Shown here: piece after piece, positions 1 to 64,000 of the stretch
Layout: each line of letters starts with the position of its first letter
Numbering within the stretch: the first letter of the stretch is position 1
Origin: Rubrivivax albus
GTDB lineage: Bacteria; Pseudomonadota; Gammaproteobacteria; Burkholderiales; Burkholderiaceae_C
Direction: 5' to 3'
Length of the DNA stretch: 64,000 bases
Assembly (NCBI RefSeq): GCF_004016515.1
Contig: NZ_SACT01000008.1
Location: forward strand, 1-64,000
Translations under genes and position numbers: made by a program
The notes under the pieces: model-generated
Databases searched by the model: none
Told to the model about the DNA's origin: nothing
Seen by the model: the letters and a program-made list of their open reading frames with translations, nothing else

Positions 1-135
1 GCGAGGTAAAGGAGGAGGCAAGCGCCCTGCGCGAGCCGGGGGACAGGAGCGCCAGGCCAGACCCGCCCTCCGTGGCCCGCGCCAATGCAAACGGACAAAG
101 GTCCAACGTCCGCTCCGGGTCGATAGCTGACCTGT

Positions 136-951
136 TCACGCTGGCCCTCCCCGCTTGGTCAGCGCGCCAAAGCCCCGCTGCGGGTCGTACCCCCAGCTGG
201 CCACGGCGAAGCACAGGGCCAGCGTGCCCAGCACGATCCACGGCGACAGACCGGGGTCCTTGCCGTACATCGCGAAGCGGATCCACTCCACCGCGTGCGT
301 GAACGGGTTGAACTGTGCGATGCGGTAGACCCACTCGGCGCCCGACTCCTCCAGCTTCCACAGCGGGTAGAGCGCGCTGGACATGAAGTACATCGGGAAG
401 ATGACGAAGTTCATCGTGCCGGCGAAGTTCTCCAACTGCTTCACGTGCACCGACAGCAGCAGGCCCAATGCACCGAGCATCAGCGCCGCACTCACCGCGG
501 CGAGCAGCACCATCGGCGTCTGCGGCCCAAACACGGGCAAGGCGGTGCCCAGCAATGCAGCAACGATCACGAACACCGCTGCCTGCGCCAGCGACAGCAC
601 CGCGGTGGCGCACAGCTTGGCGAACAGGATCCACGGCCGCGGCAGCGGGGCCGTCAGCAGCAGCCGCATCAGGCCCATCTCACGGTCGTAGACCATGGCC
701 AGGCTGCTCTGCATGCCGTTGAACAGCAGCACCATGCCGATCAGCCCGGGCGCGATGTAGACGTCGTAGGGGATGTAGGTGTCGTAGGGCTCGACGATGG
801 CCACGCCGAACACGTTGCGGAAGCCCGCGGCGAACACCGCCAGCCACAGCAGCGGCCGCACGATGGCCGACAGCAGCCGGCCGTACTGGCGACCGAACTT
901 CAACAGCTCGCGCAGCACGATGGCCCACAATGCCTGAAGGGCGTGTTTCAT
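136..951 (-). CDS. pedC: ABC-2 type transporter permease, PedC-like (PQQ-associated)
   Basis: This 271-residue integral membrane protein has six hydrophobic stretches, as in ABC-2 permeases, and an MxRLLLTAPLPRPWI-type loop typical of the family. It is the membrane part of the exporter whose ATPase lies two genes upstream. Permeases of this type (PedC family) sit beside PQQ-dependent alcohol dehydrogenases; their cargo is not established. It is the last gene of the minus-strand operon, 22 bases after the binding-protein gene. The length is normal for the family. I see no gene in the 135 bases between it and the window edge. The PedC assignment rests on operon context as much as on sequence. 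Confidence 0.85.
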   Translation of the reverse strand: MKHALQALWAIVLRELLKFGRQYGRLLSAIVRPLLWLAVFAAGFRNVFGVAIVEPYDTYIPYDVYIAPGLIGMVLLFNGMQSSLAMVYDREMGLMRLLLTAPLPRPWILFAKLCATAVLSLAQAAVFVIVAALLGTALPVFGPQTPMVLLAAVSAALMLGALGLLLSVHVKQLENFAGTMNFVIFPMYFMSSALYPLWKLEESGAEWVYRIAQFNPFTHAVEWIRFAMYGKDPGLSPWIVLGTLALCFAVASWGYDPQRGFGALTKRGGPA

Positions 952-973
952 GGTTGCGCCTGCAGGGCGTGCG

Positions 974-2140
974 TCATCCCCGCGCCTTGCACTGCTTCTC
1001 CGGTGCGTCGGCGCCCAGCGTGTCGAGCCGGTTCTTCGGGTGCATCACGCCGTCGCCGGGCAGCATGTCCAGCACCGCACGGCCGTCGCTGAGCAGCAGC
1101 GGCTGGCGCAGTTGGCCGTCCCAGGCGCGGAAGGCCATGGCCACGCCCTTGGAGCCGTCCAGTTCCGCCGCGGCCAGCGCCTGCTGCCAGGCCGCAGCCG
1201 GCCCCTTGGGCGCGGCGATGGTTGCGGCGGCCAGCGCCTTGCCCGCCATCCAGGCGCCCCAGTCGTGCGCGCTCATGCGCCGGCCGGCGGCCTTGTCGAG
1301 GCGGCGCGACACCTGCGGTGCACCGAAGCGCTCGAAGTGCGGGCTCCAGGCCACGGCGGCCACGCCGCCGTCACCCACCACCGGCCGAGGCTGCACGGTG
1401 CGGAAGTTCAGCAGGGCCGCGAACTCGCCGTCGGCGTCGACCACCCAGACCACGTCGTAGTCGCCCTGTGTCAGCAGTCGCGGGTTGGCGAGTTCGCGTT
1501 CGCGCGGGTCGGCGGAGAGTTTGAAGGGCCGCTCGGCCACCAGCTTGAGCCCGTAGCGGCGCAGCGCGGCCTGCACGCCCGCCGCGCGCGTGCGATCGGC
1601 CGCGGTGGGCCCGGTGAGCAGCAGCACGCGGGTCCAGCGGCGCGCCACCAGGGCCTGGGCCAGGGCGTCGGCGCGCATGCGTTCACTCGGCAGCAGGTGC
1701 CAGAGGTTGCGGCGGCAGTCGGCCGCACGCAGCGCGTCGTCGGCGGCGCCGACGTTGAGCACCGGCAGCGCCGCGGCATCGGCCGCCGCCAGTAGCCACG
1801 GCGCCGGCAGGTCGGCCACCAGCGCCACGGCGCCGGCCTTGGCCGCGGCGGCAGCGGCGGCCTTGGCGGCGGCTGCATCGGTCACCTCGACCACGGTCAG
1901 CGTCAGCACCGCGCCGGCGGCCTCCAGCGGCAGCGCCGTGTCCTTGATGGCCAGGCGCAGCGCGTCCTCCGCCGGGCCCTGCGGATGGCCAGGCGCGGCA
2001 CGTTCGATGCGCGAGCGCTCGAGCCGCGGGTCGTCGGCCGGCACCAGCAGCGTCACCGGCAAGGCCGCGGCCAGCGCCGGGCCGGCCAGCACCACCGTGG
2101 CCACGAACACCGCCAGGCTGCGCATCGGCACCGCACTCAC
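974..2140 (-). CDS. periplasmic ABC substrate-binding-like protein of the PQQ-associated system
   Basis: This 388-residue protein has an N-terminal signal peptide ending near AGPALAAALP, then a type 1 periplasmic-binding fold. Recognisable parts are an Ala/Lys-rich segment around residues 75-95 and the LLLTGPTAADRTRAAGVQAALRRYG helix region. It probably delivers or senses a small molecule for the adjoining ABC transporter. I chose the GTG at 2138-2140 because it overlaps the TGA of the beta-propeller gene (GTGA), which suggests translational coupling; an ATG at 2125 is the alternative. Members of this family are described as binding proteins linked to PQQ-dependent alcohol oxidation, but their ligand is unknown. 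Confidence 0.82.
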   Translation of the reverse strand: MSAVPMRSLAVFVATVVLAGPALAAALPVTLLVPADDPRLERSRIERAAPGHPQGPAEDALRLAIKDTALPLEAAGAVLTLTVVEVTDAAAAKAAAAAAAKAGAVALVADLPAPWLLAAADAAALPVLNVGAADDALRAADCRRNLWHLLPSERMRADALAQALVARRWTRVLLLTGPTAADRTRAAGVQAALRRYGLKLVAERPFKLSADPRERELANPRLLTQGDYDVVWVVDADGEFAALLNFRTVQPRPVVGDGGVAAVAWSPHFERFGAPQVSRRLDKAAGRRMSAHDWGAWMAGKALAAATIAAPKGPAAAWQQALAAAELDGSKGVAMAFRAWDGQLRQPLLLSDGRAVLDMLPGDGVMHPKNRLDTLGADAPEKQCKARG

Positions 2141-3099
2141 TCCACAATCACCACGGTGTGCGGCACGCGGCCCACCTTGATCGTCTTCAGCGCCTTGGCA
2201 CTGCCGACATCGACCAGCGTGAGGTCGTCGGACAAGCCGTTGACCACGGCCAATGTCTTCTGCGCCTTGTCCAGCGCCACGCCCCAGGCGCGCTGGCCCA
2301 CCAGCACCAGGTCGGTCACCTTGCGCGTGGCCACGTCGACGAAGGCCACGTGGTTGGCCCGGCCGAGGCCGACGAAGGCCCGCCGGCCGTCGGCGCTGAA
2401 GGTCAGCCCCACCGGCGTGATGTCGGCCGCGCGCGCGCCCTTGAGCTCGAAGCGCAGCGTGTCCACCACGGCCAGCGTCTGCGTGTCGATGATCGACACG
2501 CTGGCGCCCAGTTCGTTGCTCACCCACAGCTGCCGGCCATCGGGCGTGAGCGCGAAGCGCCGCGGCCGCTTGCCCACCGGGATGTTCTTCACCACCTTGC
2601 GCGCGGCCACGTCCACCACGTGCACCAGGCTGGCAACCTCGCTGGTGACGTAGGCCGTCCTGCCGTCGGGCGTCAGCAGCACGCCCTCGGGCTCCTCGCC
2701 CACCTTGACCGCGCCCACGCGCTTGCCGCTGGCGATGTCGACGATGCCGAGCTCGGCGTCCTCCTCGTTCGTCACGAGCAGCGTCTTGCCGTCGGGCGTG
2801 ACGTCGAAGATCTCCGGGTCGTCGCCCAGGCCGATGCGGCGCACGCTCTTGCGCGTGGCCAGGTCGATCAGGTCGGCCTGCTGGCTGTCGCCGCAGGCCA
2901 CCATCAGCAGCTGGCCGTCGGGGCTGCGCTGCATGTGGCGCGGGCGCTTGCAGGTGGCGATGGTGCCGGTGACGGCCTGCGTCTTCAGGTCGACGATGGT
3001 GATGGCGTGGTCCTTCTCGCTGGAGACGTAGGCGGTCTGGGCCTGGACCGCCCCGCCGCATAGCGCAGCCAGGGCAAGGATCGAGAGCACACGGTTCAT
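2137..3099 (-). CDS. periplasmic YVTN beta-propeller protein of the PQQ-associated system
   Basis: This 320-residue secreted protein has a signal peptide (cleavage near VQAQTAYV) followed by about seven YVTN-type repeats. Each has the pattern 'TPDGRxxxVTNE...VxVxD', as at residues 100-130 and 140-175. Such propellers bind proteins or metabolites in the periplasm. This one is the 'repeats' partner of the PQQ-associated ABC system. Its ATG overlaps the stop of the ATPase gene (ATGA), and its stop overlaps the GTG of the binding protein, so the three genes are tightly coupled. No catalytic motif is visible. Confidence 0.85.
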   Translation of the reverse strand: MNRVLSILALAALCGGAVQAQTAYVSSEKDHAITIVDLKTQAVTGTIATCKRPRHMQRSPDGQLLMVACGDSQQADLIDLATRKSVRRIGLGDDPEIFDVTPDGKTLLVTNEEDAELGIVDIASGKRVGAVKVGEEPEGVLLTPDGRTAYVTSEVASLVHVVDVAARKVVKNIPVGKRPRRFALTPDGRQLWVSNELGASVSIIDTQTLAVVDTLRFELKGARAADITPVGLTFSADGRRAFVGLGRANHVAFVDVATRKVTDLVLVGQRAWGVALDKAQKTLAVVNGLSDDLTLVDVGSAKALKTIKVGRVPHTVVIVE

Positions 3100-3830
3100 G
3101 CGGCGGTCTTCTCCGGTGAGGTGGTGGCGTGGATGAAGGCCTGCTCCAGCTTGGCGCCACCTAGTGCAGCGGTCACGTCGGCCGGCGTGCCGTCGGCCAG
3201 CAGGCGGCCTCGGTGCAGCACCAGCACGCGGTCGGCGGCCTCGGCCTCCTCGACGAGGTGGGTGGCCCAGAGCACGGTGCTGCCGCGTGCGGCCACGTCG
3301 GCACGGATGGCCGCCAGCAGGTCACGGCGCGACTTCGGGTCCAGGCCCACGGTGGGCTCGTCCATCAGCAGCAGCTTGGGCCGGTGCAGCAGCGCCCGCA
3401 CCAGTTCCACCTTGCGCCGGTTGCCGCCTGAGAGCTCGCGCACCGGGCGCGACAGGTCGCCGGCGATGCCCAGCGCGGCGCAGCCTTCGGCGATGCGCTC
3501 GGCGGCCACGGCGCGCGGCAGGCCGTGCAGGTCGGCGTGGAACTGCAGGTTGCGGCGCACGCTGAGGTCCAGGTCCAGCGACATCTGCTGGAACACCACG
3601 CCGATGTGGCGCAGCGCCTGCGTGGCCTGGGTGCGCAGCGACAGCCGGTCGACAGTGACGTCGCCGGCATCGGCCGCGAACAGGCCGGTCAGTACCTGGA
3701 AAAGCGTGGACTTGCCGGCGCCGTTGGGCCCGAGCAGGGCCACCCACTGGCCCGTCGGCAGTTCGAGGTCGAGCGCGTCGAGCGCGGTGCGCGCGCCGTA
3801 GCGTTTGACGAGGCCATGGATCCGCAACAT
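3096..3830 (-). CDS. ABC transporter ATP-binding protein of the PQQ-associated system
   Basis: This 244-residue ABC ATPase has Walker A GPNGAGKST at residues 34-42, a Q-loop in GVVFQQMSLD, signature LSGGNRRK, Walker B LLLMDEPTVGLD and an H-loop in ATHLVEEAE. It energises the PedC-like permease. The ATG at 3830 gives the normal family length; upstream in-frame sequence reads as Arg/Pro-rich noise. The gene lies 80 bases downstream of the PqqB-like gene and overlaps the beta-propeller gene by four bases. Confidence 0.93.
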   Translation of the reverse strand: MLRIHGLVKRYGARTALDALDLELPTGQWVALLGPNGAGKSTLFQVLTGLFAADAGDVTVDRLSLRTQATQALRHIGVVFQQMSLDLDLSVRRNLQFHADLHGLPRAVAAERIAEGCAALGIAGDLSRPVRELSGGNRRKVELVRALLHRPKLLLMDEPTVGLDPKSRRDLLAAIRADVAARGSTVLWATHLVEEAEAADRVLVLHRGRLLADGTPADVTAALGGAKLEQAFIHATTSPEKTAA

Positions 3831-3910
3831 GGCCTGCAGTGTTCGGGCCCGGCCGCGCCAGGGCAACTCGGGGTGGACCCTGTGACGGCCGCGTCCCCGT
3901 GGCGGCGGCG

Positions 3911-4672
3911 TCAGGCCGCGAACAGTTCGCCGTCGCGGGGTTGTTCGATGCCGAGACGCTCCAGCCGGCCGCGCGCGGCCGGGTTGCCGCCTACCAACCA
4001 CTTGCGCGGGGCCGCCTGGCCCGCCAGCCAGTCGACCAGGGCATCGTCCGGCTCGTCGCTCTCGGCCCCCACGGCAATCAGGTCGGCGCCTTCCAGCAGG
4101 GCCCCGGTGCCATAGCCGAAGCGGTGCCGGCCACGCAGCCACACCATGCGGCGGCCGCTGGCCGCGTCCTCGATGCCCAGCGTCAGCGCCGGGCCGGCCA
4201 GCACGGCGCCGGCCGCCGGGCCACGGCCGCTAGGCGCGCTGCGGCTGGCCACCGCGGTGAACCCGAGGCCGGCCTGCTGACCGATGCGGAACTCGGCGCG
4301 CGCCTGGTCACCGGCCACCGGGATCAGGCGCCAGTGCACGTCGCAATGCCGCTGCACCTCGGGCAGCACGGGCACGGTGGTGGTCAGGTCCTCGAAGATC
4401 GACGGCGTGGTGTAGAGGTCGATGGGCTGGCCGTGCCGCAGGCCGATCAGACCGGCCACCTGGTCGATGCGCGCCGCCGTCAGCACCACGGCCCGCGGCC
4501 CCTGGTCCAGCCCGGCGCGGCGGCGCAGCAGCGTGTCGGTCTCCAGCCGCGCGGCCAGGGCGCCGGTGGGGTCGAGCAGCACGCCCGGCGTGCCATCGCC
4601 GGCCTGGACGACCAGGGCCCCGCGCCAGGGGCCCTGCTGGCGCGCGTGCCCGTTCAGTGCCAGCAGTCGCAT
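3911..4672 (-). CDS. PqqB-like metallo-beta-lactamase-fold protein, divergent
   Basis: This 253-residue protein resembles PqqB, the PQQ biosynthesis protein. It has the VVLTAARIDQVAGLIGLRHG block (around residues 62-80) followed by LYTTPSIFEDLTT, both PqqB signatures. It differs from authentic PqqB in two visible ways. The N-terminal CxCxxC segment is absent, as if about 40 residues were deleted. The His of the 'IDHxxGL' motif is Gln. It is the first gene of the minus-strand ABC operon. The ATG at 4672 starts directly on MRLLALNG, where PqqB begins its first strand. The role is inferred to be tied to PQQ, but it may not replace PqqB. No other pqq gene is in the window. Confidence 0.7.
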   Translation of the reverse strand: MRLLALNGHARQQGPWRGALVVQAGDGTPGVLLDPTGALAARLETDTLLRRRAGLDQGPRAVVLTAARIDQVAGLIGLRHGQPIDLYTTPSIFEDLTTTVPVLPEVQRHCDVHWRLIPVAGDQARAEFRIGQQAGLGFTAVASRSAPSGRGPAAGAVLAGPALTLGIEDAASGRRMVWLRGRHRFGYGTGALLEGADLIAVGAESDEPDDALVDWLAGQAAPRKWLVGGNPAARGRLERLGIEQPRDGELFAA

Positions 4673-4836
4673 CCCCGAACCTCGACGGCTGGCCACGACC
4701 GGGTTCTTGCCCCAGCATCGCGGCCATGGTGATCAGGCTTCTTCATGCCTTGGGCCGCAGCAAGACACATGCCCGCGGTGGTCGAGACGCGCTCCGCACG
4801 TCGCTTGGTACAGGTGTGTCATCCTGGAACACTGGG

Positions 4837-5772
4837 GTGACACGCCGCGGCTGTCTGGCCGGGCTGCTGGCGGCCGCCTGGCCGATCGCAGGCGCGGCGT
4901 TCGACCTGGCGTTCCAGCCGCTGGCGCCCGGCCTCTGGCGGGTGCCGGCCGCCGATGGCGACGGCAACGTGGACGACCGTGGCCAGGTTAGCAACCTGCT
5001 GCTGGCCGTGGACGACGCGGGAGGCTGGCTGATCGGCAGCGGGCCGTCACCCGCCTTCGGTCGCGCGCTGCGCGTGGCGCTGGACGCCCGCTGGCCGGGC
5101 CGGCGCTGGACGGTGATCAGCCCCTGGGCCCACCCGGAGGCGGTGCTGGGCGTGGCCGGGCTGGGCGACGTGCACACCGTGGGCCACGCGGAGGTCGCCG
5201 AGCAGATGGCCGAGCGCTGCGCTGGTTGCATCGCGCGCCTGAAGCAGCGCCTGGGCGCCGCGGCGGCCGACCTGGGCGACGGCGATCCGGTGCGCCTGCC
5301 AGCCGAGCGGCTGACCGGCACGCAGGGCCGACTCGGCCCCTTCGACTGGTGGCGCGCCGCGCGCGACGCGCGCACGACGACGACGGTGTGGCTGCACCGG
5401 GCCAGCGGCGTGGCCTTTGCGCCGGGCCTGCTGTGGGGCGGCGCGCCGGATGGCCGGGACGCCGACATCGCCGAACTCGCCGGCCACACGGCCGGCCTGA
5501 AGGCCCTGCCCGGCTTGCCGCCGGCCGTGCGCTGGCTGGGAGAACAGGGCCCGCTGCAGGACGGCGACGCGGTCGCTCAGGCGGCGGCCTACTGGCAGGC
5601 GCTGCTCGCGGCAGCGCAGCGCGGCCTGGACGACGGCGACGGCGGGCTGCAACCGCCGCCGGCCTTGCCTGGCGTGCCACCGGCACTCCTGCGCGACCCG
5701 CGCCACGCGCTGAACTGGCAGCGCGCCTGGCGTCAGCTGGAGTCCCGCTGGCTCCAGCGCAGTTTGCGGTAG
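4837..5772 (+). CDS. quinoprotein-relay metallohydrolase-like protein (SoxH-related), metal site degenerate
   Basis: This 311-residue exported protein has a twin-arginine-like start (TRRGCLAGLLAAAWPIAGA) followed by a metallo-beta-lactamase-type fold starting at FQPLAPGLWRVP. It belongs with the SoxH-related metallohydrolases found near PQQ dehydrogenases. The segment that normally reads HxHxDH is SPWAHPEAVLG (His near residue 99), so several metal ligands are missing. I chose the GTG at 4837 because it places the signal peptide at the N terminus. The gene is divergent from the PqqB-like operon, and its 3' end overlaps the sigma-54 regulator gene by 40 bases on the opposite strand. The activity is unproven. 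Confidence 0.7.
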   Translation: MTRRGCLAGLLAAAWPIAGAAFDLAFQPLAPGLWRVPAADGDGNVDDRGQVSNLLLAVDDAGGWLIGSGPSPAFGRALRVALDARWPGRRWTVISPWAHPEAVLGVAGLGDVHTVGHAEVAEQMAERCAGCIARLKQRLGAAAADLGDGDPVRLPAERLTGTQGRLGPFDWWRAARDARTTTTVWLHRASGVAFAPGLLWGGAPDGRDADIAELAGHTAGLKALPGLPPAVRWLGEQGPLQDGDAVAQAAAYWQALLAAAQRGLDDGDGGLQPPPALPGVPPALLRDPRHALNWQRAWRQLESRWLQRSLR

Positions 5773-7784
5773 ATGGTGTTGCGGCTGATGCCCAGCCGCT
5801 TGCTGGCCTCGGAGATGTTGCCGCCGGCCTGCTCCACCGCACGGCGGATGGCCTCGACCTCCATCGCCTCCAGCGACATCGTCGCCGGCGGCCCGTCGGC
5901 GGCCGGCGACGCGGCGACCACGGGCGCCGGGGCCGGCACCGCCGCGGCCTCGGCCGTCGCCGGTGGCCGCTGCCGCAGGTCGTCCAGGAAGTCGTCGGGC
6001 AGGTGCTCGCGCGTGATCGGCGACTCGCCGCCGGCCATCACCGCGGCCGTGCGCAGCACGTTGAACAGCTGCCGCACGTTGCCCGGCCAGGCGTAGCCGT
6101 CGAACAGGGCCTGCACCTCCGCCGACAGGCGCAGGTGGCGGGCCTGCACGTCGCCGTCGAGGATGCGGCGCACCAGCGCGGACAGGTCGCTGCGCTCGCG
6201 CAGCGCCGGCAGGCGCACGGCCAGGCCGTTGAGGCGGTAGTACAGATCCTCGCGGAAGGCGCGGGCGTCGATCATCGCGCGCAGGTCGCGGTGGGTGGCA
6301 CAGATGATGGCCACGTCCACCGGCACCGCCTTCGTGCTGCCCAGCGGTGTCACGCGGCGCTCCTGGAGCACGCGCAGCAGGTGCGCCTGCAGCGGCAGCG
6401 GCATGTCGCCGATCTCGTCGAGGAACAACGTGCCACCGTCAGCCTGCAGGATCTTGCCCACCGCACCCTTGCGCCGCGCGCCGGTGAAGGCACCCTCCTC
6501 GTAGCCGAAGAGTTCGGCCTCGATCAGCGTCTCCGGGATCGAGGCGCAGTTCACCGCCACGAAGGGCTGCTTCGCACGCGCGGAATCGCGGTGGATGGCC
6601 CGTGCCAGCAGTTCCTTGCCGGTACCCGTCTCGCCGAGGATCAGCACGGGGATGTCGCGGTCGAGCACACGCCGCACCTTGCCCAGCACCGAGGCCATCT
6701 GCGCATCACCGGTGTCGAGGTGCGCCAGCCCCACGGCGGCAGGGGCCGGGGCCGTGGACTCGACCGAGGGCAAGGGTGAAGCCGCAGCCGGCGCGAGCTC
6801 GACGACGGCCTCGCCGCGGCGCCCCGCCCCCATGGCGGCGTCGGTGACGTGGCTCCACACCGGCCAGTCGAAGCGCGCGTGCAGGTGGAACCCGGCACCG
6901 CCCGGCCCCTTCACGGCCATCGGCGTGGCCAGCGGGGAGCGGAAGCGGTCCACCAGCGCGCCCACCGTGGTGCCGAACAGCGACACCAGGCTCTGCATGC
7001 GCAGCGCCGCACCCGACAGGCCCAGCTGATCCAGCGCGCTGCGGTTGGCCCCGACGATGCGGCCGTCGGGCGTGACGGCCAGGATGCCCTCCATCAGCGT
7101 GCCGATGAACTCCACGCGGCCGTGGAAGTGCAGGCGCAACGCGTTGCGGAAGTCGTCGGAGAGCCAGTGGTTCTCGATCATGCGCGCCGACATCTTCACC
7201 AGCGCCATCGTGTGCTGGTGGTAGCTGCGGTGGTCGCCGGTGACGTCCAGCACGCCCAGGATGTTGCCGCGCGGGTCGAGGATGGGCGCAGCGGAACAGG
7301 TCAGGAAGTGGTTCGCGTGCATGTAGTGCTCGTCGGCGTGCACGAGCGTGGGCACCTCGTCGACCAGCGCCGTGCCGATGGCATTCGTGCCCTTGGCCTG
7401 TTCCGACCAGTTCACCCCCGGCGTCAGCGCCACCTTCGAGGCCTTGGCCAGGAAGTCGTCGTCGCCCACCGAGTGGATGATCGTGCCGGTGGCGTCGCAC
7501 AGCACCACCATGCTCTCGGTGCCGACGATCTGGTCGAACAGCATCTCCATCACCGGCGCGGCGTGGCAGTGCAGCCGGCGGTTGCGGTCGCGCGCCACGG
7601 TCAGGTCGGTGCGGCCGAGTGGTGCGTAGTCCGGGCGTTCGATGCGCGACAGGCCGATGGCCTGGCAGCGTTCGTGCGACTGGTCGATCAGCCCCACGTG
7701 CTGCTCCGGCAGCGCCAGGCTGGACGCGATGGGGCGCGCGAGTTCGTCGGCGCGGCGTGACCGGCTGGTGGCGGGCTGGGGCAT
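5733..7784 (-). CDS. AcoR-family sigma-54-dependent transcriptional activator
   Basis: This 683-residue enhancer-binding protein has an N-terminal GAF region (about residues 80-200) with the AcoR pattern [17 protein letters not shown]-like segment follows (225-260). The AAA+ domain has Walker A GETGTGKE at 384-391, the sigma-54 loop GAFTGA at 431-436 and Walker B FLDEIGD near 454-460. A Fis-type helix-turn-helix lies at about 640-676 ([20 protein letters not shown]). It opens sigma-54 promoters in response to a small metabolite. Such activators control alcohol/PQQ operons in Pseudomonas and Burkholderiales. It is divergent from the cytochrome c gene, which carries a strong -24/-12 promoter and is the likely target. 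Confidence 0.93.
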
Positions 7785-7877
7785 GGTGTCTCCTTCTGCA
7801 ATCCTCGCGCCAGGCGGCCGTGGCCCCGGCGCACTGCCCGCGCTCTGTGGCGCGGTACAGGGTTTTCCTGAATGCTA

Positions 7878-7913
7878 GTCGCGCAATGCGACAGCGTGCA
7901 ATTCCGCAACGCT
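7878..7913. promoter_or_regulatory. candidate upstream activator sites for the sigma-54 regulator
   Basis: Two inverted repeats lie side by side. GTCGC-N5-GCGAC is at 7878-7892 and AGCGT-N11-ACGCT is at 7893-7913. They sit roughly 75-110 bases upstream of the -24/-12 promoter at 7988-8003, the usual range for an enhancer-binding protein. They also lie in the regulator gene's own upstream region, so autoregulation is possible. The role is inferred from position only. Confidence 0.35.
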
Positions 7914-7987
7914 CCCCTCAGGGGCAACCCCTATGGCCGAGCCTTCTTGGGCGGGACGATGCTGTCGTCGCGGCGACGAGACGGGGT

Positions 7988-8003
7988 TGGCACAGGCATT
8001 GCA
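7988..8003 (+). promoter_or_regulatory. sigma-54 (-24/-12) promoter of the cytochrome c gene
   Basis: The sequence TGGCACAGGCATTGCA matches the sigma-54 consensus TGGCACR-N4-TTGCW at every fixed position, with the required 12-base step from GG (7989) to GC (8001). It is 41 bases upstream of the cytochrome ATG, and a sigma-54 activator gene is divergent next to it. Transcription should start near 8014. Confidence 0.85.
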
Positions 8004-8046
8004 GTCCAGCCACGCAAGCCCGAATCGAAACCGCTGGAGACCGATG

Positions 8047-8517
8047 ATGAACCCGCAACCCTTCACGAAGCTGGCCGCCGCCCTCACGATCCTGGCCGCG
8101 GCCGGTAGCGTCTGGGCCCATGGCGACGTGACGCCGCAGGCCGTGGACACCAAGGCGCTGCCGCAGCTCGGCGACGCCTGGAAACCCGAGAACCCGTACC
8201 GCGGCCACGCCGAGGCGATCAAGATCGGCGCGTCGGCCTACAACCAGAACTGCGCACGCTGCCATGGCCTGGAGGCCATCTCCGGCGGCATCGCGCCGGA
8301 CCTGCGCAAGCTCGACAACGACTGTGCCACGATGCGCGTGGAGAAGAAGAAGGCCGCCTGCGTGGCCGAGATGGACCAGTACTACGTGGCCAGCGTGCGC
8401 AAGGGCAAGGTGCGCAACGGTGCGGTCTACATGCCGCCGTTCGACGGCATCCTGTCGCAGGAGGCCATGTGGGCGGTCAAGAGCTACCTGGAGACGCGGC
8501 GCGAGAAGCCGCTGTGA
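8047..8517 (+). CDS. pedF: periplasmic cytochrome c-550, PedF-like
   Basis: This 156-residue monohaem cytochrome has a signal peptide (cleavage near SVWAHG), a CARCH haem motif at about residues 69-73 and a probable Met ligand in VYMPPFDG. It matches the PedF type, taken to be the electron acceptor of PQQ alcohol dehydrogenases. Two ATGs lie in tandem (8044 and 8047). The GGAGA at 8036-8040 is spaced better for 8047. The gene is driven by the sigma-54 promoter at 7988-8003 and probably co-transcribed with the binding protein 25 bases downstream. The dehydrogenase it would serve is not in the window. Confidence 0.88.
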   Translation: MNPQPFTKLAAALTILAAAGSVWAHGDVTPQAVDTKALPQLGDAWKPENPYRGHAEAIKIGASAYNQNCARCHGLEAISGGIAPDLRKLDNDCATMRVEKKKAACVAEMDQYYVASVRKGKVRNGAVYMPPFDGILSQEAMWAVKSYLETRREKPL

Positions 8518-8542
8518 GCATCGCGCCGGAGGAGACACCCGC

Positions 8543-9379
8543 ATGAACACCCGCCGCACCTGCCTGCGCGCCGCCGCGGCCGTGGCCGCCACCATGGCCG
8601 CACCCCACCTGCGCGCGCAGGAACCCACCGCCCTGGAACGCGTGCGCAAGCGCGGCACGCTCAGCGTGGGCCTCTACAACGCCATGCCACCGTTCCATTT
8701 GGACGGCGCCGGCATCGACGTCGACCTCGGCCAGGCGCTGGCACAGGCGATGGGGCTGAAGTTCTCGCCCTTGCCCTTCACCGCCGACGAGAACATGGAC
8801 GACGACCTGCGCCACATGGTCTGGCGCGGCCACTACCTGGGCTTCGGCCCGGCCGACGTTCTGCTGCACGTGCCGGTGGACCGGCCGCTGATGGCGGGCA
8901 ACCCGCAGGTGGAGATCTTCGGCCCCTACTACCGCGAGCGCGTGATGATCGCGCGCGATGTGCAGAAGGTGCCGCAGATGGCATCGCTGGAGAACTTCGG
9001 CAAGCTCCCCATCGCCGTGCCTGGCCAGAGCCTGGCCGGCTGGCTGCTGATCGGCGCCGACAGCGGCGCCTACCGCGACCAGCTGAGCACGAAGTGGAAG
9101 GACGGCACCGAGGCCGCCCGGGCCCTGCAGCGCGGCGACGTGGCCGCGGCCGCCGGGCTGTCGTCGGAACTCGAGACCGTGCTCGCCGGCGACGCGCGGT
9201 TCGTGATCGAGCCGCTGCCGCTGCCGCGCATGCGCAACGGCTGGGCCGTGGGCATGGCGGTGAAGAAGTCGTCGATGGACCTGGCGCAGGCGCTGCAGGG
9301 CGCGCTCAACGACCTGGCGAACAACGGCGCGTTGAAGACGATGTTCGCCAAGGCCAACGTGGCCTGGCGGCCGGCCTGA
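8543..9379 (+). CDS. quinoprotein dehydrogenase-associated periplasmic binding protein (MoxJ/XoxJ-like)
   Basis: This 278-residue secreted protein has a signal peptide containing twin arginines (NTRRTCLRAAAAVAA) and an SBP family 3 fold. The opening is LERVRKRGTLSVGLYNAMPPFH, followed by IDVDLGQALAQAMG. Proteins of this kind (MoxJ/XoxJ family) accompany methanol and ethanol quinoproteins and are thought to help assemble or activate the dehydrogenase rather than feed a transporter. A GGAGGAGA ribosome site precedes the ATG. It lies 25 bases after pedF, so both should share the sigma-54 promoter. Its 3' end faces a bidirectional hairpin. Confidence 0.82.
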   Translation: MNTRRTCLRAAAAVAATMAAPHLRAQEPTALERVRKRGTLSVGLYNAMPPFHLDGAGIDVDLGQALAQAMGLKFSPLPFTADENMDDDLRHMVWRGHYLGFGPADVLLHVPVDRPLMAGNPQVEIFGPYYRERVMIARDVQKVPQMASLENFGKLPIAVPGQSLAGWLLIGADSGAYRDQLSTKWKDGTEAARALQRGDVAAAAGLSSELETVLAGDARFVIEPLPLPRMRNGWAVGMAVKKSSMDLAQALQGALNDLANNGALKTMFAKANVAWRPA

Positions 9380-9389
9380 CGGGTACCGT

Positions 9390-9413
9390 GCTGCGGCGCT
9401 TCAGCGCCGCAGC
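9390..9413. terminator. bidirectional hairpin between convergent genes
   Basis: A perfect 10-base inverted repeat (GCTGCGGCGC / GCGCCGCAGC) with loop TTCA lies between two convergent genes. There is no clear T-run, so termination is inferred. The loop holds the stop codon (TCA read as TGA) of the minus-strand metallohydrolase gene. Confidence 0.65.
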
Positions 9414-10345
9414 GCCGCGCGTTCGTAGCGCGGGAACAGGTGCGCCACGTTGCGCACGTACTCGGTGTCGAAGGCGGCCCAGGCCGTGAAGCGGCCGGGC
9501 ACCGGCGCGCGCAGCAGTTCGTTCATGTCCCAGCCGCCCTCGGCCGCCTGGCGGAAGTGGTCGTCCAGCCACTGCAGGAAGGCGCGCGTGCCGGCCAGCC
9601 CGCTGCCGTCGGCATGTACTGGGCCGTGGCTGGGCACCACGGTGGCGGTCAACACGGGCTGCAGGCGGTCCAGGCTCTGCAGCCAGGCCGGCACGTCGGC
9701 GTGCGGCGTGGTGGGCACGCGCTGCGCGAACACCAGGCCGCCGGCGAAGCTGACACCGCTCTGGCGGTCGATCAGCACGAGATCCGACGCCGTGTGGCCC
9801 CGCAGTTCCAGCAGCTCGAAGCGCCGCTGCCCGAGCGTCCACACACCGGACTTCACCGGTGCGTCGAGCTCGCGGTCGGGTGCCAGCGTTTCGGTGCCCT
9901 TCATCCAGTCGCCGCAGAGCCGGTAGAGGTTGGTCTCGTAGGCCGCCGACTCGCGCCGGATGCCGGCGATGGTGGCCGCCGTGGCCCAGCGTGGCACGTC
10001 GGCGAAGGCCTGGTTGCCGAGGAAGTAGTCCGGGTGCAGGTTGAGCTGCACCACGGCCGCCACCGGTTGCGGCGTGGTGCGTGCGATCAGCGCGCGCAGC
10101 TGCTCGCCGTACAGCCGGCTGGGGCCGGTGTTGACCACCAGCACGCCGGCGTCGGTGACGATGAAGCCGGTGTTGATGATGTTGCAGCCGTTGGCCGGCG
10201 AGAAGTCGGCATTGGCGCCTTCGACCACGTAGACATCGGGCGCCAGGGGGCGCGCCTGCAGCCGGTAGTCCAGCGCCTGCGCCGACACGGGCGCCGTCAC
10301 GCACGCCGACAGCGCGAGCACGAGCGTCGCGACACGCCGCTTCAC
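9401..10345 (-). CDS. quinoprotein-relay zinc metallohydrolase-like protein (second copy)
   Basis: This 314-residue secreted protein has a signal peptide (VATLVLALSACVTAPVSAQ) and a metallo-beta-lactamase-like fold. Visible parts are VYVVEGANADFSPANGCNIINTGF, LNLHPDYFLGNQAF near residue 104, LLELRGHTASDLVLID and VVPSHGPVH. It belongs with the SoxH-related quinoprotein-relay hydrolases. The HxHxDH motif is reduced to HPDY, but later His residues (RGHTASD, PSHGP) are kept. I chose the GTG at 10345 because it overlaps the SoxYZ-like stop (GTGA). It is third in an operon with the TonB receptor and the SoxYZ-like carrier. Confidence 0.8.
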   Translation of the reverse strand: MKRRVATLVLALSACVTAPVSAQALDYRLQARPLAPDVYVVEGANADFSPANGCNIINTGFIVTDAGVLVVNTGPSRLYGEQLRALIARTTPQPVAAVVQLNLHPDYFLGNQAFADVPRWATAATIAGIRRESAAYETNLYRLCGDWMKGTETLAPDRELDAPVKSGVWTLGQRRFELLELRGHTASDLVLIDRQSGVSFAGGLVFAQRVPTTPHADVPAWLQSLDRLQPVLTATVVPSHGPVHADGSGLAGTRAFLQWLDDHFRQAAEGGWDMNELLRAPVPGRFTAWAAFDTEYVRNVAHLFPRYERAALRR

Positions 10346-11130
10346 GGCAGCCTCTGCGCGAAGCGGTTGCCGTTGTTGTCGGTGCCGGTGATCTGCACGC
10401 CGCCGGGTGGCGGCGCGGCGAAGTCGACGCTGAAGACCGGGTTCTCGCTCACCGGCTCGTAGGCCTGCAGCCGCGCCAGTTCGCGGCCCTGCATGTCGCG
10501 CACGGCCAGCCGGTTGACATAGAAGGCCGGCACGCCGGCCACGAGGCCGGTGTCCATCGGGTGCATGACCTGCAGGCGAAGGCGGGCGGCGCCGCTGTCC
10601 TGCCCGGCGCGCGAGAACAGCCGCGCGCTGACCTGCCCGAGCGACTGCGCCCAGCTGCCGTCCTGCCGCGTGGCGCCCGAGACCGTGCAGCCGCCACCGG
10701 CGGAGTCGACCCAGGCGCCACCCACCACCCAGCCGCCCTGACGCAGCTTGACCGCCGCTCGCACCGGCGAGGCCTGCTCGAGCTTGAATCGAAAGCCGAT
10801 CGCCGGCAGCGCCTGAAGCGGCTCGTAGTCGAGCACGCGCTTGATGGGGTTGCGGTCCACCAGCACCACGATGCGCTCGACCGCGCCCAGCACCGGGTCC
10901 ACGCGCACGCTGATGGGCACGTTCATCGGGTCCTCCGCGAACGCCGGCCCCAGCACCACCACGCGCGGCTCGTAGCGCATCGGCGCGCTGCCGATGAGCT
11001 CGCGCTTCATGTCCAGCCAGGGCCAGGACTGGTAGGGGTCGTCGGGGTCGGGGCGGTCGGCCGCTGCCACCGGGCCCAGGCACGCCAGCGCCAGCAGCCC
11101 CGCCATCAGCACCGGCCGCCGCCTAATCAC
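10342..11130 (-). CDS. quinoprotein dehydrogenase-associated SoxYZ-like carrier protein
   Basis: This 262-residue secreted protein has two immunoglobulin-like halves. The N-terminal part resembles SoxY and ends in a glycine-rich AGGGC motif, with the carrier Cys near residue 148. The C-terminal part resembles SoxZ and starts near VMHPMDTGL. In sulfur oxidation SoxYZ carries substrates on such a cysteine. This fused form occurs with PQQ dehydrogenases, where its cargo is unknown. The GTG at 11130 overlaps the TonB receptor stop (GTGA), and its own stop overlaps the next GTG, so the three genes are chained. Confidence 0.85.
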   Translation of the reverse strand: MIRRRPVLMAGLLALACLGPVAAADRPDPDDPYQSWPWLDMKRELIGSAPMRYEPRVVVLGPAFAEDPMNVPISVRVDPVLGAVERIVVLVDRNPIKRVLDYEPLQALPAIGFRFKLEQASPVRAAVKLRQGGWVVGGAWVDSAGGGCTVSGATRQDGSWAQSLGQVSARLFSRAGQDSGAARLRLQVMHPMDTGLVAGVPAFYVNRLAVRDMQGRELARLQAYEPVSENPVFSVDFAAPPPGGVQITGTDNNGNRFAQRLP

Positions 11131-13247
11131 AGCGCCCCCGACAGCCGCAGCGCCAGCAGCACGCTGCGCGGCGCGCCGGGCTCGAAGTAGCGGCCGTTGG
11201 CGTCGTTGACGATCACGCTGCCGGCGTAGTGGCGGTCGCCCAAGTTGTCCACGCGCAGCAGCCACTCGGCGCGCAGCCCGGCGCCCAGCGCATAGGCCTT
11301 GGACCAACGCAGCGCCAGCGTGCCGTAGCCGGGCGCGAAGTCGGTGTTGCGATCGTTGACGGCCACGGTGCCGGTGGCCCGCCACTCGACGGCCGGCTCG
11401 CCCCAGGCCCCGCCCTGCCAGGCCAGTTCGGCGAACAGGCTTTCGCGCGGCGTGCCGGCGATGCGGTTGCCGGCCGGCACCGTCACCGACGGCGCCGCGC
11501 AGGGGATGCCGGCGCAGGTGAGGAAGTCGTCGCGGTAGGTGGCGTCCAGCCAGCTGGCGGCCACGCGGGCGTTCCAGGCCGGGGTGGGCTGCAGGCCCAG
11601 CCCCAGTTCCACGCCACGGCGCAGCGTGCGGCCGACGTTCTGGAACGACGAGCGCCCGCCGGCGTTGGTGGCCACGCCCAGTTCGTCGTCGGTGCGCGCC
11701 TCGAACAGCGCGGCGTCGAGCGCGACGCCCGGCGCCCGCCACTTGGCGCCCAGCTCCACCTGGCGGCTGGTCTGCGCCTTCAGCGCATCGTTGAAGCCGC
11801 CGGTGCCGTCGGCGCGGTAGGCCAGTTCGTTCAGCGTGGGCGACTCGAAGCCGCGGCCCACGCTCAGGTGCACGTTGAGCCCGGGCATCGCCTGCCAGCG
11901 CAGGCCGAGCACGGGGCTGGTGTAGCGGAAGTCCAGGTCGCCGCTGTCGTCGCCGTTGGCCAGGTAGGCATCCCGCGATTCGAGCGCGACACGGCCATGC
12001 CGCAGGCCGCCGCTGAGCGTCCAGTGCGCGGCCAGCGGCCATTCGGCCTGGGCGTAGACGTCGCGCGTGCTGGCGGTGTTGGTCTCGTCGCGGCGCAGCG
12101 CGCCGGTGACGCCGAAGACCTGGTCGGGCGCGGTGCCGGTGAAGTTCTCGTAGCCGCGGCGGTCGTCGCGCTGGCGGTCGGCCGCGATGCCGAGCACCAC
12201 GTCGGCGCTGCCGACGGCCCAGCGGCTGCGCAGGTCCACACCGCCGTAGCGGCGGTCGAAGTCGATCAAGCCGCCGCCGTGCCGCGGGTTGCCCTGGGCA
12301 CCGGCCGGGATGGCCAGCCACTGCGTCACGCCCCGCTCGCCGGTGTAGGCGGCCAGCTTCAGCTCGCGCAGCGCGCTGTCGTCGAAGCGGTGGGTCCAGG
12401 CCACGCCGAGCTGGGTCTGCGACAGCTGCTTGCGGGTGTCGAAGTCGATGGCCTGCGGCGCCGTCTGCTCGGGGCCGAGCGCGAACTGGTCGCGGGTGAG
12501 GCCCAGCGGGTCGTCGGCCGGCTGGTCCAGGTGATTCAGCAGCACCACGACCTGGTCGCGGGTGCCCTGCCAGCCCAGCCGCGCGCCGGCCTGGGTCTTG
12601 CGCGCGCCGCTTTGCGGACGGAAGCCGTCGATCGTCATCTGCGAGGCCGAGGCCCGCAGGTCCAGCCCCTGGCCCAGCACGGCCGCGCCGGACACCCGGG
12701 CCTGGCGCAGGCCGAAGCTGCCGGCGTCCAGCCCCACCTCCCAGCCCGGCTGGCGCACCGGCGCGCCAACCAGCGCGATGACCCCGCCAGAACTGTTGCC
12801 GTAGAGCACCGAGAACGGCCCGCGCAGCACCTCGATGCGCTCGGCGCCGGCGAGGTCGAAGTGCGACACCTGGCCCTGGCCGTCGGGGCCGGCAGCCGGG
12901 ATGCCGTCGGCGTACAGCCGCAGCCCGCGCACGCCGAAGCTGGCACGGGCACCGAAGCCGCGGGCGCTGATCTGCAGGTCCTGCGCGTAGTTGCCACGGT
13001 TGTTGGCCACCAGGCCGGGCACGCGCTGCAGGGCCTCGCTGGCGTTGACCATCGGCCCGGCCGTGCGCAAGGTGTCGCGGTCGACCACGGTGATCGCATA
13101 GGGCGCCTCCTCGACGGCACGTTCGACGGTCGAGCCGGTGATCACCACCTGCTGTTGGGCCAGGGCGTTGCCGACAGCCGCGGGAAGCGCCAGGGCGAGA
13201 GCGGCCAGCCGGGCCGGGGAGGGCTGTCTGCAAATCATGCAACGCAT
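11127..13247 (-). CDS. TonB-dependent outer-membrane receptor of the PQQ-associated cluster
   Basis: This 706-residue outer-membrane receptor has a signal peptide ending near GNALAQQQ. A plug domain follows (about residues 40-150; VVITGSTVERAVEEAPYAITVV, then IEVLRGPFSVLYGNSSGGVI). The beta-barrel is long and has a terminal strand ending in VLLALRLSGAL. Receptors of this class import iron chelates, cobalamin, lanthanide chelates or PQQ. Operon context with the SoxYZ-like carrier and metallohydrolase suggests a cofactor or metal for the quinoprotein system. I chose the ATG at 13247; an ATG at 13238 is also possible. The ligand is not determinable here. Confidence 0.88.
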   Translation of the reverse strand: MRCMICRQPSPARLAALALALPAAVGNALAQQQVVITGSTVERAVEEAPYAITVVDRDTLRTAGPMVNASEALQRVPGLVANNRGNYAQDLQISARGFGARASFGVRGLRLYADGIPAAGPDGQGQVSHFDLAGAERIEVLRGPFSVLYGNSSGGVIALVGAPVRQPGWEVGLDAGSFGLRQARVSGAAVLGQGLDLRASASQMTIDGFRPQSGARKTQAGARLGWQGTRDQVVVLLNHLDQPADDPLGLTRDQFALGPEQTAPQAIDFDTRKQLSQTQLGVAWTHRFDDSALRELKLAAYTGERGVTQWLAIPAGAQGNPRHGGGLIDFDRRYGGVDLRSRWAVGSADVVLGIAADRQRDDRRGYENFTGTAPDQVFGVTGALRRDETNTASTRDVYAQAEWPLAAHWTLSGGLRHGRVALESRDAYLANGDDSGDLDFRYTSPVLGLRWQAMPGLNVHLSVGRGFESPTLNELAYRADGTGGFNDALKAQTSRQVELGAKWRAPGVALDAALFEARTDDELGVATNAGGRSSFQNVGRTLRRGVELGLGLQPTPAWNARVAASWLDATYRDDFLTCAGIPCAAPSVTVPAGNRIAGTPRESLFAELAWQGGAWGEPAVEWRATGTVAVNDRNTDFAPGYGTLALRWSKAYALGAGLRAEWLLRVDNLGDRHYAGSVIVNDANGRYFEPGAPRSVLLALRLSGAL

Positions 13248-13367
13248 CACACCCGAGCCTTCATCACGTGCCAAGTCCGCACAAACCCCGGCGACTGTGC
13301 CACCGCGTGACGCCTCGGGGGCTCAAGGTGGCGCGGCCACGGCCGACATCGCGGGGGAAGTGACCCG

Positions 13368-15587
13368 ATGACGCCGCCGCCCGCGCCCCCAGCCACCACC
13401 CCGCCGAAGCGCCGCACGCCTGCTGCACGGCAGCGCGTGGCCGGGTTGTGGGCGGCCGCCCTGCTCGCCCTGCTACCGCCGGCGGTGCTCGGCGGCCTGG
13501 GCTGGCGCCTGCTGGACCAGGAGCTCGACGCCTCGGCGGCGGCACTGGCGGCCGACCTGGCGCGGCTGCGCAGCGAGGTGCCGGCCGCGGACTGGCCGGC
13601 GCTGGCCCGCCAGCGGCTCGCCGGTGACGACGTGGCCGGCCGGCTGGCCAGCGTGGCCGACACGGACGGTGCGCTGGTGGCCACCTCGACGGCCTCGCCG
13701 GACTGGCCGACGCGGTCCGCTGCTGCGGCGCTGCACGGCGGCGGTGCCCTGGTCCTGACGCGATCGATGCGCGGGCCTCTGGCCCTGGGCGCGCTGCTGT
13801 GGCTGTCGGCCGCCGGCGCGCTGCTGCTCTGGCGGCGTGCGCCGCCCGCGGATCGAACCGCATCCGGCGCGGCCACCCGGGCCGACGCCGCGGTGCCGGC
13901 CCTGCGGACGCTGATCGAGTCCTTTCACGACGGCATCCTGCTCTACGGCGACGACGGCCTGGTGCGCGACTGCAATTCCGCTGCCAGCCGGCTGCTGGGC
14001 CTGCCGGCCGAGCAGATCCTGGGGCAGCCGCTGGCGCGCTGGGTCGATCTGGCGCACGGCGCGACCACCGTCGGCAAGGTCGAGTCGCAGGCCCACCGCG
14101 GGTCGCCAACGCGGCCGTTTCCGTGCGAACTGGCGATCGCGCGGGTGCCGCATCCGGGGCATGACCTGTGGTCGGCCACCCTGCGCGACCTCACCGAACG
14201 CAACCTGGCCGAACGCCAGCTGCAGCAGTTGGCCAACTTCGACCCGCTGACCGGTCTGCCCAACCGAGCGCTGTTCCGCGACCGCCTGCGTCTAGCCATC
14301 GCCCGCGCGGGCCGCAGCGGGCAGCCGATGGCGCTGATGTTCCTCGACCTCGACCGGTTCAAGAACGTCAACGACAGCCTGGGGCACGACGCCGGCGACC
14401 GGCTGCTGCAGCAGGTGGCGGCACGGCTCGGGGCCGCCCTGCGGGGCAGTGACACCGTAGGCCGTTCCGATCTGGAACAGAGCTTCACCGTGGCGCGGCT
14501 GGGGGGCGACGAGTTCACCATCGTGGCCGAGTCGCTGCGCAGCGCCGACGACGCCCTGCGCATTGCCGAGCGCATCCAGCAGGCACTGCAGCAGCCGGTG
14601 CTGGTGGGCAAGCACGAGATCGTGGTCAGCACCAGCATCGGGATCACGGTCTACCCTGACGACCCGAGCCCGCCCGACGATCTGCTGCGGCACGCCGACC
14701 AGGCCATGTACCGCGCCAAGGAACTCGGCCGCGACCAGGTGCAGTTCTACAGCGTCGAACTCAACGAACAGGCGCAGCGCCGTCTGCAGCTCGAGGGCGA
14801 ACTGCGCCATGCCCTGGAACGGGGCGAGTTCGAACTCGCCTGGCAACCCAAGGCCGACATCCAGTCCGGACACATCAGCGGCGCGGAAGTCCTGCTGCGC
14901 TGGCAACGTGCCGGCCAGTCCGTGGCCACGCCCGACGTCTTCATCCGCGTGCTCGAGGAGACAGGCCTGATCATGCCGGTGGGCCGATGGGTGCTGGAGC
15001 AGGCGGCGCGGCAAATCGTGGCCTGGCGGCGGGCCGGCCTGCCCTGGCTGCGCGTCGCGGTCAACCTGTCGGCTCGGCAGCTGCGCCAGGGCGATCTGGT
15101 GCGCACCGTGAGCGAGGTGCTCGAAACCAGCGGCCTGCCATCGGCGCAGCTCGAGCTGGAACTGACCGAGAGCATGCTGATGGGCGGGGAGCAGCATCAG
15201 CGGCTGCTGCACCGGTTGTCGGCACTGGGCGTCCAGCTGGCGATCGACGACTTCGGCACCGGCTGGTCGTCGCTGAGCTACCTCAAGCGCTTCAACGTCG
15301 ACACCTTGAAGATCGACCGCAGCTTCGTGCGCGACACCCCGCACGACCCCGAGGACAACGCGATCGCCACCGCCGTCATTGCGCTGGCGCGCAGCCTGAA
15401 GCTGCGTGTCGTGGCCGAAGGTGTGGAGACGCCAGAGCAGCGGCGCTTCCTGCTCGACAACGGCTGCGACGAGTTCCAGGGCTGGCTGCTGTCGCGCCCG
15501 CTGTCGGCGCGGGCCTTCGAGGCCTGGTGGCGGCAGCAGCTGCTGCTCGCCTCGGGCGCCGAAGTCGAGCACGCGACCTTGCCCTGA
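13368..15587 (+). CDS. membrane PAS-GGDEF-EAL cyclic-di-GMP protein
   Basis: This 739-residue protein has two membrane segments (about 27-47 and 136-156) around a small periplasmic region. A PAS domain (about 176-280), a GGDEF domain and a C-terminal EAL domain follow. The cyclase motif is intact (GGDEF at 379-383). There is no RxxD inhibitory site at the usual position. The phosphodiesterase motif reads EVL at 507-509, keeping the metal-binding Glu. The other catalytic blocks are present: VNLSARQL, ELTES, DDFGTGWSSL, LKIDRSF, EGVET and FQGWL. It may make or degrade c-di-GMP, or both. It is divergent from the TonB operon and convergent with the histidine kinase gene. Confidence 0.93.
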   Translation: MTPPPAPPATTPPKRRTPAARQRVAGLWAAALLALLPPAVLGGLGWRLLDQELDASAAALAADLARLRSEVPAADWPALARQRLAGDDVAGRLASVADTDGALVATSTASPDWPTRSAAAALHGGGALVLTRSMRGPLALGALLWLSAAGALLLWRRAPPADRTASGAATRADAAVPALRTLIESFHDGILLYGDDGLVRDCNSAASRLLGLPAEQILGQPLARWVDLAHGATTVGKVESQAHRGSPTRPFPCELAIARVPHPGHDLWSATLRDLTERNLAERQLQQLANFDPLTGLPNRALFRDRLRLAIARAGRSGQPMALMFLDLDRFKNVNDSLGHDAGDRLLQQVAARLGAALRGSDTVGRSDLEQSFTVARLGGDEFTIVAESLRSADDALRIAERIQQALQQPVLVGKHEIVVSTSIGITVYPDDPSPPDDLLRHADQAMYRAKELGRDQVQFYSVELNEQAQRRLQLEGELRHALERGEFELAWQPKADIQSGHISGAEVLLRWQRAGQSVATPDVFIRVLEETGLIMPVGRWVLEQAARQIVAWRRAGLPWLRVAVNLSARQLRQGDLVRTVSEVLETSGLPSAQLELELTESMLMGGEQHQRLLHRLSALGVQLAIDDFGTGWSSLSYLKRFNVDTLKIDRSFVRDTPHDPEDNAIATAVIALARSLKLRVVAEGVETPEQRRFLLDNGCDEFQGWLLSRPLSARAFEAWWRQQLLLASGAEVEHATLP

Positions 15588-15600
15588 CGGGTCCGCGCCT

Positions 15601-18108
15601 TCACAGGTCCATCGGCTGCGTCTCGGCGGCGCCGCGGGCCGGCAGCAGGATGTGGAAGGCGGCGCCACCGTCGGGCAGGTTCTCGGCCCAGATGCGCCCG
15701 CCGTGCGCGGCCACGATGGTGCGGCAGATCGCCAGCCCGAGCCCCGTGCCGCCGGAGCCGTCCTTCGTGCGCGACGACTGCGCAAACGCCTCGAAGATGG
15801 TCTCCACCTCGGCCTCCGGGATCCCGGGGCCGCGGTCGCGCACCACGAGGTGCGGCTCGCTCGCCGCGTTGTAGTCGGCCTGCAGCGCGATGCGGGCGCC
15901 GGCCGACGAGAACTTCATCGCGTTGGCCAGCACGTTGCGCATCACCTGCTGCAGGCGCAGCGGGTCCACCTTGGCTACCAGCGGGTACTCGGGCAGGCTC
16001 AGGTCCACGGCCTGGCTGCGTGCCTGCAGCAGCGGCTCGAGCTCGCGCAGCAGTTCGTGCACCAGGCCTCGCAGGTCGGTGCGCTCCAGGTGGATGCTGC
16101 CCACGGCGCTCTCGATGCGCGCCACGTCCAGCAGGTTGTTCACCAGCTGCAGCATGCGATGGCCGGCGGCATGGATGTCGCCGAACATCGACGCCAGCTT
16201 CTCGTGCGCGCGGCCGCGGTGCACGCCCAGTTCGGAGAAGCCGATGATGGCCTGCAGCGGCGTGCGCAGCTCGTGGCTGACGTTGGCGATGAACTCCGAC
16301 TTGGCGCGCGACGCCTCCTCGGCCGCGTCGCGCGCCTCGCGCGTGGCACGTTCGGCGCGGCGCAGGTCGGTCACGTCCACCAGCACCGACAGCACACCCT
16401 GGCCGCTGCCGGTGAGCGAGGGCACGAGCACCTTGTTGACCAGCACGTCGCGCAGGCTGCCGTCGGCATGCTGCACGCTGCTCTCGTACCGCTGCGGCTC
16501 GCCGGTCTCGTGCAGCCGGCGATCATGGGCCTCGTGTTCGCGACGTTCCTCGGCCGTCAGGTGGCCGCCGACCGGACGGCCCACCACCTGGGCCCGGGTG
16601 CAACCGGTGAAGGCCTCCCAGGCCCGGTTGACCCGTGCGTAGCGGCCCTGGCCGTCGACCACCGACATCGGCACCGGGCTGTGCTCCATCAGCAGTTCGG
16701 TGAAGTCCAGCTGCGCCTTCAGCGAGGTCTCGGCGTCCACCAGGTCGGTGATCTCCGCGGCGCTGCCGACGAACCCGGCCAGACGGTCGTCCTGCCACAG
16801 CGGCTGCACCACGAGGTCGAAGTGCCGCAGGTGGCCCGCCGGGTCATTGGCCTGCGCCTGCAGGCGGCGCGCACCGCGCGGGCCGTCGGCCGCGAACAGG
16901 GCACGCGCCTTCGCGCGTTGTGCGGGCACCACCAGCGGCCACAGCGGCCGGCCGATGGCCTCGGCGCCCGGCCGGCCGGTGTACTTCTCCCAGTGCGGGT
17001 TGACGAAACGAAGGCGGCCCTCAAGGTCGGTGCGGAAGATCAGGGCCTGTACGCTGCGCAGCGTGAGGTCGAAGGCCCGCTCGCGGCGGGACACCTCGCG
17101 TTGCACCTGGTCGCGCTCGGCCTGCGCGCGCGCACGCGCCACCTGGCTGCGGCGGGCCACCAGGGTCAGGCCACCGATCAGGCCCGAACCCACGGCACCG
17201 GCACCCAGCAGCACCCCCAGCCATTGCCGCCAAGTGGCCAGGGCCGCACCGCGGCCGATCTCGACGACGACCAGCAGCGGCTGCGTGGCCGACGCCCGGA
17301 AGGCCACGATCTGCGGGCCGGCGCGCAGCCCGTCTCCGGCCCAGTGGCCGGATTCCTGCGCCGGCAGAAAGCGGGTGTAGGCCGGGAAGGTGGTGAGCAT
17401 GGCACCGAGCGCGTGGGGGACCTGCGCGGTGGCGGCAACCAGGCGCCCCTCAAACGACAGCACCGCGGCCGCCGCCGCGGGGTCCGCCAACCGCGCCTGC
17501 TGCACGTTCGCCAGGGCCTGCGGGTTGATCTGCGCCACCACCAGCAGCGGTCGCGGCCCGGGCCCGGGTGCGGCGTGCAGCAGCGGCAGCAGCATGAGGC
17601 CGGGCGGCGCCGTGTCGCTGCCGGCGTCGAGCAGGCCGCGACCCCGCACCGCCCGGCCCAGGCGCGCCGGGCCGGCATCGGGCCAGGCGCCAAAGGCGTC
17701 CGGCTGGACACGTCGGCCGACCTCGGCAGGGTCGGTGCTTGCCAGCACCAGGCCGGCGTCGTCGATCACGGCCACACCACGCAGCCAGGGCAGGGTCTGT
17801 TGCATCTGCGCCAGGCTGCCCCGCATCTCCGGGCCGCCGGGGGGCACGCCACGGTCCAGCGCGCCGACCAGCTGGGCCGTGGCCTGGGCCGTGGCTTCGA
17901 CGTCTCGCGTCAGGTCCTCGGCAAAGACCCGGGCAAACAGCACCGCATTCGACTCAGCGTCGGACAGCGACTCCCGGTACGCCACCAGCGCCAGGCCCGC
18001 GATCGCCACCCACAGGACCGCGAACAGGGCCAGCCCACCCAGGATGACGGCACCGACACGGCGCCCCTGTGCCGACAGGCCGGTCGACTCGGCGCGCGAG
18101 ACTGTCAT
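15601..18108 (-). CDS. membrane sensor histidine kinase with two PAS domains
   Basis: This 835-residue kinase has transmembrane helices at about 17-43 and 295-318, which enclose a periplasmic Cache-like sensor of some 250 residues. Two PAS domains follow (about 345-455 and 467-585). The HisKA box has phospho-His 612 (NVSHELRTPL). The HATPase domain has the N box near 729 and G boxes DRGPGIP and GGTGLGLAI. There is no receiver domain. The gene starts three bases after the stop of the periplasmic binding protein gene, so the two are surely co-transcribed and may form one sensory unit. No orthodox response regulator follows; REC proteins are encoded divergently about 1.7 kb upstream. Confidence 0.93.
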   Translation of the reverse strand: MTVSRAESTGLSAQGRRVGAVILGGLALFAVLWVAIAGLALVAYRESLSDAESNAVLFARVFAEDLTRDVEATAQATAQLVGALDRGVPPGGPEMRGSLAQMQQTLPWLRGVAVIDDAGLVLASTDPAEVGRRVQPDAFGAWPDAGPARLGRAVRGRGLLDAGSDTAPPGLMLLPLLHAAPGPGPRPLLVVAQINPQALANVQQARLADPAAAAAVLSFEGRLVAATAQVPHALGAMLTTFPAYTRFLPAQESGHWAGDGLRAGPQIVAFRASATQPLLVVVEIGRGAALATWRQWLGVLLGAGAVGSGLIGGLTLVARRSQVARARAQAERDQVQREVSRRERAFDLTLRSVQALIFRTDLEGRLRFVNPHWEKYTGRPGAEAIGRPLWPLVVPAQRAKARALFAADGPRGARRLQAQANDPAGHLRHFDLVVQPLWQDDRLAGFVGSAAEITDLVDAETSLKAQLDFTELLMEHSPVPMSVVDGQGRYARVNRAWEAFTGCTRAQVVGRPVGGHLTAEERREHEAHDRRLHETGEPQRYESSVQHADGSLRDVLVNKVLVPSLTGSGQGVLSVLVDVTDLRRAERATREARDAAEEASRAKSEFIANVSHELRTPLQAIIGFSELGVHRGRAHEKLASMFGDIHAAGHRMLQLVNNLLDVARIESAVGSIHLERTDLRGLVHELLRELEPLLQARSQAVDLSLPEYPLVAKVDPLRLQQVMRNVLANAMKFSSAGARIALQADYNAASEPHLVVRDRGPGIPEAEVETIFEAFAQSSRTKDGSGGTGLGLAICRTIVAAHGGRIWAENLPDGGAAFHILLPARGAAETQPMDL

Positions 18109-18111
18109 GCG

Positions 18112-18915
18112 TTACTGCAGGCGCACGATGGGCTTCAGGCCGTGACGCGCCGCGGTGGCGGCCAGGCGGCCGTCGTCCTGGATGCGGGCGACGAAGCCAT
18201 CCACGGCCGCCCACCACGCGTCGTCGCCCGGCTTCACGGCATGGGCATAGGGCAGCACGTGGAAGGGCCTGGGCGGCGCCAGCAGGCGGGCCCAGTCGGC
18301 GTTGTCCAGCAGGCGGCGGCTGTAGGGGTAGTCGGTCATGAAGACGTCGACCCGGCCGGCCTCGAGCTCGCGCTCCCGCATGGCCGGCGGTGCCACACGC
18401 ACCAGCGTGGCCTGGGTCAGCGCCTGTGCCATCACCGGTTCCATGAAGGTGCCGGCCTGCACCGCCACACGCACCCCCGGCCGATCGATGTCCTCCCAGC
18501 GCTGCACCACACGGTTGGCCAGGGTGGTCACCGCGTAGATGTCGCTGGCGAGGTAGGGTCTCGCGAAGCGCAGTTTCTCGGCGCGCGACGGCAACATGGC
18601 CACACCGAACATGGCCACGTCGCAGCGGTCCTCGAGCAGGTCGGCCACCAGCGAGGGGAACGACGAGTCCACGTAGGTCAGGCGCACGCCGAGGTCTGCC
18701 GCCAGTGCCGCCGACAGGTCGATGTCCAGCCCGCGCAGGGCCCCGGTGCGCGGGTCGCGCTGCGAAATGCCGTAGTACTGTGGCCAGATGCAGACCCGCA
18801 CTTCGCCGCGGGCCTTCACCCGCTCGGCCACCTCGCCGGCACGGGCCGCGGGGGCCAACAGGAAGCACGACAGGCCCAGAAGGGCGGTTGTGACGAGCAT
18901 GGCGAGACGGTTCAT
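18112..18915 (-). CDS. periplasmic solute-binding protein (family 3) coupled to a histidine kinase
   Basis: This 267-residue secreted protein has a signal peptide (LVTTALLGLSCFLLAPAARA) followed by an SBP_bac_3 fold. Visible parts are VKARGEVRVCIWPQYYGI, LRGLDIDLSAALAADLG and DVAMFGVAMLPSRAEKLRFA. It resembles polar amino-acid binding proteins. No ABC permease or ATPase is nearby. It is instead sandwiched between HD-GYP and histidine kinase genes, with gaps of 23 and 3 bases. A signalling role, presenting a ligand to the kinase's periplasmic domain, is likelier than transport. I chose the ATG at 18915 because it places the signal peptide correctly. Confidence 0.85.
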   Translation of the reverse strand: MNRLAMLVTTALLGLSCFLLAPAARAGEVAERVKARGEVRVCIWPQYYGISQRDPRTGALRGLDIDLSAALAADLGVRLTYVDSSFPSLVADLLEDRCDVAMFGVAMLPSRAEKLRFARPYLASDIYAVTTLANRVVQRWEDIDRPGVRVAVQAGTFMEPVMAQALTQATLVRVAPPAMRERELEAGRVDVFMTDYPYSRRLLDNADWARLLAPPRPFHVLPYAHAVKPGDDAWWAAVDGFVARIQDDGRLAATAARHGLKPIVRLQ

Positions 18916-18938
18916 GGCGCAAACAGCCGGACCAGACA

Positions 18939-19775
18939 TCAGAAGAGATCGATGGGGGTGCCGGCATCGCACAGATCGTTCAGATCCATGTGTTGCCGGT
19001 TCACCAGATCACGCAGCGAGATCATTTCCGCGGCGTGGGCGATGAAGGTGTCGACGACCCGCGGGTCGAAGGCGCGACCGCGCTCGTTGCGCAGCATGGC
19101 CAGGGCACGCTCGTTGTCGAAGGCCGGGCGGTAGCAGCGGTCCATCGTCAGCGCGTCGAAGAAGTCGACCACGGCCACGATGCGCGCGGACAGCGGGATC
19201 GCCTCGCCGGCCAGGCCGCTCGGGTAGCCGCGGCCGTCCCAGCGCTCGTGGTGCGTCAGCGCCACCTCGGCGGCCAGCTGGAACAGCGGGATGCGCGAGC
19301 GGCCGAGGATCTCGGCGCCCATCTCCGGGTGCCGGTTCATCTCCGCCCGCTCGTCGGGCGTGAAGGCGCCGGGCTTCTTGAGCACGGCGTCGCGGATGCC
19401 GATCTTGCCCACGTCGTGCATCGGCGCGGCCTGCCGAAGCAGATGAGCCCATGCCGGCGCCTGGTCCAGGCGCAGCGCCAGGGCCCCTGCCAGGAAGCCC
19501 ATGCGCACGATGTGCACACCCGTGTCGTCGTCGCGGTACTCCGCCGCGCGGGACAGCCGCAGCAGCGCGTCGCGGTGCGCGCTGGCCACTTCCGCCAGCG
19601 CTTCGTTGCGCTCGCGGTACATGCGGCCGAAGTCGGCCACCAGGCGTTCCATCTGTGCCGTGGCCGCCGGCTCGAACGCATGATCGAGCAGCGCAGGCGC
19701 GCACGCGGGTTCAAGTGCGCTCGCGGGCGTGGTCGGCGGGACGGACGGGTTGACGGCGATGGCCATGCCGCGCAT
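18939..19775 (-). CDS. HD-GYP domain c-di-GMP phosphodiesterase without receiver domain
   Basis: This 278-residue protein carries a complete HD-GYP domain: HD at residues 120-121 in MHDVGKIGI, then HHERWDGRGYP at 175-185 and DFFDALT near 204-210. These are the residues for the metal site and for GYP recognition. The domain cleaves c-di-GMP. The N-terminal 70 residues are Ala/Pro-rich plus a helical stretch, with no REC domain, unlike RpfG types. It starts the operon that continues into the binding protein and histidine kinase. An ATG three codons in (19766) is an alternative start. Confidence 0.9.
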   Translation of the reverse strand: MRGMAIAVNPSVPPTTPASALEPACAPALLDHAFEPAATAQMERLVADFGRMYRERNEALAEVASAHRDALLRLSRAAEYRDDDTGVHIVRMGFLAGALALRLDQAPAWAHLLRQAAPMHDVGKIGIRDAVLKKPGAFTPDERAEMNRHPEMGAEILGRSRIPLFQLAAEVALTHHERWDGRGYPSGLAGEAIPLSARIVAVVDFFDALTMDRCYRPAFDNERALAMLRNERGRAFDPRVVDTFIAHAAEMISLRDLVNRQHMDLNDLCDAGTPIDLF

Positions 19776-19787
19776 TCTGGTGCAAAA

Positions 19788-19799
19788 TGATAAGTATCA
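19788..19799. promoter_or_regulatory. candidate operator in the divergent HD-GYP / HTH-REC intergenic region
   Basis: The palindrome TGATA-AG-TATCA lies in an unusually AT-rich stretch (about 19783-19815) inside a roughly 70% G+C window. It is between the starts of the HD-GYP gene (19775) and the HTH-REC gene (19848). It could bind the adjoining HTH-REC protein and control both directions. The function is inferred from symmetry, composition and position. Confidence 0.45.
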
Positions 19800-19847
19800 G
19801 TTTGATCGTTTATAGGGCATCCTCCGGGAACCGGCAGAATCGCACGC

Positions 19848-20462
19848 ATGAGTGCCTCCGACCGCGACGATTGTTCGACCCTGGACGTGGCGCGCCGCCT
19901 GGGCATGGCGGTGCGCTCGGTCCAGCTGATGGTGGACCGGGGTGAACTCGAGGCCTGGAAGACGCCCGGTGGTCACCGGCGCATCTCGCGGGCTTCGGTG
20001 GACCGCTGGCTAGCGGCGCGGCAGGGCGGCGGCGCCGCGCCGGCGGCCGCGCCCGCGCCGACGCGGGCGACGCGCCGGCCCCAGGTGCTGCTGATCGAGG
20101 ACTCGCGCCACTACCAGAACCTGGTGGGCCTGCTGATCCGCCAGCACCGGCCGGACGTGGAACTGCACATCGCCGACGACGGCATCGCCGGCCTGGCCAT
20201 GGCCGGGCGCCTGCAGCCCGACGTGCTGCTGGTGGACATCCTGTTGCCGGGCATCGACGGCGCCACGCTGATCACCAGCCTGCGCTCGCACCCGGCCTTC
20301 GAGCGCAGCCGGCTGATCGTGGTCACCTCGCTGGACGAGGACCAGCGCGGCCCCTACGCCTTTGCGCTGGCGGGCGTGCCCGTGGTGCACAAGCCGCAGC
20401 TGGTGGCGGAACTGCCGGCCCGCCTGGCCGAGGCGCTGCCGGCGCCGGTGGCGAGCGCATGA
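19848..20462 (+). CDS. HTH (MerR/excisionase-type)-receiver fusion response regulator
   Basis: This 204-residue protein has an N-terminal excisionase/BldC-like helix-turn-helix (residues about 8-55; VARRLGMAVRSVQLMVDRGE, then TPGGHRRISRASV). An Ala/Pro linker leads to a C-terminal receiver domain: LLIEDSRHY acidic pair, phospho-Asp in LLVDILLPGIDG, VVTS and a Lys in VVHKP. The order is reversed from most response regulators, which put REC first. It probably binds DNA according to phosphorylation. It overlaps the next gene by ATGA and is divergent from the HD-GYP operon. Confidence 0.88.
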   Translation: MSASDRDDCSTLDVARRLGMAVRSVQLMVDRGELEAWKTPGGHRRISRASVDRWLAARQGGGAAPAAAPAPTRATRRPQVLLIEDSRHYQNLVGLLIRQHRPDVELHIADDGIAGLAMAGRLQPDVLLVDILLPGIDGATLITSLRSHPAFERSRLIVVTSLDEDQRGPYAFALAGVPVVHKPQLVAELPARLAEALPAPVASA

Positions 20463-21226
20463 CCTCGGCAGCGGCGACGCGGCCTCGCGTGCTGCTGGTC
20501 GACGACGACGCGGCCATCCGGCGGCTGGTGGATCTGGCGCTGGAGGACCTGGACGTGGACCTCGTGTGCTGTGCCGACGGCCGCGAAGCCCTGGACGCGA
20601 TGCGCCAGGGCCCGGCGCGGCTGGTGATCACCGACCTGATGATGCCGGGCATCAGCGGCTACGCGCTGCTTCAGCAGCTGGCCGACGACCCGGCGCTGCG
20701 CGGTGGTGCCCGGCTGGCGGTGTTCAGCGCTGGCCTGAACGCCCAGGCCAAAGAGCGGCTGGCGGGCCTGCCGGTGTGGCGGCTGATCGACAAGCCGACG
20801 CCTGTGATCGCACTGGCCGACATCGTCGAGGCGGCCTTGCAGGGCGATGCCGTCGAGCCGGCCGATGCCGATGCACCACCGCACGACGCCGGCGCGACTG
20901 CCGTCAGCGCCGCGGCGGCGATCGACGCCCATTTCGGCGGTGATGCCGCGCTCTACCGCGCGTTCCTCGCCAGTTGCCTGCTGCAGTTCCCCGACGACCT
21001 GCGCCAGGGCGATGCCGCGGTGGCCGCCGCCGATGCACCGTCCCTGCGACGGGTGGCACACAGCCTGAAGTCGGTGCTGCTGCTGGTCGGCGAGGCCGAG
21101 GCCTCCGACACGGCGCGTCGGCTTGAACACGCCGCCGAGGCCGCGGACTGGGACGCCTGCCATGGCCCCTGGCAGGCGCTGGCTGCGACCCTGCGCCGCA
21201 TGACCGGCGACACGCCGGCGACCTGA
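20459..21226 (+). CDS. receiver-HPt phosphorelay protein
   Basis: This 255-residue protein has a receiver domain (about 8-125; LLVDDDAAIRR, phospho-Asp in VITDLMMPGISG, Lys in LIDKPTP). An HPt domain follows (about 150-245), with a phosphorylatable His in RRVAHSLKSVLLLVG. Such proteins shuttle phosphate between a kinase and a final regulator. The start overlaps the stop of the HTH-REC gene, so the two proteins should be made together. The nearby kinase lacks its own REC and HPt modules, so a relay kinase to REC-HPt to HTH-REC is plausible. Confidence 0.88.
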   Translation: MTSAAATRPRVLLVDDDAAIRRLVDLALEDLDVDLVCCADGREALDAMRQGPARLVITDLMMPGISGYALLQQLADDPALRGGARLAVFSAGLNAQAKERLAGLPVWRLIDKPTPVIALADIVEAALQGDAVEPADADAPPHDAGATAVSAAAAIDAHFGGDAALYRAFLASCLLQFPDDLRQGDAAVAAADAPSLRRVAHSLKSVLLLVGEAEASDTARRLEHAAEAADWDACHGPWQALAATLRRMTGDTPAT

Positions 21227-21248
21227 CCCCGCGCCTCGCGGCGCCCGG

Positions 21249-23557
<2,309 letters not shown>

Positions 23558-23561
<4 letters not shown>

Positions 23562-24052
23562 TGTGCACCTCCTGCCATGGTGGCGGCCGCCTGCTTCACC
23601 GCGCTGACGATGTTGACGTAGCCGGTGCAGCGGCACAGGTTGCCTTCCAGCGCGTGCTGGATCTGGGCATCGGTGGGCCGCGGGTTCTCGGCCAGCAGCG
23701 CGCAGGCGCTCATCACCATGCCAGGCGTGCAGAAGCCGCACTGCAGGCCGTGGCAGGCGCTGAAGGCGTCCTGCAGCGGGTGCAGCGGGGCGTCGAGCGC
23801 CGACAGCCCCTCGATGGTGGTCACCGCGCGGCCGGCGGCCTGCACCGCCAGCACGCTGCAGCTCTTGACCGCCTGGCCGTCGAGCAGCACGGTGCAGGCG
23901 CCGCACTGGCTGGTGTCACAGCCCACGTGCGTGCCAGTCAGGCCCAGCGGCCCGCGCAGCAGTTCGACGAGCAACTGCCGCGGCTCGGCGTCCAGGGTAT
24001 GCGCACGGCCGTTGACCGTGAGCGTGATCGAGGTGGTGGGGCTTGTCTCCAT
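23558..24052 (-). CDS. [2Fe-2S] small subunit of the molybdenum hydroxylase (CoxS-like)
   Basis: This 164-residue protein has the two [2Fe-2S] cluster motifs of the CoxS family. The plant-type N-terminal motif is [11 protein letters not shown], around residues 45-56. The C-terminal four-Cys pair is CGFCTPGM with CRCTGYVNI. It passes electrons from the Mo site of the large subunit. It starts nine bases after the EgtB-like gene and overlaps the large-subunit start. The length is standard. Confidence 0.93.
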
Positions 24053-24061
24053 GGTTCCATC

Positions 24062-25282
24062 CTACCGCGCACAGCTGCGAAAGCCGGTGGGCAGGACATC
24101 GTCGTCCACCGCCGCGAAACGGCGCGCGCGCGGGTGCACGGCGCGCGGCGGCGTCAACGCGCAGGCGCCGCGCAGCACGCCCCAGGCCACGGGCGGGCCG
24201 GGGTCGACAGGCAGCGGGTCGATCTCGCCCGGCGGGTCGGCGTGGCCGGGGTAGGCGCGGGCCGGCCCAGCCACCCACTCGAGCACCTCACCCCAGACGA
24301 AGCCGCGCCGCGCGGCGCCGACTGCAGCGGCTTCCCATTCCGCCTCCACCGGTAGCCGGCGTCCGGCCCAGGCGCACCAAGCCTGCGCCTCGTGGCGGGT
24401 CACGTGCGCCACCGCTGCTGCCGCCGGCACCCGCTGCAGGCGGCCCCGACGCTGCACCACGATGGCCGTGCCCATCTGCTCCAGCCGCCGGGGGGCCCGG
24501 CGCTGCGCCTCCTGCGCCCAGTCCCAGCCGGTGGGCGTCCACCAGCGCGGCTCGTCGTAGCCGCCGTCGGCCACGAACTCGGCAAAGCGGGCCCAGCTGA
24601 CCGGGCGGCTGTCGATCTCCGTCTCCGGCAGCGGCACCGGGTGCGCCCAGCGCTCCGGGCCGGGAACCAGGCCGCCCTCGCCCGAGCCCAACCGCCAGGT
24701 CTGCGCCGGCAGCCACAGCGGCGGGGCGTCGGCCACACGGCGGTCGTCGGGCCAAGGGGCGTCGACCACGTCCAGGTGGTCGGCCAGCACGGCCAGGGTC
24801 TCGCCGATGCGGTCCTCGTGCCGCAGGGCCTGGCGGTGCAGGTACAGCGCCGTGTCGTTGTCGGGCCCGGCCGCCAGCAGGTCGAGCTGGTGCTCCAGCG
24901 TGTCGGCCATCCATGCCCGCACCTCGTCCGGATCCGGCAGCGGGGCCGACGACCCGCGCTGCTCGGCATGGAAGCAGCGGTCGCTCTCGGCCTCGGCCGG
25001 TGCCAGCCGCGGCCGCCCGGGATCACCGGCCTCGCCCCGGCCGGCGTGCACGTGGCGCAGGATCCACCAGTCGGCGTACCAGGCCGCATGGCCGGCCAGC
25101 CACAGCGCCGGCGGCAGCCCGGCGGCGCCGTGCAGCGCCCCGGCCGGCGAGGACGCGATGGCGGCCAGCCAGCGCAGCGTGTGGTTGCGGGCGTCGATCA
25201 GCGCCAGCGACAGCCAGTCCCGGCCGGCCGAGCGGGCGGCGATCGGGTCGTCGACGGAAGGGACCATCGCGCCTGTGGTCAA
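24062..25282 (-). CDS. EgtB/SUMF1-like protein (SenA-related) with altered iron motif
   Basis: This 406-residue protein has an N-terminal DinB-like helical domain ([14 protein letters not shown], His 65). The C-terminal sulfatase-modifying-factor domain has [21 protein letters not shown] and a terminal GFRSCAR. The layout matches EgtB-type sulfoxide synthases and the related selenoneine synthase SenA. In those enzymes three His bind iron, two of them in an HExxH-type spacing. Here His 155 is present in RHEDRIG but the residue four positions on is Ile 159, so a ligand is missing. The gene is nine bases upstream of the Mo hydroxylase genes. The function is unknown; a non-enzymatic or altered-metal role is possible. 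Confidence 0.75.
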
Positions 25283-25332
25283 CGGATGCGGGTGGCGGCC
25301 AGCCGGTGCCAGGCGTTCAGGCGGCAGCCCGC

Positions 25333-25974
25333 TCAGTCGCCGACCAGGCCGTTGCGGATGGCGTAGACCGTCAACTCCGCATTGTTGGCAAGCGCCAACT
25401 TCTCGAGCACACGGGCGCGGTAGACCGACACCGTCTTCGGGCTCAGGCTCAGTTCGTCGGCGATGTCCGACAGCCGCTTGCCGCTGGCGATCAGCACCAG
25501 GGTCTGCAGCTCGCGGTCCGACAGCGTCTGGTGGGCGTTCTCCGGCGACGGCGCGGTGAGGCTTTCCACCAGCATCTGCGCGATCTCGGGCGTGACGTAC
25601 TTGCGGCCCTGGGCCACGGTGCGCACGGCCTGCACGATGAGCTGCGGATCGCCGCCCTTGTTGACGTAGCCGAAGGCGCCGGCCCGCAGCGCGCGGATGG
25701 CGTACTGGTCTTCCGGGTACATGCTGACCACCAGCACCTTGACCGGCGAGCCTTCCTCCTTCAATGCATGCAGCACGTCCAGGCCGCTGCGGCCGGGCAG
25801 GTTGATGTCGAGCACCAGCACGTCGCAGCGGGTGCCGCGCATCAGCGTGCGAAGTTCGCCGTAGTCGCCCGCCTCGCCGACAACGCGGATGTCGGCCGCG
25901 TCGGACAGCGTGTCGCGGATGCCGCGCCGGATCAGCGCGTGGTCGTCGCAGAGGATCACATCGGTCATGGGCAT
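25333..25974 (-). CDS. NarL/FixJ-type response regulator
   Basis: This 213-residue regulator has an N-terminal receiver (acidic pair in ILCDDHALIRRG, phospho-Asp in VLVLDINLPGRSG, Ser in VVSMYPED, Lys in YVNKGG) and a C-terminal LuxR-type helix-turn-helix (LSDRELQTLVLIASGKRL, then SLSPKTVSVYRARVLEKL). It follows the REC-kinase gene by 40 bases and precedes the EgtB-like gene by 50 bases on the same strand. It is the evident partner of that kinase and may control the downstream genes. An ATG two codons in (25968) is an equally good start. Confidence 0.92.
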   Translation of the reverse strand: MPMTDVILCDDHALIRRGIRDTLSDAADIRVVGEAGDYGELRTLMRGTRCDVLVLDINLPGRSGLDVLHALKEEGSPVKVLVVSMYPEDQYAIRALRAGAFGYVNKGGDPQLIVQAVRTVAQGRKYVTPEIAQMLVESLTAPSPENAHQTLSDRELQTLVLIASGKRLSDIADELSLSPKTVSVYRARVLEKLALANNAELTVYAIRNGLVGD

Positions 25975-26014
25975 CGTCCTGCGCTGCGCATGGGTGGGGC
26001 GCGTCGGGGCCGGG

Positions 26015-27202
26015 TCACAGTGGCGTCCACGCCGACGGGTCGTGGCGGCGCTCGTCGTCGTCCAGTTCGTCCACCTCGTCCTCGTCGTCCACGGCGCCGG
26101 CCTCGGCCAGCGCGGGCTCCAGCGGCACCGACAGGATCAGGCTGGTGCCGGAGTCCCCACTGATCACGTCGACCCAGCCGCCGACGGTGGAAGCGCGCTC
26201 GGTCAGGCCGCGCAGCCCGAAGCTGCGCGCCTTGGCGCGGTCGGCCTCGGTCAGGCCCCGCCCGTTGTCGCTGACCTCCAGCGAAAGCGCGCCGGCGCCC
26301 ACCGCCAGTTCGATGCGCACCCGCGTGGCCTGGGCGTGCTTGCTCACGTTGGTCAGCGCTTCCTGCGCCATGCGGTAGGCCACCAGCGGCACGCCGGGCG
26401 GCAGGTGGACCATCTCATGGCTGCTGCGGAACCCGCACTCGATGCCGGTGCGGCGCTCGAAGTTGCCGGCCATCCACTGCAGGGCGGCCACCAGACCCTG
26501 CTCCAGGATCGCCGGGCGCAGGTTGTGCATGATGCGCTTGCTGGCGTCGATGGCGTGCGTGAGCAGTTCGATGGCCGCCGTGGCACGCTGCTGCATCGCC
26601 GGCGTGCCGGCATGGCGGCGCATCCAGTCGAGGTCGAACTTCAGCGCCGTCAGGCTGCCGCCCACGTCGTCGTGGATCTCGCGCGCGATGTGCGTGCGTT
26701 CGGCCTCGATGCTGGTCTGCAGGTGGCGGGCCAGCGCGGCGAGCTGCTCGCGGCTGGACTGCAGCGCGCGGTCGGCGGCCACGTGGGCCCGTTTGACCTC
26801 GGCCGCCTCTATGGCGTGCTCCGCCGCCACCGCCAGCCGCGCCAAGTTGGCCTTGAGCAGGTAGTCGCTGGCGCCGTTGCGCATGGCTTCCACCGCCGTG
26901 TCCTCGCCGATCTCGCCGGACACGAGGATGAACGGCAGGTCCATGCGCCGCTCGCGCAGCAGGCGCAGCGCCTCGATGCCGGAGAACCCGGGCACGTTGT
27001 AGTCGGAAAGCACCAGGTCCCAGCGGTTGGCGGCACCGCCGCGGCGGTCCAGTGCGGCCTCGAACTCGGCACGCGACTCCACCCGCCGGCACTCCACCGC
27101 CAGCCCGCCGCGGCGCAGGTGGGCCAGCGCCAGCTCGTGGTCGAGCGGCGAGTCTTCCAGGTGCAGCACACGCAATGGGCGCTTGGGGGCGCTAGATGCC
27201 AT
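26015..27202 (-). CDS. receiver-HisKA_3 hybrid histidine kinase
   Basis: This 395-residue soluble protein has an N-terminal receiver (phospho-Asp in LVLSDYNVPGFSG, Lys in DYLLKANL). A coiled linker, a HisKA_3 domain (phospho-His in AREIHDDVGGSL) and an HATPase domain (EALTNVSKHAQA, DNGRGL, FGLRGLTERA) follow. The C-terminal tail of about 28 residues is strongly acidic (Asp/Glu-rich) and unusual. There is no membrane segment. It pairs with the NarL-type regulator just downstream. The ATG at 27202 begins directly before the receiver strand. Confidence 0.9.
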   Translation of the reverse strand: MASSAPKRPLRVLHLEDSPLDHELALAHLRRGGLAVECRRVESRAEFEAALDRRGGAANRWDLVLSDYNVPGFSGIEALRLLRERRMDLPFILVSGEIGEDTAVEAMRNGASDYLLKANLARLAVAAEHAIEAAEVKRAHVAADRALQSSREQLAALARHLQTSIEAERTHIAREIHDDVGGSLTALKFDLDWMRRHAGTPAMQQRATAAIELLTHAIDASKRIMHNLRPAILEQGLVAALQWMAGNFERRTGIECGFRSSHEMVHLPPGVPLVAYRMAQEALTNVSKHAQATRVRIELAVGAGALSLEVSDNGRGLTEADRAKARSFGLRGLTERASTVGGWVDVISGDSGTSLILSVPLEPALAEAGAVDDEDEVDELDDDERRHDPSAWTPL

Positions 27203-27264
27203 GCCCGCAGTATCGCCCACCCGTGTCGGCCGGGATAAGCAGGCGCTTTGCCGCCATCTTCCGC

Positions 27265-27292
27265 TAAAGCCCGCAGAGGGTGCTGCCGACAA
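27265..27292 (+). promoter_or_regulatory. candidate sigma-28 promoter of the chemotaxis operon
   Basis: TAAAGCCC (27265-27272) and GCCGACAA (27285-27292) resemble the FliA consensus TAAAGTTT-N11-GCCGATAA, but the spacer is 12 instead of 11. The -10 has one mismatch. It lies 64 bases upstream of the cheZ-like ATG. Confidence 0.6.
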
Positions 27293-27356
27293 TCCCAGGA
27301 CGAACGACAGGCCCCGTCCGCCAGGGCGGGACTGCCACGCCATCCGCGGAGAACCC

Positions 27357-27815
27357 ATGCTCAGCACCGAACCCGTCGACGCACCACCCGAGCGCATGCC
27401 CCTGATGGCCGCGGCGGAGGTGCAGGACGACCTGCTCGTGGCCAGCAACGACCTGGACCGCCTGCAGCGCCTGCTGGGCGATGCCAGCGAGTCGCTGATC
27501 GGGCACTTCTATGCCGCGGCCGACCAGCTGCGCGAGGCCCTCAAGCGCACCGCCGAGCATCCGGAGCTGGACCTGCCGCAACTGCACCGCACCATGGAGC
27601 ACGTGGCCGGGGCGATCACCGCCATGCAGTTCCAGGACCTGGCCTCGCAGCTGATCACGCACACCGGTCACCGCCTTCGCGGCTGTGCCGACCGGCTGGC
27701 TCGCGAGGCCATGGGTGACGACGAGGACGGCCCCGCCGTCGTCGAAGACATCCCGCTGCGCCCCAACCCGGTCACCCAGGACGAGATGGACGCAGGCTCC
27801 ATCGAGCTCTTCTGA
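27357..27815 (+). CDS. cheZ: short CheZ-like CheY-P phosphatase
   Basis: This 152-residue helical protein lies directly upstream of cheY. It carries the CheZ catalytic block as FQDLASQLI (Asp 94 and Gln 98, matching the D-x3-Q pair of E. coli CheZ). Its C terminus, TQDEMDAGSIELF, resembles the CheY-binding tail of CheZ (QDQVDDLLDSLGF). It is shorter than E. coli CheZ (214 residues), mostly in the long hairpin. The expected role is to dephosphorylate CheY-P. It opens the chemotaxis operon behind a sigma-28-like promoter. The assignment is by motifs only. Confidence 0.72.
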   Translation: MLSTEPVDAPPERMPLMAAAEVQDDLLVASNDLDRLQRLLGDASESLIGHFYAAADQLREALKRTAEHPELDLPQLHRTMEHVAGAITAMQFQDLASQLITHTGHRLRGCADRLAREAMGDDEDGPAVVEDIPLRPNPVTQDEMDAGSIELF

Positions 27816-27857
27816 CTTCTGTCTGTCCCCCGTACGAGATCCCCCGGAGAACCCACC

Positions 27858-28220
27858 ATGCATTCCATTCTTGCAGTCGACGACAGCGCCTCGATGCGCC
27901 AGATGGTGTCCTTCACGCTCAAGAACGCCGGCTTCAACGTCGTGGAGGCGGTCGACGGCCAGGACGCCTGGGAAAAGGCCTCGTCACGGGACTTCAGCCT
28001 CGTGCTGACCGACCAGAACATGCCCCGCATGGACGGCATCAGCCTGACCAAGCGGCTGCGCGAGAACCCCAAGTTCAAGGCCACGCCGATCCTGATCCTG
28101 ACCACCGAGAGCAGCGACCAGATGAAGCAGGCCGGCCGCGCCGCGGGCGCCACCGGCTGGCTGGTCAAGCCGTTCGACCCGGCCAAGCTGGTCGAGGTGA
28201 TCGGCAAGGTCATCCGCTGA
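27858..28220 (+). CDS. cheY: chemotaxis response regulator CheY
   Basis: This 120-residue single receiver domain has an acidic pair in AVDDSASMRQ, a phospho-Asp in LVLTDQNMPRMDG, the switch Thr in LILTTES and a Lys in WLVKPFDP. It has no output domain, as expected for the diffusible signal to the flagellar motor. It lies between the cheZ-like gene and cheA, ten bases from the latter, behind a good GGAG ribosome site. Confidence 0.95.
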   Translation: MHSILAVDDSASMRQMVSFTLKNAGFNVVEAVDGQDAWEKASSRDFSLVLTDQNMPRMDGISLTKRLRENPKFKATPILILTTESSDQMKQAGRAAGATGWLVKPFDPAKLVEVIGKVIR

Positions 28221-28230
28221 GGGGACGACG

Positions 28231-30351
28231 ATGGGCGACATGAGCAAGGAAGGCGGCCACCTCGCCGCCGGGATCGACCTCAGCCAGTTCTTCCAGGTCT
28301 TCTTCGAGGAGGCCGGCGAGAACCTGGAGAACATGGAGCAGATGCTGCTGGCGCTGGACGTGGGCAATGCCGACGACGAGGCGCTGAACGCCATCTTCCG
28401 CTGCGCGCATTCGGTCAAGGGTGGCGCCGCCACCTTCGGCTTCAGCGACGTGGCCGAACTGACGCACGAGATGGAGACGCTGCTGGACAAGCTGCGCCGA
28501 CACGAGCTGCAGCCCACCGTCGAGATGGTCGACGCGCTGCTGGCCTCGGGCGATGCGCTGCGTGCCCAGCTGGCCCGCCACCAGGCCGGCGGCGCCGGCG
28601 AGTCGCCGGACACGTCGGCCCTGCTGGCCACGATCCGCACGCTGGTCGACGGCGGCAGCGCGCCGTCGGCAGCCACGCCGGCCCCGACGGCGCAGGCCGC
28701 CCAGCCCGCTGCGCCCAAGGCGGCCCCGGGCACGCGCGAGCTCGAGCTCACCGTCGGCCCGCTGGACGACCCGGCGGTGGCCGAGAACCTGGTGGATCTG
28801 TTCAAGGAGATCACCGACCTCGGCCGGATCGAACCGCTGGACGCCGGGCAGTCGGTGGACGGCGTGCGCCGCTTCAAGGTCACCACCGCCAGCAGCGACA
28901 ACGACCTGCTGGACCTGTTCACCTTCCACGTCGCCCGCGAGCATGTGCGCCTGGCGCCCCTCGGCCCGGGCTACGGCTTCCATGAAGGGGCCCCGGGCGC
29001 ACCCAAGGCCGAACCCGCCCCGGCCGGGGATCCCGGCTACGGCTTCTTCGACGACGCCCCCGGCGCCCCCGAGGCCGCCGCCGCGGCCCGGGCCCCTGCG
29101 CCCGCACCGTCGACCACGCCGGCCTCCGCACCCGCACGCCCGGCCACGCCCGCCAAGGCCGAGGCCGGCAAGCCGTCCGCCGGGCCCGACCAGAGCACGC
29201 TGCGCGTGTCGGTGGAGAAGGTCGACCAGCTGATCAACCTGGTGGGCGAGCTCGTCATCACCCAGGCCATGCTGGCCCAGAACAGCAAGGACATCGACAG
29301 CGCGCTGCACCAGCAGCTCACCGCCGGCCTGGCCGACCTGGAGCGCAACACCCGCGACCTGCAGGAAGCGGTGATGTCGATCCGCATGATCCCGATGTCG
29401 CTGGTGTTCAACCGCTTCCCCCGCATGCTGCGCGACCTGGCCGGCAAGCTGGGCAAGAAGGTCGAGCTGGTCACCCAGGGCGAGGCCACCGAGCTCGACA
29501 AGGGCCTGGTGGAGAAGATCACCGACCCGCTGACCCACCTGGTGCGCAACAGCTGCGACCACGGCATCGAGCTGCCCAACGAACGCGTGGCCAAGGGCAA
29601 GCCGGCGCACGGCACCATCACCCTGGTGGCCAGCCACCAGGGCGGCAGCATCGTCATCGAGGTGCGCGACGACGGCAAGGGCCTGTCGCGCGAGAAGCTG
29701 CTGAAGAAGGCCCGCGAACGTGGCCTCGACGCGCCCGACAGCCTCACCGACCAGGAGGTCTACGGCCTGATCTTCGCGCCGGGCTTCAGCACCGCCGAAC
29801 AGGTGACCGACGTCTCCGGCCGCGGCGTGGGCATGGACGTGGTGAAGAAGAACATCACCGCGCTCGGCGGCACGGTGGAGATCGACTCCGCCGAGGGCTA
29901 CGGCATGACCGTGCGCGTGCGGCTGCCGCTGACGCTGGCCATCATGGACGGCATGAGCGTCGGCGTGGGCGACGAGGTCTATATCCTGCCGCTGGGCTCG
30001 GTGGTCGAGAGCTTCCAGGTCCAGCCGGAGACCATCCGCACCATCGGCAACCGCGGCCGGGTGGTGCAGGTGCGCGACGAATACATGCCGGTGATCGACC
30101 TGGAACGCGTGTTCGACGTGCCGCGTTTCGACTTCGAGCACGTGAGCAACATCATGGTCGTCGTCGAGGCCGAGGGCGGCCGCGTGGCCCTGCTGGTGGA
30201 CGAACTGCTCGGCCAGCAGCAGGTGGTGGTGAAGAACCTCGAGGCCAACTACCGCAAGGTGGACGACGTCTCCGGCGCCACGATCATGGGTGACGGCCGC
30301 GTGGCGCTGATCCTGGACATCGGCTCGCTGGTGCGCCGCTCGCGCAGCTGA
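28231..30351 (+). CDS. cheA: chemotaxis histidine kinase CheA
   Basis: This 706-residue kinase has an HPt domain (phospho-His 60 in CAHSVKGGAATFG) and a P2-like CheY-docking region (about 168-240). An Ala/Pro linker follows (about 245-318), with a GYGF..GAPGAP motif repeated twice. Next are the dimerisation helices (about 322-385), the HATPase domain (LVRNSCDHGIE, DDGKGLS, GRGVGMDVV; about 425-565) and a C-terminal CheW-like domain. It phosphorylates CheY under receptor control. It is flanked by cheY and the first receptor gene in one operon. Confidence 0.96.
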   Translation: MGDMSKEGGHLAAGIDLSQFFQVFFEEAGENLENMEQMLLALDVGNADDEALNAIFRCAHSVKGGAATFGFSDVAELTHEMETLLDKLRRHELQPTVEMVDALLASGDALRAQLARHQAGGAGESPDTSALLATIRTLVDGGSAPSAATPAPTAQAAQPAAPKAAPGTRELELTVGPLDDPAVAENLVDLFKEITDLGRIEPLDAGQSVDGVRRFKVTTASSDNDLLDLFTFHVAREHVRLAPLGPGYGFHEGAPGAPKAEPAPAGDPGYGFFDDAPGAPEAAAAARAPAPAPSTTPASAPARPATPAKAEAGKPSAGPDQSTLRVSVEKVDQLINLVGELVITQAMLAQNSKDIDSALHQQLTAGLADLERNTRDLQEAVMSIRMIPMSLVFNRFPRMLRDLAGKLGKKVELVTQGEATELDKGLVEKITDPLTHLVRNSCDHGIELPNERVAKGKPAHGTITLVASHQGGSIVIEVRDDGKGLSREKLLKKARERGLDAPDSLTDQEVYGLIFAPGFSTAEQVTDVSGRGVGMDVVKKNITALGGTVEIDSAEGYGMTVRVRLPLTLAIMDGMSVGVGDEVYILPLGSVVESFQVQPETIRTIGNRGRVVQVRDEYMPVIDLERVFDVPRFDFEHVSNIMVVVEAEGGRVALLVDELLGQQQVVVKNLEANYRKVDDVSGATIMGDGRVALILDIGSLVRRSRS

Positions 30352-30369
30352 CCAACTGGAGACACGGCC

Positions 30370-31956
30370 ATGCTCAACGACTGGATGCGCGGGTTCACCA
30401 TCCGCTTTCGGATGATCGGTGCCATCGGCGTCGTGGTCGCCCTGCTGTGTGCCATCGGCGGCTTCGGCCTGTGGCAGTTGGTGCGCACGCAACACCTCAG
30501 CGGCGATTTTCTCGAACACTCCTTCGCCGAAGCCGGCGGCGTGGCCGACCTGCAGCGCCTGCTGGGCGAACTGCGGCGCCACGAGAAGGACCTCATCATC
30601 TACTACGAGCAGCCCGAGGCGGTGGCCCTGTCGCGCCTGGCCTGGGATGGCGCGTTGCAGTCCACCGAACAGGCCTTCACGGCCCTGCTCGAAGGCGAGG
30701 AGGACGAGGACAACCCGCTGGCGCGCGGCGCCATCGACGACCTCAAGGCCTACCGCGCCGCCTTCGAGCCGGTGATCGCGCAGATCCAGGCCCAGGCCTA
30801 CGACACGGCCACCGTGGTCGACCGCGTCAGCGCCGAGGCCAAGGCCGCCATCGGCGAGGCCGAGGCCAAGCTGGCGCAGATCGACACCATCGTCAAGGCC
30901 GAGGCCGAGGCCACGCAGGTCGAACTGGCAGCGCAGTTCCAGACCGCCATGCTCGGCTTCGGTGCCGTGCTGCTGTTCGCCGTGCTCGTGGTGGTGCCGC
31001 TGACGCTGGTGAACATGCAATCCATCGTGCGGCCGATCGCCCACGCCCGCAAGATCGCCCAGGCCATCGCCGGTGGCGACCTGACGGTGCCGGTACGGCC
31101 CGAGGGCCGCGACGAGGCCAGCGAGCTGCTGGCCAGCCTGGACACCATGCAGACGGCGCTGCGCCAGATCGTCGGCGAGGTGCGCCAGTCGGCCGACGCC
31201 ATCGGTAGCGCATCACGCGAGGTGGCCACCGGCAACGCCGACCTGTCCACCCGCACCGAACACGCCGCCGGCCAGCTGCAGCAGACCGCCAGCGCGATGT
31301 CGCAGATCACGGGCACGGTGCGCCAGTCCGGCGACGCCGCTGCGCAGGCCAACCAGCTGGCCCACGGCGCGGCCGAGGTGGCCCGCCGAGGTGGCGAGGT
31401 GGTGGCTGGCGTCGTGAGCACGATGGGCGAGATCAGCACCAGCTCACAGCGCATCGGGGACATCATCGGCACCATCGACGGCATCGCCTTCCAGACCAAC
31501 ATCCTGGCGCTGAATGCCGCCGTGGAGGCGGCTCGGGCCGGCGAACAGGGCCGTGGCTTTGCCGTCGTGGCCAGCGAGGTGCGCAGCCTGGCCCAGCGCA
31601 GCGCAGAGGCGGCGCGCGAGATCAAGGCGCTGATCGGCGCCAGCGTCGACAAGGTCGAGGCCGGCAGCCGCCTGGTCGGCGAGGCCGGCAGCACGATGGC
31701 CGAGATCGTGGCCAGCGTGCAGCGCGTGACCGACATCATCGGCGAGATCTCCTCGGCCGCCGGCGAACAGACCGCCGGCATCGGGCAGGTCAACGGCGCG
31801 GTGGTGGAACTCGACCGCATGACACAGCAGAACGCCGCGCTGGTAGAGCAGTCCGCCGCCGCCGCGGAAAGCCTGCAGGCCCAGGCGCAGTCGCTCGAAG
31901 ACATCGTCCGGCGGTTCCGCCTCGAGGCTGCCGGCGAGACGACGCAAGCCCTTTGA
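30370..31956 (+). CDS. methyl-accepting chemotaxis protein 1
   Basis: This 528-residue receptor has TM helices at about 14-38 and 195-218, with a four-helix-bundle-type periplasmic domain between them containing [13 protein letters not shown] domain and a signalling domain follow, whose hairpin tip is [20 protein letters not shown]. It ends in RRFRLEAAGETTQAL with no CheR/CheB docking pentapeptide. It lies 18 bases after cheA and is certainly in the che operon. The ligand is not identifiable. Confidence 0.94.
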   Translation: MLNDWMRGFTIRFRMIGAIGVVVALLCAIGGFGLWQLVRTQHLSGDFLEHSFAEAGGVADLQRLLGELRRHEKDLIIYYEQPEAVALSRLAWDGALQSTEQAFTALLEGEEDEDNPLARGAIDDLKAYRAAFEPVIAQIQAQAYDTATVVDRVSAEAKAAIGEAEAKLAQIDTIVKAEAEATQVELAAQFQTAMLGFGAVLLFAVLVVVPLTLVNMQSIVRPIAHARKIAQAIAGGDLTVPVRPEGRDEASELLASLDTMQTALRQIVGEVRQSADAIGSASREVATGNADLSTRTEHAAGQLQQTASAMSQITGTVRQSGDAAAQANQLAHGAAEVARRGGEVVAGVVSTMGEISTSSQRIGDIIGTIDGIAFQTNILALNAAVEAARAGEQGRGFAVVASEVRSLAQRSAEAAREIKALIGASVDKVEAGSRLVGEAGSTMAEIVASVQRVTDIIGEISSAAGEQTAGIGQVNGAVVELDRMTQQNAALVEQSAAAAESLQAQAQSLEDIVRRFRLEAAGETTQAL

Positions 31957-32002
31957 ACCCCACGACCTGCCAGGTCCGGCAGCAACGAATGGTCCGCCAT
32001 CC

Positions 32003-33274
32003 ATGTCACTCTCGACTCAAACCCGCACCCTGCTGACGCTGGGCGCCATCGCCACCAGCCAGGCCTTGCCCGTGGCCGGCCTGCTTTCAGGCTGGAGCAC
32101 GACCACCGTAATCCTGGCCGGGCTGGTGCCCGCCGGCGCCGCCTGTGCGCTCTACCTCGGGGGCCTTGCCGTGCTGGCACGGACCTTGAAGACCTTCCGC
32201 CAGCATCTGGACCGCGTGGGTGCGCTGGACCTCACGGTCGACGTGCCCTGCGACGAGCGCTCCGATGCCGGACAGCTGCTGCTCGGCCTGCAGCAGTTGC
32301 AGCTCAAGCTCCGCGACTCGGTCGGTGCCATTCGCCAAGGTGCCGACGGCGTGTCGGTGGCCGCGGCTGAGATCGCCACCGGCAACACCGACCTGTCCAG
32401 CCGCACTGAGCAGACGGCGGGCAACCTGCAGAGCGCCGCCAGTTCCGTGAGCCAGCTCACCGACACCGTACGCCAGACCGCCGACGCCGCGTCGCAGGCC
32501 AACCAGCTGGCCAGCAGTGCGGTGCAGGTCGCCACCCGCGGCGGCGAGGTGGTCGGGCAGGTCGTCTCCACGATGAACGAGATCAACGCCAGCTCAAAGC
32601 GGATCGCCGACATCATCGGCACCATCGACGGCATCGCCTTCCAGACCAACATCCTTGCGCTGAATGCCGCGGTCGAAGCCGCCCGTGCGGGTGAACAGGG
32701 CCGCGGCTTCGCCGTCGTGGCCGGCGAGGTTCGCAGCCTGGCCCAGCGCAGCGCCGAAGCCGCGCGCGAGATCAAGAGCCTGATCGGCAACAGTGTCGAC
32801 CGGGTCGAGGCCGGCAGCCGCCTGGTGGGCCATGCCGGCGAGACGATGCAGGAGATCGTCGACAGCGTCCGCCGCGTCAACGACATCATCGGCGACATCT
32901 CGGCGGCCTCCAGCGAGCAGAGCGCCGGGATCGGCCAGGTCAACCAGACCGTGGTGCAGCTCGACAGCATGACCCAGCAGAACGCCGCGCTGGTCGAGCA
33001 ATCGGCAGCCGCGGCCGGCAGCCTGCGCGAGCAGGCCGAGCGACTGGCCTCGGTCGTGGCCCGCTTCCAGCTGCAAGCCGGCAGCACCGCCAGGGAAGTG
33101 CCGTCGCCGCGCGCCACGCCGGCGTCGGTCTCGCCCCCCGTGGCGCAGAAGCGCGATGCGCCCGCGGCCACACCGGCCAGGCCTCACACCCGCCCGGTGT
33201 CCGCGCCGGCCCCGGCCGCAACACCCTCGGCAGCGGTGGCCACCACGGCCGACGACGACTGGGAGACGTTCTGA
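32003..33274 (+). CDS. methyl-accepting chemotaxis protein 2, minimal sensor, DWETF tail
   Basis: This 423-residue receptor has only two closely spaced TM helices (about 10-30 and 34-56) and virtually no periplasmic domain. It either senses within the membrane or cytoplasm, or acts as an assistance receptor. The signalling domain has the full hairpin tip. The C terminus ends in a Pro/Ala linker and DDDWETF, close to the NWETF tether of E. coli Tar/Tsr that binds CheR and CheB. It lies 46 bases after receptor 1. Confidence 0.93.
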
Positions 33275-33317
33275 TCCGCGTGCCCCGAACCGCGCGAGTC
33301 CCGAAAGGCAACCCCTG

Positions 33318-34913
33318 ATGAACACCTTGATCCTCATGATGCGCCGGTTCTCCGTGCGCACACGCCTGATCGGCGCCACCGCGGGCATGCTGACGCTGCT
33401 GACCCTCGTCTCACTGGGTGGCTGGTTCGGCCTGAGCTTCACGCTCGATGCGCAGAAGCGCATGTCCTCTTACGAATTCAGGCTGATGGACCTGGCCGGC
33501 ACGATGCGCCACGGCCTGGTGGCCCTGCGCCGCCACGAGAAGGACCTGATGCTGGCCTACGGCTACGACGACCGCACGGCGGCCGCCCGCACCGCCTGGC
33601 AGGCCGATCGCCAGCGCGTGGAATCGGCGCTCGACGAGATCGGCGGCATGGTCAAGACCGCCGAAGGCCAGCAGCTGATCGCCGACATCCGCACGCCGAT
33701 GACCGCCTACCTCGACAACGCCTGGCGCGTGCTCGAGGAACTGCACAGCGGCAACATCATCGCTTCGCTGCAGGAGATCAACGACCGCCTGGCCAGCGAG
33801 GCCGGCAGCCACTTCGATGCCGCCGAGCAGGCCATGGAAACCGGCGTGGCCAAGGTGCGCGAGACGCTGGCCGCCAGCCAGGCCAAGGTGGACGGCTTCG
33901 TCGCCACCGTGCAGGCGGCGCTGCTTGGTGCCATCGTGCTGGCCGTGACCATCGGCGTGGCGGCGGCGGTGGTGATCGTGCGCTCGATCGCGCAGCCGCT
34001 GGCCGCAGGCCGGCGTTTCGCCGAAGTGCTGGCCGACGGCGACCTCACGGTCCGCCCCGACCTGCAGGGCCGCGACGAGGTCACCGGCCTGATGCAGGCC
34101 CTGGGGGCTATGTCCAACCGGCTGCAGGGCGTGGTGGGCGACGTGCGCAGCGGCGCAGACGCCATCCTCACCGCCAGCACCGAGGTCGCCGCCGGCAACC
34201 AGGACCTGTCTAGCCGCACCGAGCAGACCGCCAGCCATCTGCAGCAGACCGCCAGCGCGATGGAACAGCTGGCCTCGACCAGCCAGCAGGCGAGTGCCTC
34301 GGCCGCGCAGGCCGACCAGCTGGCACGGGGTGCGGCCGACGTGGCCCGCCGCGGCGGCGAGGTCGTGACCCAGGTGGTCACCACGATGGACGAGATCACG
34401 GCCAGCAGCCGCCGCATCGGCGACATCATCGGCACCATCGACGGCATCGCCTTCCAGACCAACATCCTGGCCCTGAACGCGGCCGTGGAGGCCGCCCGCG
34501 CGGGTGAACAGGGCCGCGGCTTCGCGGTCGTGGCCGGCGAGGTGCGCAACCTCGCCCAGCGCAGCGCCGAGGCCGCGCGCGAGATCAAGACCCTCATCGG
34601 CAGCAGCGTGGACCGCGTGGAAGTGGGCAGCCGGCTGGTCGGCGAGGCGGGCAGCACGATGGCCGAGATCGTGGCCAGCGTGCAGCGCGTGAGCGACATC
34701 ATCGGCGAGATCTCCTCGGCGTCGGGCGAGCAGACCCAGGGCATGGGCCAGGTCGGCAGTGCCGTGACCGAGCTCGACCGCGCCACGCAGCAGAACGCCG
34801 CCCTGGTGGAACAGGGGGCGGCCGCGGCCACGAGCCTGCGCGACCAGGCCCGCCGCCTCACCGAGGTGGTGGCGGTGTTCCGCACCGGCGACCACCGTCA
34901 CAACCACGCCTGA
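33318..34913 (+). CDS. methyl-accepting chemotaxis protein 3
   Basis: This 531-residue receptor has TM helices at about 14-38 and 197-220 around a four-helix-bundle-type sensor domain. The domain shares the [12 protein letters not shown] motif with receptor 1, which points to gene duplication. HAMP and signalling domains are intact. The C terminus is short and His-rich (GDHRHNHA) with no docking pentapeptide. It is the last receptor of the first che transcription unit; cheW follows with its own promoter. Confidence 0.94.
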
Positions 34914-34931
34914 CATCTGTCGGGCACCCCC

Positions 34932-34958
34932 TCAAGTCACCGCCCAAGGCGCCGATAA
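34932..34958 (+). promoter_or_regulatory. sigma-28 promoter of cheW
   Basis: TCAAGTCA, an 11-base spacer and GCCGATAA (34951-34958) give a perfect -10 octamer and a good -35 for FliA-type sigma-28. It is 26 bases upstream of the cheW ATG, which has an AGGAGA ribosome site. Confidence 0.8.
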
Positions 34959-34984
34959 CCCTTCCATCCCGACCAGGAGATCAC

Positions 34985-35560
34985 ATGGACATGATCGCCG
35001 ACGCCACCCAGGTGGCCCAACACGAAGCCGCCCGCCAGGCCGTCAACGCAGCCGTCGCCGGTGGCAAGGCCGCTGCCCGCAGCGGCGAGTACCTCACCTT
35101 CCGCCTCGGCGGCGAGGAGTACGGCATCGACATCCTGCGCGTGCAGGAGATCCGATCCTACGAGCCGCCCACCCGCATCGCCAATGCCCCGCACTTCATC
35201 AAAGGCGTGGTCAACCTGCGCGGCGTCATCGTCCCCATCGTCGACCTGCGACTGAAGCTGGGTTGCGACAGCGCCGAGTACAACGACTTCACCGTCGTCA
35301 TCGTGCTCAACGTGCGCGGCCGTGTCGTCGGTGCCGTGGTCGACTCCGTCTCCGACGTGCTCGAACTCTCCGCCGGACACATCAAGCCCGCCCCGGAGCT
35401 CTCCAGCGGCATCGACGCGGGCTTCATCACCGGCATCGGCAGCATCCCCCAGCCCGCCGCCAAGGAAGACGACGGCAAGGCCAAGGAACGCATGCTCATC
35501 CTCATGGACATCGAGGGCCTCATGTCCGCCGCCGACATGGGCCTCATTGACGTGCACTGA
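34985..35560 (+). CDS. cheW: chemotaxis coupling protein CheW
   Basis: This 191-residue protein has a CheW fold: [34 protein letters not shown] and [16 protein letters not shown]. It links CheA to the receptors. It has an N-terminal extension of about 30 Ala-rich residues and an insert near [11 protein letters not shown], as in betaproteobacterial CheW. It has its own sigma-28 promoter and is followed by a strong terminator at 35588-35609. Confidence 0.95.
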
Positions 35561-35587
35561 GCACCACGCGCCCGCACCGACCGACAA

Positions 35588-35609
35588 GGCCGCCTCCGGG
35601 CGGCCTTTT
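35588..35609 (+). terminator. Rho-independent terminator after cheW
   Basis: A perfect 7-base GC stem (GGCCGCC / GGCGGCC) with loop TCCG is followed by TTTT. It ends the transcription unit that closes with cheW. Confidence 0.88.
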
Positions 35610-35647
35610 CTCGTCCGGTCGAAGGCGGTGACCGCCGATCAACGGCT

Positions 35648-35675
35648 TCAAGTTGACGTCGCGGCGTGCCGATAA
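35648..35675 (+). promoter_or_regulatory. sigma-28 promoter of receptor 4
   Basis: TCAAGTTG (35648-35655) and a perfect -10 GCCGATAA (35668-35675) are separated by 12 bases. It lies 31 bases upstream of the chosen ATG and rules out an in-frame start at 35653. Confidence 0.75.
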
Positions 35676-35706
35676 CCTCCCGGAGAACACCACCGAGGTC
35701 GATTCG

Positions 35707-37482
35707 ATGTTCAACCTTTCCTCCTGGCCCATGCGAAGGCTGCTGAGCTTCGGCTTCGGCATCGTCATCACGGCCTTGCTGATCGTGGCCGCCACGGGCA
35801 TCCTGGGGCAGCAGCGTACGCTGGGCGCGCTTGGCACGGTGTACCTTGACCGCACGGTCCCATTGGTCGACCTTGGCCAGATCCACTTCCTGGCCACGCG
35901 GAATCGCACCCTGCTCGCGGAGGCCATGCTCGACGGCGATCAGGCGAAGGCACTGCAAGCCCTGAAGGTCATCGAGGCGAACGAAGCACAGAGCGCCGCA
36001 CGCTGGAAGGCGTACATGGCCGCCTACCTGACGCCCGAGGAGGAGCAGATCGCAGCGGCCCTGCACAAGGCGATGGCCGCACTTGATGCCGAGGCCATGC
36101 AACCGATCAAGGCAGCCGTGAGAGAGGGGCGCTTCGACACCGCACAAGCGGTGATGATCGAGAAGATGGACGCGTTGGACGCCCCCCGGCACAAGGCCAT
36201 GGACGATCTGATTGCGTTGCAGACACGCGTAGCCGCCGAGACCTACGACGCCGAAGTCAGGCTCGGGAAGATGCTGTTGGGCTCGTCACTGGGCATTGTT
36301 GCGGCGGGCCTTCTGTTCGGCGGCCTGGCCGCAGCTGCCAGCCTGCGCGGTCTTCACCGTCGTCTGGGCGCGGATCCGGCAGCCCTTGCCCAGGCGGTCG
36401 AGCGCGTGTCGGCCGGCGACCTCGGCTCCATCGCGGGCGTTCGGCAGGCCCCGGAGGGCAGCGTCCTGGCGTTGTTGGGAACGATGCAGGTCAACCTCTC
36501 ACGGCTCGTGGCCGACGTGCGCCGCGGCAGCGACAGCATTGCCACGGCCAGCAGCCAGATCGCCCAAGGCAACCAGGACTTGTCCGGCCGCACCGAGCAG
36601 CAGGCGTCGTCACTGCAGCAGACCGCCGCGTCGATGGAGCAGTTGGGCTCGACCGTCCGGCAGAACGCCGACAACGCCCGCCAGGCCAACCAGCTGGCCC
36701 AGGGCGCCAGCGCGGTCGCGGTCAAGGGCGGCGAGGTGGTCGGACAGGTCGTCGAGACGATCAAGGGCATCCAGGCCGGTTCGCGGCGGATCGCCGACAT
36801 CATCGGCACCATCGATGGCATCGCCTTCCAGACCAACATCCTGGCGCTCAATGCCGCGGTGGAAGCGGCCCGCGCCGGCGAGCAGGGCCGCGGCTTCGCG
36901 GTCGTGGCCGGCGAGGTGCGCACGCTGGCCCAGCGCAGCGCGCAAGCGGCCAGGGAGATCAAGAGCCTGATCACGGACAGCGTCGAGCGCGTGGAATCCG
37001 GCTCCGTGCTGGCCGACCAGGCAGGCGCGACGATGAGCGAGGTGGTCTCGGCGATCCGCCGCGTCACCGACATCGTCGGCGAAATCAGCTCGGCCAGCGC
37101 CGAGCAAAGCCAGGGCGTGAGCCAGGTGGGCGATGCCGTCAGCCAGATGGACCAGGCCACGCAACAGAACGCCGCGCTGGTCGAAGAGAGCGCCGCCGCG
37201 GCCGAGAGCCTTCGACAGCAGGCCCAGGCCCTGGTGAACGCGGTAGCCGTGTTCAAGCTGGCGGGCGAGCCGGCACCTCAGCACACCATCGCTGCGGCAG
37301 GCGCCGTGTCCACCGTGTCGATGCCTGCCGCCCCGGCGGGGCCGGCGGCGCTGGCGGCCCGTGCGGCCACGCGCAGCGGCGCGCAGCATCGGCCGGCGGC
37401 CAAGGCCACGCCTGCGACGACATCGGCCGCGCCACGCTCCGAGACGGCCACCACGGCCGACGACGACTGGACCTCCTTCTGA
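35707..37482 (+). CDS. methyl-accepting chemotaxis protein 4, DWTSF tail
   Basis: This 591-residue receptor has TM helices at about 11-33 and 188-210 with a periplasmic helical bundle between them ([21 protein letters not shown]). HAMP and a complete signalling domain follow. The C-terminal Ala/Pro linker is long and ends in DDDWTSF, a likely CheR/CheB tether. Base composition is slightly less GC-extreme at its 5' end than in its neighbours. It is transcribed from its own sigma-28 promoter, and a GC hairpin follows at 37492-37516. Confidence 0.93.
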
Positions 37483-37491
37483 CCGGGCGCG

Positions 37492-37516
37492 GCGTGGCCG
37501 CCATGACGGGCCACGC
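37492..37516 (+). terminator. GC hairpin after receptor 4
   Basis: An 8-base inverted repeat, GCGTGGCC / GGCCACGC with a 9-base loop, lies ten bases after the stop codon. There is no T-run, so factor-independent termination is uncertain. The rest of the 282-base gap holds only the next promoter. Confidence 0.45.
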
Positions 37517-37696
37517 GCTCGCAGCCGATTCCGCGGTGCCCGAAAGGGCTGCACCCGGCCCCGGCGAAGTGCACGGCCGCGAGGGCATCGCCGCGCCGCG
37601 GCGCAACCGCGAAGGTGCAGACCACCCATCCGCAGTGATGGCGGTCGTCCGCCCGTGAGCAGCGTCAACGTATCGGCACCGCACGGCAGATGTGAC

Positions 37697-37723
37697 TCAA
37701 GTCGACCACGGCCGCGCCGAAAT
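37697..37723 (+). promoter_or_regulatory. candidate sigma-28 promoter of receptor 5
   Basis: TCAAGTCG, an 11-base spacer and GCCGAAAT (6 of 8 matches to GCCGATAA) lie 41 bases upstream of the GTG at 37765. Confidence 0.65.
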
Positions 37724-37764
37724 GGCGGGCAATGACCTGGACGCCTGCCCGTGGAGGACTGCCC

Positions 37765-39348
37765 GTGACCCGATTCGACCCCAACGACAAACTGCTGCTC
37801 ATCGCCATCGGCGTGCTCGCCGCCGCGGCCGCTGCCTATGGCGTCGCCAATGACGGCCTGGGCCTGGCCGTGGGCGTGGGCGCCCTGCTGATGGCCGCAG
37901 CCACCGGTGTAGCCCTGGCCTCGCGTGGCGGCACCGGCAGCCGCATCGGCCTGCCGGTGCTGGGCATGGCGATGGTGGGTCTGGTGATCCACGTCGCCCG
38001 TGGCCACGCCGAGGCGCACTTCGCCGTCTTCGCCTTCCTGGCCGCGACCATCGTCTACCGGCACTGGATGCCAGTGGTGGCCGGTGCGGCCACCATCGCG
38101 GTGCACCACCTGAGCTTCAACTACTTCTAGGAATGGGGCTGGGGGCCGATCTGCTTCACCGAGCCCGGGTTGATGATCGTCATCGAGCACGCGGCCTACG
38201 TGATCGGCGAGGCGGCGATCCTGATCATGCTGGCCGCCCGTTCGCGTGCCGACTTCGCGGCCAACGAACAGCTCTCGCAGATCGCCGAGCGCCTGGTTGC
38301 CGCCGACGGCTCGATCGACTTCCGTGCCGCGCAGCTCGACCGCCCGGCGCCGGCCGCCGCGCAAATGCTCGAGGCGCTGGCCCGCATCGAATGCGCCATC
38401 GCCACCGTGCGCGCCAGCACCGAGTCGATCGCCACCGCGTCGGGCGAGATCGCCCAGGGCAGCACCGACCTGAGCCAGCGCACCGAGCAGACGGCCAGCA
38501 ACCTGCAGCAGACCGCCAGCGCGATGGAGCAGCTCACCGGCACGGTGCGCCAGTCCAGCGATGCTGCGGCTCAGGCCGACCAGATGGCGCGCTCGGCGTC
38601 CGAGGTGGCACGCCGTGGTGGCGAGGTGGTGCAGCAGGTGGTGACGACGATGGAGGACATCCACGCCGCCAGCCGCAAGATCGCCGACATCATCGGCACC
38701 ATCGACGGCATCGCCTTCCAGACCAACATCCTGGCGCTCAACGCGGCGGTGGAAGCCGCCCGTGCCGGCGAGCAGGGCCGCGGCTTCGCGGTCGTGGCCG
38801 GTGAGGTGCGGCAGCTTGCGCAGCGCAGCGCCGAGGCGGCCCGCGAGATCAAGGCGCTGATCGGCAACAGCGTGGAACGCGTGGAGGCCGGCAGTGCACT
38901 GGTCGGCCAGGCCGGCACCACGATGCAGGACATCGTGGGCAGCGTGCAGCGCGTGAACGACATCATCGGCGAGATCTCCGCCGCGTCGGCCGAACAGAGC
39001 TCGGGCATCGGCCAGGTCAACGGCGCGGTCGTGCAGCTCGACACGATGACGCAGCAGAACGCCGCACTGGTGGAGGAGTCTGCTGCTGCGGCAGGCAGCC
39101 TGCGCGAGCAGTCGGCGCGTCTGGCCGACGCGGTGCGCCTGTTCCACCTGCGTGACGGCGCCGCCGCACCGCGGCTTGCACCTGCAGTGCGTCATCCGGC
39201 CCCGACCGCCGCTCCAGCCTCCGCGCAGGCCAGGCCCGCCGTGCGTCCTGCTGCCGTCAAGACGGCTGCGGTGCCGACGCGCCCTGCTCAGCCGGCGACG
39301 GTGGCCACCAGCACGGCCGGCCACAACGACGACTGGGAAACCTTCTGA
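37765..39348 (+). pseudogene. methyl-accepting chemotaxis protein 5 interrupted by an amber codon, DWETF tail
   Basis: The reading frame starts at GTG 37765 behind GGAGGA and encodes a multi-helix membrane sensor domain. It stops at TAG 38128-38130 in HHLSFNYF-stop-EWGWGP. The frame then continues open to 39348 with a full signalling domain and a DDWETF tail. Homologues that I recall read Gln at the stop, so a single CAG-to-TAG change is likely. With read-through the protein would be 527 residues, about the size of its neighbours. Alternatives are amber suppression, a separate start at 38170, or a sequencing error. The sigma-28 promoter, ribosome site and terminator are all intact, so the damage looks recent. 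Confidence 0.85.
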
Positions 39349-39407
39349 GCCGTCGATCCGATCCGTGCTGCCCGGCGCAACGTCGCCGGCCGACCTGACC
39401 CATCGCA

Positions 39408-39437
39408 GCGCGCCCCCGAGGGCGCGCTTCAGTTTTT
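39408..39437 (+). terminator. Rho-independent terminator after receptor 5
   Basis: A perfect 8-base stem (GCGCGCCC / GGGCGCGC, loop CCGA) is followed by TTCAGTTTTT. The T-run overlaps the -35 element of the next promoter. Confidence 0.85.
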
Positions 39438-39455
39438 GCAGATCTCGGCCGAAAT
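39429..39455 (+). promoter_or_regulatory. candidate sigma-28 promoter of receptors 6 and 7
   Basis: TCAGTTTT, an 11-base spacer and GCCGAAAT (39448-39455) form a sigma-28-like promoter whose -35 lies in the T-run of the preceding terminator. It lies 37 bases before the ATG at 39493 and excludes upstream in-frame starts. Confidence 0.6.
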
Positions 39456-39492
39456 GCCCTCAGGCCCTCCTCGTTTCACACGCCTTCCGCCC

Positions 39493-40863
39493 ATGTTCAA
39501 GTCCCCCTCGATCACGCTGCGCCTGTGGGCGCCGACCATCGGCCTGGCCCTGATGCTGGGTATCGCCGGCTCGATCACCACCGTGCGCACCCAGGCGCTG
39601 ATCCGGGACGCGGCGCAGCAGCAGTCGGGGCAGCTCGACCGCCTGCAGCAGGCGCAGCAGTGGCGCAATGCCGTCTCGCACCGCGAGGACGATGCCGCCC
39701 TGCGCGGTGCGCTGCTGGCCGGCGCCGCCGATGACGCCGAACGCCAGGCCTTGTCCAACGCCGCGTCGGCCACCGACCCGGCCGCCCGCCTGGCCGCGGC
39801 CGACGCCTTCGTGACCCTGCAGCGTGACCGCATGCGCCAGATGCAGGATGCGGCCGCCGCCAACCGGATGCGGACCGTCTGGGGCGTGCTGGCGCTGATG
39901 GCCGTGATCGTGGGCGTGTCGGCGCTGGGATCGGCCTTCCTGGTGCGCACCGTGTGCCGGCCGCTGCTGGCCCTGCGCACGCTGGCCGAACGCATCGGCC
40001 ATGGCGACCTGGCAGCACCCGTGGACACCAACCGTGCCGACGAGATCGGCGACCTGCAGCGCTCCATCGCCGAGATGCGCGACGCGCTGCGGCGCGTGGT
40101 CGGCGACGTGCAGGCCGCGGCCGAGCAGATCCGCCTGGCCAGCACCGAGGTGGCCGCCGGGAACACCGACCTGTCGGCGCGCACCGAATTGACGGCGTCG
40201 CGCCTGCAGCAGACGGCCAGCGCGATGGCGCAGATCACGCAGACGGTCCACCAGTCCAGCGACGCCGCGGCGCAGGCCAGCACGCTGGCCACGGCGGCAT
40301 CGGGCAGCGCACAGCGCGGCGGCAGCGTCGTCGCGCAGGTGGTCTCGACGATGGACACCATCCATGCGAGCAGCCGGCGTATCGCCGACATCATCGGCAC
40401 CGTCGACGGCATCGCGTTCCAGACCAACATCCTGGCCCTGAACGCCGCGGTGGAAGCAGCGCGTGCCGGTGAGCAGGGCCGCGGCTTCGCGGTGGTGGCC
40501 GGCGAGGTGCGCACGCTGGCACAGCGCAGTGCCGCGGCGGCACGAGAGATCAAGGCGCTGATCGGCAGCAACGTCGAGAGCGTCGAGGCCGGCGCCACGC
40601 TGGTCAAGGACGCCGGGCAGTCGATGCAGGACATCGTCGACGGCGTGCAGCGCGTGACGGTCATCGTCGGCGAGATCAGCGCCACCAGTGGCGCCCAGCG
40701 CGGCGACATCGGCGCGGTGCACGACGCCGTGGGCGAGCTCGACGGCATGACGCAGCAGAACGCCGCGCTGGTCGAGCAGAGCGCCGCCGCCGCCGAGAGC
40801 CTGCGTACGCAGGCGGCGCGGCTGACGGATATCGTCTCGGCTTTCCGCCTCACCGCCCCCTGA
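39493..40863 (+). CDS. methyl-accepting chemotaxis protein 6
   Basis: This 456-residue receptor has TM helices at about 9-28 and 128-150 with a short helical periplasmic domain of about 100 residues. HAMP and the signalling domain follow. The tip reads [20 protein letters not shown]. One usually conserved Glu in the descending helix is changed ([11 protein letters not shown] where others have SxEQxxGIxQV), which may remove a methylation site. There is no docking pentapeptide. The gene is followed 19 bases later by receptor 7. Confidence 0.92.
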
Positions 40864-40882
40864 CCGGCACCGGGAGCCGTCC

Positions 40883-42469
40883 ATGCTGCGGCGCCTGCCC
40901 CTGTTTCCCCGCCTGCTGACCGCGGTGGCCGTGCCGCTGCTGCTGATGGTCGCAGCCGCCGCGATGGCGGGCTGGCAACTGCAGCGCATCGGCGCCGCCA
41001 ACCACAGCCTGGAATCGACCCGGGGGCAGCGCGACCTGGTCGGCAACTGGATCGGTCATGTGCGCGACAACCTGGACAAGGCCATCCTGGCGACCCGGTT
41101 CGACGCCGTGGTCGGTGACGATGCCGAGCTTCAGCAGCGCACGTCCGCTGCGCTCGGGGCATTGAACCAGGCCATGGCCGACACCGCGGCCGCCGCGGCC
41201 ACGCAGCAGGACGCCATGCTGGCCAGCCTGCAGGACGACGCGGACATCGACCGGGCGGCGGGGATCCGCCAGCGCGTCGACCAGGTTGCAGCCGACCGTC
41301 AGCGCTTCGTGCAGGCCCGCGCGTCCGTGCGGGACGACCTGTTGCTGGGAGAGGGGGCAGAGCGCATCGACACCGACCTGGCGCCGCTGGCGCAGGCGAT
41401 GAAGGCTTCGCTCGACGACTTGCAGGCGCACATCGACGCGCAGGCCATGGCAGCGTCGGCCCGTGTCGATGCCGCGGTGAAACAGGCCTCGAACGTGCTG
41501 GTGGCGGCCTGCCTGGCCGCGCTGGCGGCGGGCGGCGCGCTGGCCTGGCACCAGGCCCGCTCGATCACGCGACCGGTGCACCTGGCGGGGTCATTTGCCA
41601 GCGAGATCGCCGGCGGCAGCCTGACCGCCAGCATGGCGGTGCACGGGCAGGACGAGATGGCGACCCTGCAGCGCACGCTGCTGGGCATGCGCGATGCGCT
41701 GTCCGCCGTGGTGCACCAGGTGCGCGAAGGCGCCGGCCAGATCAAGCTGGCCAGCGGCGAGATCGCCAACGGCAACGGCGACCTCTCCGGCCGGACCGAA
41801 CAGACGGCCGCGGAACTCCAGCAGACCGCCAGCGCCGTGCAGCAGCTGGCCACCGGCGCCCAGCAGACCGCCGACTCGGCCCGCAGCGCGGCAACGCTGG
41901 CCGACAGCGCTGGCGACGTGGCGCGGCGCGGCGGCGCGGTCGTCACCCAGGTCGTGCAGACGATGGAGCAGATCTCGGCACGCAGCGGCCGCATCGCCGA
42001 CATCGTGGGCACCATCGACGGCATCGCCTTCCAGACCAACATCCTGGCGCTCAACGCCGCGGTGGAAGCCGCGCGTGCCGGTGAGCAGGGCGGCGGCTTT
42101 GCCGTGGTGGCCACCGAGGTTCGGGCCCTGGCCCAGCGCTCGGCCGGGGCGGCCCGCGAGATCAAGGCGCTGATCGGCGACAGCGTGGCGCAGGTCGAGT
42201 CGGGCGCCAAGGTGGTCGGCCAGGCCGGCGAGACGATGCGCCAGATCGTGACCAACGCGGGCAACGTCAAGCAGCTGATCGCCGAGATCAGTCACGGCGC
42301 GCAGGAGCAGACCGCGGGTCTGACGGACATCACCCAGTCGGTGGAGCAGCTCGACGGCATGACGCAGCAGAACGCCGCGCTGGTCGAGCAGACGGCCGCC
42401 GCCGCGGCGTCGCTGAAAGACAGCGCGCTGCGCATGAACGACGCGATGGCGTTCTTCCGGACCCACTGA
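40883..42469 (+). CDS. methyl-accepting chemotaxis protein 7, divergent tip
   Basis: This 528-residue receptor has TM helices at about 9-30 and 190-215 around a helical sensor domain. The signalling domain is the most divergent of the array: the tip reads [13 protein letters not shown] and EQGGGF in place of the near-invariant EQGRGF. The C-terminal bundle also differs ([21 protein letters not shown]). It lacks a docking pentapeptide. It is the last chemotaxis gene and is co-transcribed with receptor 6. Confidence 0.92.
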
Positions 42470-42470
42470 G

Positions 42471-42492
42471 GCGCGGCCTGCCTGCGCCGCGC
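42471..42492. terminator. GC hairpin between receptor 7 and the FtsX-like gene
   Basis: An inverted repeat GCGCGGC-N8-GCCGCGC lies between two convergent genes. There is no T-run; a bidirectional termination role is inferred from position. Confidence 0.5.
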
Positions 42493-42501
42493 GGGGGGAG
42501 C

Positions 42502-45033
42502 TCAGTCCACCGCGCGGCGCAGCGTCTCCACCACCGGCCGGCGCAGCACCTCGCGCAGGCCACACCAGCCGGCGCCCAGCGCCAGCAGCGCGCCGGCCAC
42601 GCCGCCGATGGCGGGCACCCAGGGCTGCGGGTTCCAGCTGAACTGGAAGGCGTAGCGCGCCAGCAGCCAGCCCACCACCAGCGCCGCCACGGAGGCCAGC
42701 ACGCCAGCCAGCGCGCCCACCCCCAGCAGTTCGGCGCGCTGCACCTGCGCCAGCAGGCGCCCGCTGGCGCCCAGCGCGCGCATCACCGCGTACTCCTTGG
42801 CCCGCGCCTCGCGCGTGGCCGTCACCGCGGCGAACAGCACCACCAGCCCCGCCAGCAGCGTGAAGCCGAACAGGAACTCCACCGCGCGGATCACCTTGTC
42901 CAGCACCTGCTGCACCTGGGCGATGGAGGCCGAGACGTCGATGTTGGTGATGTTGGGGAAGTCGTGCACCAGCCGGTTGTCGAAACCCTTGGCCGCCGGC
43001 GCGCGGAAGGCGCTGATGTAGGACAGCGGCACGTCGTCCATCTGCGCCACCGGGAACAGCACGAAGAAGTTGACGCGCATCGAGCCCCAGTCCACCTCGC
43101 GCAGGCTGGTGATCTTCGCCGTCACCGGGATGCCGGCGACGTCGAAGGTCATGCTGTCACCCAGGCCCAGGCCGAGTTCCTTGGCCAGCCCGTCCTCGAC
43201 GCTGATGGCGCCGGCCTCGTCGGCCGTCCAGCGGCCGGCCACCACGCTGTTGTGCACCGGCAGCCGCGCGTCGTGGCTGAGGTTGAACTCGCGCTCGGCC
43301 AGGCGTTGCGCACGTTCGCCCTCGAAGTCCTCGGCCTTGACGGACTTCCCGTTGATGGCCGTCAGGCGGCCGCGGATCATCGGGTACCAGTCGTAGCGTG
43401 CCACGCCCTCGGCCTTCAGCGCGGCCTGGAAGGGCTCGGCCTGCTCCGGCTGCACGTTGATGACGAAGCGGTCGGGCGCGTCGGGCGGCGTGGCCTGGCG
43501 CCAGCTGGCGATGAGGTCGGTGCGCAGCAGCACCAGCAGCACCAGCGCCAGCAGGCCCACCGACAGCGCCGAGACCTGCAGCACCGCGTAGGCCGGCCGT
43601 GCCGCGATCTGCCGCGTGGCCAGAACCAGCCAGCGCGGCGCGTCGCTCTCCGGCACCGTGCGCTTGAGCAGCAGCACGGCGGCATACGACAGGCCGGCGA
43701 ACAGCGCCACCGCGGCGGCGAAGCCGCCCACGGCCACGGCGCCGAGCACCGGGTCGCGCGCCACCGCCAGCAGCATGGCCACGAAGCCGGCCGCGCCAGC
43801 GCCCAGCACCACCAGCGAGCCGGCCTTGGGGCCACCGAGGTCACGCCGGATCACGCGCAGCGGCGGCACGCGCGAGAGCTGCAGCACCGGCGGCAGGCCG
43901 AAGGCCACCAGCAGCGTCAGACCCACGCCCAGGCCGAACAGCGCCGGCATGAAGCCCGCGGGCGGCAGCGCTGCGTCCAGCAGGCCGGCGAGCAGCCAGA
44001 CGAAGGCGTAGTGCACCACGAAGCCCAGCAGCACGCCGCCGGCGCTGCCGATGAGTCCGACGAAGCCGAACTCCAGTGCATAGGCCCCTGCGATGCGCCG
44101 CTGGCTCAGGCCCAGCACGCGCAGCATGGCGCAGTCGTCGAGGTGGCGGTTGGCGAAGTCGCGCGCCGCGATGCCGACCGCCACCGCGGCCAGCAGGGCC
44201 GCCAGCAGCGCCACCAGGTTCAGGAACTTCTGGCCACGCTCGAGCGTCTGGCTCATCTCCGGCCGGCCGGCCTCCAGCGCCTCCACGCGCAGGCCACGCA
44301 GGTCGTCGGATTCGATGTGCTGCTCGGCCCAGCGCACCCAGTCACGCACCGGCGCGTCGCTGGCGCCGGGCGCGGCGACGGCGAAGCGGTAGCGCACGCG
44401 GCTGGCCGGCTGCACCAGGCCGGTGGCGGCCAGGTCGGCCTCGGCGAGCATCACGCGTGGCGCGAAGTTCACGAAGCCGGCGCCGCGGTCAGGCTCGATG
44501 ACGAGGATCCGGGCCACCGTCAGCGTGGCGTCGCCCAGCAGCAGCGGGTCGCCCACCTGCAGCTGCAGCGCGTCCAGCACACCCGCGTCGACCCACACCG
44601 TGCCCGGCGCCGGCGCGGCGGCGACGGTTTCCACCGCGGCGTCGGGCCCGTCCTTGAGCTGCAGCCGGCCGCGCAGCGGGTAGGCCGGCCCCACGGACTT
44701 CACCGACACCAGGCGCGCGTTGCCGCCCTTGTCGTCGGGCGCCCGCGCCATGCTGGGGAACTGCACGTTGGTGTTGGTGGCCAGGCCGCGGGCCTGCGCC
44801 TCGGCGGCGAAGGCCGGCGGCAGCGGCTGGTCGCTGCTGATCACGGCGTCGCCGCCGATGAGCTGGCGCGCGTCGCGGGTGAGGCCGTTGTTGAGCCGGT
44901 CGGCGAAGAAGCCCACCGCCGTCAGCGCCGCCACCGCAAGCAGCACGGCCACGGCCAGCAGGCGCAACTCGCCGGCCCGGAAGTCGCGCAGGGTCTGGCG
45001 CCAGGCCAGGGTCGTGATCGAGGGCGGGTTCAT
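42502..45033 (-). CDS. FtsX/YbbP-family ABC transporter permease
   Basis: This 843-residue membrane protein has an N-terminal TM helix (about 18-40), a periplasmic domain with a MacB-like core, and two FtsX-type permease blocks. The first is VALLAALLAAVAVGIAARDFANRHLDDCAMLRVLGLS, with nearby helices. The second is near LLAGLVVLFAAVTATREARAKEYAVMRALGAS. This is the YbbP layout of about 800-850 residues, linked to envelope lipid or lipoprotein traffic. The usual partner ATPase (YbbA) is not next to it. I chose the ATG at 45033 because it starts on MNPPSITTLAWRQ, the family N terminus. Confidence 0.88.
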   Translation of the reverse strand: MNPPSITTLAWRQTLRDFRAGELRLLAVAVLLAVAALTAVGFFADRLNNGLTRDARQLIGGDAVISSDQPLPPAFAAEAQARGLATNTNVQFPSMARAPDDKGGNARLVSVKSVGPAYPLRGRLQLKDGPDAAVETVAAAPAPGTVWVDAGVLDALQLQVGDPLLLGDATLTVARILVIEPDRGAGFVNFAPRVMLAEADLAATGLVQPASRVRYRFAVAAPGASDAPVRDWVRWAEQHIESDDLRGLRVEALEAGRPEMSQTLERGQKFLNLVALLAALLAAVAVGIAARDFANRHLDDCAMLRVLGLSQRRIAGAYALEFGFVGLIGSAGGVLLGFVVHYAFVWLLAGLLDAALPPAGFMPALFGLGVGLTLLVAFGLPPVLQLSRVPPLRVIRRDLGGPKAGSLVVLGAGAAGFVAMLLAVARDPVLGAVAVGGFAAAVALFAGLSYAAVLLLKRTVPESDAPRWLVLATRQIAARPAYAVLQVSALSVGLLALVLLVLLRTDLIASWRQATPPDAPDRFVINVQPEQAEPFQAALKAEGVARYDWYPMIRGRLTAINGKSVKAEDFEGERAQRLAEREFNLSHDARLPVHNSVVAGRWTADEAGAISVEDGLAKELGLGLGDSMTFDVAGIPVTAKITSLREVDWGSMRVNFFVLFPVAQMDDVPLSYISAFRAPAAKGFDNRLVHDFPNITNIDVSASIAQVQQVLDKVIRAVEFLFGFTLLAGLVVLFAAVTATREARAKEYAVMRALGASGRLLAQVQRAELLGVGALAGVLASVAALVVGWLLARYAFQFSWNPQPWVPAIGGVAGALLALGAGWCGLREVLRRPVVETLRRAVD

Positions 45034-45116
45034 GCCCGCACGGTAGCAAAAGCGCCGCAACGCCGTGGTGAAGGTGCTTGAACGCCCGGGCAAGGCAGCG
45101 GGTGAACAATGTCGCC

Positions 45117-45971
45117 ATGACGACCCTGCCCGCCCTCTTCATCTCCCACGGCTCGCCGATGACGGCGCTGGAACCCGGCGCGGCCGGCGCCTTCATGCAG
45201 CGCCTGGGACCGGCCATCGACCGCGCCTTCGGTCGGCCGATCGCGGTGTTGGCCATCTCCGCGCACACGCTGGCGCGCCGGCACGTGCTGCTGGCCGGCG
45301 CCCGGCACGAGGCCGTCTACGACTTCGGCGGCTTCCCCGACGCGCTCTACCGCCTGCGCTACGACGCCCCCGGCGCCCTGGCGCTGGCGCCGCGCGTGGC
45401 CGCGCTGATGGGCGCCGCAGGCCTGCCGGTGCAGACGCTGGACGCCAGCGGCCTGGACCATGGCATCTGGACCCCGCTGCGCTACCTGTACCCGGGCGCC
45501 GACGTGCCGGTGCTGCCGCTGTCCTTCAGCCCGCACGACAGCCCGGCGGCGCTGATGGCCCTGGGCCGCGCGCTGGCGCCGCTGGCCGACGAAGGCGTGC
45601 TGATCGTCGGCAGCGGCAGCCTCACGCACAACCTGCGGCTGATCTACGGTCCCGGCGGGCAGCCCGACGTCGCAGCGCCGGAGACCGCCGAGACCGCCGC
45701 CTTCCGCCACTGGGTGGCCGAACGCACGGCCGCACGCGACTGGGCCGCGCTGCGCGACTACCGCCGCCAGGCGCCGCACGCCGCCTTCATGCACCCCACC
45801 GACGAGCACTGGCTGCCCTTCTACGTGGCCGCTGGCGCCGGCGGCGAGGCCGCCACGCCGCGGCGCCTGCATGCCAGCGTGACCTACGGGGTGCTGGCGA
45901 TGGACCTCTACGCCTTCGGCGCCGGGTCCGACACCCTGGCCGAAGAAACCCGCGACGCCGTGGCGGCTTGA
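45117..45971 (+). CDS. DODA-type extradiol aromatic ring-opening dioxygenase (YgiD-like)
   Basis: This 284-residue enzyme is of the LigB/DODA family. It opens with LPALFISHGSPMTALE, and further probable metal or active-site His residues are in ISAHTL, GSLTHNL and HPTDEHWLPF. Family members cleave catechol rings such as 4,5-DOPA; the true substrate in bacteria is often unknown. I chose the ATG at 45117 as the one just before the first strand. It is divergent from the FtsX-like permease gene and may be co-transcribed with the small membrane protein 27 bases downstream. Confidence 0.88.
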   Translation: MTTLPALFISHGSPMTALEPGAAGAFMQRLGPAIDRAFGRPIAVLAISAHTLARRHVLLAGARHEAVYDFGGFPDALYRLRYDAPGALALAPRVAALMGAAGLPVQTLDASGLDHGIWTPLRYLYPGADVPVLPLSFSPHDSPAALMALGRALAPLADEGVLIVGSGSLTHNLRLIYGPGGQPDVAAPETAETAAFRHWVAERTAARDWAALRDYRRQAPHAAFMHPTDEHWLPFYVAAGAGGEAATPRRLHASVTYGVLAMDLYAFGAGSDTLAEETRDAVAA

Positions 45972-45998
45972 GCCTGTTGCGCCGGCTGCGGCGGCAGA

Positions 45999-46370
45999 AT
46001 GGCCGCCATGCTGATCGCGATCTGGGTGTTCGTGGCCCTGGGGGTGGCCCTGTGGTCCCTGGTGGGCTGGGGCCTGTACGAACTGCTGCGGCTGGACCAC
46101 CAGCAATGGCTGGGCGACCTCAAGCCCTTGCTCGACCAGGTGCCCTTCGGCGCCTGGCTGGACGCCTGGGTGCCGGGCTGGCAGGCGCTGGCGGAACTGG
46201 CCATCGACACCGTGCAGTGGACGCTGGGCTGGATGGGTGGCGCCGCGCCGGTGGTCGTGTGGGCCGTCTGGGGCGTGGGCACGATCTTCATGGCCGGCGC
46301 GGGCGCGCTGCTGTCGCTGCTGGTCGTGCTGCTGCGCGACAAGCGACCGGCCGCCGCCCCTGCGGCCTGA
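45999..46370 (+). CDS. small membrane protein, two TM helices, function unknown
   Basis: This 123-residue protein has TM helices at about 4-28 and 82-113 and a central amphipathic segment (LRLDHQQWLGDLKPLLDQVPFGAWLDAW). No domain is recognised. It follows the dioxygenase gene on the same strand and ends one base short of the convergent adenine deaminase stop. An ATG at 46008 is an alternative start. Confidence 0.7.
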   Translation: MAAMLIAIWVFVALGVALWSLVGWGLYELLRLDHQQWLGDLKPLLDQVPFGAWLDAWVPGWQALAELAIDTVQWTLGWMGGAAPVVVWAVWGVGTIFMAGAGALLSLLVVLLRDKRPAAAPAA

Positions 46371-46371
46371 G

Positions 46372-48234
<1,863 letters not shown>

Positions 48235-49245
48235 TCACCGGGCGGCTGACGGCCCGTCAAGGCTGCGCAGGAACGCCACCAGCAACGCGTTGACATCGGC
48301 AGCGCGCTCACGCTGCACCCAGTGGCCGGCGCCGGGCAGCACGTGCTGCCCCCGCAGGCCCGGCAGTGCACGCTTCAGATCCTTCAGCCGTTCGCGCACG
48401 CCCGGGAAGGCCAGCAGGTCGTCCCGCTCGCCGACGATGAACAGCGACGGCTGCCGAATCACGGCGCCGTACCAGGGCGCCATCAGCTCGGCGTTGCGAC
48501 GGATGGCCCGGTACCAGTTCAGGCCGCCGGCGAAGCCGCGGCGGCGGAAGTCCTCGGCCGTGGCGCGCAGGTCGTCGGTGTCCCACCAGGCGGGCAGGCG
48601 CGCCGGGTCGGGTTCCTCGGTCACGTCCAGGAAGCCGGCACCGGGCGGCAGCACGCCGGCCACCACGCGATCGGGGCCGTCGCCGGACATGCTCCACCAC
48701 ACGCGGCGCAGCGTGGCTTCCGGGTCGGCGTCGAGCTCCGCCTCGGCCACGCCCGGCGCCTGGAAGTACTGCATGTAGAAGGTGTGCACGCCCTGGCGCT
48801 CATAGGCCATCAGCAGGTCCACCGGCGACGGTGGCACGAAGGGCACGGCCAGCCCGGCGACGGCGCGGAAGACGTCCGGCCGCATCAGTGCCGCGTACCA
48901 GACCGCAGGCGCGCCCCAGTCGTGGCCCACGAGCACCGCCTGTGTCTCGCCCAGGGCCTTGACCAGGGCCACCAGGTCGCCGGCTTGGTGCAGCATGGTG
49001 GATTGCTCGGGGCCGAGGGCACCCTCCGGATGCTTCGTCGACACGGTGCCGCCGTAGCCGCGCATGTCCGGCGCCACCGCGCGGTAGCCGGCAGCAGCCA
49101 GCGCTGCGAGCTGATGACGCCAGCTGCGCCAGCCTTCCGGAAAGCCGTGGCAGAAGATGACCAGCGGGCCCTCGCCCTGCACCGCGGCGTGCAGACGCAG
49201 ACCGGGCAGGTCGAAGATTCCAGTCTGGAGAGTGGTGTCTGGCAT
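48235..49245 (-). CDS. alpha/beta hydrolase, epoxide hydrolase-like
   Basis: This 336-residue enzyme has the oxyanion motif HGFPE (around residue 34), DMRGYGGT, the nucleophile elbow GHDWGAPAVW (Asp nucleophile, as in epoxide hydrolases and haloalkane dehalogenases), a cap domain, and a C-terminal catalytic His in LPGAGHWVQRE. The length and motifs fit soluble epoxide hydrolases. The substrate is unknown. It lies downstream of the CZB gene on the same strand, separated by 174 bases with hairpins. Confidence 0.87.
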   Translation of the reverse strand: MPDTTLQTGIFDLPGLRLHAAVQGEGPLVIFCHGFPEGWRSWRHQLAALAAAGYRAVAPDMRGYGGTVSTKHPEGALGPEQSTMLHQAGDLVALVKALGETQAVLVGHDWGAPAVWYAALMRPDVFRAVAGLAVPFVPPSPVDLLMAYERQGVHTFYMQYFQAPGVAEAELDADPEATLRRVWWSMSGDGPDRVVAGVLPPGAGFLDVTEEPDPARLPAWWDTDDLRATAEDFRRRGFAGGLNWYRAIRRNAELMAPWYGAVIRQPSLFIVGERDDLLAFPGVRERLKDLKRALPGLRGQHVLPGAGHWVQRERAADVNALLVAFLRSLDGPSAAR

Positions 49246-49312
49246 GGCTGACGCCGTCCGGCGACCTGAAGTTCAGGGCCATGCCATCATCGACTGCTCT
49301 GGACCGCATGGC

Positions 49313-49370
49313 CGTCACTTCGGTGACGCAGGGCCATGCCGCAACGCCATCGCCCGGGGACTTCGGCCCC
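49313..49370. other. two TTCG-type hairpins downstream of the CZB gene
   Basis: CGTCAC-TTCG-GTGACG (49313-49328) is a perfect stem with a stable tetraloop. GGGGACTTCGGCCCC (49356-49370) is a second one. They lie between the CZB stop and the epoxide hydrolase start. A 12-base direct repeat CAGGGCCATGCC occurs at 49274 and 49329. They may end or protect the CZB transcript. Confidence 0.45.
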
Positions 49371-49419
49371 TGAACCAGATCAGCTGGACAGTGCCGCCAA
49401 GTGGCGACACCGCGGACCG

Positions 49420-49785
49420 TCAAACCGTCGCCGGAGCAGAGATCGCCTTCTTCAGTCCAAGGATGGCCGACCCCACTGCCGAGGAAGCACCCGCATACGG
49501 TGTCCCCGCTTCCAGCATCGCGCTGGCACCGGCGTAGTCGCCGCGGTTGATGGCGGCGGCCACCTGGCCGGCGGCGCGGTGGAACTCGGCGTGCTTGCCC
49601 AGGCACTCGCGATAGGCAGGCAGTCGGTTGTACAGACCCTTGGCCTCACCATGCAGCCACTGTCCCAAGGGGCAGCAGTTGTCCATCGCAATGCTGGACG
49701 CATCCATCTTGCTCTTCTGCTGAATGGCCATGCCGAACTTGACTTTCCATTCCGCGTGGGCCTGCGAGGCGTTGCTTAGATCCAT
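49420..49785 (-). CDS. stand-alone CZB (chemoreceptor zinc-binding) domain protein
   Basis: This 121-residue protein consists almost only of a CZB domain. The Zn ligands are a His in HAEWKVKF, a Cys in DNCCPLGQWLHG, a His in WLHG and a His in GKHAEFHRAAG. CZB domains usually sit at the C terminus of chemoreceptors or the N terminus of diguanylate cyclases, where they sense zinc or oxidants such as hypochlorous acid. Here there is no fused output, so it could act in trans. I chose the ATG at 49785 because it starts on MDLSNASQAH. A sigma-28-like promoter lies upstream. Confidence 0.85.
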   Translation of the reverse strand: MDLSNASQAHAEWKVKFGMAIQQKSKMDASSIAMDNCCPLGQWLHGEAKGLYNRLPAYRECLGKHAEFHRAAGQVAAAINRGDYAGASAMLEAGTPYAGASSAVGSAILGLKKAISAPATV

Positions 49786-49828
49786 GTGCGCGCTCCGTTT
49801 GGGACCCCGACCAGGGCCATCGGACACA

Positions 49829-49855
49829 TGATCGTCACCCGGAGAGCAAACTTGT
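49829..49855 (-). promoter_or_regulatory. candidate sigma-28 promoter of the CZB gene
   Basis: Read on the minus strand, ACAAGTTT (49855-49848), an 11-base spacer and GACGATCA (49836-49829) match the sigma-28 pattern TCAAGTTT-N11-GCCGATAA at 7 of 8 and 6 of 8 positions. It is 43 bases upstream of the CZB ATG. Confidence 0.55.
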
Positions 49856-49878
49856 GGCCATAACGCTACCGCGGTCCT

Positions 49879-50871
49879 TCAACAGACGCCAAAGGTCACA
49901 CCTGAATGCTGCAGCCAGCGCCTGTAGGCGGCGCTGAGCCGGTCGGCCGCACTGTGCACCTCACCGCCTGAGACTGGGAGGCGCCGGGGCCGCTGGCTTT
50001 CCAGCACGGCCCGGTCCTGGCCGAAGATGGTGTCCTGGAACTGCTGCAGTGCCTCATCGGGCGTGGCGGTGTCGGTGGTGAACTGCATGAACCAGGCTCG
50101 GCAGCGCTCCTCGTCCACCGGGCAGGCAAAGGCGGCATACGCATCGGCCACACCGCCACCCTCGGGTTGCTTGACCAGCAGCGCCGCGTACGGCCCCAGC
50201 ACCTCGTAGCGGTAGTCCACCCACGCGCCCTCCGCCGACGAGGCCGACGCACGCGGCTGCCAGGCGCGGTAGTGCGGGATCAGCGGGCGGCCGTCGGCCG
50301 TGTGCTGCACGTCGTAGGCCGGCACCTCGGGGTGCGCCGCGTCACCCAGCCAGCCTTCGTGCACGAAGGCGAAGTGCGAGGTGTCGAGGAAATTCTCGAT
50401 CAGGCGCGGTGCGCTGGTCTCCACGGTGTAGGGCCCGCAGACCACACGTCGGGCCGGCACGCCGACACAGGCCGGCGGCGTCGGCTCGACGGGGTCGCGC
50501 GCCACCCACCACAGCCCATGGGCCTGCGCGACCCGCCAGGTGCCCGCCGCATGGCCATCGGGTGGCACGAAATCCGGCGCCGCCGGGATGCGCACACAGC
50601 GGCCCATCGGGTCGAAGCGCCAGCCGTGGTAGGCGCACTGCAGCTGCCCGCCGACGACGCGGCCCAGCGACAGTGCGGCGCCGCGGTGCGGGCAACGGTC
50701 GTCGAAGGCGGCCACACCGCCGGCACCGCGCCAGAGCACCAGGTCGTGCCCCAGCAGGCGCACCGGAAGCGGCGGCCCGCCCACGGTGGCCAGGTCATCG
50801 ACCATGGCCACCGGCTGCCAGAAGCGCGCCTCGGCCGGCACGCCGCTGGGGGCGTCGGTGGCCATGGCCAT
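49879..50871 (-). CDS. Rieske non-haem iron oxygenase, alpha subunit (HpxD-like by context)
   Basis: This 330-residue oxygenase has the Rieske motif CPHRG (Cys 60, His 62) and CAYHGW (Cys 79, His 82). The mononuclear iron motif is NFLDTSHFAFVH (Asn 160, Asp 163, His 166, His 171). It hydroxylates or demethylates a substrate using electrons from a reductase not encoded here. It is 24 bases downstream of a purine/nucleoside binding-protein gene. In Klebsiella the Rieske protein HpxD oxidises hypoxanthine, so a purine substrate is plausible but unproven. I preferred the ATG at 50871 over the GTG at 50874. Confidence 0.8.
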   Translation of the reverse strand: MAMATDAPSGVPAEARFWQPVAMVDDLATVGGPPLPVRLLGHDLVLWRGAGGVAAFDDRCPHRGAALSLGRVVGGQLQCAYHGWRFDPMGRCVRIPAAPDFVPPDGHAAGTWRVAQAHGLWWVARDPVEPTPPACVGVPARRVVCGPYTVETSAPRLIENFLDTSHFAFVHEGWLGDAAHPEVPAYDVQHTADGRPLIPHYRAWQPRASASSAEGAWVDYRYEVLGPYAALLVKQPEGGGVADAYAAFACPVDEERCRAWFMQFTTDTATPDEALQQFQDTIFGQDRAVLESQRPRRLPVSGGEVHSAADRLSAAYRRWLQHSGVTFGVC

Positions 50872-50895
50872 CACCGCGGGTGGGTCAGCTGGCCA

Positions 50896-52041
50896 TCAGT
50901 TGCCGGTCGGCACCTTGCCTTCGACGCCCTTGACGTAGAAGTCGATCTTGTCGAGCCACTCCTGCGTGGCCACCTCGCCCTTGGGCAGGCGCTCCTTGCC
51001 GGTGTTGTCCACCACCGGGCCGGTGTAGGCGGCGAACGTCCCGTCCTTCATGCCGGCCGAGAGCTTCTCGACCTGTTCCTTCACGTCGGCCGGCACGGTG
51101 TCGGAGATCTTGACCAGCGCGTTCTGGCCTTCCTTGACGCCCCAGACGGTGCGGCCGGTGGTCCAGGTGCCGTCCATCACGTCCTTGATGGCCTTCTTGT
51201 AGTACGGACCCCAGTCGACGATGCACGACGCCAGGTGTGCGTTGGGTGCGAAGGCGCTCATGTCGCTGTCCCAGCCGAAGGCGTACTTGCCGTTCTTCTC
51301 GGCCGTCTGCAGCACCGCGGTGGAGTCGGTGTTCTGCAGCAGCACGTCGGCGCCGCCGTTGATCAGGCTCTGCGCGGCGTCGCTTTCCTTCGGCGGGTCG
51401 AACCAGGTGTTGACCCAGACCACCTTGGTCTTGACCTTGGGGTTCACGCTCTGCGCACCCAGCGTGAAGGCGTTGATGTTGCGCAGCACCTCGGGGATCG
51501 GGAAGCTGGCGACGAAGCCCAGGGTGTTGGTCTTGGTCATCTTGCCGGCGATCACGCCGGCCAGGTAGGCGTCCTCGAAGAACTTGGCGTCGTACAGCCG
51601 CATGTTGTCGGCCGTCTTGTAGCCGGTGGCGTGCTCGAACTTGACGTCCGGGAACTCGGCGGCCACCTTGAGCATGGGCTCCATGAAGCCGAAGCTGGTG
51701 GCGAAGATGATCTTGTTGCCCTGCGCGGCCAGGTCGCGGATCACGCGCTCGGCGTCGGCGCCCTCGGGCACCTTCTCGACGAAGGTGGTGGCCACCTTGT
51801 CGCCGAACTCGGCCTCGACGGCCTTGCGGCCCTGGTCGTGGGCGAAGGTCCAGCCGGCGTCGCCGACGGGGCCCACGTAGACCCAGGCGGCCTTCAGCGG
51901 CTCGGGCTTGGGTGCCGGGGCGGGTGCGGCGGCCGGGGCGGGCGCCGGCGCGGGTTCTTCCTTCTTGCCGCAGGCGGCAAGACCGGCGACGGCCGCAGCG
52001 GCGGCCAGGACGAACAGGGAACGCTTGGACAGGTCGGTCAT
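50896..52041 (-). CDS. BMP-family nucleoside/purine ABC transporter substrate-binding lipoprotein
   Basis: This 381-residue lipoprotein has a lipobox (AGLAACG, Cys 24), an Ala/Pro/Glu linker (about 27-48) and a BMP/Med fold. Visible parts are AAWVYVGPVGDAGWTFAHDQG, FATSFGFMEPMLKVA, GADVLLQNTDSTAVLQ and FGWDSDMSAFAP. BMP proteins bind nucleosides or purines and deliver them to the two permeases encoded upstream. It sits between the permeases and the Rieske oxygenase. GAGGAG precedes the ATG. Confidence 0.92.
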   Translation of the reverse strand: MTDLSKRSLFVLAAAAAVAGLAACGKKEEPAPAPAPAAAPAPAPKPEPLKAAWVYVGPVGDAGWTFAHDQGRKAVEAEFGDKVATTFVEKVPEGADAERVIRDLAAQGNKIIFATSFGFMEPMLKVAAEFPDVKFEHATGYKTADNMRLYDAKFFEDAYLAGVIAGKMTKTNTLGFVASFPIPEVLRNINAFTLGAQSVNPKVKTKVVWVNTWFDPPKESDAAQSLINGGADVLLQNTDSTAVLQTAEKNGKYAFGWDSDMSAFAPNAHLASCIVDWGPYYKKAIKDVMDGTWTTGRTVWGVKEGQNALVKISDTVPADVKEQVEKLSAGMKDGTFAAYTGPVVDNTGKERLPKGEVATQEWLDKIDFYVKGVEGKVPTGN

Positions 52042-52072
52042 GGACAGAGGCTCCTCGGAGGAAGTCGGAATT

Positions 52073-52993
52073 CTAGGTGCCGGGATGGAAGGGTTTGCCC
52101 AGCGACGCGGGCATGTTGATGCGGATCCAGGTCGGGTTGCGGCTGATCAGCGCCAGCACGACGATGGTGGCGATGTAGGGCAGCATCGCCAGCAGCTGGC
52201 TGGCCACCTGCACGCCGGCCGTCTGCAGCGCGAACTGCAGCATCGTCACGCCGCCGAACAGGTAGGCACCGAGCAACACGCGTGCCGGCCGCCAGGTGGC
52301 GAAGGTGGTCAGCGCCAGCGCGATCCAGCCGCGCCCGGCCACCAGGCCTTCGACCCACAACGGTGCGTAGACCACCGACAGGTACGCACCAGCCAGGCCG
52401 CACAGCGCACCACCGGCGGTCACGGCGGCCAGGCGCAGCAGCCGCACCCGGTAGCCCAGCGCGTGCGCCGACTCCGGCGACTCGCCCACGGCGCGCAGCA
52501 CCAGGCCGGCACGGCTGCGGTAGAGGAACCAGGCGATAGCGAAGGTGAGCCCGATGGCGGCGTAGGCCATCGGGTGCTGGCGGAACAGCGCCGTGCCCAG
52601 CCAGGGGATGTCGGCGAGAAGCGGCACCGCGTACTGCACCGGCTCGCCCAGCGTCTTGCCGACGAAGGCCACGCCGACGAAGGCGGAGAAGCCGCCACCG
52701 AAGATCGACAGCGCCAGCCCGGTGGCGTACTGGTTGGTGTTGAGCCAGATCACCAGCACGCCGAAGGCCACGGCCATCAACGCACCCGCGCCGGCGCCGG
52801 CGGCGAAGGCCAGCCCCTGGCTGCCGGTGAGCGACGCGGTGGCGAAGCCGGCGATCGCGGCCACCAGCATCATGCCCTCGGCACCCAGGTTCAGCACCCC
52901 GGCCTTCTCGTTGAGCAGCAGGCCCAGGCCGGCCAGCGCCAGCGGCGTGCCGGACGCGATGGTGGCGGCGATCAGCAATGCAGCTTCATTCAT
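52073..52993 (-). CDS. nucleoside/purine ABC transporter permease (second)
   Basis: This 306-residue permease of the BPD_transp_2 family has about eight to ten TM helices. It has the typical LLLNEKAGVLNLGAEGMML and NTNQYATGLALSIFGGG segments found in the YufQ/NupC-type partner of BMP systems. It starts with an ATG that overlaps the stop of the first permease (ATGA). Confidence 0.92.
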   Translation of the reverse strand: MNEAALLIAATIASGTPLALAGLGLLLNEKAGVLNLGAEGMMLVAAIAGFATASLTGSQGLAFAAGAGAGALMAVAFGVLVIWLNTNQYATGLALSIFGGGFSAFVGVAFVGKTLGEPVQYAVPLLADIPWLGTALFRQHPMAYAAIGLTFAIAWFLYRSRAGLVLRAVGESPESAHALGYRVRLLRLAAVTAGGALCGLAGAYLSVVYAPLWVEGLVAGRGWIALALTTFATWRPARVLLGAYLFGGVTMLQFALQTAGVQVASQLLAMLPYIATIVVLALISRNPTWIRINMPASLGKPFHPGT

Positions 52994-54060
52994 GCCTTGC
53001 CCCACTTCACCCGATACGCCACCAGCGTGTCGCAGGCCAGCAGCAGGAACAGCAGCAGCCCCTGGAACACGCCGCTGAGCGCATTCGGCAGGCCCAGCCG
53101 GCTCTGCCCCAGTTCGCCGCCGATCAGCATCATCGACAGCAGGATGCCGCTGAACACGATGCCCACCGGGTGCAGCCGGCCGACGAAGCACACGATGATG
53201 GCGGTGAAGCCGATGCCGGTGCTGATGTGCGGCGTGAGCTGACGCAGCGGCCCGGCCACCTCCATGGCCCCGGCCAGACCGGCCAGGCCGCCGGAGCCCA
53301 GGAGCGCCAGCCACAGCGCGCTGCGCGACGAAAAGCCGGCATAACGCGCCGCCGCCGGCGCCAGGCCACCCACCTGCAGCTGGAAGCCGCGCCACGAGCG
53401 GAACAGGAACATCCAGGCCAACAGCACCAGCACGGGCACCGCCAGCGCGCCCCAGTGCAGCCGTGTGCCGCGCCACAGCGGCGGCAACCAGGTGCTGGGG
53501 TCGAAGGTGGGCGTCTGCGGGAAGTTGAAGCCCTGCGGGTCCTTCCAGGGCCCGAAGACCAGGTAGTTCACCAGCTGCTGCGCCACGTAGACCAGCATCA
53601 GGCTGACCAGGATCTCGCTGGCGTTGAAGCGGTCGCGCAGCAGCGCGGTGATGCCGGCCCACAGCATGCCGCCGGCCAGGCCGGCCAGCAGCACCAGCGG
53701 CGACAGCGCACCGCGGCCGGCGTCCAGCCCCAGCGTGCCCAGCCACAGCGCCATGCCGCCGCCGGCCACCGCGCCGAGCAGCAGCTGGCCCTCGGCGCCG
53801 ATGTTCCAGACGTTGGAGCGGTAGCACACGGCCAGGCCCAGCGCGCACAGGATCAGCGGCGTGGCCTTCAGCGCCACCTCGCTGACGGCGCGCAGGCCGT
53901 TGAGCGGCTCGACGAAGAAGATGGCCAGGCCGCGCACCGGGTCCTTGCCCAGCAGCGCGAACAGGATGGCGGCGATGACCGCGGTGAGCACCAGCGCGAT
54001 CAGCGGCGACGCCAGCGAAAGCGCCTTCGACGGCTCCGGGCGCGCTTCAAGCCGCAGCAT
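52990..54060 (-). CDS. nucleoside/purine ABC transporter permease (first)
   Basis: This 356-residue permease of the BPD_transp_2 family has CYRSNVWNIGAEGQLLLGAV and NASEILVSLMLVYVAQQLVNYLV, the signatures of the YufP-type partner. It overlaps the ATPase gene by 14 bases and the second permease by four, so the three are one unit. Confidence 0.92.
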   Translation of the reverse strand: MLRLEARPEPSKALSLASPLIALVLTAVIAAILFALLGKDPVRGLAIFFVEPLNGLRAVSEVALKATPLILCALGLAVCYRSNVWNIGAEGQLLLGAVAGGGMALWLGTLGLDAGRGALSPLVLLAGLAGGMLWAGITALLRDRFNASEILVSLMLVYVAQQLVNYLVFGPWKDPQGFNFPQTPTFDPSTWLPPLWRGTRLHWGALAVPVLVLLAWMFLFRSWRGFQLQVGGLAPAAARYAGFSSRSALWLALLGSGGLAGLAGAMEVAGPLRQLTPHISTGIGFTAIIVCFVGRLHPVGIVFSGILLSMMLIGGELGQSRLGLPNALSGVFQGLLLFLLLACDTLVAYRVKWGKA

Positions 54061-55573
54061 CGGCCGCCTCCGGTGTGTCTTCCCACAGCCCGGACATCCA
54101 CTGCCCGATGCGCTCGACGGTGGCGTCGCGCGTGGGCAGACTCGGGCTCAGCCGCCCCTGGGCGATGACGTGCAGGCGGTCGCTGATCTCGAACAGCTCC
54201 TCCAGCTCCTCGCTGACCACCAGCAGCGCGCAGCCGGCGTCACGCAGCGCCAGCAGTTCGCCGCGGATCAGCGCCGCCGCACCCACGTCCACGCCCCAGG
54301 TGGGCTGGGCCACGATCAGCAGCTTGGGCTGCGCGTCGATCTCGCGGCCGACGATGAACTTCTGCAGATTGCCACCCGACAGGCTCTTCGCCGCCGCCCC
54401 GGGCCCGCCGGCCTTGACGCCGAAGCGCTGGATGACGTGCGCCGCGAGCGCCCGCACCTGGCCCAGCTTCAGCCAGCCGCCAGGGCCGATGCCGGCGGTG
54501 CGCGTGAGCAGCGTGTTGTGGGCCAGGCTCATCGTGGGCACGGCGCCTCGGCCCAGGCGCTCCTCGGGCACGAAGTGCAGGCCTTCGTGGCGGCGGCGGC
54601 GGGGCGAGTGCTTCGCGATGTCCTGCCCGAACAGGCGGATGCTCGCCGGCGCGGCGCGGTCGTCTTCGCCCGACAGCACCGCCATCAGTTCCTGCTGGCC
54701 GTTGCCGCTGACGCCGGCGATGCCGACGATCTCGCCGGCGCGCACCTGCAACTGCAGCCGCTTCAGTTCGACGGCGAACGGGTCGGCCTTGGGCAGGTCC
54801 AGCGCCTGCACCTGCAGCACCACCTCGCCGGCCTTCAGGTCGCGGTGCGTCAGCGCCGGCGGTTCGGCACCGATCATCAGCCGCGAGAGGCTGGCGTTGT
54901 CGTGCTCGGCCGGGTCCACCTCGCCGGTGACGCGCCCCCCGCGCAGCACGGTGCAGCGGTGGCACAACGCGCGGATCTCGTCGAGCTTGTGGCTGATGTA
55001 GAGGATGCTGCAGCCGTCGGCCGCCAGCTGGCGGAGGGTGACGAAGAGGCGTTCCACCGCCTGCGGCGTCAGCACCGAGGTGGGTTCGTCCAGGATCAGC
55101 AGCGTGGGGTCGGTGAGCAGCGCGCGGACGATCTCCACGCGCTGCCGCTCACCCACGCTGAGCGTGTGCACGGGGCGCTGCGGGTCAATGTCCAGGCCGT
55201 AGGTGCCGGCCACGTCGCGGATGCGGCGAGTGACCTCGGCCAGCGGCTGCGCCTTGTCCAGCCCCAGCCACACGTTCTCGGCGGCGGTCAGCGTGTCGAA
55301 CAGGCTGAAGTGCTGGTAGACCATGCTGATGCCGAGTTGGCGCGCCTGCGCCGGGCTGGCCACCTGCACCGGCTGGCCGTTGAAGCGCACCTCGCCGGCG
55401 TCGGGCCGCACGGCGCCGTAGATGACCTTCATCAGCGTGGACTTGCCGGCGCCGTTCTCGCCGAGCACGGCGTGGATCTCGCCCGGCGCCACGCGCAGGC
55501 TCACGTCGTCGTTGGCCACGACGGCCGGGTATGCCTTGCGGATGCCGCGCAGTTCGAGTCGCGGGGTGGTCAA
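54047..55573 (-). CDS. nucleoside/purine ABC transporter ATP-binding protein, double ATPase
   Basis: This 508-residue protein has two fused ABC domains. The first has Walker A LGENGAGKST, signature LSVGERQRVEI and Walker B LLILDEPTSVL. The second is degenerate, as in YufO/RbsA types, with GVSGNGQQEL and LSGGNLQKFIV. It powers uptake of nucleosides with the two permeases. The start is an unusual TTG at 55573, forced by the lack of an upstream ATG and by its overlap with the guanine deaminase stop (TTGA). Confidence 0.92.
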   Translation of the reverse strand: MTTPRLELRGIRKAYPAVVANDDVSLRVAPGEIHAVLGENGAGKSTLMKVIYGAVRPDAGEVRFNGQPVQVASPAQARQLGISMVYQHFSLFDTLTAAENVWLGLDKAQPLAEVTRRIRDVAGTYGLDIDPQRPVHTLSVGERQRVEIVRALLTDPTLLILDEPTSVLTPQAVERLFVTLRQLAADGCSILYISHKLDEIRALCHRCTVLRGGRVTGEVDPAEHDNASLSRLMIGAEPPALTHRDLKAGEVVLQVQALDLPKADPFAVELKRLQLQVRAGEIVGIAGVSGNGQQELMAVLSGEDDRAAPASIRLFGQDIAKHSPRRRRHEGLHFVPEERLGRGAVPTMSLAHNTLLTRTAGIGPGGWLKLGQVRALAAHVIQRFGVKAGGPGAAAKSLSGGNLQKFIVGREIDAQPKLLIVAQPTWGVDVGAAALIRGELLALRDAGCALLVVSEELEELFEISDRLHVIAQGRLSPSLPTRDATVERIGQWMSGLWEDTPEAADAAA

Positions 55574-56910
55574 CGGTGCTCCTCCCGGGGCGGCATTGTG
55601 GCGTCTCGGCGATGGCGTTCCCGGCCGGCGACCCAGGTCTGCACCAGATGCCGCTCGTCGGACAGCGTGATCCAGGCGAAGATCCGTTCATGCAGCGTCT
55701 GCGCCAGCGCGTCGCGGCGCCGGCCCACGGGGCCGGTGGCCCAGTCCCAGACGCAGACGTCGGCCAGGCAGCCCGGCTCGAGACTGCCGATCTCGTGGTC
55801 CAGCCGCAACGCCCGAGCCGCCCCAAGCGTGGCGGCGTGCAACAGCGCCCAGGCACCCAACTTCACGCCCTGCAGCGCCTGCACCTGGTAGGCGGCGGCC
55901 ATGGTGCGGACCATGCTCAGGCTGGTACCGCCGCCGACGTCGCTGGCCAGCGAGACCGCCGCACCGGCACCCTGCAGCGCCTGCCAGTCCATCAGCCCGC
56001 TGCCCAGGAACAGGTTGCTGGTGGGGCAGTGGGCAATCTGCGAACCGGTCTCGGCCAGCAGCGCACGGTCGGCATCGTCGAGCCAGATGGCGTGCGCCAG
56101 CACCGCGCGCGGGCCCAGCAGGCCGGCACGGTGGTAGACGTCGAGGTAGCTGCGCGCGTCGGGGAACAGCTCGGCCACCCAGCGCACCTCGTCGCGGTTC
56201 TCGGCCACGTGCGTCTGCATGTACAGGTCCGGCACCTCGGCCATCAGCCGCCCGGCCAGGGCCAGCTGCTGCGGCGTGCTGCAGGGGGCAAAGCGCACGG
56301 TGACGGCCTGCGCCTGGCGGCCGGTGCCGTGCCAGCGCGCGATGCCGGCGCGCAGCTCGCGGTCGGCGCTGGCAGCATCGGCGTCGCGCAGGCCGTCTGG
56401 GGCGTTGCGGTCCATCAGCACCTTGCCGGTGATGCAGCGCATGCCGCGGGCATGGGTGGCGGCGGCCATCGCATCGGCCGAGACGGCATGCACGGTGGGG
56501 AAGACGGCTGCCGCGGTGGTGCCGTGCGCCAGCAGCGCGTCGGCAAAGGCTTCGGCGCCGACGCGCGAGACCTCGGCGTCGGCGTAGCGGCGTTCGGCCG
56601 GGAAGGTGTAGGTGTCGAGCCAGTCCAGCAGGTCGGCGCCGTGGCTGGCGATCACGTCCAGCTGCGGCATGTGCACATGGGTGTCGATGAAGCCCGGCAG
56701 CACCAGCCGGCCGCGATGATCCTCGCGCTGCCAGGCGTCACCCGGGTCGTGTGCCTGGCGGCCGACGATGCGGCCGCGCTCGACCAGCAGCCAGTGGTCC
56801 GGCGTGAAGCGCACCGCGGCACCACCGTCGGGCGTGGCGTCGGTCAGCGCGGGCGCTGCGACCAGATCGAGCAGGTCGCCGCGGATCGCCAGGCGGTCGG
56901 GAACAGGCAT
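55570..56910 (-). CDS. guaD: guanine deaminase
   Basis: This 446-residue amidohydrolase has the metal motif DTHVHMPQLDVIASHG, TGKVLMDRNAPDG, HVAENRDEVRW, IAHCPTSNLFLGSG and SDVGGGTSLSM, all guanine deaminase signatures. It converts guanine to xanthine, the substrate of the divergently encoded xanthine dehydrogenase. The gene heads the transport operon, and its stop overlaps the ATPase start, so uptake and deamination are co-expressed. Confidence 0.94.
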   Translation of the reverse strand: MPVPDRLAIRGDLLDLVAAPALTDATPDGGAAVRFTPDHWLLVERGRIVGRQAHDPGDAWQREDHRGRLVLPGFIDTHVHMPQLDVIASHGADLLDWLDTYTFPAERRYADAEVSRVGAEAFADALLAHGTTAAAVFPTVHAVSADAMAAATHARGMRCITGKVLMDRNAPDGLRDADAASADRELRAGIARWHGTGRQAQAVTVRFAPCSTPQQLALAGRLMAEVPDLYMQTHVAENRDEVRWVAELFPDARSYLDVYHRAGLLGPRAVLAHAIWLDDADRALLAETGSQIAHCPTSNLFLGSGLMDWQALQGAGAAVSLASDVGGGTSLSMVRTMAAAYQVQALQGVKLGAWALLHAATLGAARALRLDHEIGSLEPGCLADVCVWDWATGPVGRRRDALAQTLHERIFAWITLSDERHLVQTWVAGRERHRRDATMPPREEHR

Positions 56911-56946
56911 GCAGGTCGGCGGTTTGCAAGAGCCGGGCCAGCCACC

Positions 56947-56974
56947 CGGACCCACCGGATTCTGCACGGGTCCG
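56947..56974. promoter_or_regulatory. candidate operator between guaD and xdhA
   Basis: The inverted repeat CGGACCC-N14-GGGTCCG (56947-56953 and 56968-56974) has half-sites two helical turns apart, in the 127-base divergent promoter region. It could bind a dimeric regulator of purine catabolism. The role is inferred. Confidence 0.4.
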
Positions 56975-57037
56975 CCGGCCGCCCGGCCTGACGCCGGAGT
57001 GCTACCTTTCGGGCATTGCGCTTGCATGGGTACGTGC

Positions 57038-58525
57038 ATGACCGAAGGCTTGACCGAACGCCCGATCCGCTTCGTCCACCGAGGGGCCATCGTCGAGGTG
57101 GCAGGGCTGCCCGCCACCACCACGGTGCTGGCCTGGCTGCGTGAACACGCCGGCCGCACCGGCACCAAGGAAGGCTGCAACGAGGGCGACTGCGGCGCCT
57201 GCACGGTGATGGTGGGCGACCTGGACGATGGCGGCACGGTGCGCTGGCGCACCGTCAACGCCTGCCTGCAGTTCCTGCCCACGCTCGACGGCCGCGCGCT
57301 GCGCACGGTGGAGGATCTGCCCGCCGACCACCCGGCGCCGCGCGCCATGGTCGAGCACCACGGCTCGCAGTGCGGCTTCTGCACGCCGGGTTTCGTGGTC
57401 TCGCTGGCCGCGTTGCACGCGAACCGGCCCGACCCGCCCAGCCGCCGCGAGCTCGCCGACGCGCTGGCGGGCAACCTGTGCCGCTGCACGGGCTACCGGC
57501 CCATCCTGGATGCGGGTGAGGCCATGTACGCCCTGCCCGCCCCGGCCGTCAACGACGACGACGCCACCGTGGCGGCGCTGCAGACCCTGCGGGCCGACCC
57601 GCCACTGGCCTACCGTGCGCCCGACCCGGCCACCGGCGCCGACAGCCGCTTCCTGGCGCCGCGCAGCCTTGACGCCCTGGCCGACGCCGCCGCGACCCAC
57701 CCGCAGGCCACGGTGCTGGCCGGCAGCACCGACATCGGCCTGTGGGCCAACAAGCAGTTCCGGCCGCTGCCGCTGCTGATCAGCGTGGGCGCCGTGCCCG
57801 GCTTCAAGGCCATCACGGAAACCGAAGGCGTGCTGCACATCGGTGCCGGTGCGGCGCTGGAGGACGCCTGGGCCGCGCTGGTGGCCCATCTGCCACCGAT
57901 GCGCGACTACGCGCTGCGCTTCGCCTCGCCCCCGGTTCGCCATGCCGGCACGATGGGCGGCAACCTGGCCAACGGGTCGCCCATCGGCGACAGTGCACCG
58001 GTGCTGATGGCGCTGGACGCCCGTATCGTGCTGCGCCACGGGGGCGCCGAGCGCACGCTGCCGCTCGATGGCTTCTACACGGGCTACATGAAGAACCTGC
58101 GGCAACCGGGTGAACTGCTGTGGCGCATCGAGGTCCCGCTGCCGGGCCCGGCGACGCGGCTGCGCGCCTACAAGCTGAGCAAACGCTTCGACTGCGACAT
58201 CTCGGCCCTGGCGTGCGGCCTGGCGGTGACGCTGGACGGCGAGCGCGTCACCGCCGCCCGCGTGGCATTCGGCGGCATGGCCGCCACCGTGGCGCGGGCG
58301 CGCGCGGCCGAGGCCGCGCTGACCGGCCAGCCGTGGACCGAGGCCACGCTGGAGGCCGCCTGCAGCGCGCTGGGCAGCGACTACACGCCGATGACCGACC
58401 TGCGCGGCAGCGCCGGCTATCGCGTGCGGTCGGCGCGTGCCCTGCTGCGACGCTTCTGGCTGGAAACGCGGCCCGATGCACCGCTGGCGCCGTCGGCCAC
58501 GCAGGTGTGGGAGGTCCCCGCATGA
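57038..58525 (+). CDS. xdhA: xanthine dehydrogenase small subunit (Fe-S and FAD)
   Basis: This 495-residue protein has an N-terminal [2Fe-2S] domain (GCNEGDCGACTV, then CGFCTPGF and [11 protein letters not shown]). The FAD-binding domain is at about 195-375 (LAGSTDIGLW and GTMGGNLANGSPIGD), followed by the CO-dehydrogenase flavoprotein C domain. It transfers electrons from the Mo centre in XdhB to NAD. I chose the ATG at 57038; a further ATG at 57026 is possible. It overlaps xdhB (ATGA) and is divergent from guaD. Confidence 0.94.
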   Translation: MTEGLTERPIRFVHRGAIVEVAGLPATTTVLAWLREHAGRTGTKEGCNEGDCGACTVMVGDLDDGGTVRWRTVNACLQFLPTLDGRALRTVEDLPADHPAPRAMVEHHGSQCGFCTPGFVVSLAALHANRPDPPSRRELADALAGNLCRCTGYRPILDAGEAMYALPAPAVNDDDATVAALQTLRADPPLAYRAPDPATGADSRFLAPRSLDALADAAATHPQATVLAGSTDIGLWANKQFRPLPLLISVGAVPGFKAITETEGVLHIGAGAALEDAWAALVAHLPPMRDYALRFASPPVRHAGTMGGNLANGSPIGDSAPVLMALDARIVLRHGGAERTLPLDGFYTGYMKNLRQPGELLWRIEVPLPGPATRLRAYKLSKRFDCDISALACGLAVTLDGERVTAARVAFGGMAATVARARAAEAALTGQPWTEATLEAACSALGSDYTPMTDLRGSAGYRVRSARALLRRFWLETRPDAPLAPSATQVWEVPA

Positions 58526-60822
58526 ACGTGCCGCGCGAATCGGCGCTGGCAGCCACGCCGCAGGTGGGCATCGCCCTGCCCCACGAATCGGCGCACCTGC
58601 ACGTGCGCGGCCAGGCCACCTACATCGACGACATCCCGGAAGTCGCCGGCACGCTGCATGCCGCCGTGGGGTGTTCGCCGCTGGCCCATGGCCGACTGCT
58701 GGCCGTGGACCTCGACCTGCTGCAGGCGCAGCCCGGGGTGGTGGCGGTGCTGACAGCGGCCGACATCCCCGGCAGCAATGACTGCGGCCCGATCGTGCGC
58801 GACGACCCGATCCTGGCCGAGGACACGGTGCACTTCCTGGGCCAGCCGGTGTTCCTCGTCGTGGCCACGTCGCGCGACCTCGCCCGCCGCGCCGCCGCAC
58901 GGGCGAAGGACGTGATCCGTGCGGAGCCCCTGCCACCGGTGCTCACGGCGCGCGAGGCGCATGCGCGGCAGCAGTACGTGGTGCCGCCGATGCACCTGGC
59001 CCGCGGCGATGCAGCCGCGGCCATCGCTGCCGCCCCGCACAAGCTGACCGGCAGCTTCAGCCTCGGCGGTCAGGAGCAGTTTTACCTGGAAGGGCAGATC
59101 AGCTATGCGCTGCCGCAGGAGGACGCCACGGTGCACCTGCACTGTTCCACCCAGCACCCCACCGAGATGCAGCACGTGGTGGCGCATGCGCTGGGCTGGG
59201 CGCAGCACCGGGTGCAGGTGACCTGCCGGCGCATGGGCGGTGGCTTCGGCGGCAAGGAAAGCCAGTCGGCCGTGTTCGCGGCGCTCGCCAGCGTGGCGGC
59301 GGTGAAGCTTGGTCGCCCGGTGAAGCTGCGCGTGGACCGTGACGACGACTTCCTGATCACCGGCCGGCGACACGGCTTCGAGTTCGACTGGACGGTGGGC
59401 TTCGACGACGACGGCCGCATCCTCGGTGTCGAGGCCGACCTGATCGCCAACGCCGGCTGCACGGCCGACCTCTCGGCGCCGGTGATGACGCGCGCGCTGT
59501 GCCACTTCGACAACGCCTACTGGCTGCCGCACGTGGCGCTGCATGGCTACTGCGCGAAGACGAACACGCAGAGCAACACCGCCTTCCGCGGCTTCGGCGG
59601 GCCGCAGGGGGCGTTTGCGGTGGAACGCCTGCTAGACGACATCGCGCGCGCGCTGGGCCGCGACCCGCTGGCCGTGCGCCAGGCCAACTTCTACGGCCGC
59701 GCCAAACGCAACGTCACGCCCTATGGCCAGGTGGTGGAGGACAACGTCATCGACGACCTGGTGGCGCGCCTGGTGCGGGACGCACGCTGGGCCGAGCGCC
59801 GTGCGGCGGTGAACACGTTCAACGCCGGCAGCCCGGTGCTGAAGAAGGGCCTGGGCCTGATGCCGCTGAAGTTCGGCATCAGCTTCAACGTGGCCCACTT
59901 CAACCAGGCCGGCGCGCTGGTGCACGTCTACACCGACGGCAGCGTGCTCGTGAACCACGGCGGCACCGAGATGGGCCAGGGCCTGAACACCAAGGTGGCG
60001 CAGGTGGTGGCCCACGAACTCGGCCTGCCGCTGCACGCCGTGCGCGTGACGGCCACCGACACACACAAGGTGGCCAACACCTCGGCCACCGCGGCCAGCA
60101 CCGGCAGCGACCTCAACGGCAAGGCGGCCCAGGCCGCCGCGCGCACCCTTCGCCAGCGGCTGGACGCCTTCCTGAGCGAGCATCCGCAGCACGCCGCTGC
60201 GCCCTGGCCAGCACTGGTGCAGGCCGCCTACGCGGCGCGGGTGCAGCTGTGGAGCGACGGCTTCTACGCCACGCCCGGCCTGCACTGGGATCGCGACAAG
60301 CTGCAGGGTAGGCCGTTCTTCTACTTCGCCTACGGCGCAGCCGTCGCCGAAGTGGTTGTGGACACGCTGACGGGCGAACACCGCGTGCTGCGCGCCGACG
60401 TGTTGCACGACGTGGGCCGCTCGCTGAACCCGGCCATCGACCTCGGCCAGATCGAAGGCGCCTTCATCCAGGGCCAGGGCTGGCTGACCAGCGAGGAACT
60501 GGTGTGGCACCCGCAGACCGGGATGCTGGCCACGCACGCGCCGAGCACCTACAAGATCCCCACCGCGAACGACTGCCCCCCGGTGTTCAACGTCGCGCTC
60601 TACGAGGCCGACAACCCGGCCGACAGCATCCACCGCAGCAAGGCAGTGGGCGAACCGCCGATCCTGCTGCCCTTCAGCGTGTTCCTGGCCATCCGCGATG
60701 CGGTGGCCAGCACCGGTGAGTCCGGCTGCCTGCCGCCATTGCAGGCGCCGGCGACGCCGGAGGCAGTGATGGAGGCGCTGGCGGCACTTCGCGCATCTGG
60801 CTCATCGGCGTCACCAACGTGA
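58522..60822 (+). CDS. xdhB: xanthine dehydrogenase molybdopterin-binding large subunit
   Basis: This 766-residue protein carries the Mo-cofactor motifs MGGGFGGKES, TAFRGFGGPQG, EMGQGLNTKVAQV and KAVGEPPILL, the last with the catalytic Glu. With XdhA it oxidises hypoxanthine to xanthine and then to urate. It overlaps XdhA by four bases at the 5' end. At the 3' end it overlaps the convergent Crp-like gene by 12 bases. Confidence 0.95.
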   Translation: MNVPRESALAATPQVGIALPHESAHLHVRGQATYIDDIPEVAGTLHAAVGCSPLAHGRLLAVDLDLLQAQPGVVAVLTAADIPGSNDCGPIVRDDPILAEDTVHFLGQPVFLVVATSRDLARRAAARAKDVIRAEPLPPVLTAREAHARQQYVVPPMHLARGDAAAAIAAAPHKLTGSFSLGGQEQFYLEGQISYALPQEDATVHLHCSTQHPTEMQHVVAHALGWAQHRVQVTCRRMGGGFGGKESQSAVFAALASVAAVKLGRPVKLRVDRDDDFLITGRRHGFEFDWTVGFDDDGRILGVEADLIANAGCTADLSAPVMTRALCHFDNAYWLPHVALHGYCAKTNTQSNTAFRGFGGPQGAFAVERLLDDIARALGRDPLAVRQANFYGRAKRNVTPYGQVVEDNVIDDLVARLVRDARWAERRAAVNTFNAGSPVLKKGLGLMPLKFGISFNVAHFNQAGALVHVYTDGSVLVNHGGTEMGQGLNTKVAQVVAHELGLPLHAVRVTATDTHKVANTSATAASTGSDLNGKAAQAAARTLRQRLDAFLSEHPQHAAAPWPALVQAAYAARVQLWSDGFYATPGLHWDRDKLQGRPFFYFAYGAAVAEVVVDTLTGEHRVLRADVLHDVGRSLNPAIDLGQIEGAFIQGQGWLTSEELVWHPQTGMLATHAPSTYKIPTANDCPPVFNVALYEADNPADSIHRSKAVGEPPILLPFSVFLAIRDAVASTGESGCLPPLQAPATPEAVMEALAALRASGSSASPT

Positions 60823-61431
60823 GGGCAACCGCTTCAACAGCACGATGCGGTCGCGGGTGACCTGGGCGTAGCCTCCGCGTTCGAGGTCCTGCAGCAGCCT
60901 GTTGACCATCGCTTTGGACGCACCGACGCGTTCGGCAATGCGCTGCTGACTCAGCGGCCCGGGCACCACCCGCTGACCGTCGATATCCACCGCCAGGGTG
61001 TCGAACAAGCCCACCAGGCGCCCGTAGACGCTGGCGGAGGCCAGGTTGCGCACCGTGCGGGTGAGTGTGCGCACCCTGCGGCCCAGGGCCTGCAGCAGGC
61101 GCAGCCCCAGATCGGGTCGGCTGGCCAGAAGTATCTGAACCTCGGTCGCGCTCACTCGCGTCAGCCATGAGCGCTGGACCGTCTGCACGGTGGCCGATCG
61201 CCGATCCCCGCTGAGCATCAGCTCACCGAAGAACTCGCCAGCGTGCAGCGTGGTCAACTCGACGGTCCGCCCGCCGTCACCGGCCACGACGACACGCAGT
61301 TCGCCCTCGTGGATCAGGTACATGCTGTCGGCCGGATCACCTTCGCGGACGACGTCGACGCCGGCCTCCCAACTGCGGGTCTCGCCCAGGCGCGCCAGTT
61401 CCAGGAGGAAAGCCGCATCGTCCACGGTCAT
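60811..61431 (-). CDS. Crp/Fnr-family transcriptional regulator
   Basis: This 206-residue regulator has an N-terminal cyclic-nucleotide-binding fold (VVREGDPADSMYLIHEGELRVV, then GEFFGELMLSGDRRSATV) and a C-terminal winged helix (LSQQRIAERVGASKAMVNRLLQDLERGGYAQV). It has no N-terminal cysteines of the FNR iron-sulfur type. It is encoded between xdhB and xdhC on the opposite strand. A palindrome with Fnr/Crp-like spacing lies 66 bases upstream of its start, suggesting autoregulation and control of the divergent small gene. The effector is unknown. Confidence 0.9.
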   Translation of the reverse strand: MTVDDAAFLLELARLGETRSWEAGVDVVREGDPADSMYLIHEGELRVVVAGDGGRTVELTTLHAGEFFGELMLSGDRRSATVQTVQRSWLTRVSATEVQILLASRPDLGLRLLQALGRRVRTLTRTVRNLASASVYGRLVGLFDTLAVDIDGQRVVPGPLSQQRIAERVGASKAMVNRLLQDLERGGYAQVTRDRIVLLKRLPSRW

Positions 61432-61496
61432 GCCCTGCACAAGCCACCTCACCGTCAATTCGCTGGCGGAACCACTGTAGCGTGCGCGGACGACAT

Positions 61497-61510
61497 GTTC
61501 ACTATTGAAC
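61497..61510. promoter_or_regulatory. candidate Crp/Fnr-type operator
   Basis: GTTCA-CTAT-TGAAC is a perfect 5-4-5 inverted repeat, the spacing used by Fnr-type dimers. It lies in the 181-base region between the divergent Crp-like gene and the small secreted gene. The local sequence is AT-richer than its surroundings. Confidence 0.55.
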
Positions 61511-61612
61511 GGTGCTGCACCAGCGGCCCAGGTTCGCCGCAGGATCCCAACCACGGCCCGCCAGACGGCGGACTGCAGACCGACCCCGAATCCTCCCCGA
61601 CTGGAGCACACC

Positions 61613-61933
61613 ATGAGCACCTTCCACGCCACGCTCGGCGCACTCGTGATCCTGATAACCGGCCCGCTGCACGCCGCCACGTCCGAGGCGGAATCGAGCA
61701 ACGCCTTGGACGCCTACGAGCGGGGGCACTACGCCTTGGCGTACGCCCTGTGGGCCCGGCAGGCCGATGCTGGAGAAGCAGAGGCGGCACGCCTGGCGCT
61801 TCAGATGTACCGCTACGGCCCTCAACTCTATGGCCAGGCCTTTGTCATTTCTTCATCGCAGCGGCAGCGGTGGCTGCACGTTGCATCCGGCGCCTTGGCG
61901 GGCGCCGAGCGTTTTGCAACGGCCAGCCACTAG
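61613..61933 (+). CDS. small secreted Sel1-like protein, function unknown
   Basis: This 106-residue protein has a signal peptide (TLGALVILITGPLHAATS) and a helical mature part. A single Sel1/TPR-like repeat is visible (ALDAYERGHYALAYALWARQADAGEAEAARLALQMYRYGP). The C-terminal block (SSSQRQRWLHVASGALAG) is conserved-looking but not recognised. Sel1-type proteins are often adaptors. It is divergent from the Crp-like regulator, shares the candidate operator, and is followed by a GC hairpin. CTGGAG precedes the ATG. Confidence 0.75.
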   Translation: MSTFHATLGALVILITGPLHAATSEAESSNALDAYERGHYALAYALWARQADAGEAEAARLALQMYRYGPQLYGQAFVISSSQRQRWLHVASGALAGAERFATASH

Positions 61934-61939
61934 ACCTTA

Positions 61940-61956
61940 GGCCGGCGCGGCCGGCC
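61940..61956 (+). terminator. GC hairpin after the small secreted gene
   Basis: The 7-base inverted repeat GGCCGGC / GCCGGCC with a GCG loop lies six bases after the TAG stop. No T-run follows. Confidence 0.45.
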
Positions 61957-62080
61957 CTCCTGGCACGGCGACCCGGGTACCGTGCGCACCGCAGGGTGAT
62001 CGGCTGCGGCGGACCCGGTGTCTCGTGCCCGGCGGATCGATGGCGCCGGGTTGTCTCGCTGGTCGGCCAGAATCGGCCGC

Positions 62081-62911
62081 GTGCAGCCTGCCATCACGCC
62101 GCCCGAGCTCATCGCCATTGCCCTCGACTGGGCCGGTGCAGGCCGGCCTGCCACCGTGGTCGAGATCGTCGACCATGCCGGCAGTGTGCCGCGCGAGACG
62201 GGCACGCGCATGCTGGTGGCCGCCGAAGCGGTGGTGGGAACCATCGGTGGCGGCCACCTGGAGTGGCAGGCGATCGCCCAGGCACGTGTCGGCCGTCAAG
62301 GTGACTGGCGGGTGGCCCTGGGGCCTGCGCTTGGCCAGTGCTGCGGTGGGACGCTGACCCTGCGTTTCACACCGCTGGCCGACGCTGCACCGGCGCTGTG
62401 GACCTCGCCACCGCCACGCTTCGTTCTGCAGTTGTACGGCGCCGGTCACGTGGGCCGTGCCATCGTGCGGGTGCTCGCAGACATCCACTGCACGGTCAAC
62501 TGGGTCGACGCCCGAGACGCCGAATTTCCGCCAGCGGTGGCACCGCACGTCGATGTCCGCTGCGTCGACGCGCCAGAGGCCGAAGTCGAGACGGCGCCGC
62601 CGGGCTGTGCCTTCCTCGTGCTGACGCACAGCCATGACCTCGACCTGCGCATCACCGAGGCCATCCTGCGGCGCGGCGACTTCGGCTTCCTGGGCCTGAT
62701 CGGCTCGGCCACCAAGCGAGCCCGCTTCATGCATCGGTTCGAGGCGCGCGGGATCGCGCCCGACGTGCTGGCGCGCTTGACCTGCCCCATCGGACTGCCG
62801 GGTGTGCACGGCAAGGAACCGGCGGTGCTGGCGGTCGGCGCGGTGGCGCAGCTGCTGGCGCTGGATCCGGCCGGGGCGCCGTCACGCAAGGCTAGCGGGG
62901 CAGCAGGCTGA
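62081..62911 (+). CDS. xdhC: xanthine dehydrogenase accessory protein XdhC
   Basis: This 276-residue protein of the XdhC/CoxI family has an N-terminal domain (AGSVPRETGTRMLV, GTIGGGHLEW, LGQCCGGTL) and a C-terminal Rossmann domain (LQLYGAGHVGRAIVR, VLTHSHDLDL, GLIGSATKRARF). It inserts the sulfurated Mo cofactor into XdhB. The GTG at 62081 gives the family N terminus. It is 1.26 kb from xdhB, with two unrelated genes between, and its end overlaps the next convergent gene by 20 bases. Confidence 0.93.
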   Translation: MQPAITPPELIAIALDWAGAGRPATVVEIVDHAGSVPRETGTRMLVAAEAVVGTIGGGHLEWQAIAQARVGRQGDWRVALGPALGQCCGGTLTLRFTPLADAAPALWTSPPPRFVLQLYGAGHVGRAIVRVLADIHCTVNWVDARDAEFPPAVAPHVDVRCVDAPEAEVETAPPGCAFLVLTHSHDLDLRITEAILRRGDFGFLGLIGSATKRARFMHRFEARGIAPDVLARLTCPIGLPGVHGKEPAVLAVGAVAQLLALDPAGAPSRKASGAAG

Positions 62912-63380
62912 GGCTGCCCTGCCCTTGCAGGAACGCGTCGCCCAGCATGCCGTCGGCTGCTGCGTCCAGACCCATCACCGCACGGAAGCGAAAGCTGCCC
63001 GACGCACCGGCGTAACGGCCGCTGCCCGACACGATGCGGCCCTCGCCGCGCCATTCGCCGGGTGCGTGCGTCATCGCCGGCGTCAGCGCAATGGTCTCGC
63101 GGCTGTCCATGCGCAGCGTGGAGCCATCAGCGAAGCGGTACTCGGCCTCGACCAGGATGTCCAGGCGGCCGTCCGCCGGCGGTGCCGCAGGCCGCACCTG
63201 GCGCACGGTGGTTGCTGTCTCGCCGTTGGCGAAGATGGCCACGCCCAGCCGCGTGTTGAGCCCGGGCTGACGCGGCCCCTGAACCGATGTGGCGCGCCAC
63301 GCGATTTCGTCGGCGAGGGCGGCATGGGCCGGCCACAGGCACGCGACCCACAGGCCGCACAGCCACCAGAGCTTCTTCAT
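62892..63380 (-). CDS. secreted allene-oxide-cyclase-barrel-like protein
   Basis: This 162-residue protein has a signal peptide ([20 protein letters not shown]) and a beta-rich mature region containing [20 protein letters not shown]. That G(S/T)GRYAGA(S/T)G pattern is typical of allene-oxide-cyclase or dirigent-type barrels. In bacteria such proteins have no known role. It is convergent with xdhC and overlaps it by 20 bases. The 214 bases upstream hold no gene that I can support. Confidence 0.7.
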
Positions 63381-63594
63381 CGCGGATCCTTCACGCGCCA
63401 CGGTCAGACGATTGTGCGGACCTGCCTGCGCGGCAACTTGCCGGCCATCAAACCCGGTGGGACTTCGCCGACGGTACCGCACGGACAGGTCCGTCGGGCG
63501 GTGCCGGTGGCCGTGCCCAGGCGCCGCCGTCGACACTTGTGCACGGTGCCGAGCGCGGTTAGCGTGGGGCCTCCACCATGGAGGGGAGTGCCCC

Positions 63595-63966
63595 ATGAGC
63601 CTCGGTCAGTTCTCGATCAGCCTCGCCGTCAAGGACCTGGACGCATCGCGCGCCTTCTACGAGAAGCTTGGCTTCACGGTCTTCGGCGGCAACGCCGAAC
63701 ACCACTACCTGATCATGAAACAGGGGCCGACGCTGATCGGCCTGTTCCAGGGCATGTTCGAGAAGAACATCCTCACCTTCAACCCGGGCTGGGACGCCGA
63801 CGCGCAGAACGTCGACCCGTTCACCGACGTGCGCAAGTGGCAGCGCCGGTTGAAGGACGCAGGGCTGGAAGTGCTGGAGGAAGCGGACGAGGCCGGCAGC
63901 GGGCCGGCGTTCTTCACGCTGCAGGACCCGGACGGGAACCCGATCCTGGTGGACCAGCACCGTTGA
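63595..63966 (+). CDS. glyoxalase/VOC-superfamily protein
   Basis: This 123-residue protein has a single vicinal-oxygen-chelate domain. It opens with [22 protein letters not shown] and closes with [20 protein letters not shown]. It is short, as usual for stand-alone VOC proteins, and the reaction cannot be read from sequence. A strong GGAGGGGAG ribosome site precedes the ATG. The last 34 bases of the window hold no gene. Confidence 0.85.
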
Positions 63967-64000
63967 GGCGCTGAGGCTGAAGCTGAGGCCGGCGGGCGCC

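Follow-up and report, generated by a model that had tools for sequence, protein, structure and literature searches.

A Stand-Alone CZB Protein of Rubrivivax albus Belongs to a Clade With Recurrent Predicted FliA-Type Promoters

The stretch of Rubrivivax albus DNA considered here, 64,000 nucleotides in length and referred to as the window, contains a true gene encoding a protein that comprises one CZB domain with all four ligand residues in place. The protein is a member of a clade of stand-alone CZB proteins, a known kind of protein, and what is new is the recurrence in this clade of a promoter of the FliA (sigma-28) type. As judged from sequence, there is strong evidence that such a promoter is a feature of the clade. 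The reading preferred here, albeit tentatively, is that the protein serves as a zinc/redox sensor of the FliA regulon that acts in trans on chemoreceptors, much as CetB acts with CetA.

A Protein Comprising One CZB Domain

The coding span of the CZB gene runs from an ATG at 49785 to 49423 on the reverse strand, with the stop codon at 49420-49422 (Table 1). The longest open reading frame at this locus would encode 135 residues, with 121 being counted from the ATG. Because the first methionine is nearly invariant (90% or more) among 55 aligned rows, this ATG is a likelier start than is the GTG at 49827. The sole Pfam match of the 121-residue protein is CZB (PF13682; E = 1.7e-10; 41.6 bits, as compared to a cut-off of 29.4). 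Neither an MCP signaling domain nor a GGDEF domain was found in the chain by inspection of the ORF and by Pfam. The protein is hence of the CZB-only kind, bearing out the preliminary description of this DNA, in which the CZB domain had been said to stand alone.

The predicted zinc ligands are H10, C38, H65, and H69, with an additional cysteine at C37. The four positions align with the His, Cys, His, and His of 3t9o, and across the 55 aligned rows, in which the stand-alone relatives share 42-66% identity with the window protein, C38, H65, and H69 are each found in 55 rows and H10 in 54, the exception (L089) presenting Tyr at this position. The protein is thus predicted to bind zinc via three His and one Cys. 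An AlphaFold model based on the 55 sequences of the window protein and its relatives was of high confidence, with a pLDDT of 96.5 and a pTM of 0.89. In two fold comparisons, the top match was 3t9o, corresponding to the CZB domain of DgcZ. With Foldseek, this match was assigned a probability of 1.00 but a weak E value of 0.026, while VIA superposed 110 residues at 2.7 A with a Z of 11.0, amounting to a tie with the four-helix sensor domains of chemoreceptors (Z of 10.3 or less). The assignment to CZB is based on the sequence family and the ligands.

Table 1. Positions of the features of the window considered in the text
Feature	Position	Strand	Description
Stand-alone CZB protein gene	49420..49785	-	121 aa; addressed by Pfam, alignments, 3t9o alignment, model, and fold comparison
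FliA (sigma-28)-like promoter	49829..49855	-	-35 ACAAGTTT at 49855-49848, 11-nt spacer, -10 GACGATCA at 49836-49829
93-bp gap, Rieske oxygenase stop to CZB start	49786..49878		Contains the promoter-like site; GGAG ribosome-binding-like stretch, by eye
Upstream neighbor, Rieske/VanA-type oxygenase	49879..50874	-	Pfam; no evident link to CZB
Downstream neighbor, alpha/beta hydrolase	48235..49245	-	Pfam; no evident link to CZB
Chemotaxis cluster: cheA, seven MCP genes, cheW-like gene (34985)	28231..42469	+	Possible partners
FliA-like site	34932	+	Before cheW-like gene
FliA-like site	37697		Upstream of a 132-aa ORF that precedes the MCP at 38170
FliA-like site	39429		Before the MCP at 39493
FliA-like site	13323-13349	+	Before the PAS-GGDEF-EAL gene at 13368-15587

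Stand-Alone CZB Proteins and Their Relatives

Descriptions of the CZB domain mostly present it as a portion of bacterial chemoreceptors. In the preliminary description, CZB domains had been taken to be almost always fused to chemoreceptors or diguanylate cyclases, a view that proved to be wrong. Perkins et al. (2021; PMC8262984) give CZB-only proteins as 27.1% of 10,140 CZB sequences, some of these possibly being incomplete. In the present analysis, 80 loci were retained out of 209 relatives from a collection of species genomes, and 58 of these loci are not part of an MCP-motif frame. The other 22 were omitted from the promoter counts, which thus considered 59 loci (the 58 and the window), while the survey of upstream neighbors considered 61 (the 58, the window, L060, and L061). 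Among the 58, L076, L082, L100, L106, L108, and L129 present open frames of over 220 residues and L104 one of 206, such that further domains are possible in these cases. No function for CZB-only proteins was found in those portions of the CZB literature that were drawn upon, absence from print not being proven thereby.

Within the genus, 81 genomes were searched, that of the window being included in this number, and five genomes other than the latter contain a stand-alone relative at E <= 1e-20 (G009, G043, G027, G052, and G460), meaning that the gene is patchily distributed in the genus. A search of phages for relatives yielded no match, three pattern matches in viral contigs included no relative, and plasmids offered a single record of 36.5% identity. 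On these grounds, the possibility of the gene being phage or plasmid cargo was rejected.

A tree was calculated from 130 CZB domains over 117 columns, duplicates having been removed along with any match that spanned less than about 80 positions of the profile; many of its forks are weak. Here, 67 of the 77 stand-alone rows cluster together (99/74, which is under the starred level) and are separated from the membrane receptors of Burkholderiales, with 15 Methylobacter-type receptor rows, comprising one clade, nested within this cluster. The window protein falls into a 15-row clade of stand-alone proteins (95/87) that is defined by the protein tree only. A second cysteine immediately before the ligand Cys is found in 60 of 68 stand-alone rows when the distant CZB-only set is put aside, and in none of the eight members of that set. 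Such a residue is present in 14 of the 15 Methylobacter-type receptors and in 13 of 38 other receptor-borne CZB domains. Several CZB frames can also lie close together, as in Chitiniphilus shinanonensis (three; L095, 9249-12055) and in a Comamonadaceae MAG (two; L124, 6384-7273).

Genes in the Vicinity of Stand-Alone CZB Genes

Seven MCP genes are found at 30370-42469 on the forward strand, behind cheA at 28231. The CZB gene is thus not adjacent to a receptor gene, in contrast to what would be expected of a CetAB-like pair, with the nearest MCP gene ending at 42469, some 7 kb away. While this distance had been correctly noted in the preliminary description, it proved to be uninformative. Around the 59 stand-alone loci, MCP genes are no denser within 2 kb (2.70 per 100 kb) than they are at 8-10 kb (2.77 per 100 kb). 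As MCP density does not fall with distance, a receptor neighborhood was rejected as evidence. In single cases (L109 and L128), an MCP gene lies directly upstream of a stand-alone CZB gene, and in L086 (G793:C118:57524-69362), the stand-alone gene is found within a run of MCP genes on the same strand.

Other neighbors bear on the possibility that the protein is indeed a stand-alone zinc/redox protein but one with a thiol or peroxide stress enzyme or regulator as partner, in which case FliA would only set the timing of expression or the link to FliA would be limited to the clade. Such a scenario is unlikely, although it is to be taken seriously. A gene of the AhpD/carboxymuconolactone decarboxylase type is found upstream, on the same strand and 34-164 bp away, in five of the 61 loci considered (L120, L126, L136, L137, and L140; positions of about 9240-9970), these coming from Rhodoferax, two Undibacterium, and two MAGs. 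PF02627 was detected in four of the five, the Pfam run having covered all but L126. In three Methylobacter loci (L115, L117, and L138), a gene encoding an MBL-rhodanese protein lies directly upstream; this description relies on Pfam in the cases of L115 and L138, with a resemblance to persulfide dioxygenases being noted by eye. Finally, Pfam identified an OsmC gene upstream and on the same strand in L111. Such peroxide- and sulfur-type neighbors fit a redox role, which need not involve chemotaxis. At the same time, they belong to sub-lineages other than that of the window protein, each set representing one or a few lineages, and the window locus has no neighbor of this sort.

FliA-Like Sites in the Genome and in the Clade

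The genome encodes a full FliA (277 bits) and presents four flagellin-domain matches and 22 MCP matches. FliA-like sites in this genome precede genes for flagellin, FliD, CheY, a CheW-like protein, and MCPs, with flagellin having been named by a domain search, fliD and cheY by eye from the N-termini, and the others by Pfam. Most of these sites read TCAAGTC-N12-GCCGATA or GCCGAAA. A loose pattern applied to the whole genome was dropped as being too common, yielding 381 matches on both strands, as compared to 182 for a reversed control. A matrix was assembled from eight sites of the genome, each of which, when left out, ranked between 2 and 34 from the top of 288,298 positions.

The sigma-28-like site ACAAGTTT-N11-GACGATCA before the CZB gene lies where the preliminary description had placed it. 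With the eight-site matrix, this site scored 11.5, ranking 11th of 127,948 positions in the window. The p values of the site were 0.0106 relative to same-length windows along the locus and 0.028 relative to the regions upstream of 142 predicted genes, with a score of 10.5 being assigned in the latter comparison. A pattern shaped on the site itself, AAGTTT-N11-GNCGATNA, had one perfect match in the whole window and, when up to two mismatches were allowed, three matches, versus 0.42 expected. Taken alone, the window site thus offers moderate evidence for a FliA-type promoter.

In the clade, a site scoring 8.7 or more was found in nine of the 15 rows, as compared to three of the 142 further genes predicted at these loci (Fisher test, 8e-9). 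When two close pairs (L083/L091 and, from Ideonella, L072/L073) were merged and L053 was dropped, the values became seven of 12 clade rows versus three of 142 genes (2e-7). L053, despite its high score, was not accepted as an independent case, given the terminator-like hairpin between the site and the start. The three non-CZB genes that reached 8.7, all scoring above the 10.5 of the window site, comprised two MCP genes, one in L079 and the other at 35707 in the window, together with the window gene at 13368 that encodes a PAS-GGDEF-EAL protein. No good site precedes the gene in the six remaining clade rows (L072, L079, L103, L081, L060, and L092), and the sites in L118 and L076 are weak.

A scan for the best site within 150 bp before the start, which took in 13 of the 15 rows of the clade, led to a similar picture. 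A p value of 0.0131 or lower was obtained in nine of the 59 stand-alone loci, where fewer than one would be expected. Seven of the nine are in the clade (L073, L083, L091, L074, L076, L075, and the window), with only two of 46 loci outside the clade, namely, L104 (Dyella) and L129, reaching this level. Likewise, seven stand-alone loci drawn from the order (L214-L217, L219, L222, and L223) included none with a p value below 0.05. Four fused or long loci were skipped in this draw, and L214 and L219 repeat the sites of L086 and L095, respectively, and so do not represent new cases.

The promoter of the window gene might nonetheless be a chance match, with the gene being read from the transcript of the oxygenase gene or from another promoter and having no motility role here. 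This too is unlikely, even though the p values of the site considered alone leave room for such an explanation. Moreover, its -10 element, GACGATCA, deviates from the GCCGATA or GCCGAAA of most sites in the genome, and a scan of the window with the bare consensus TAAAGTTT-N11-GCCGATAA, allowing for up to three mismatches, missed the site before the CZB gene, returning only that at 34932 on the forward strand. Arguing against chance, similar or better sites are found in clade members with different neighboring genes. Because the neighbors differ, other than within the L072/L073 and L083/L091 pairs, the clade site does not simply reflect shared flanking DNA. Furthermore, the window site lies within the gap between the two genes with a plausible spacing to the ATG, and neither a sigma-70-like nor a terminator-like site was found in 48800-50600, although the lack of a terminator means that read-through from upstream is possible.

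The recurrence of a sigma-28-like site would therefore tie the CZB gene to the motility regulon, and its conservation supports the predicted membership of much of the clade in the FliA regulon. All 16 carrier genomes checked encode FliA and MCPs; as carriers alone were compared, this may reflect no more than the order being largely motile.

Proposed Action and Comparison to Known Systems

According to the preferred reading, in which the protein is a FliA-regulon sensor for chemoreceptors, the CZB domain would be a cytosolic four-helix bundle binding one zinc by way of the three His and one Cys. Transcription of the gene by FliA would lead to the protein being made as flagella and chemoreceptors are built. 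Zinc occupancy would report on the zinc/redox state, as possibly would oxidation of the ligand Cys or of its neighboring Cys. The protein would then dock on a chemoreceptor or array protein, both the docking and the partner being conjectural, and so relay its signal in trans, with sensing in a bipartite receptor falling to it in the manner of CetB for CetA.

In the case of TlpD, where CZB is fused to the receptor, CheA is activated when the receptor carries zinc and inhibited when it does not (PMC12871147). In a 2026 preprint, soluble zinc is argued to serve CZB receptors as a proxy for redox state (PMC13370339). CetA/CetB (PMC2628428) and CetA2/CetB2 (PMC12442639) illustrate how sensing may reside in a domain that has a protein of its own. 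The likeness to these pairs is proposed for the manner of working only, with sensing and signaling being assigned to separate proteins. CetB senses by a PAS domain rather than by CZB, and cetAB are co-transcribed and do not depend on the flagellar regulon (PMC2628428; PMC12442639), whereas the window gene lies on its own and is preceded by a FliA-like promoter.

The window protein shares its domain with receptors of the TlpD and McpA type, in which CZB is C-terminal, and with membrane MCP-CZB fusions, the MCP-borne CZB domains of the family being up to 46% identical to it and those of the Methylobacter type up to 52%. It differs from all of these receptors in having no signaling domain in the chain and in its place in the stand-alone clade of the tree. 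Closest in kind is the CZB-only subgroup of PMC8262984, likewise presenting a lone CZB domain with the zinc ligands retained. The window clade differs in that much of it has FliA-like promoters and its lineage in mostly having the second Cys, neither of which was met in the portions of PMC8262984 drawn upon.

Should the preferred reading of a trans-acting sensor hold, the PAS-based CetAB would be joined by a two-part chemoreceptor of a CZB-based kind, in which zinc sensor and receptor are different proteins. The clade with FliA-type promoters would link part of a large CZB-only group to swimming. A broader version, considered here as possible but doubtful, is that the stand-alone CZB proteins of the lineage are separate subunits, free to diffuse, that provide chemoreceptor arrays with zinc/redox input, their place in the flagellar regulon allowing one sensor to serve several receptors and the second Cys acting as an additional thiol switch; if so, a role could be assigned to part of that large group.

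Control by FliA favors chemotaxis over c-di-GMP signaling as the role of the protein. That the target of its action in trans is instead a diguanylate cyclase or phosphodiesterase, with the protein offering input into c-di-GMP signaling, is quite improbable. Such an action would be in line with the regulation of DgcZ by CZB in Escherichia coli (PMC8262984) and with the FliA-like site before the PAS-GGDEF-EAL gene at 13368 in the window. Against it, identity to DgcZ is 16-19%, as compared to up to 46% to MCP-borne CZB domains of the family, and GGDEF and EAL matches are few near the stand-alone relatives (two and one, respectively, within 2 kb across the 59 loci). As a known system, DgcZ resembles the window protein in that its CZB domain (3t9o/4h54) is the first-ranked structural match, with the four ligands aligned, and differs in that the window protein contains no GGDEF domain.

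The Second CZB Sequence of the Genome

The possibility that the window protein is a relic, namely, a former receptor domain that became detached and is now drifting, is brought to mind by the other CZB sequence of the genome being a severed receptor tail, but is highly improbable and is already contradicted by conservation, given how a large stand-alone lineage has kept the ligands despite identities of 42-66%, the single H10 replacement aside.

The CZB matches of the genome number two, these being the window protein and a sequence on C22 (633653-633976). The latter, together with the MCP gene that precedes it, matches one-piece receptors, sharing 63% and 71-74% identity with L030; L030 and L150 represent intact one-piece relatives. 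A TAG stop codon and a change of frame separate the C22 CZB sequence from its MCP gene (G000:C22:632159-635353, L001; L061:6140-7977). The origin of the window protein by fission from a receptor of the same genome was rejected, as in the tree the C22 sequence falls among fused receptors, whereas the window protein clusters with proteins of the stand-alone kind. Unless the break in C22 stems from faulty assembly, no intact CZB other than the window protein was found in the genome.
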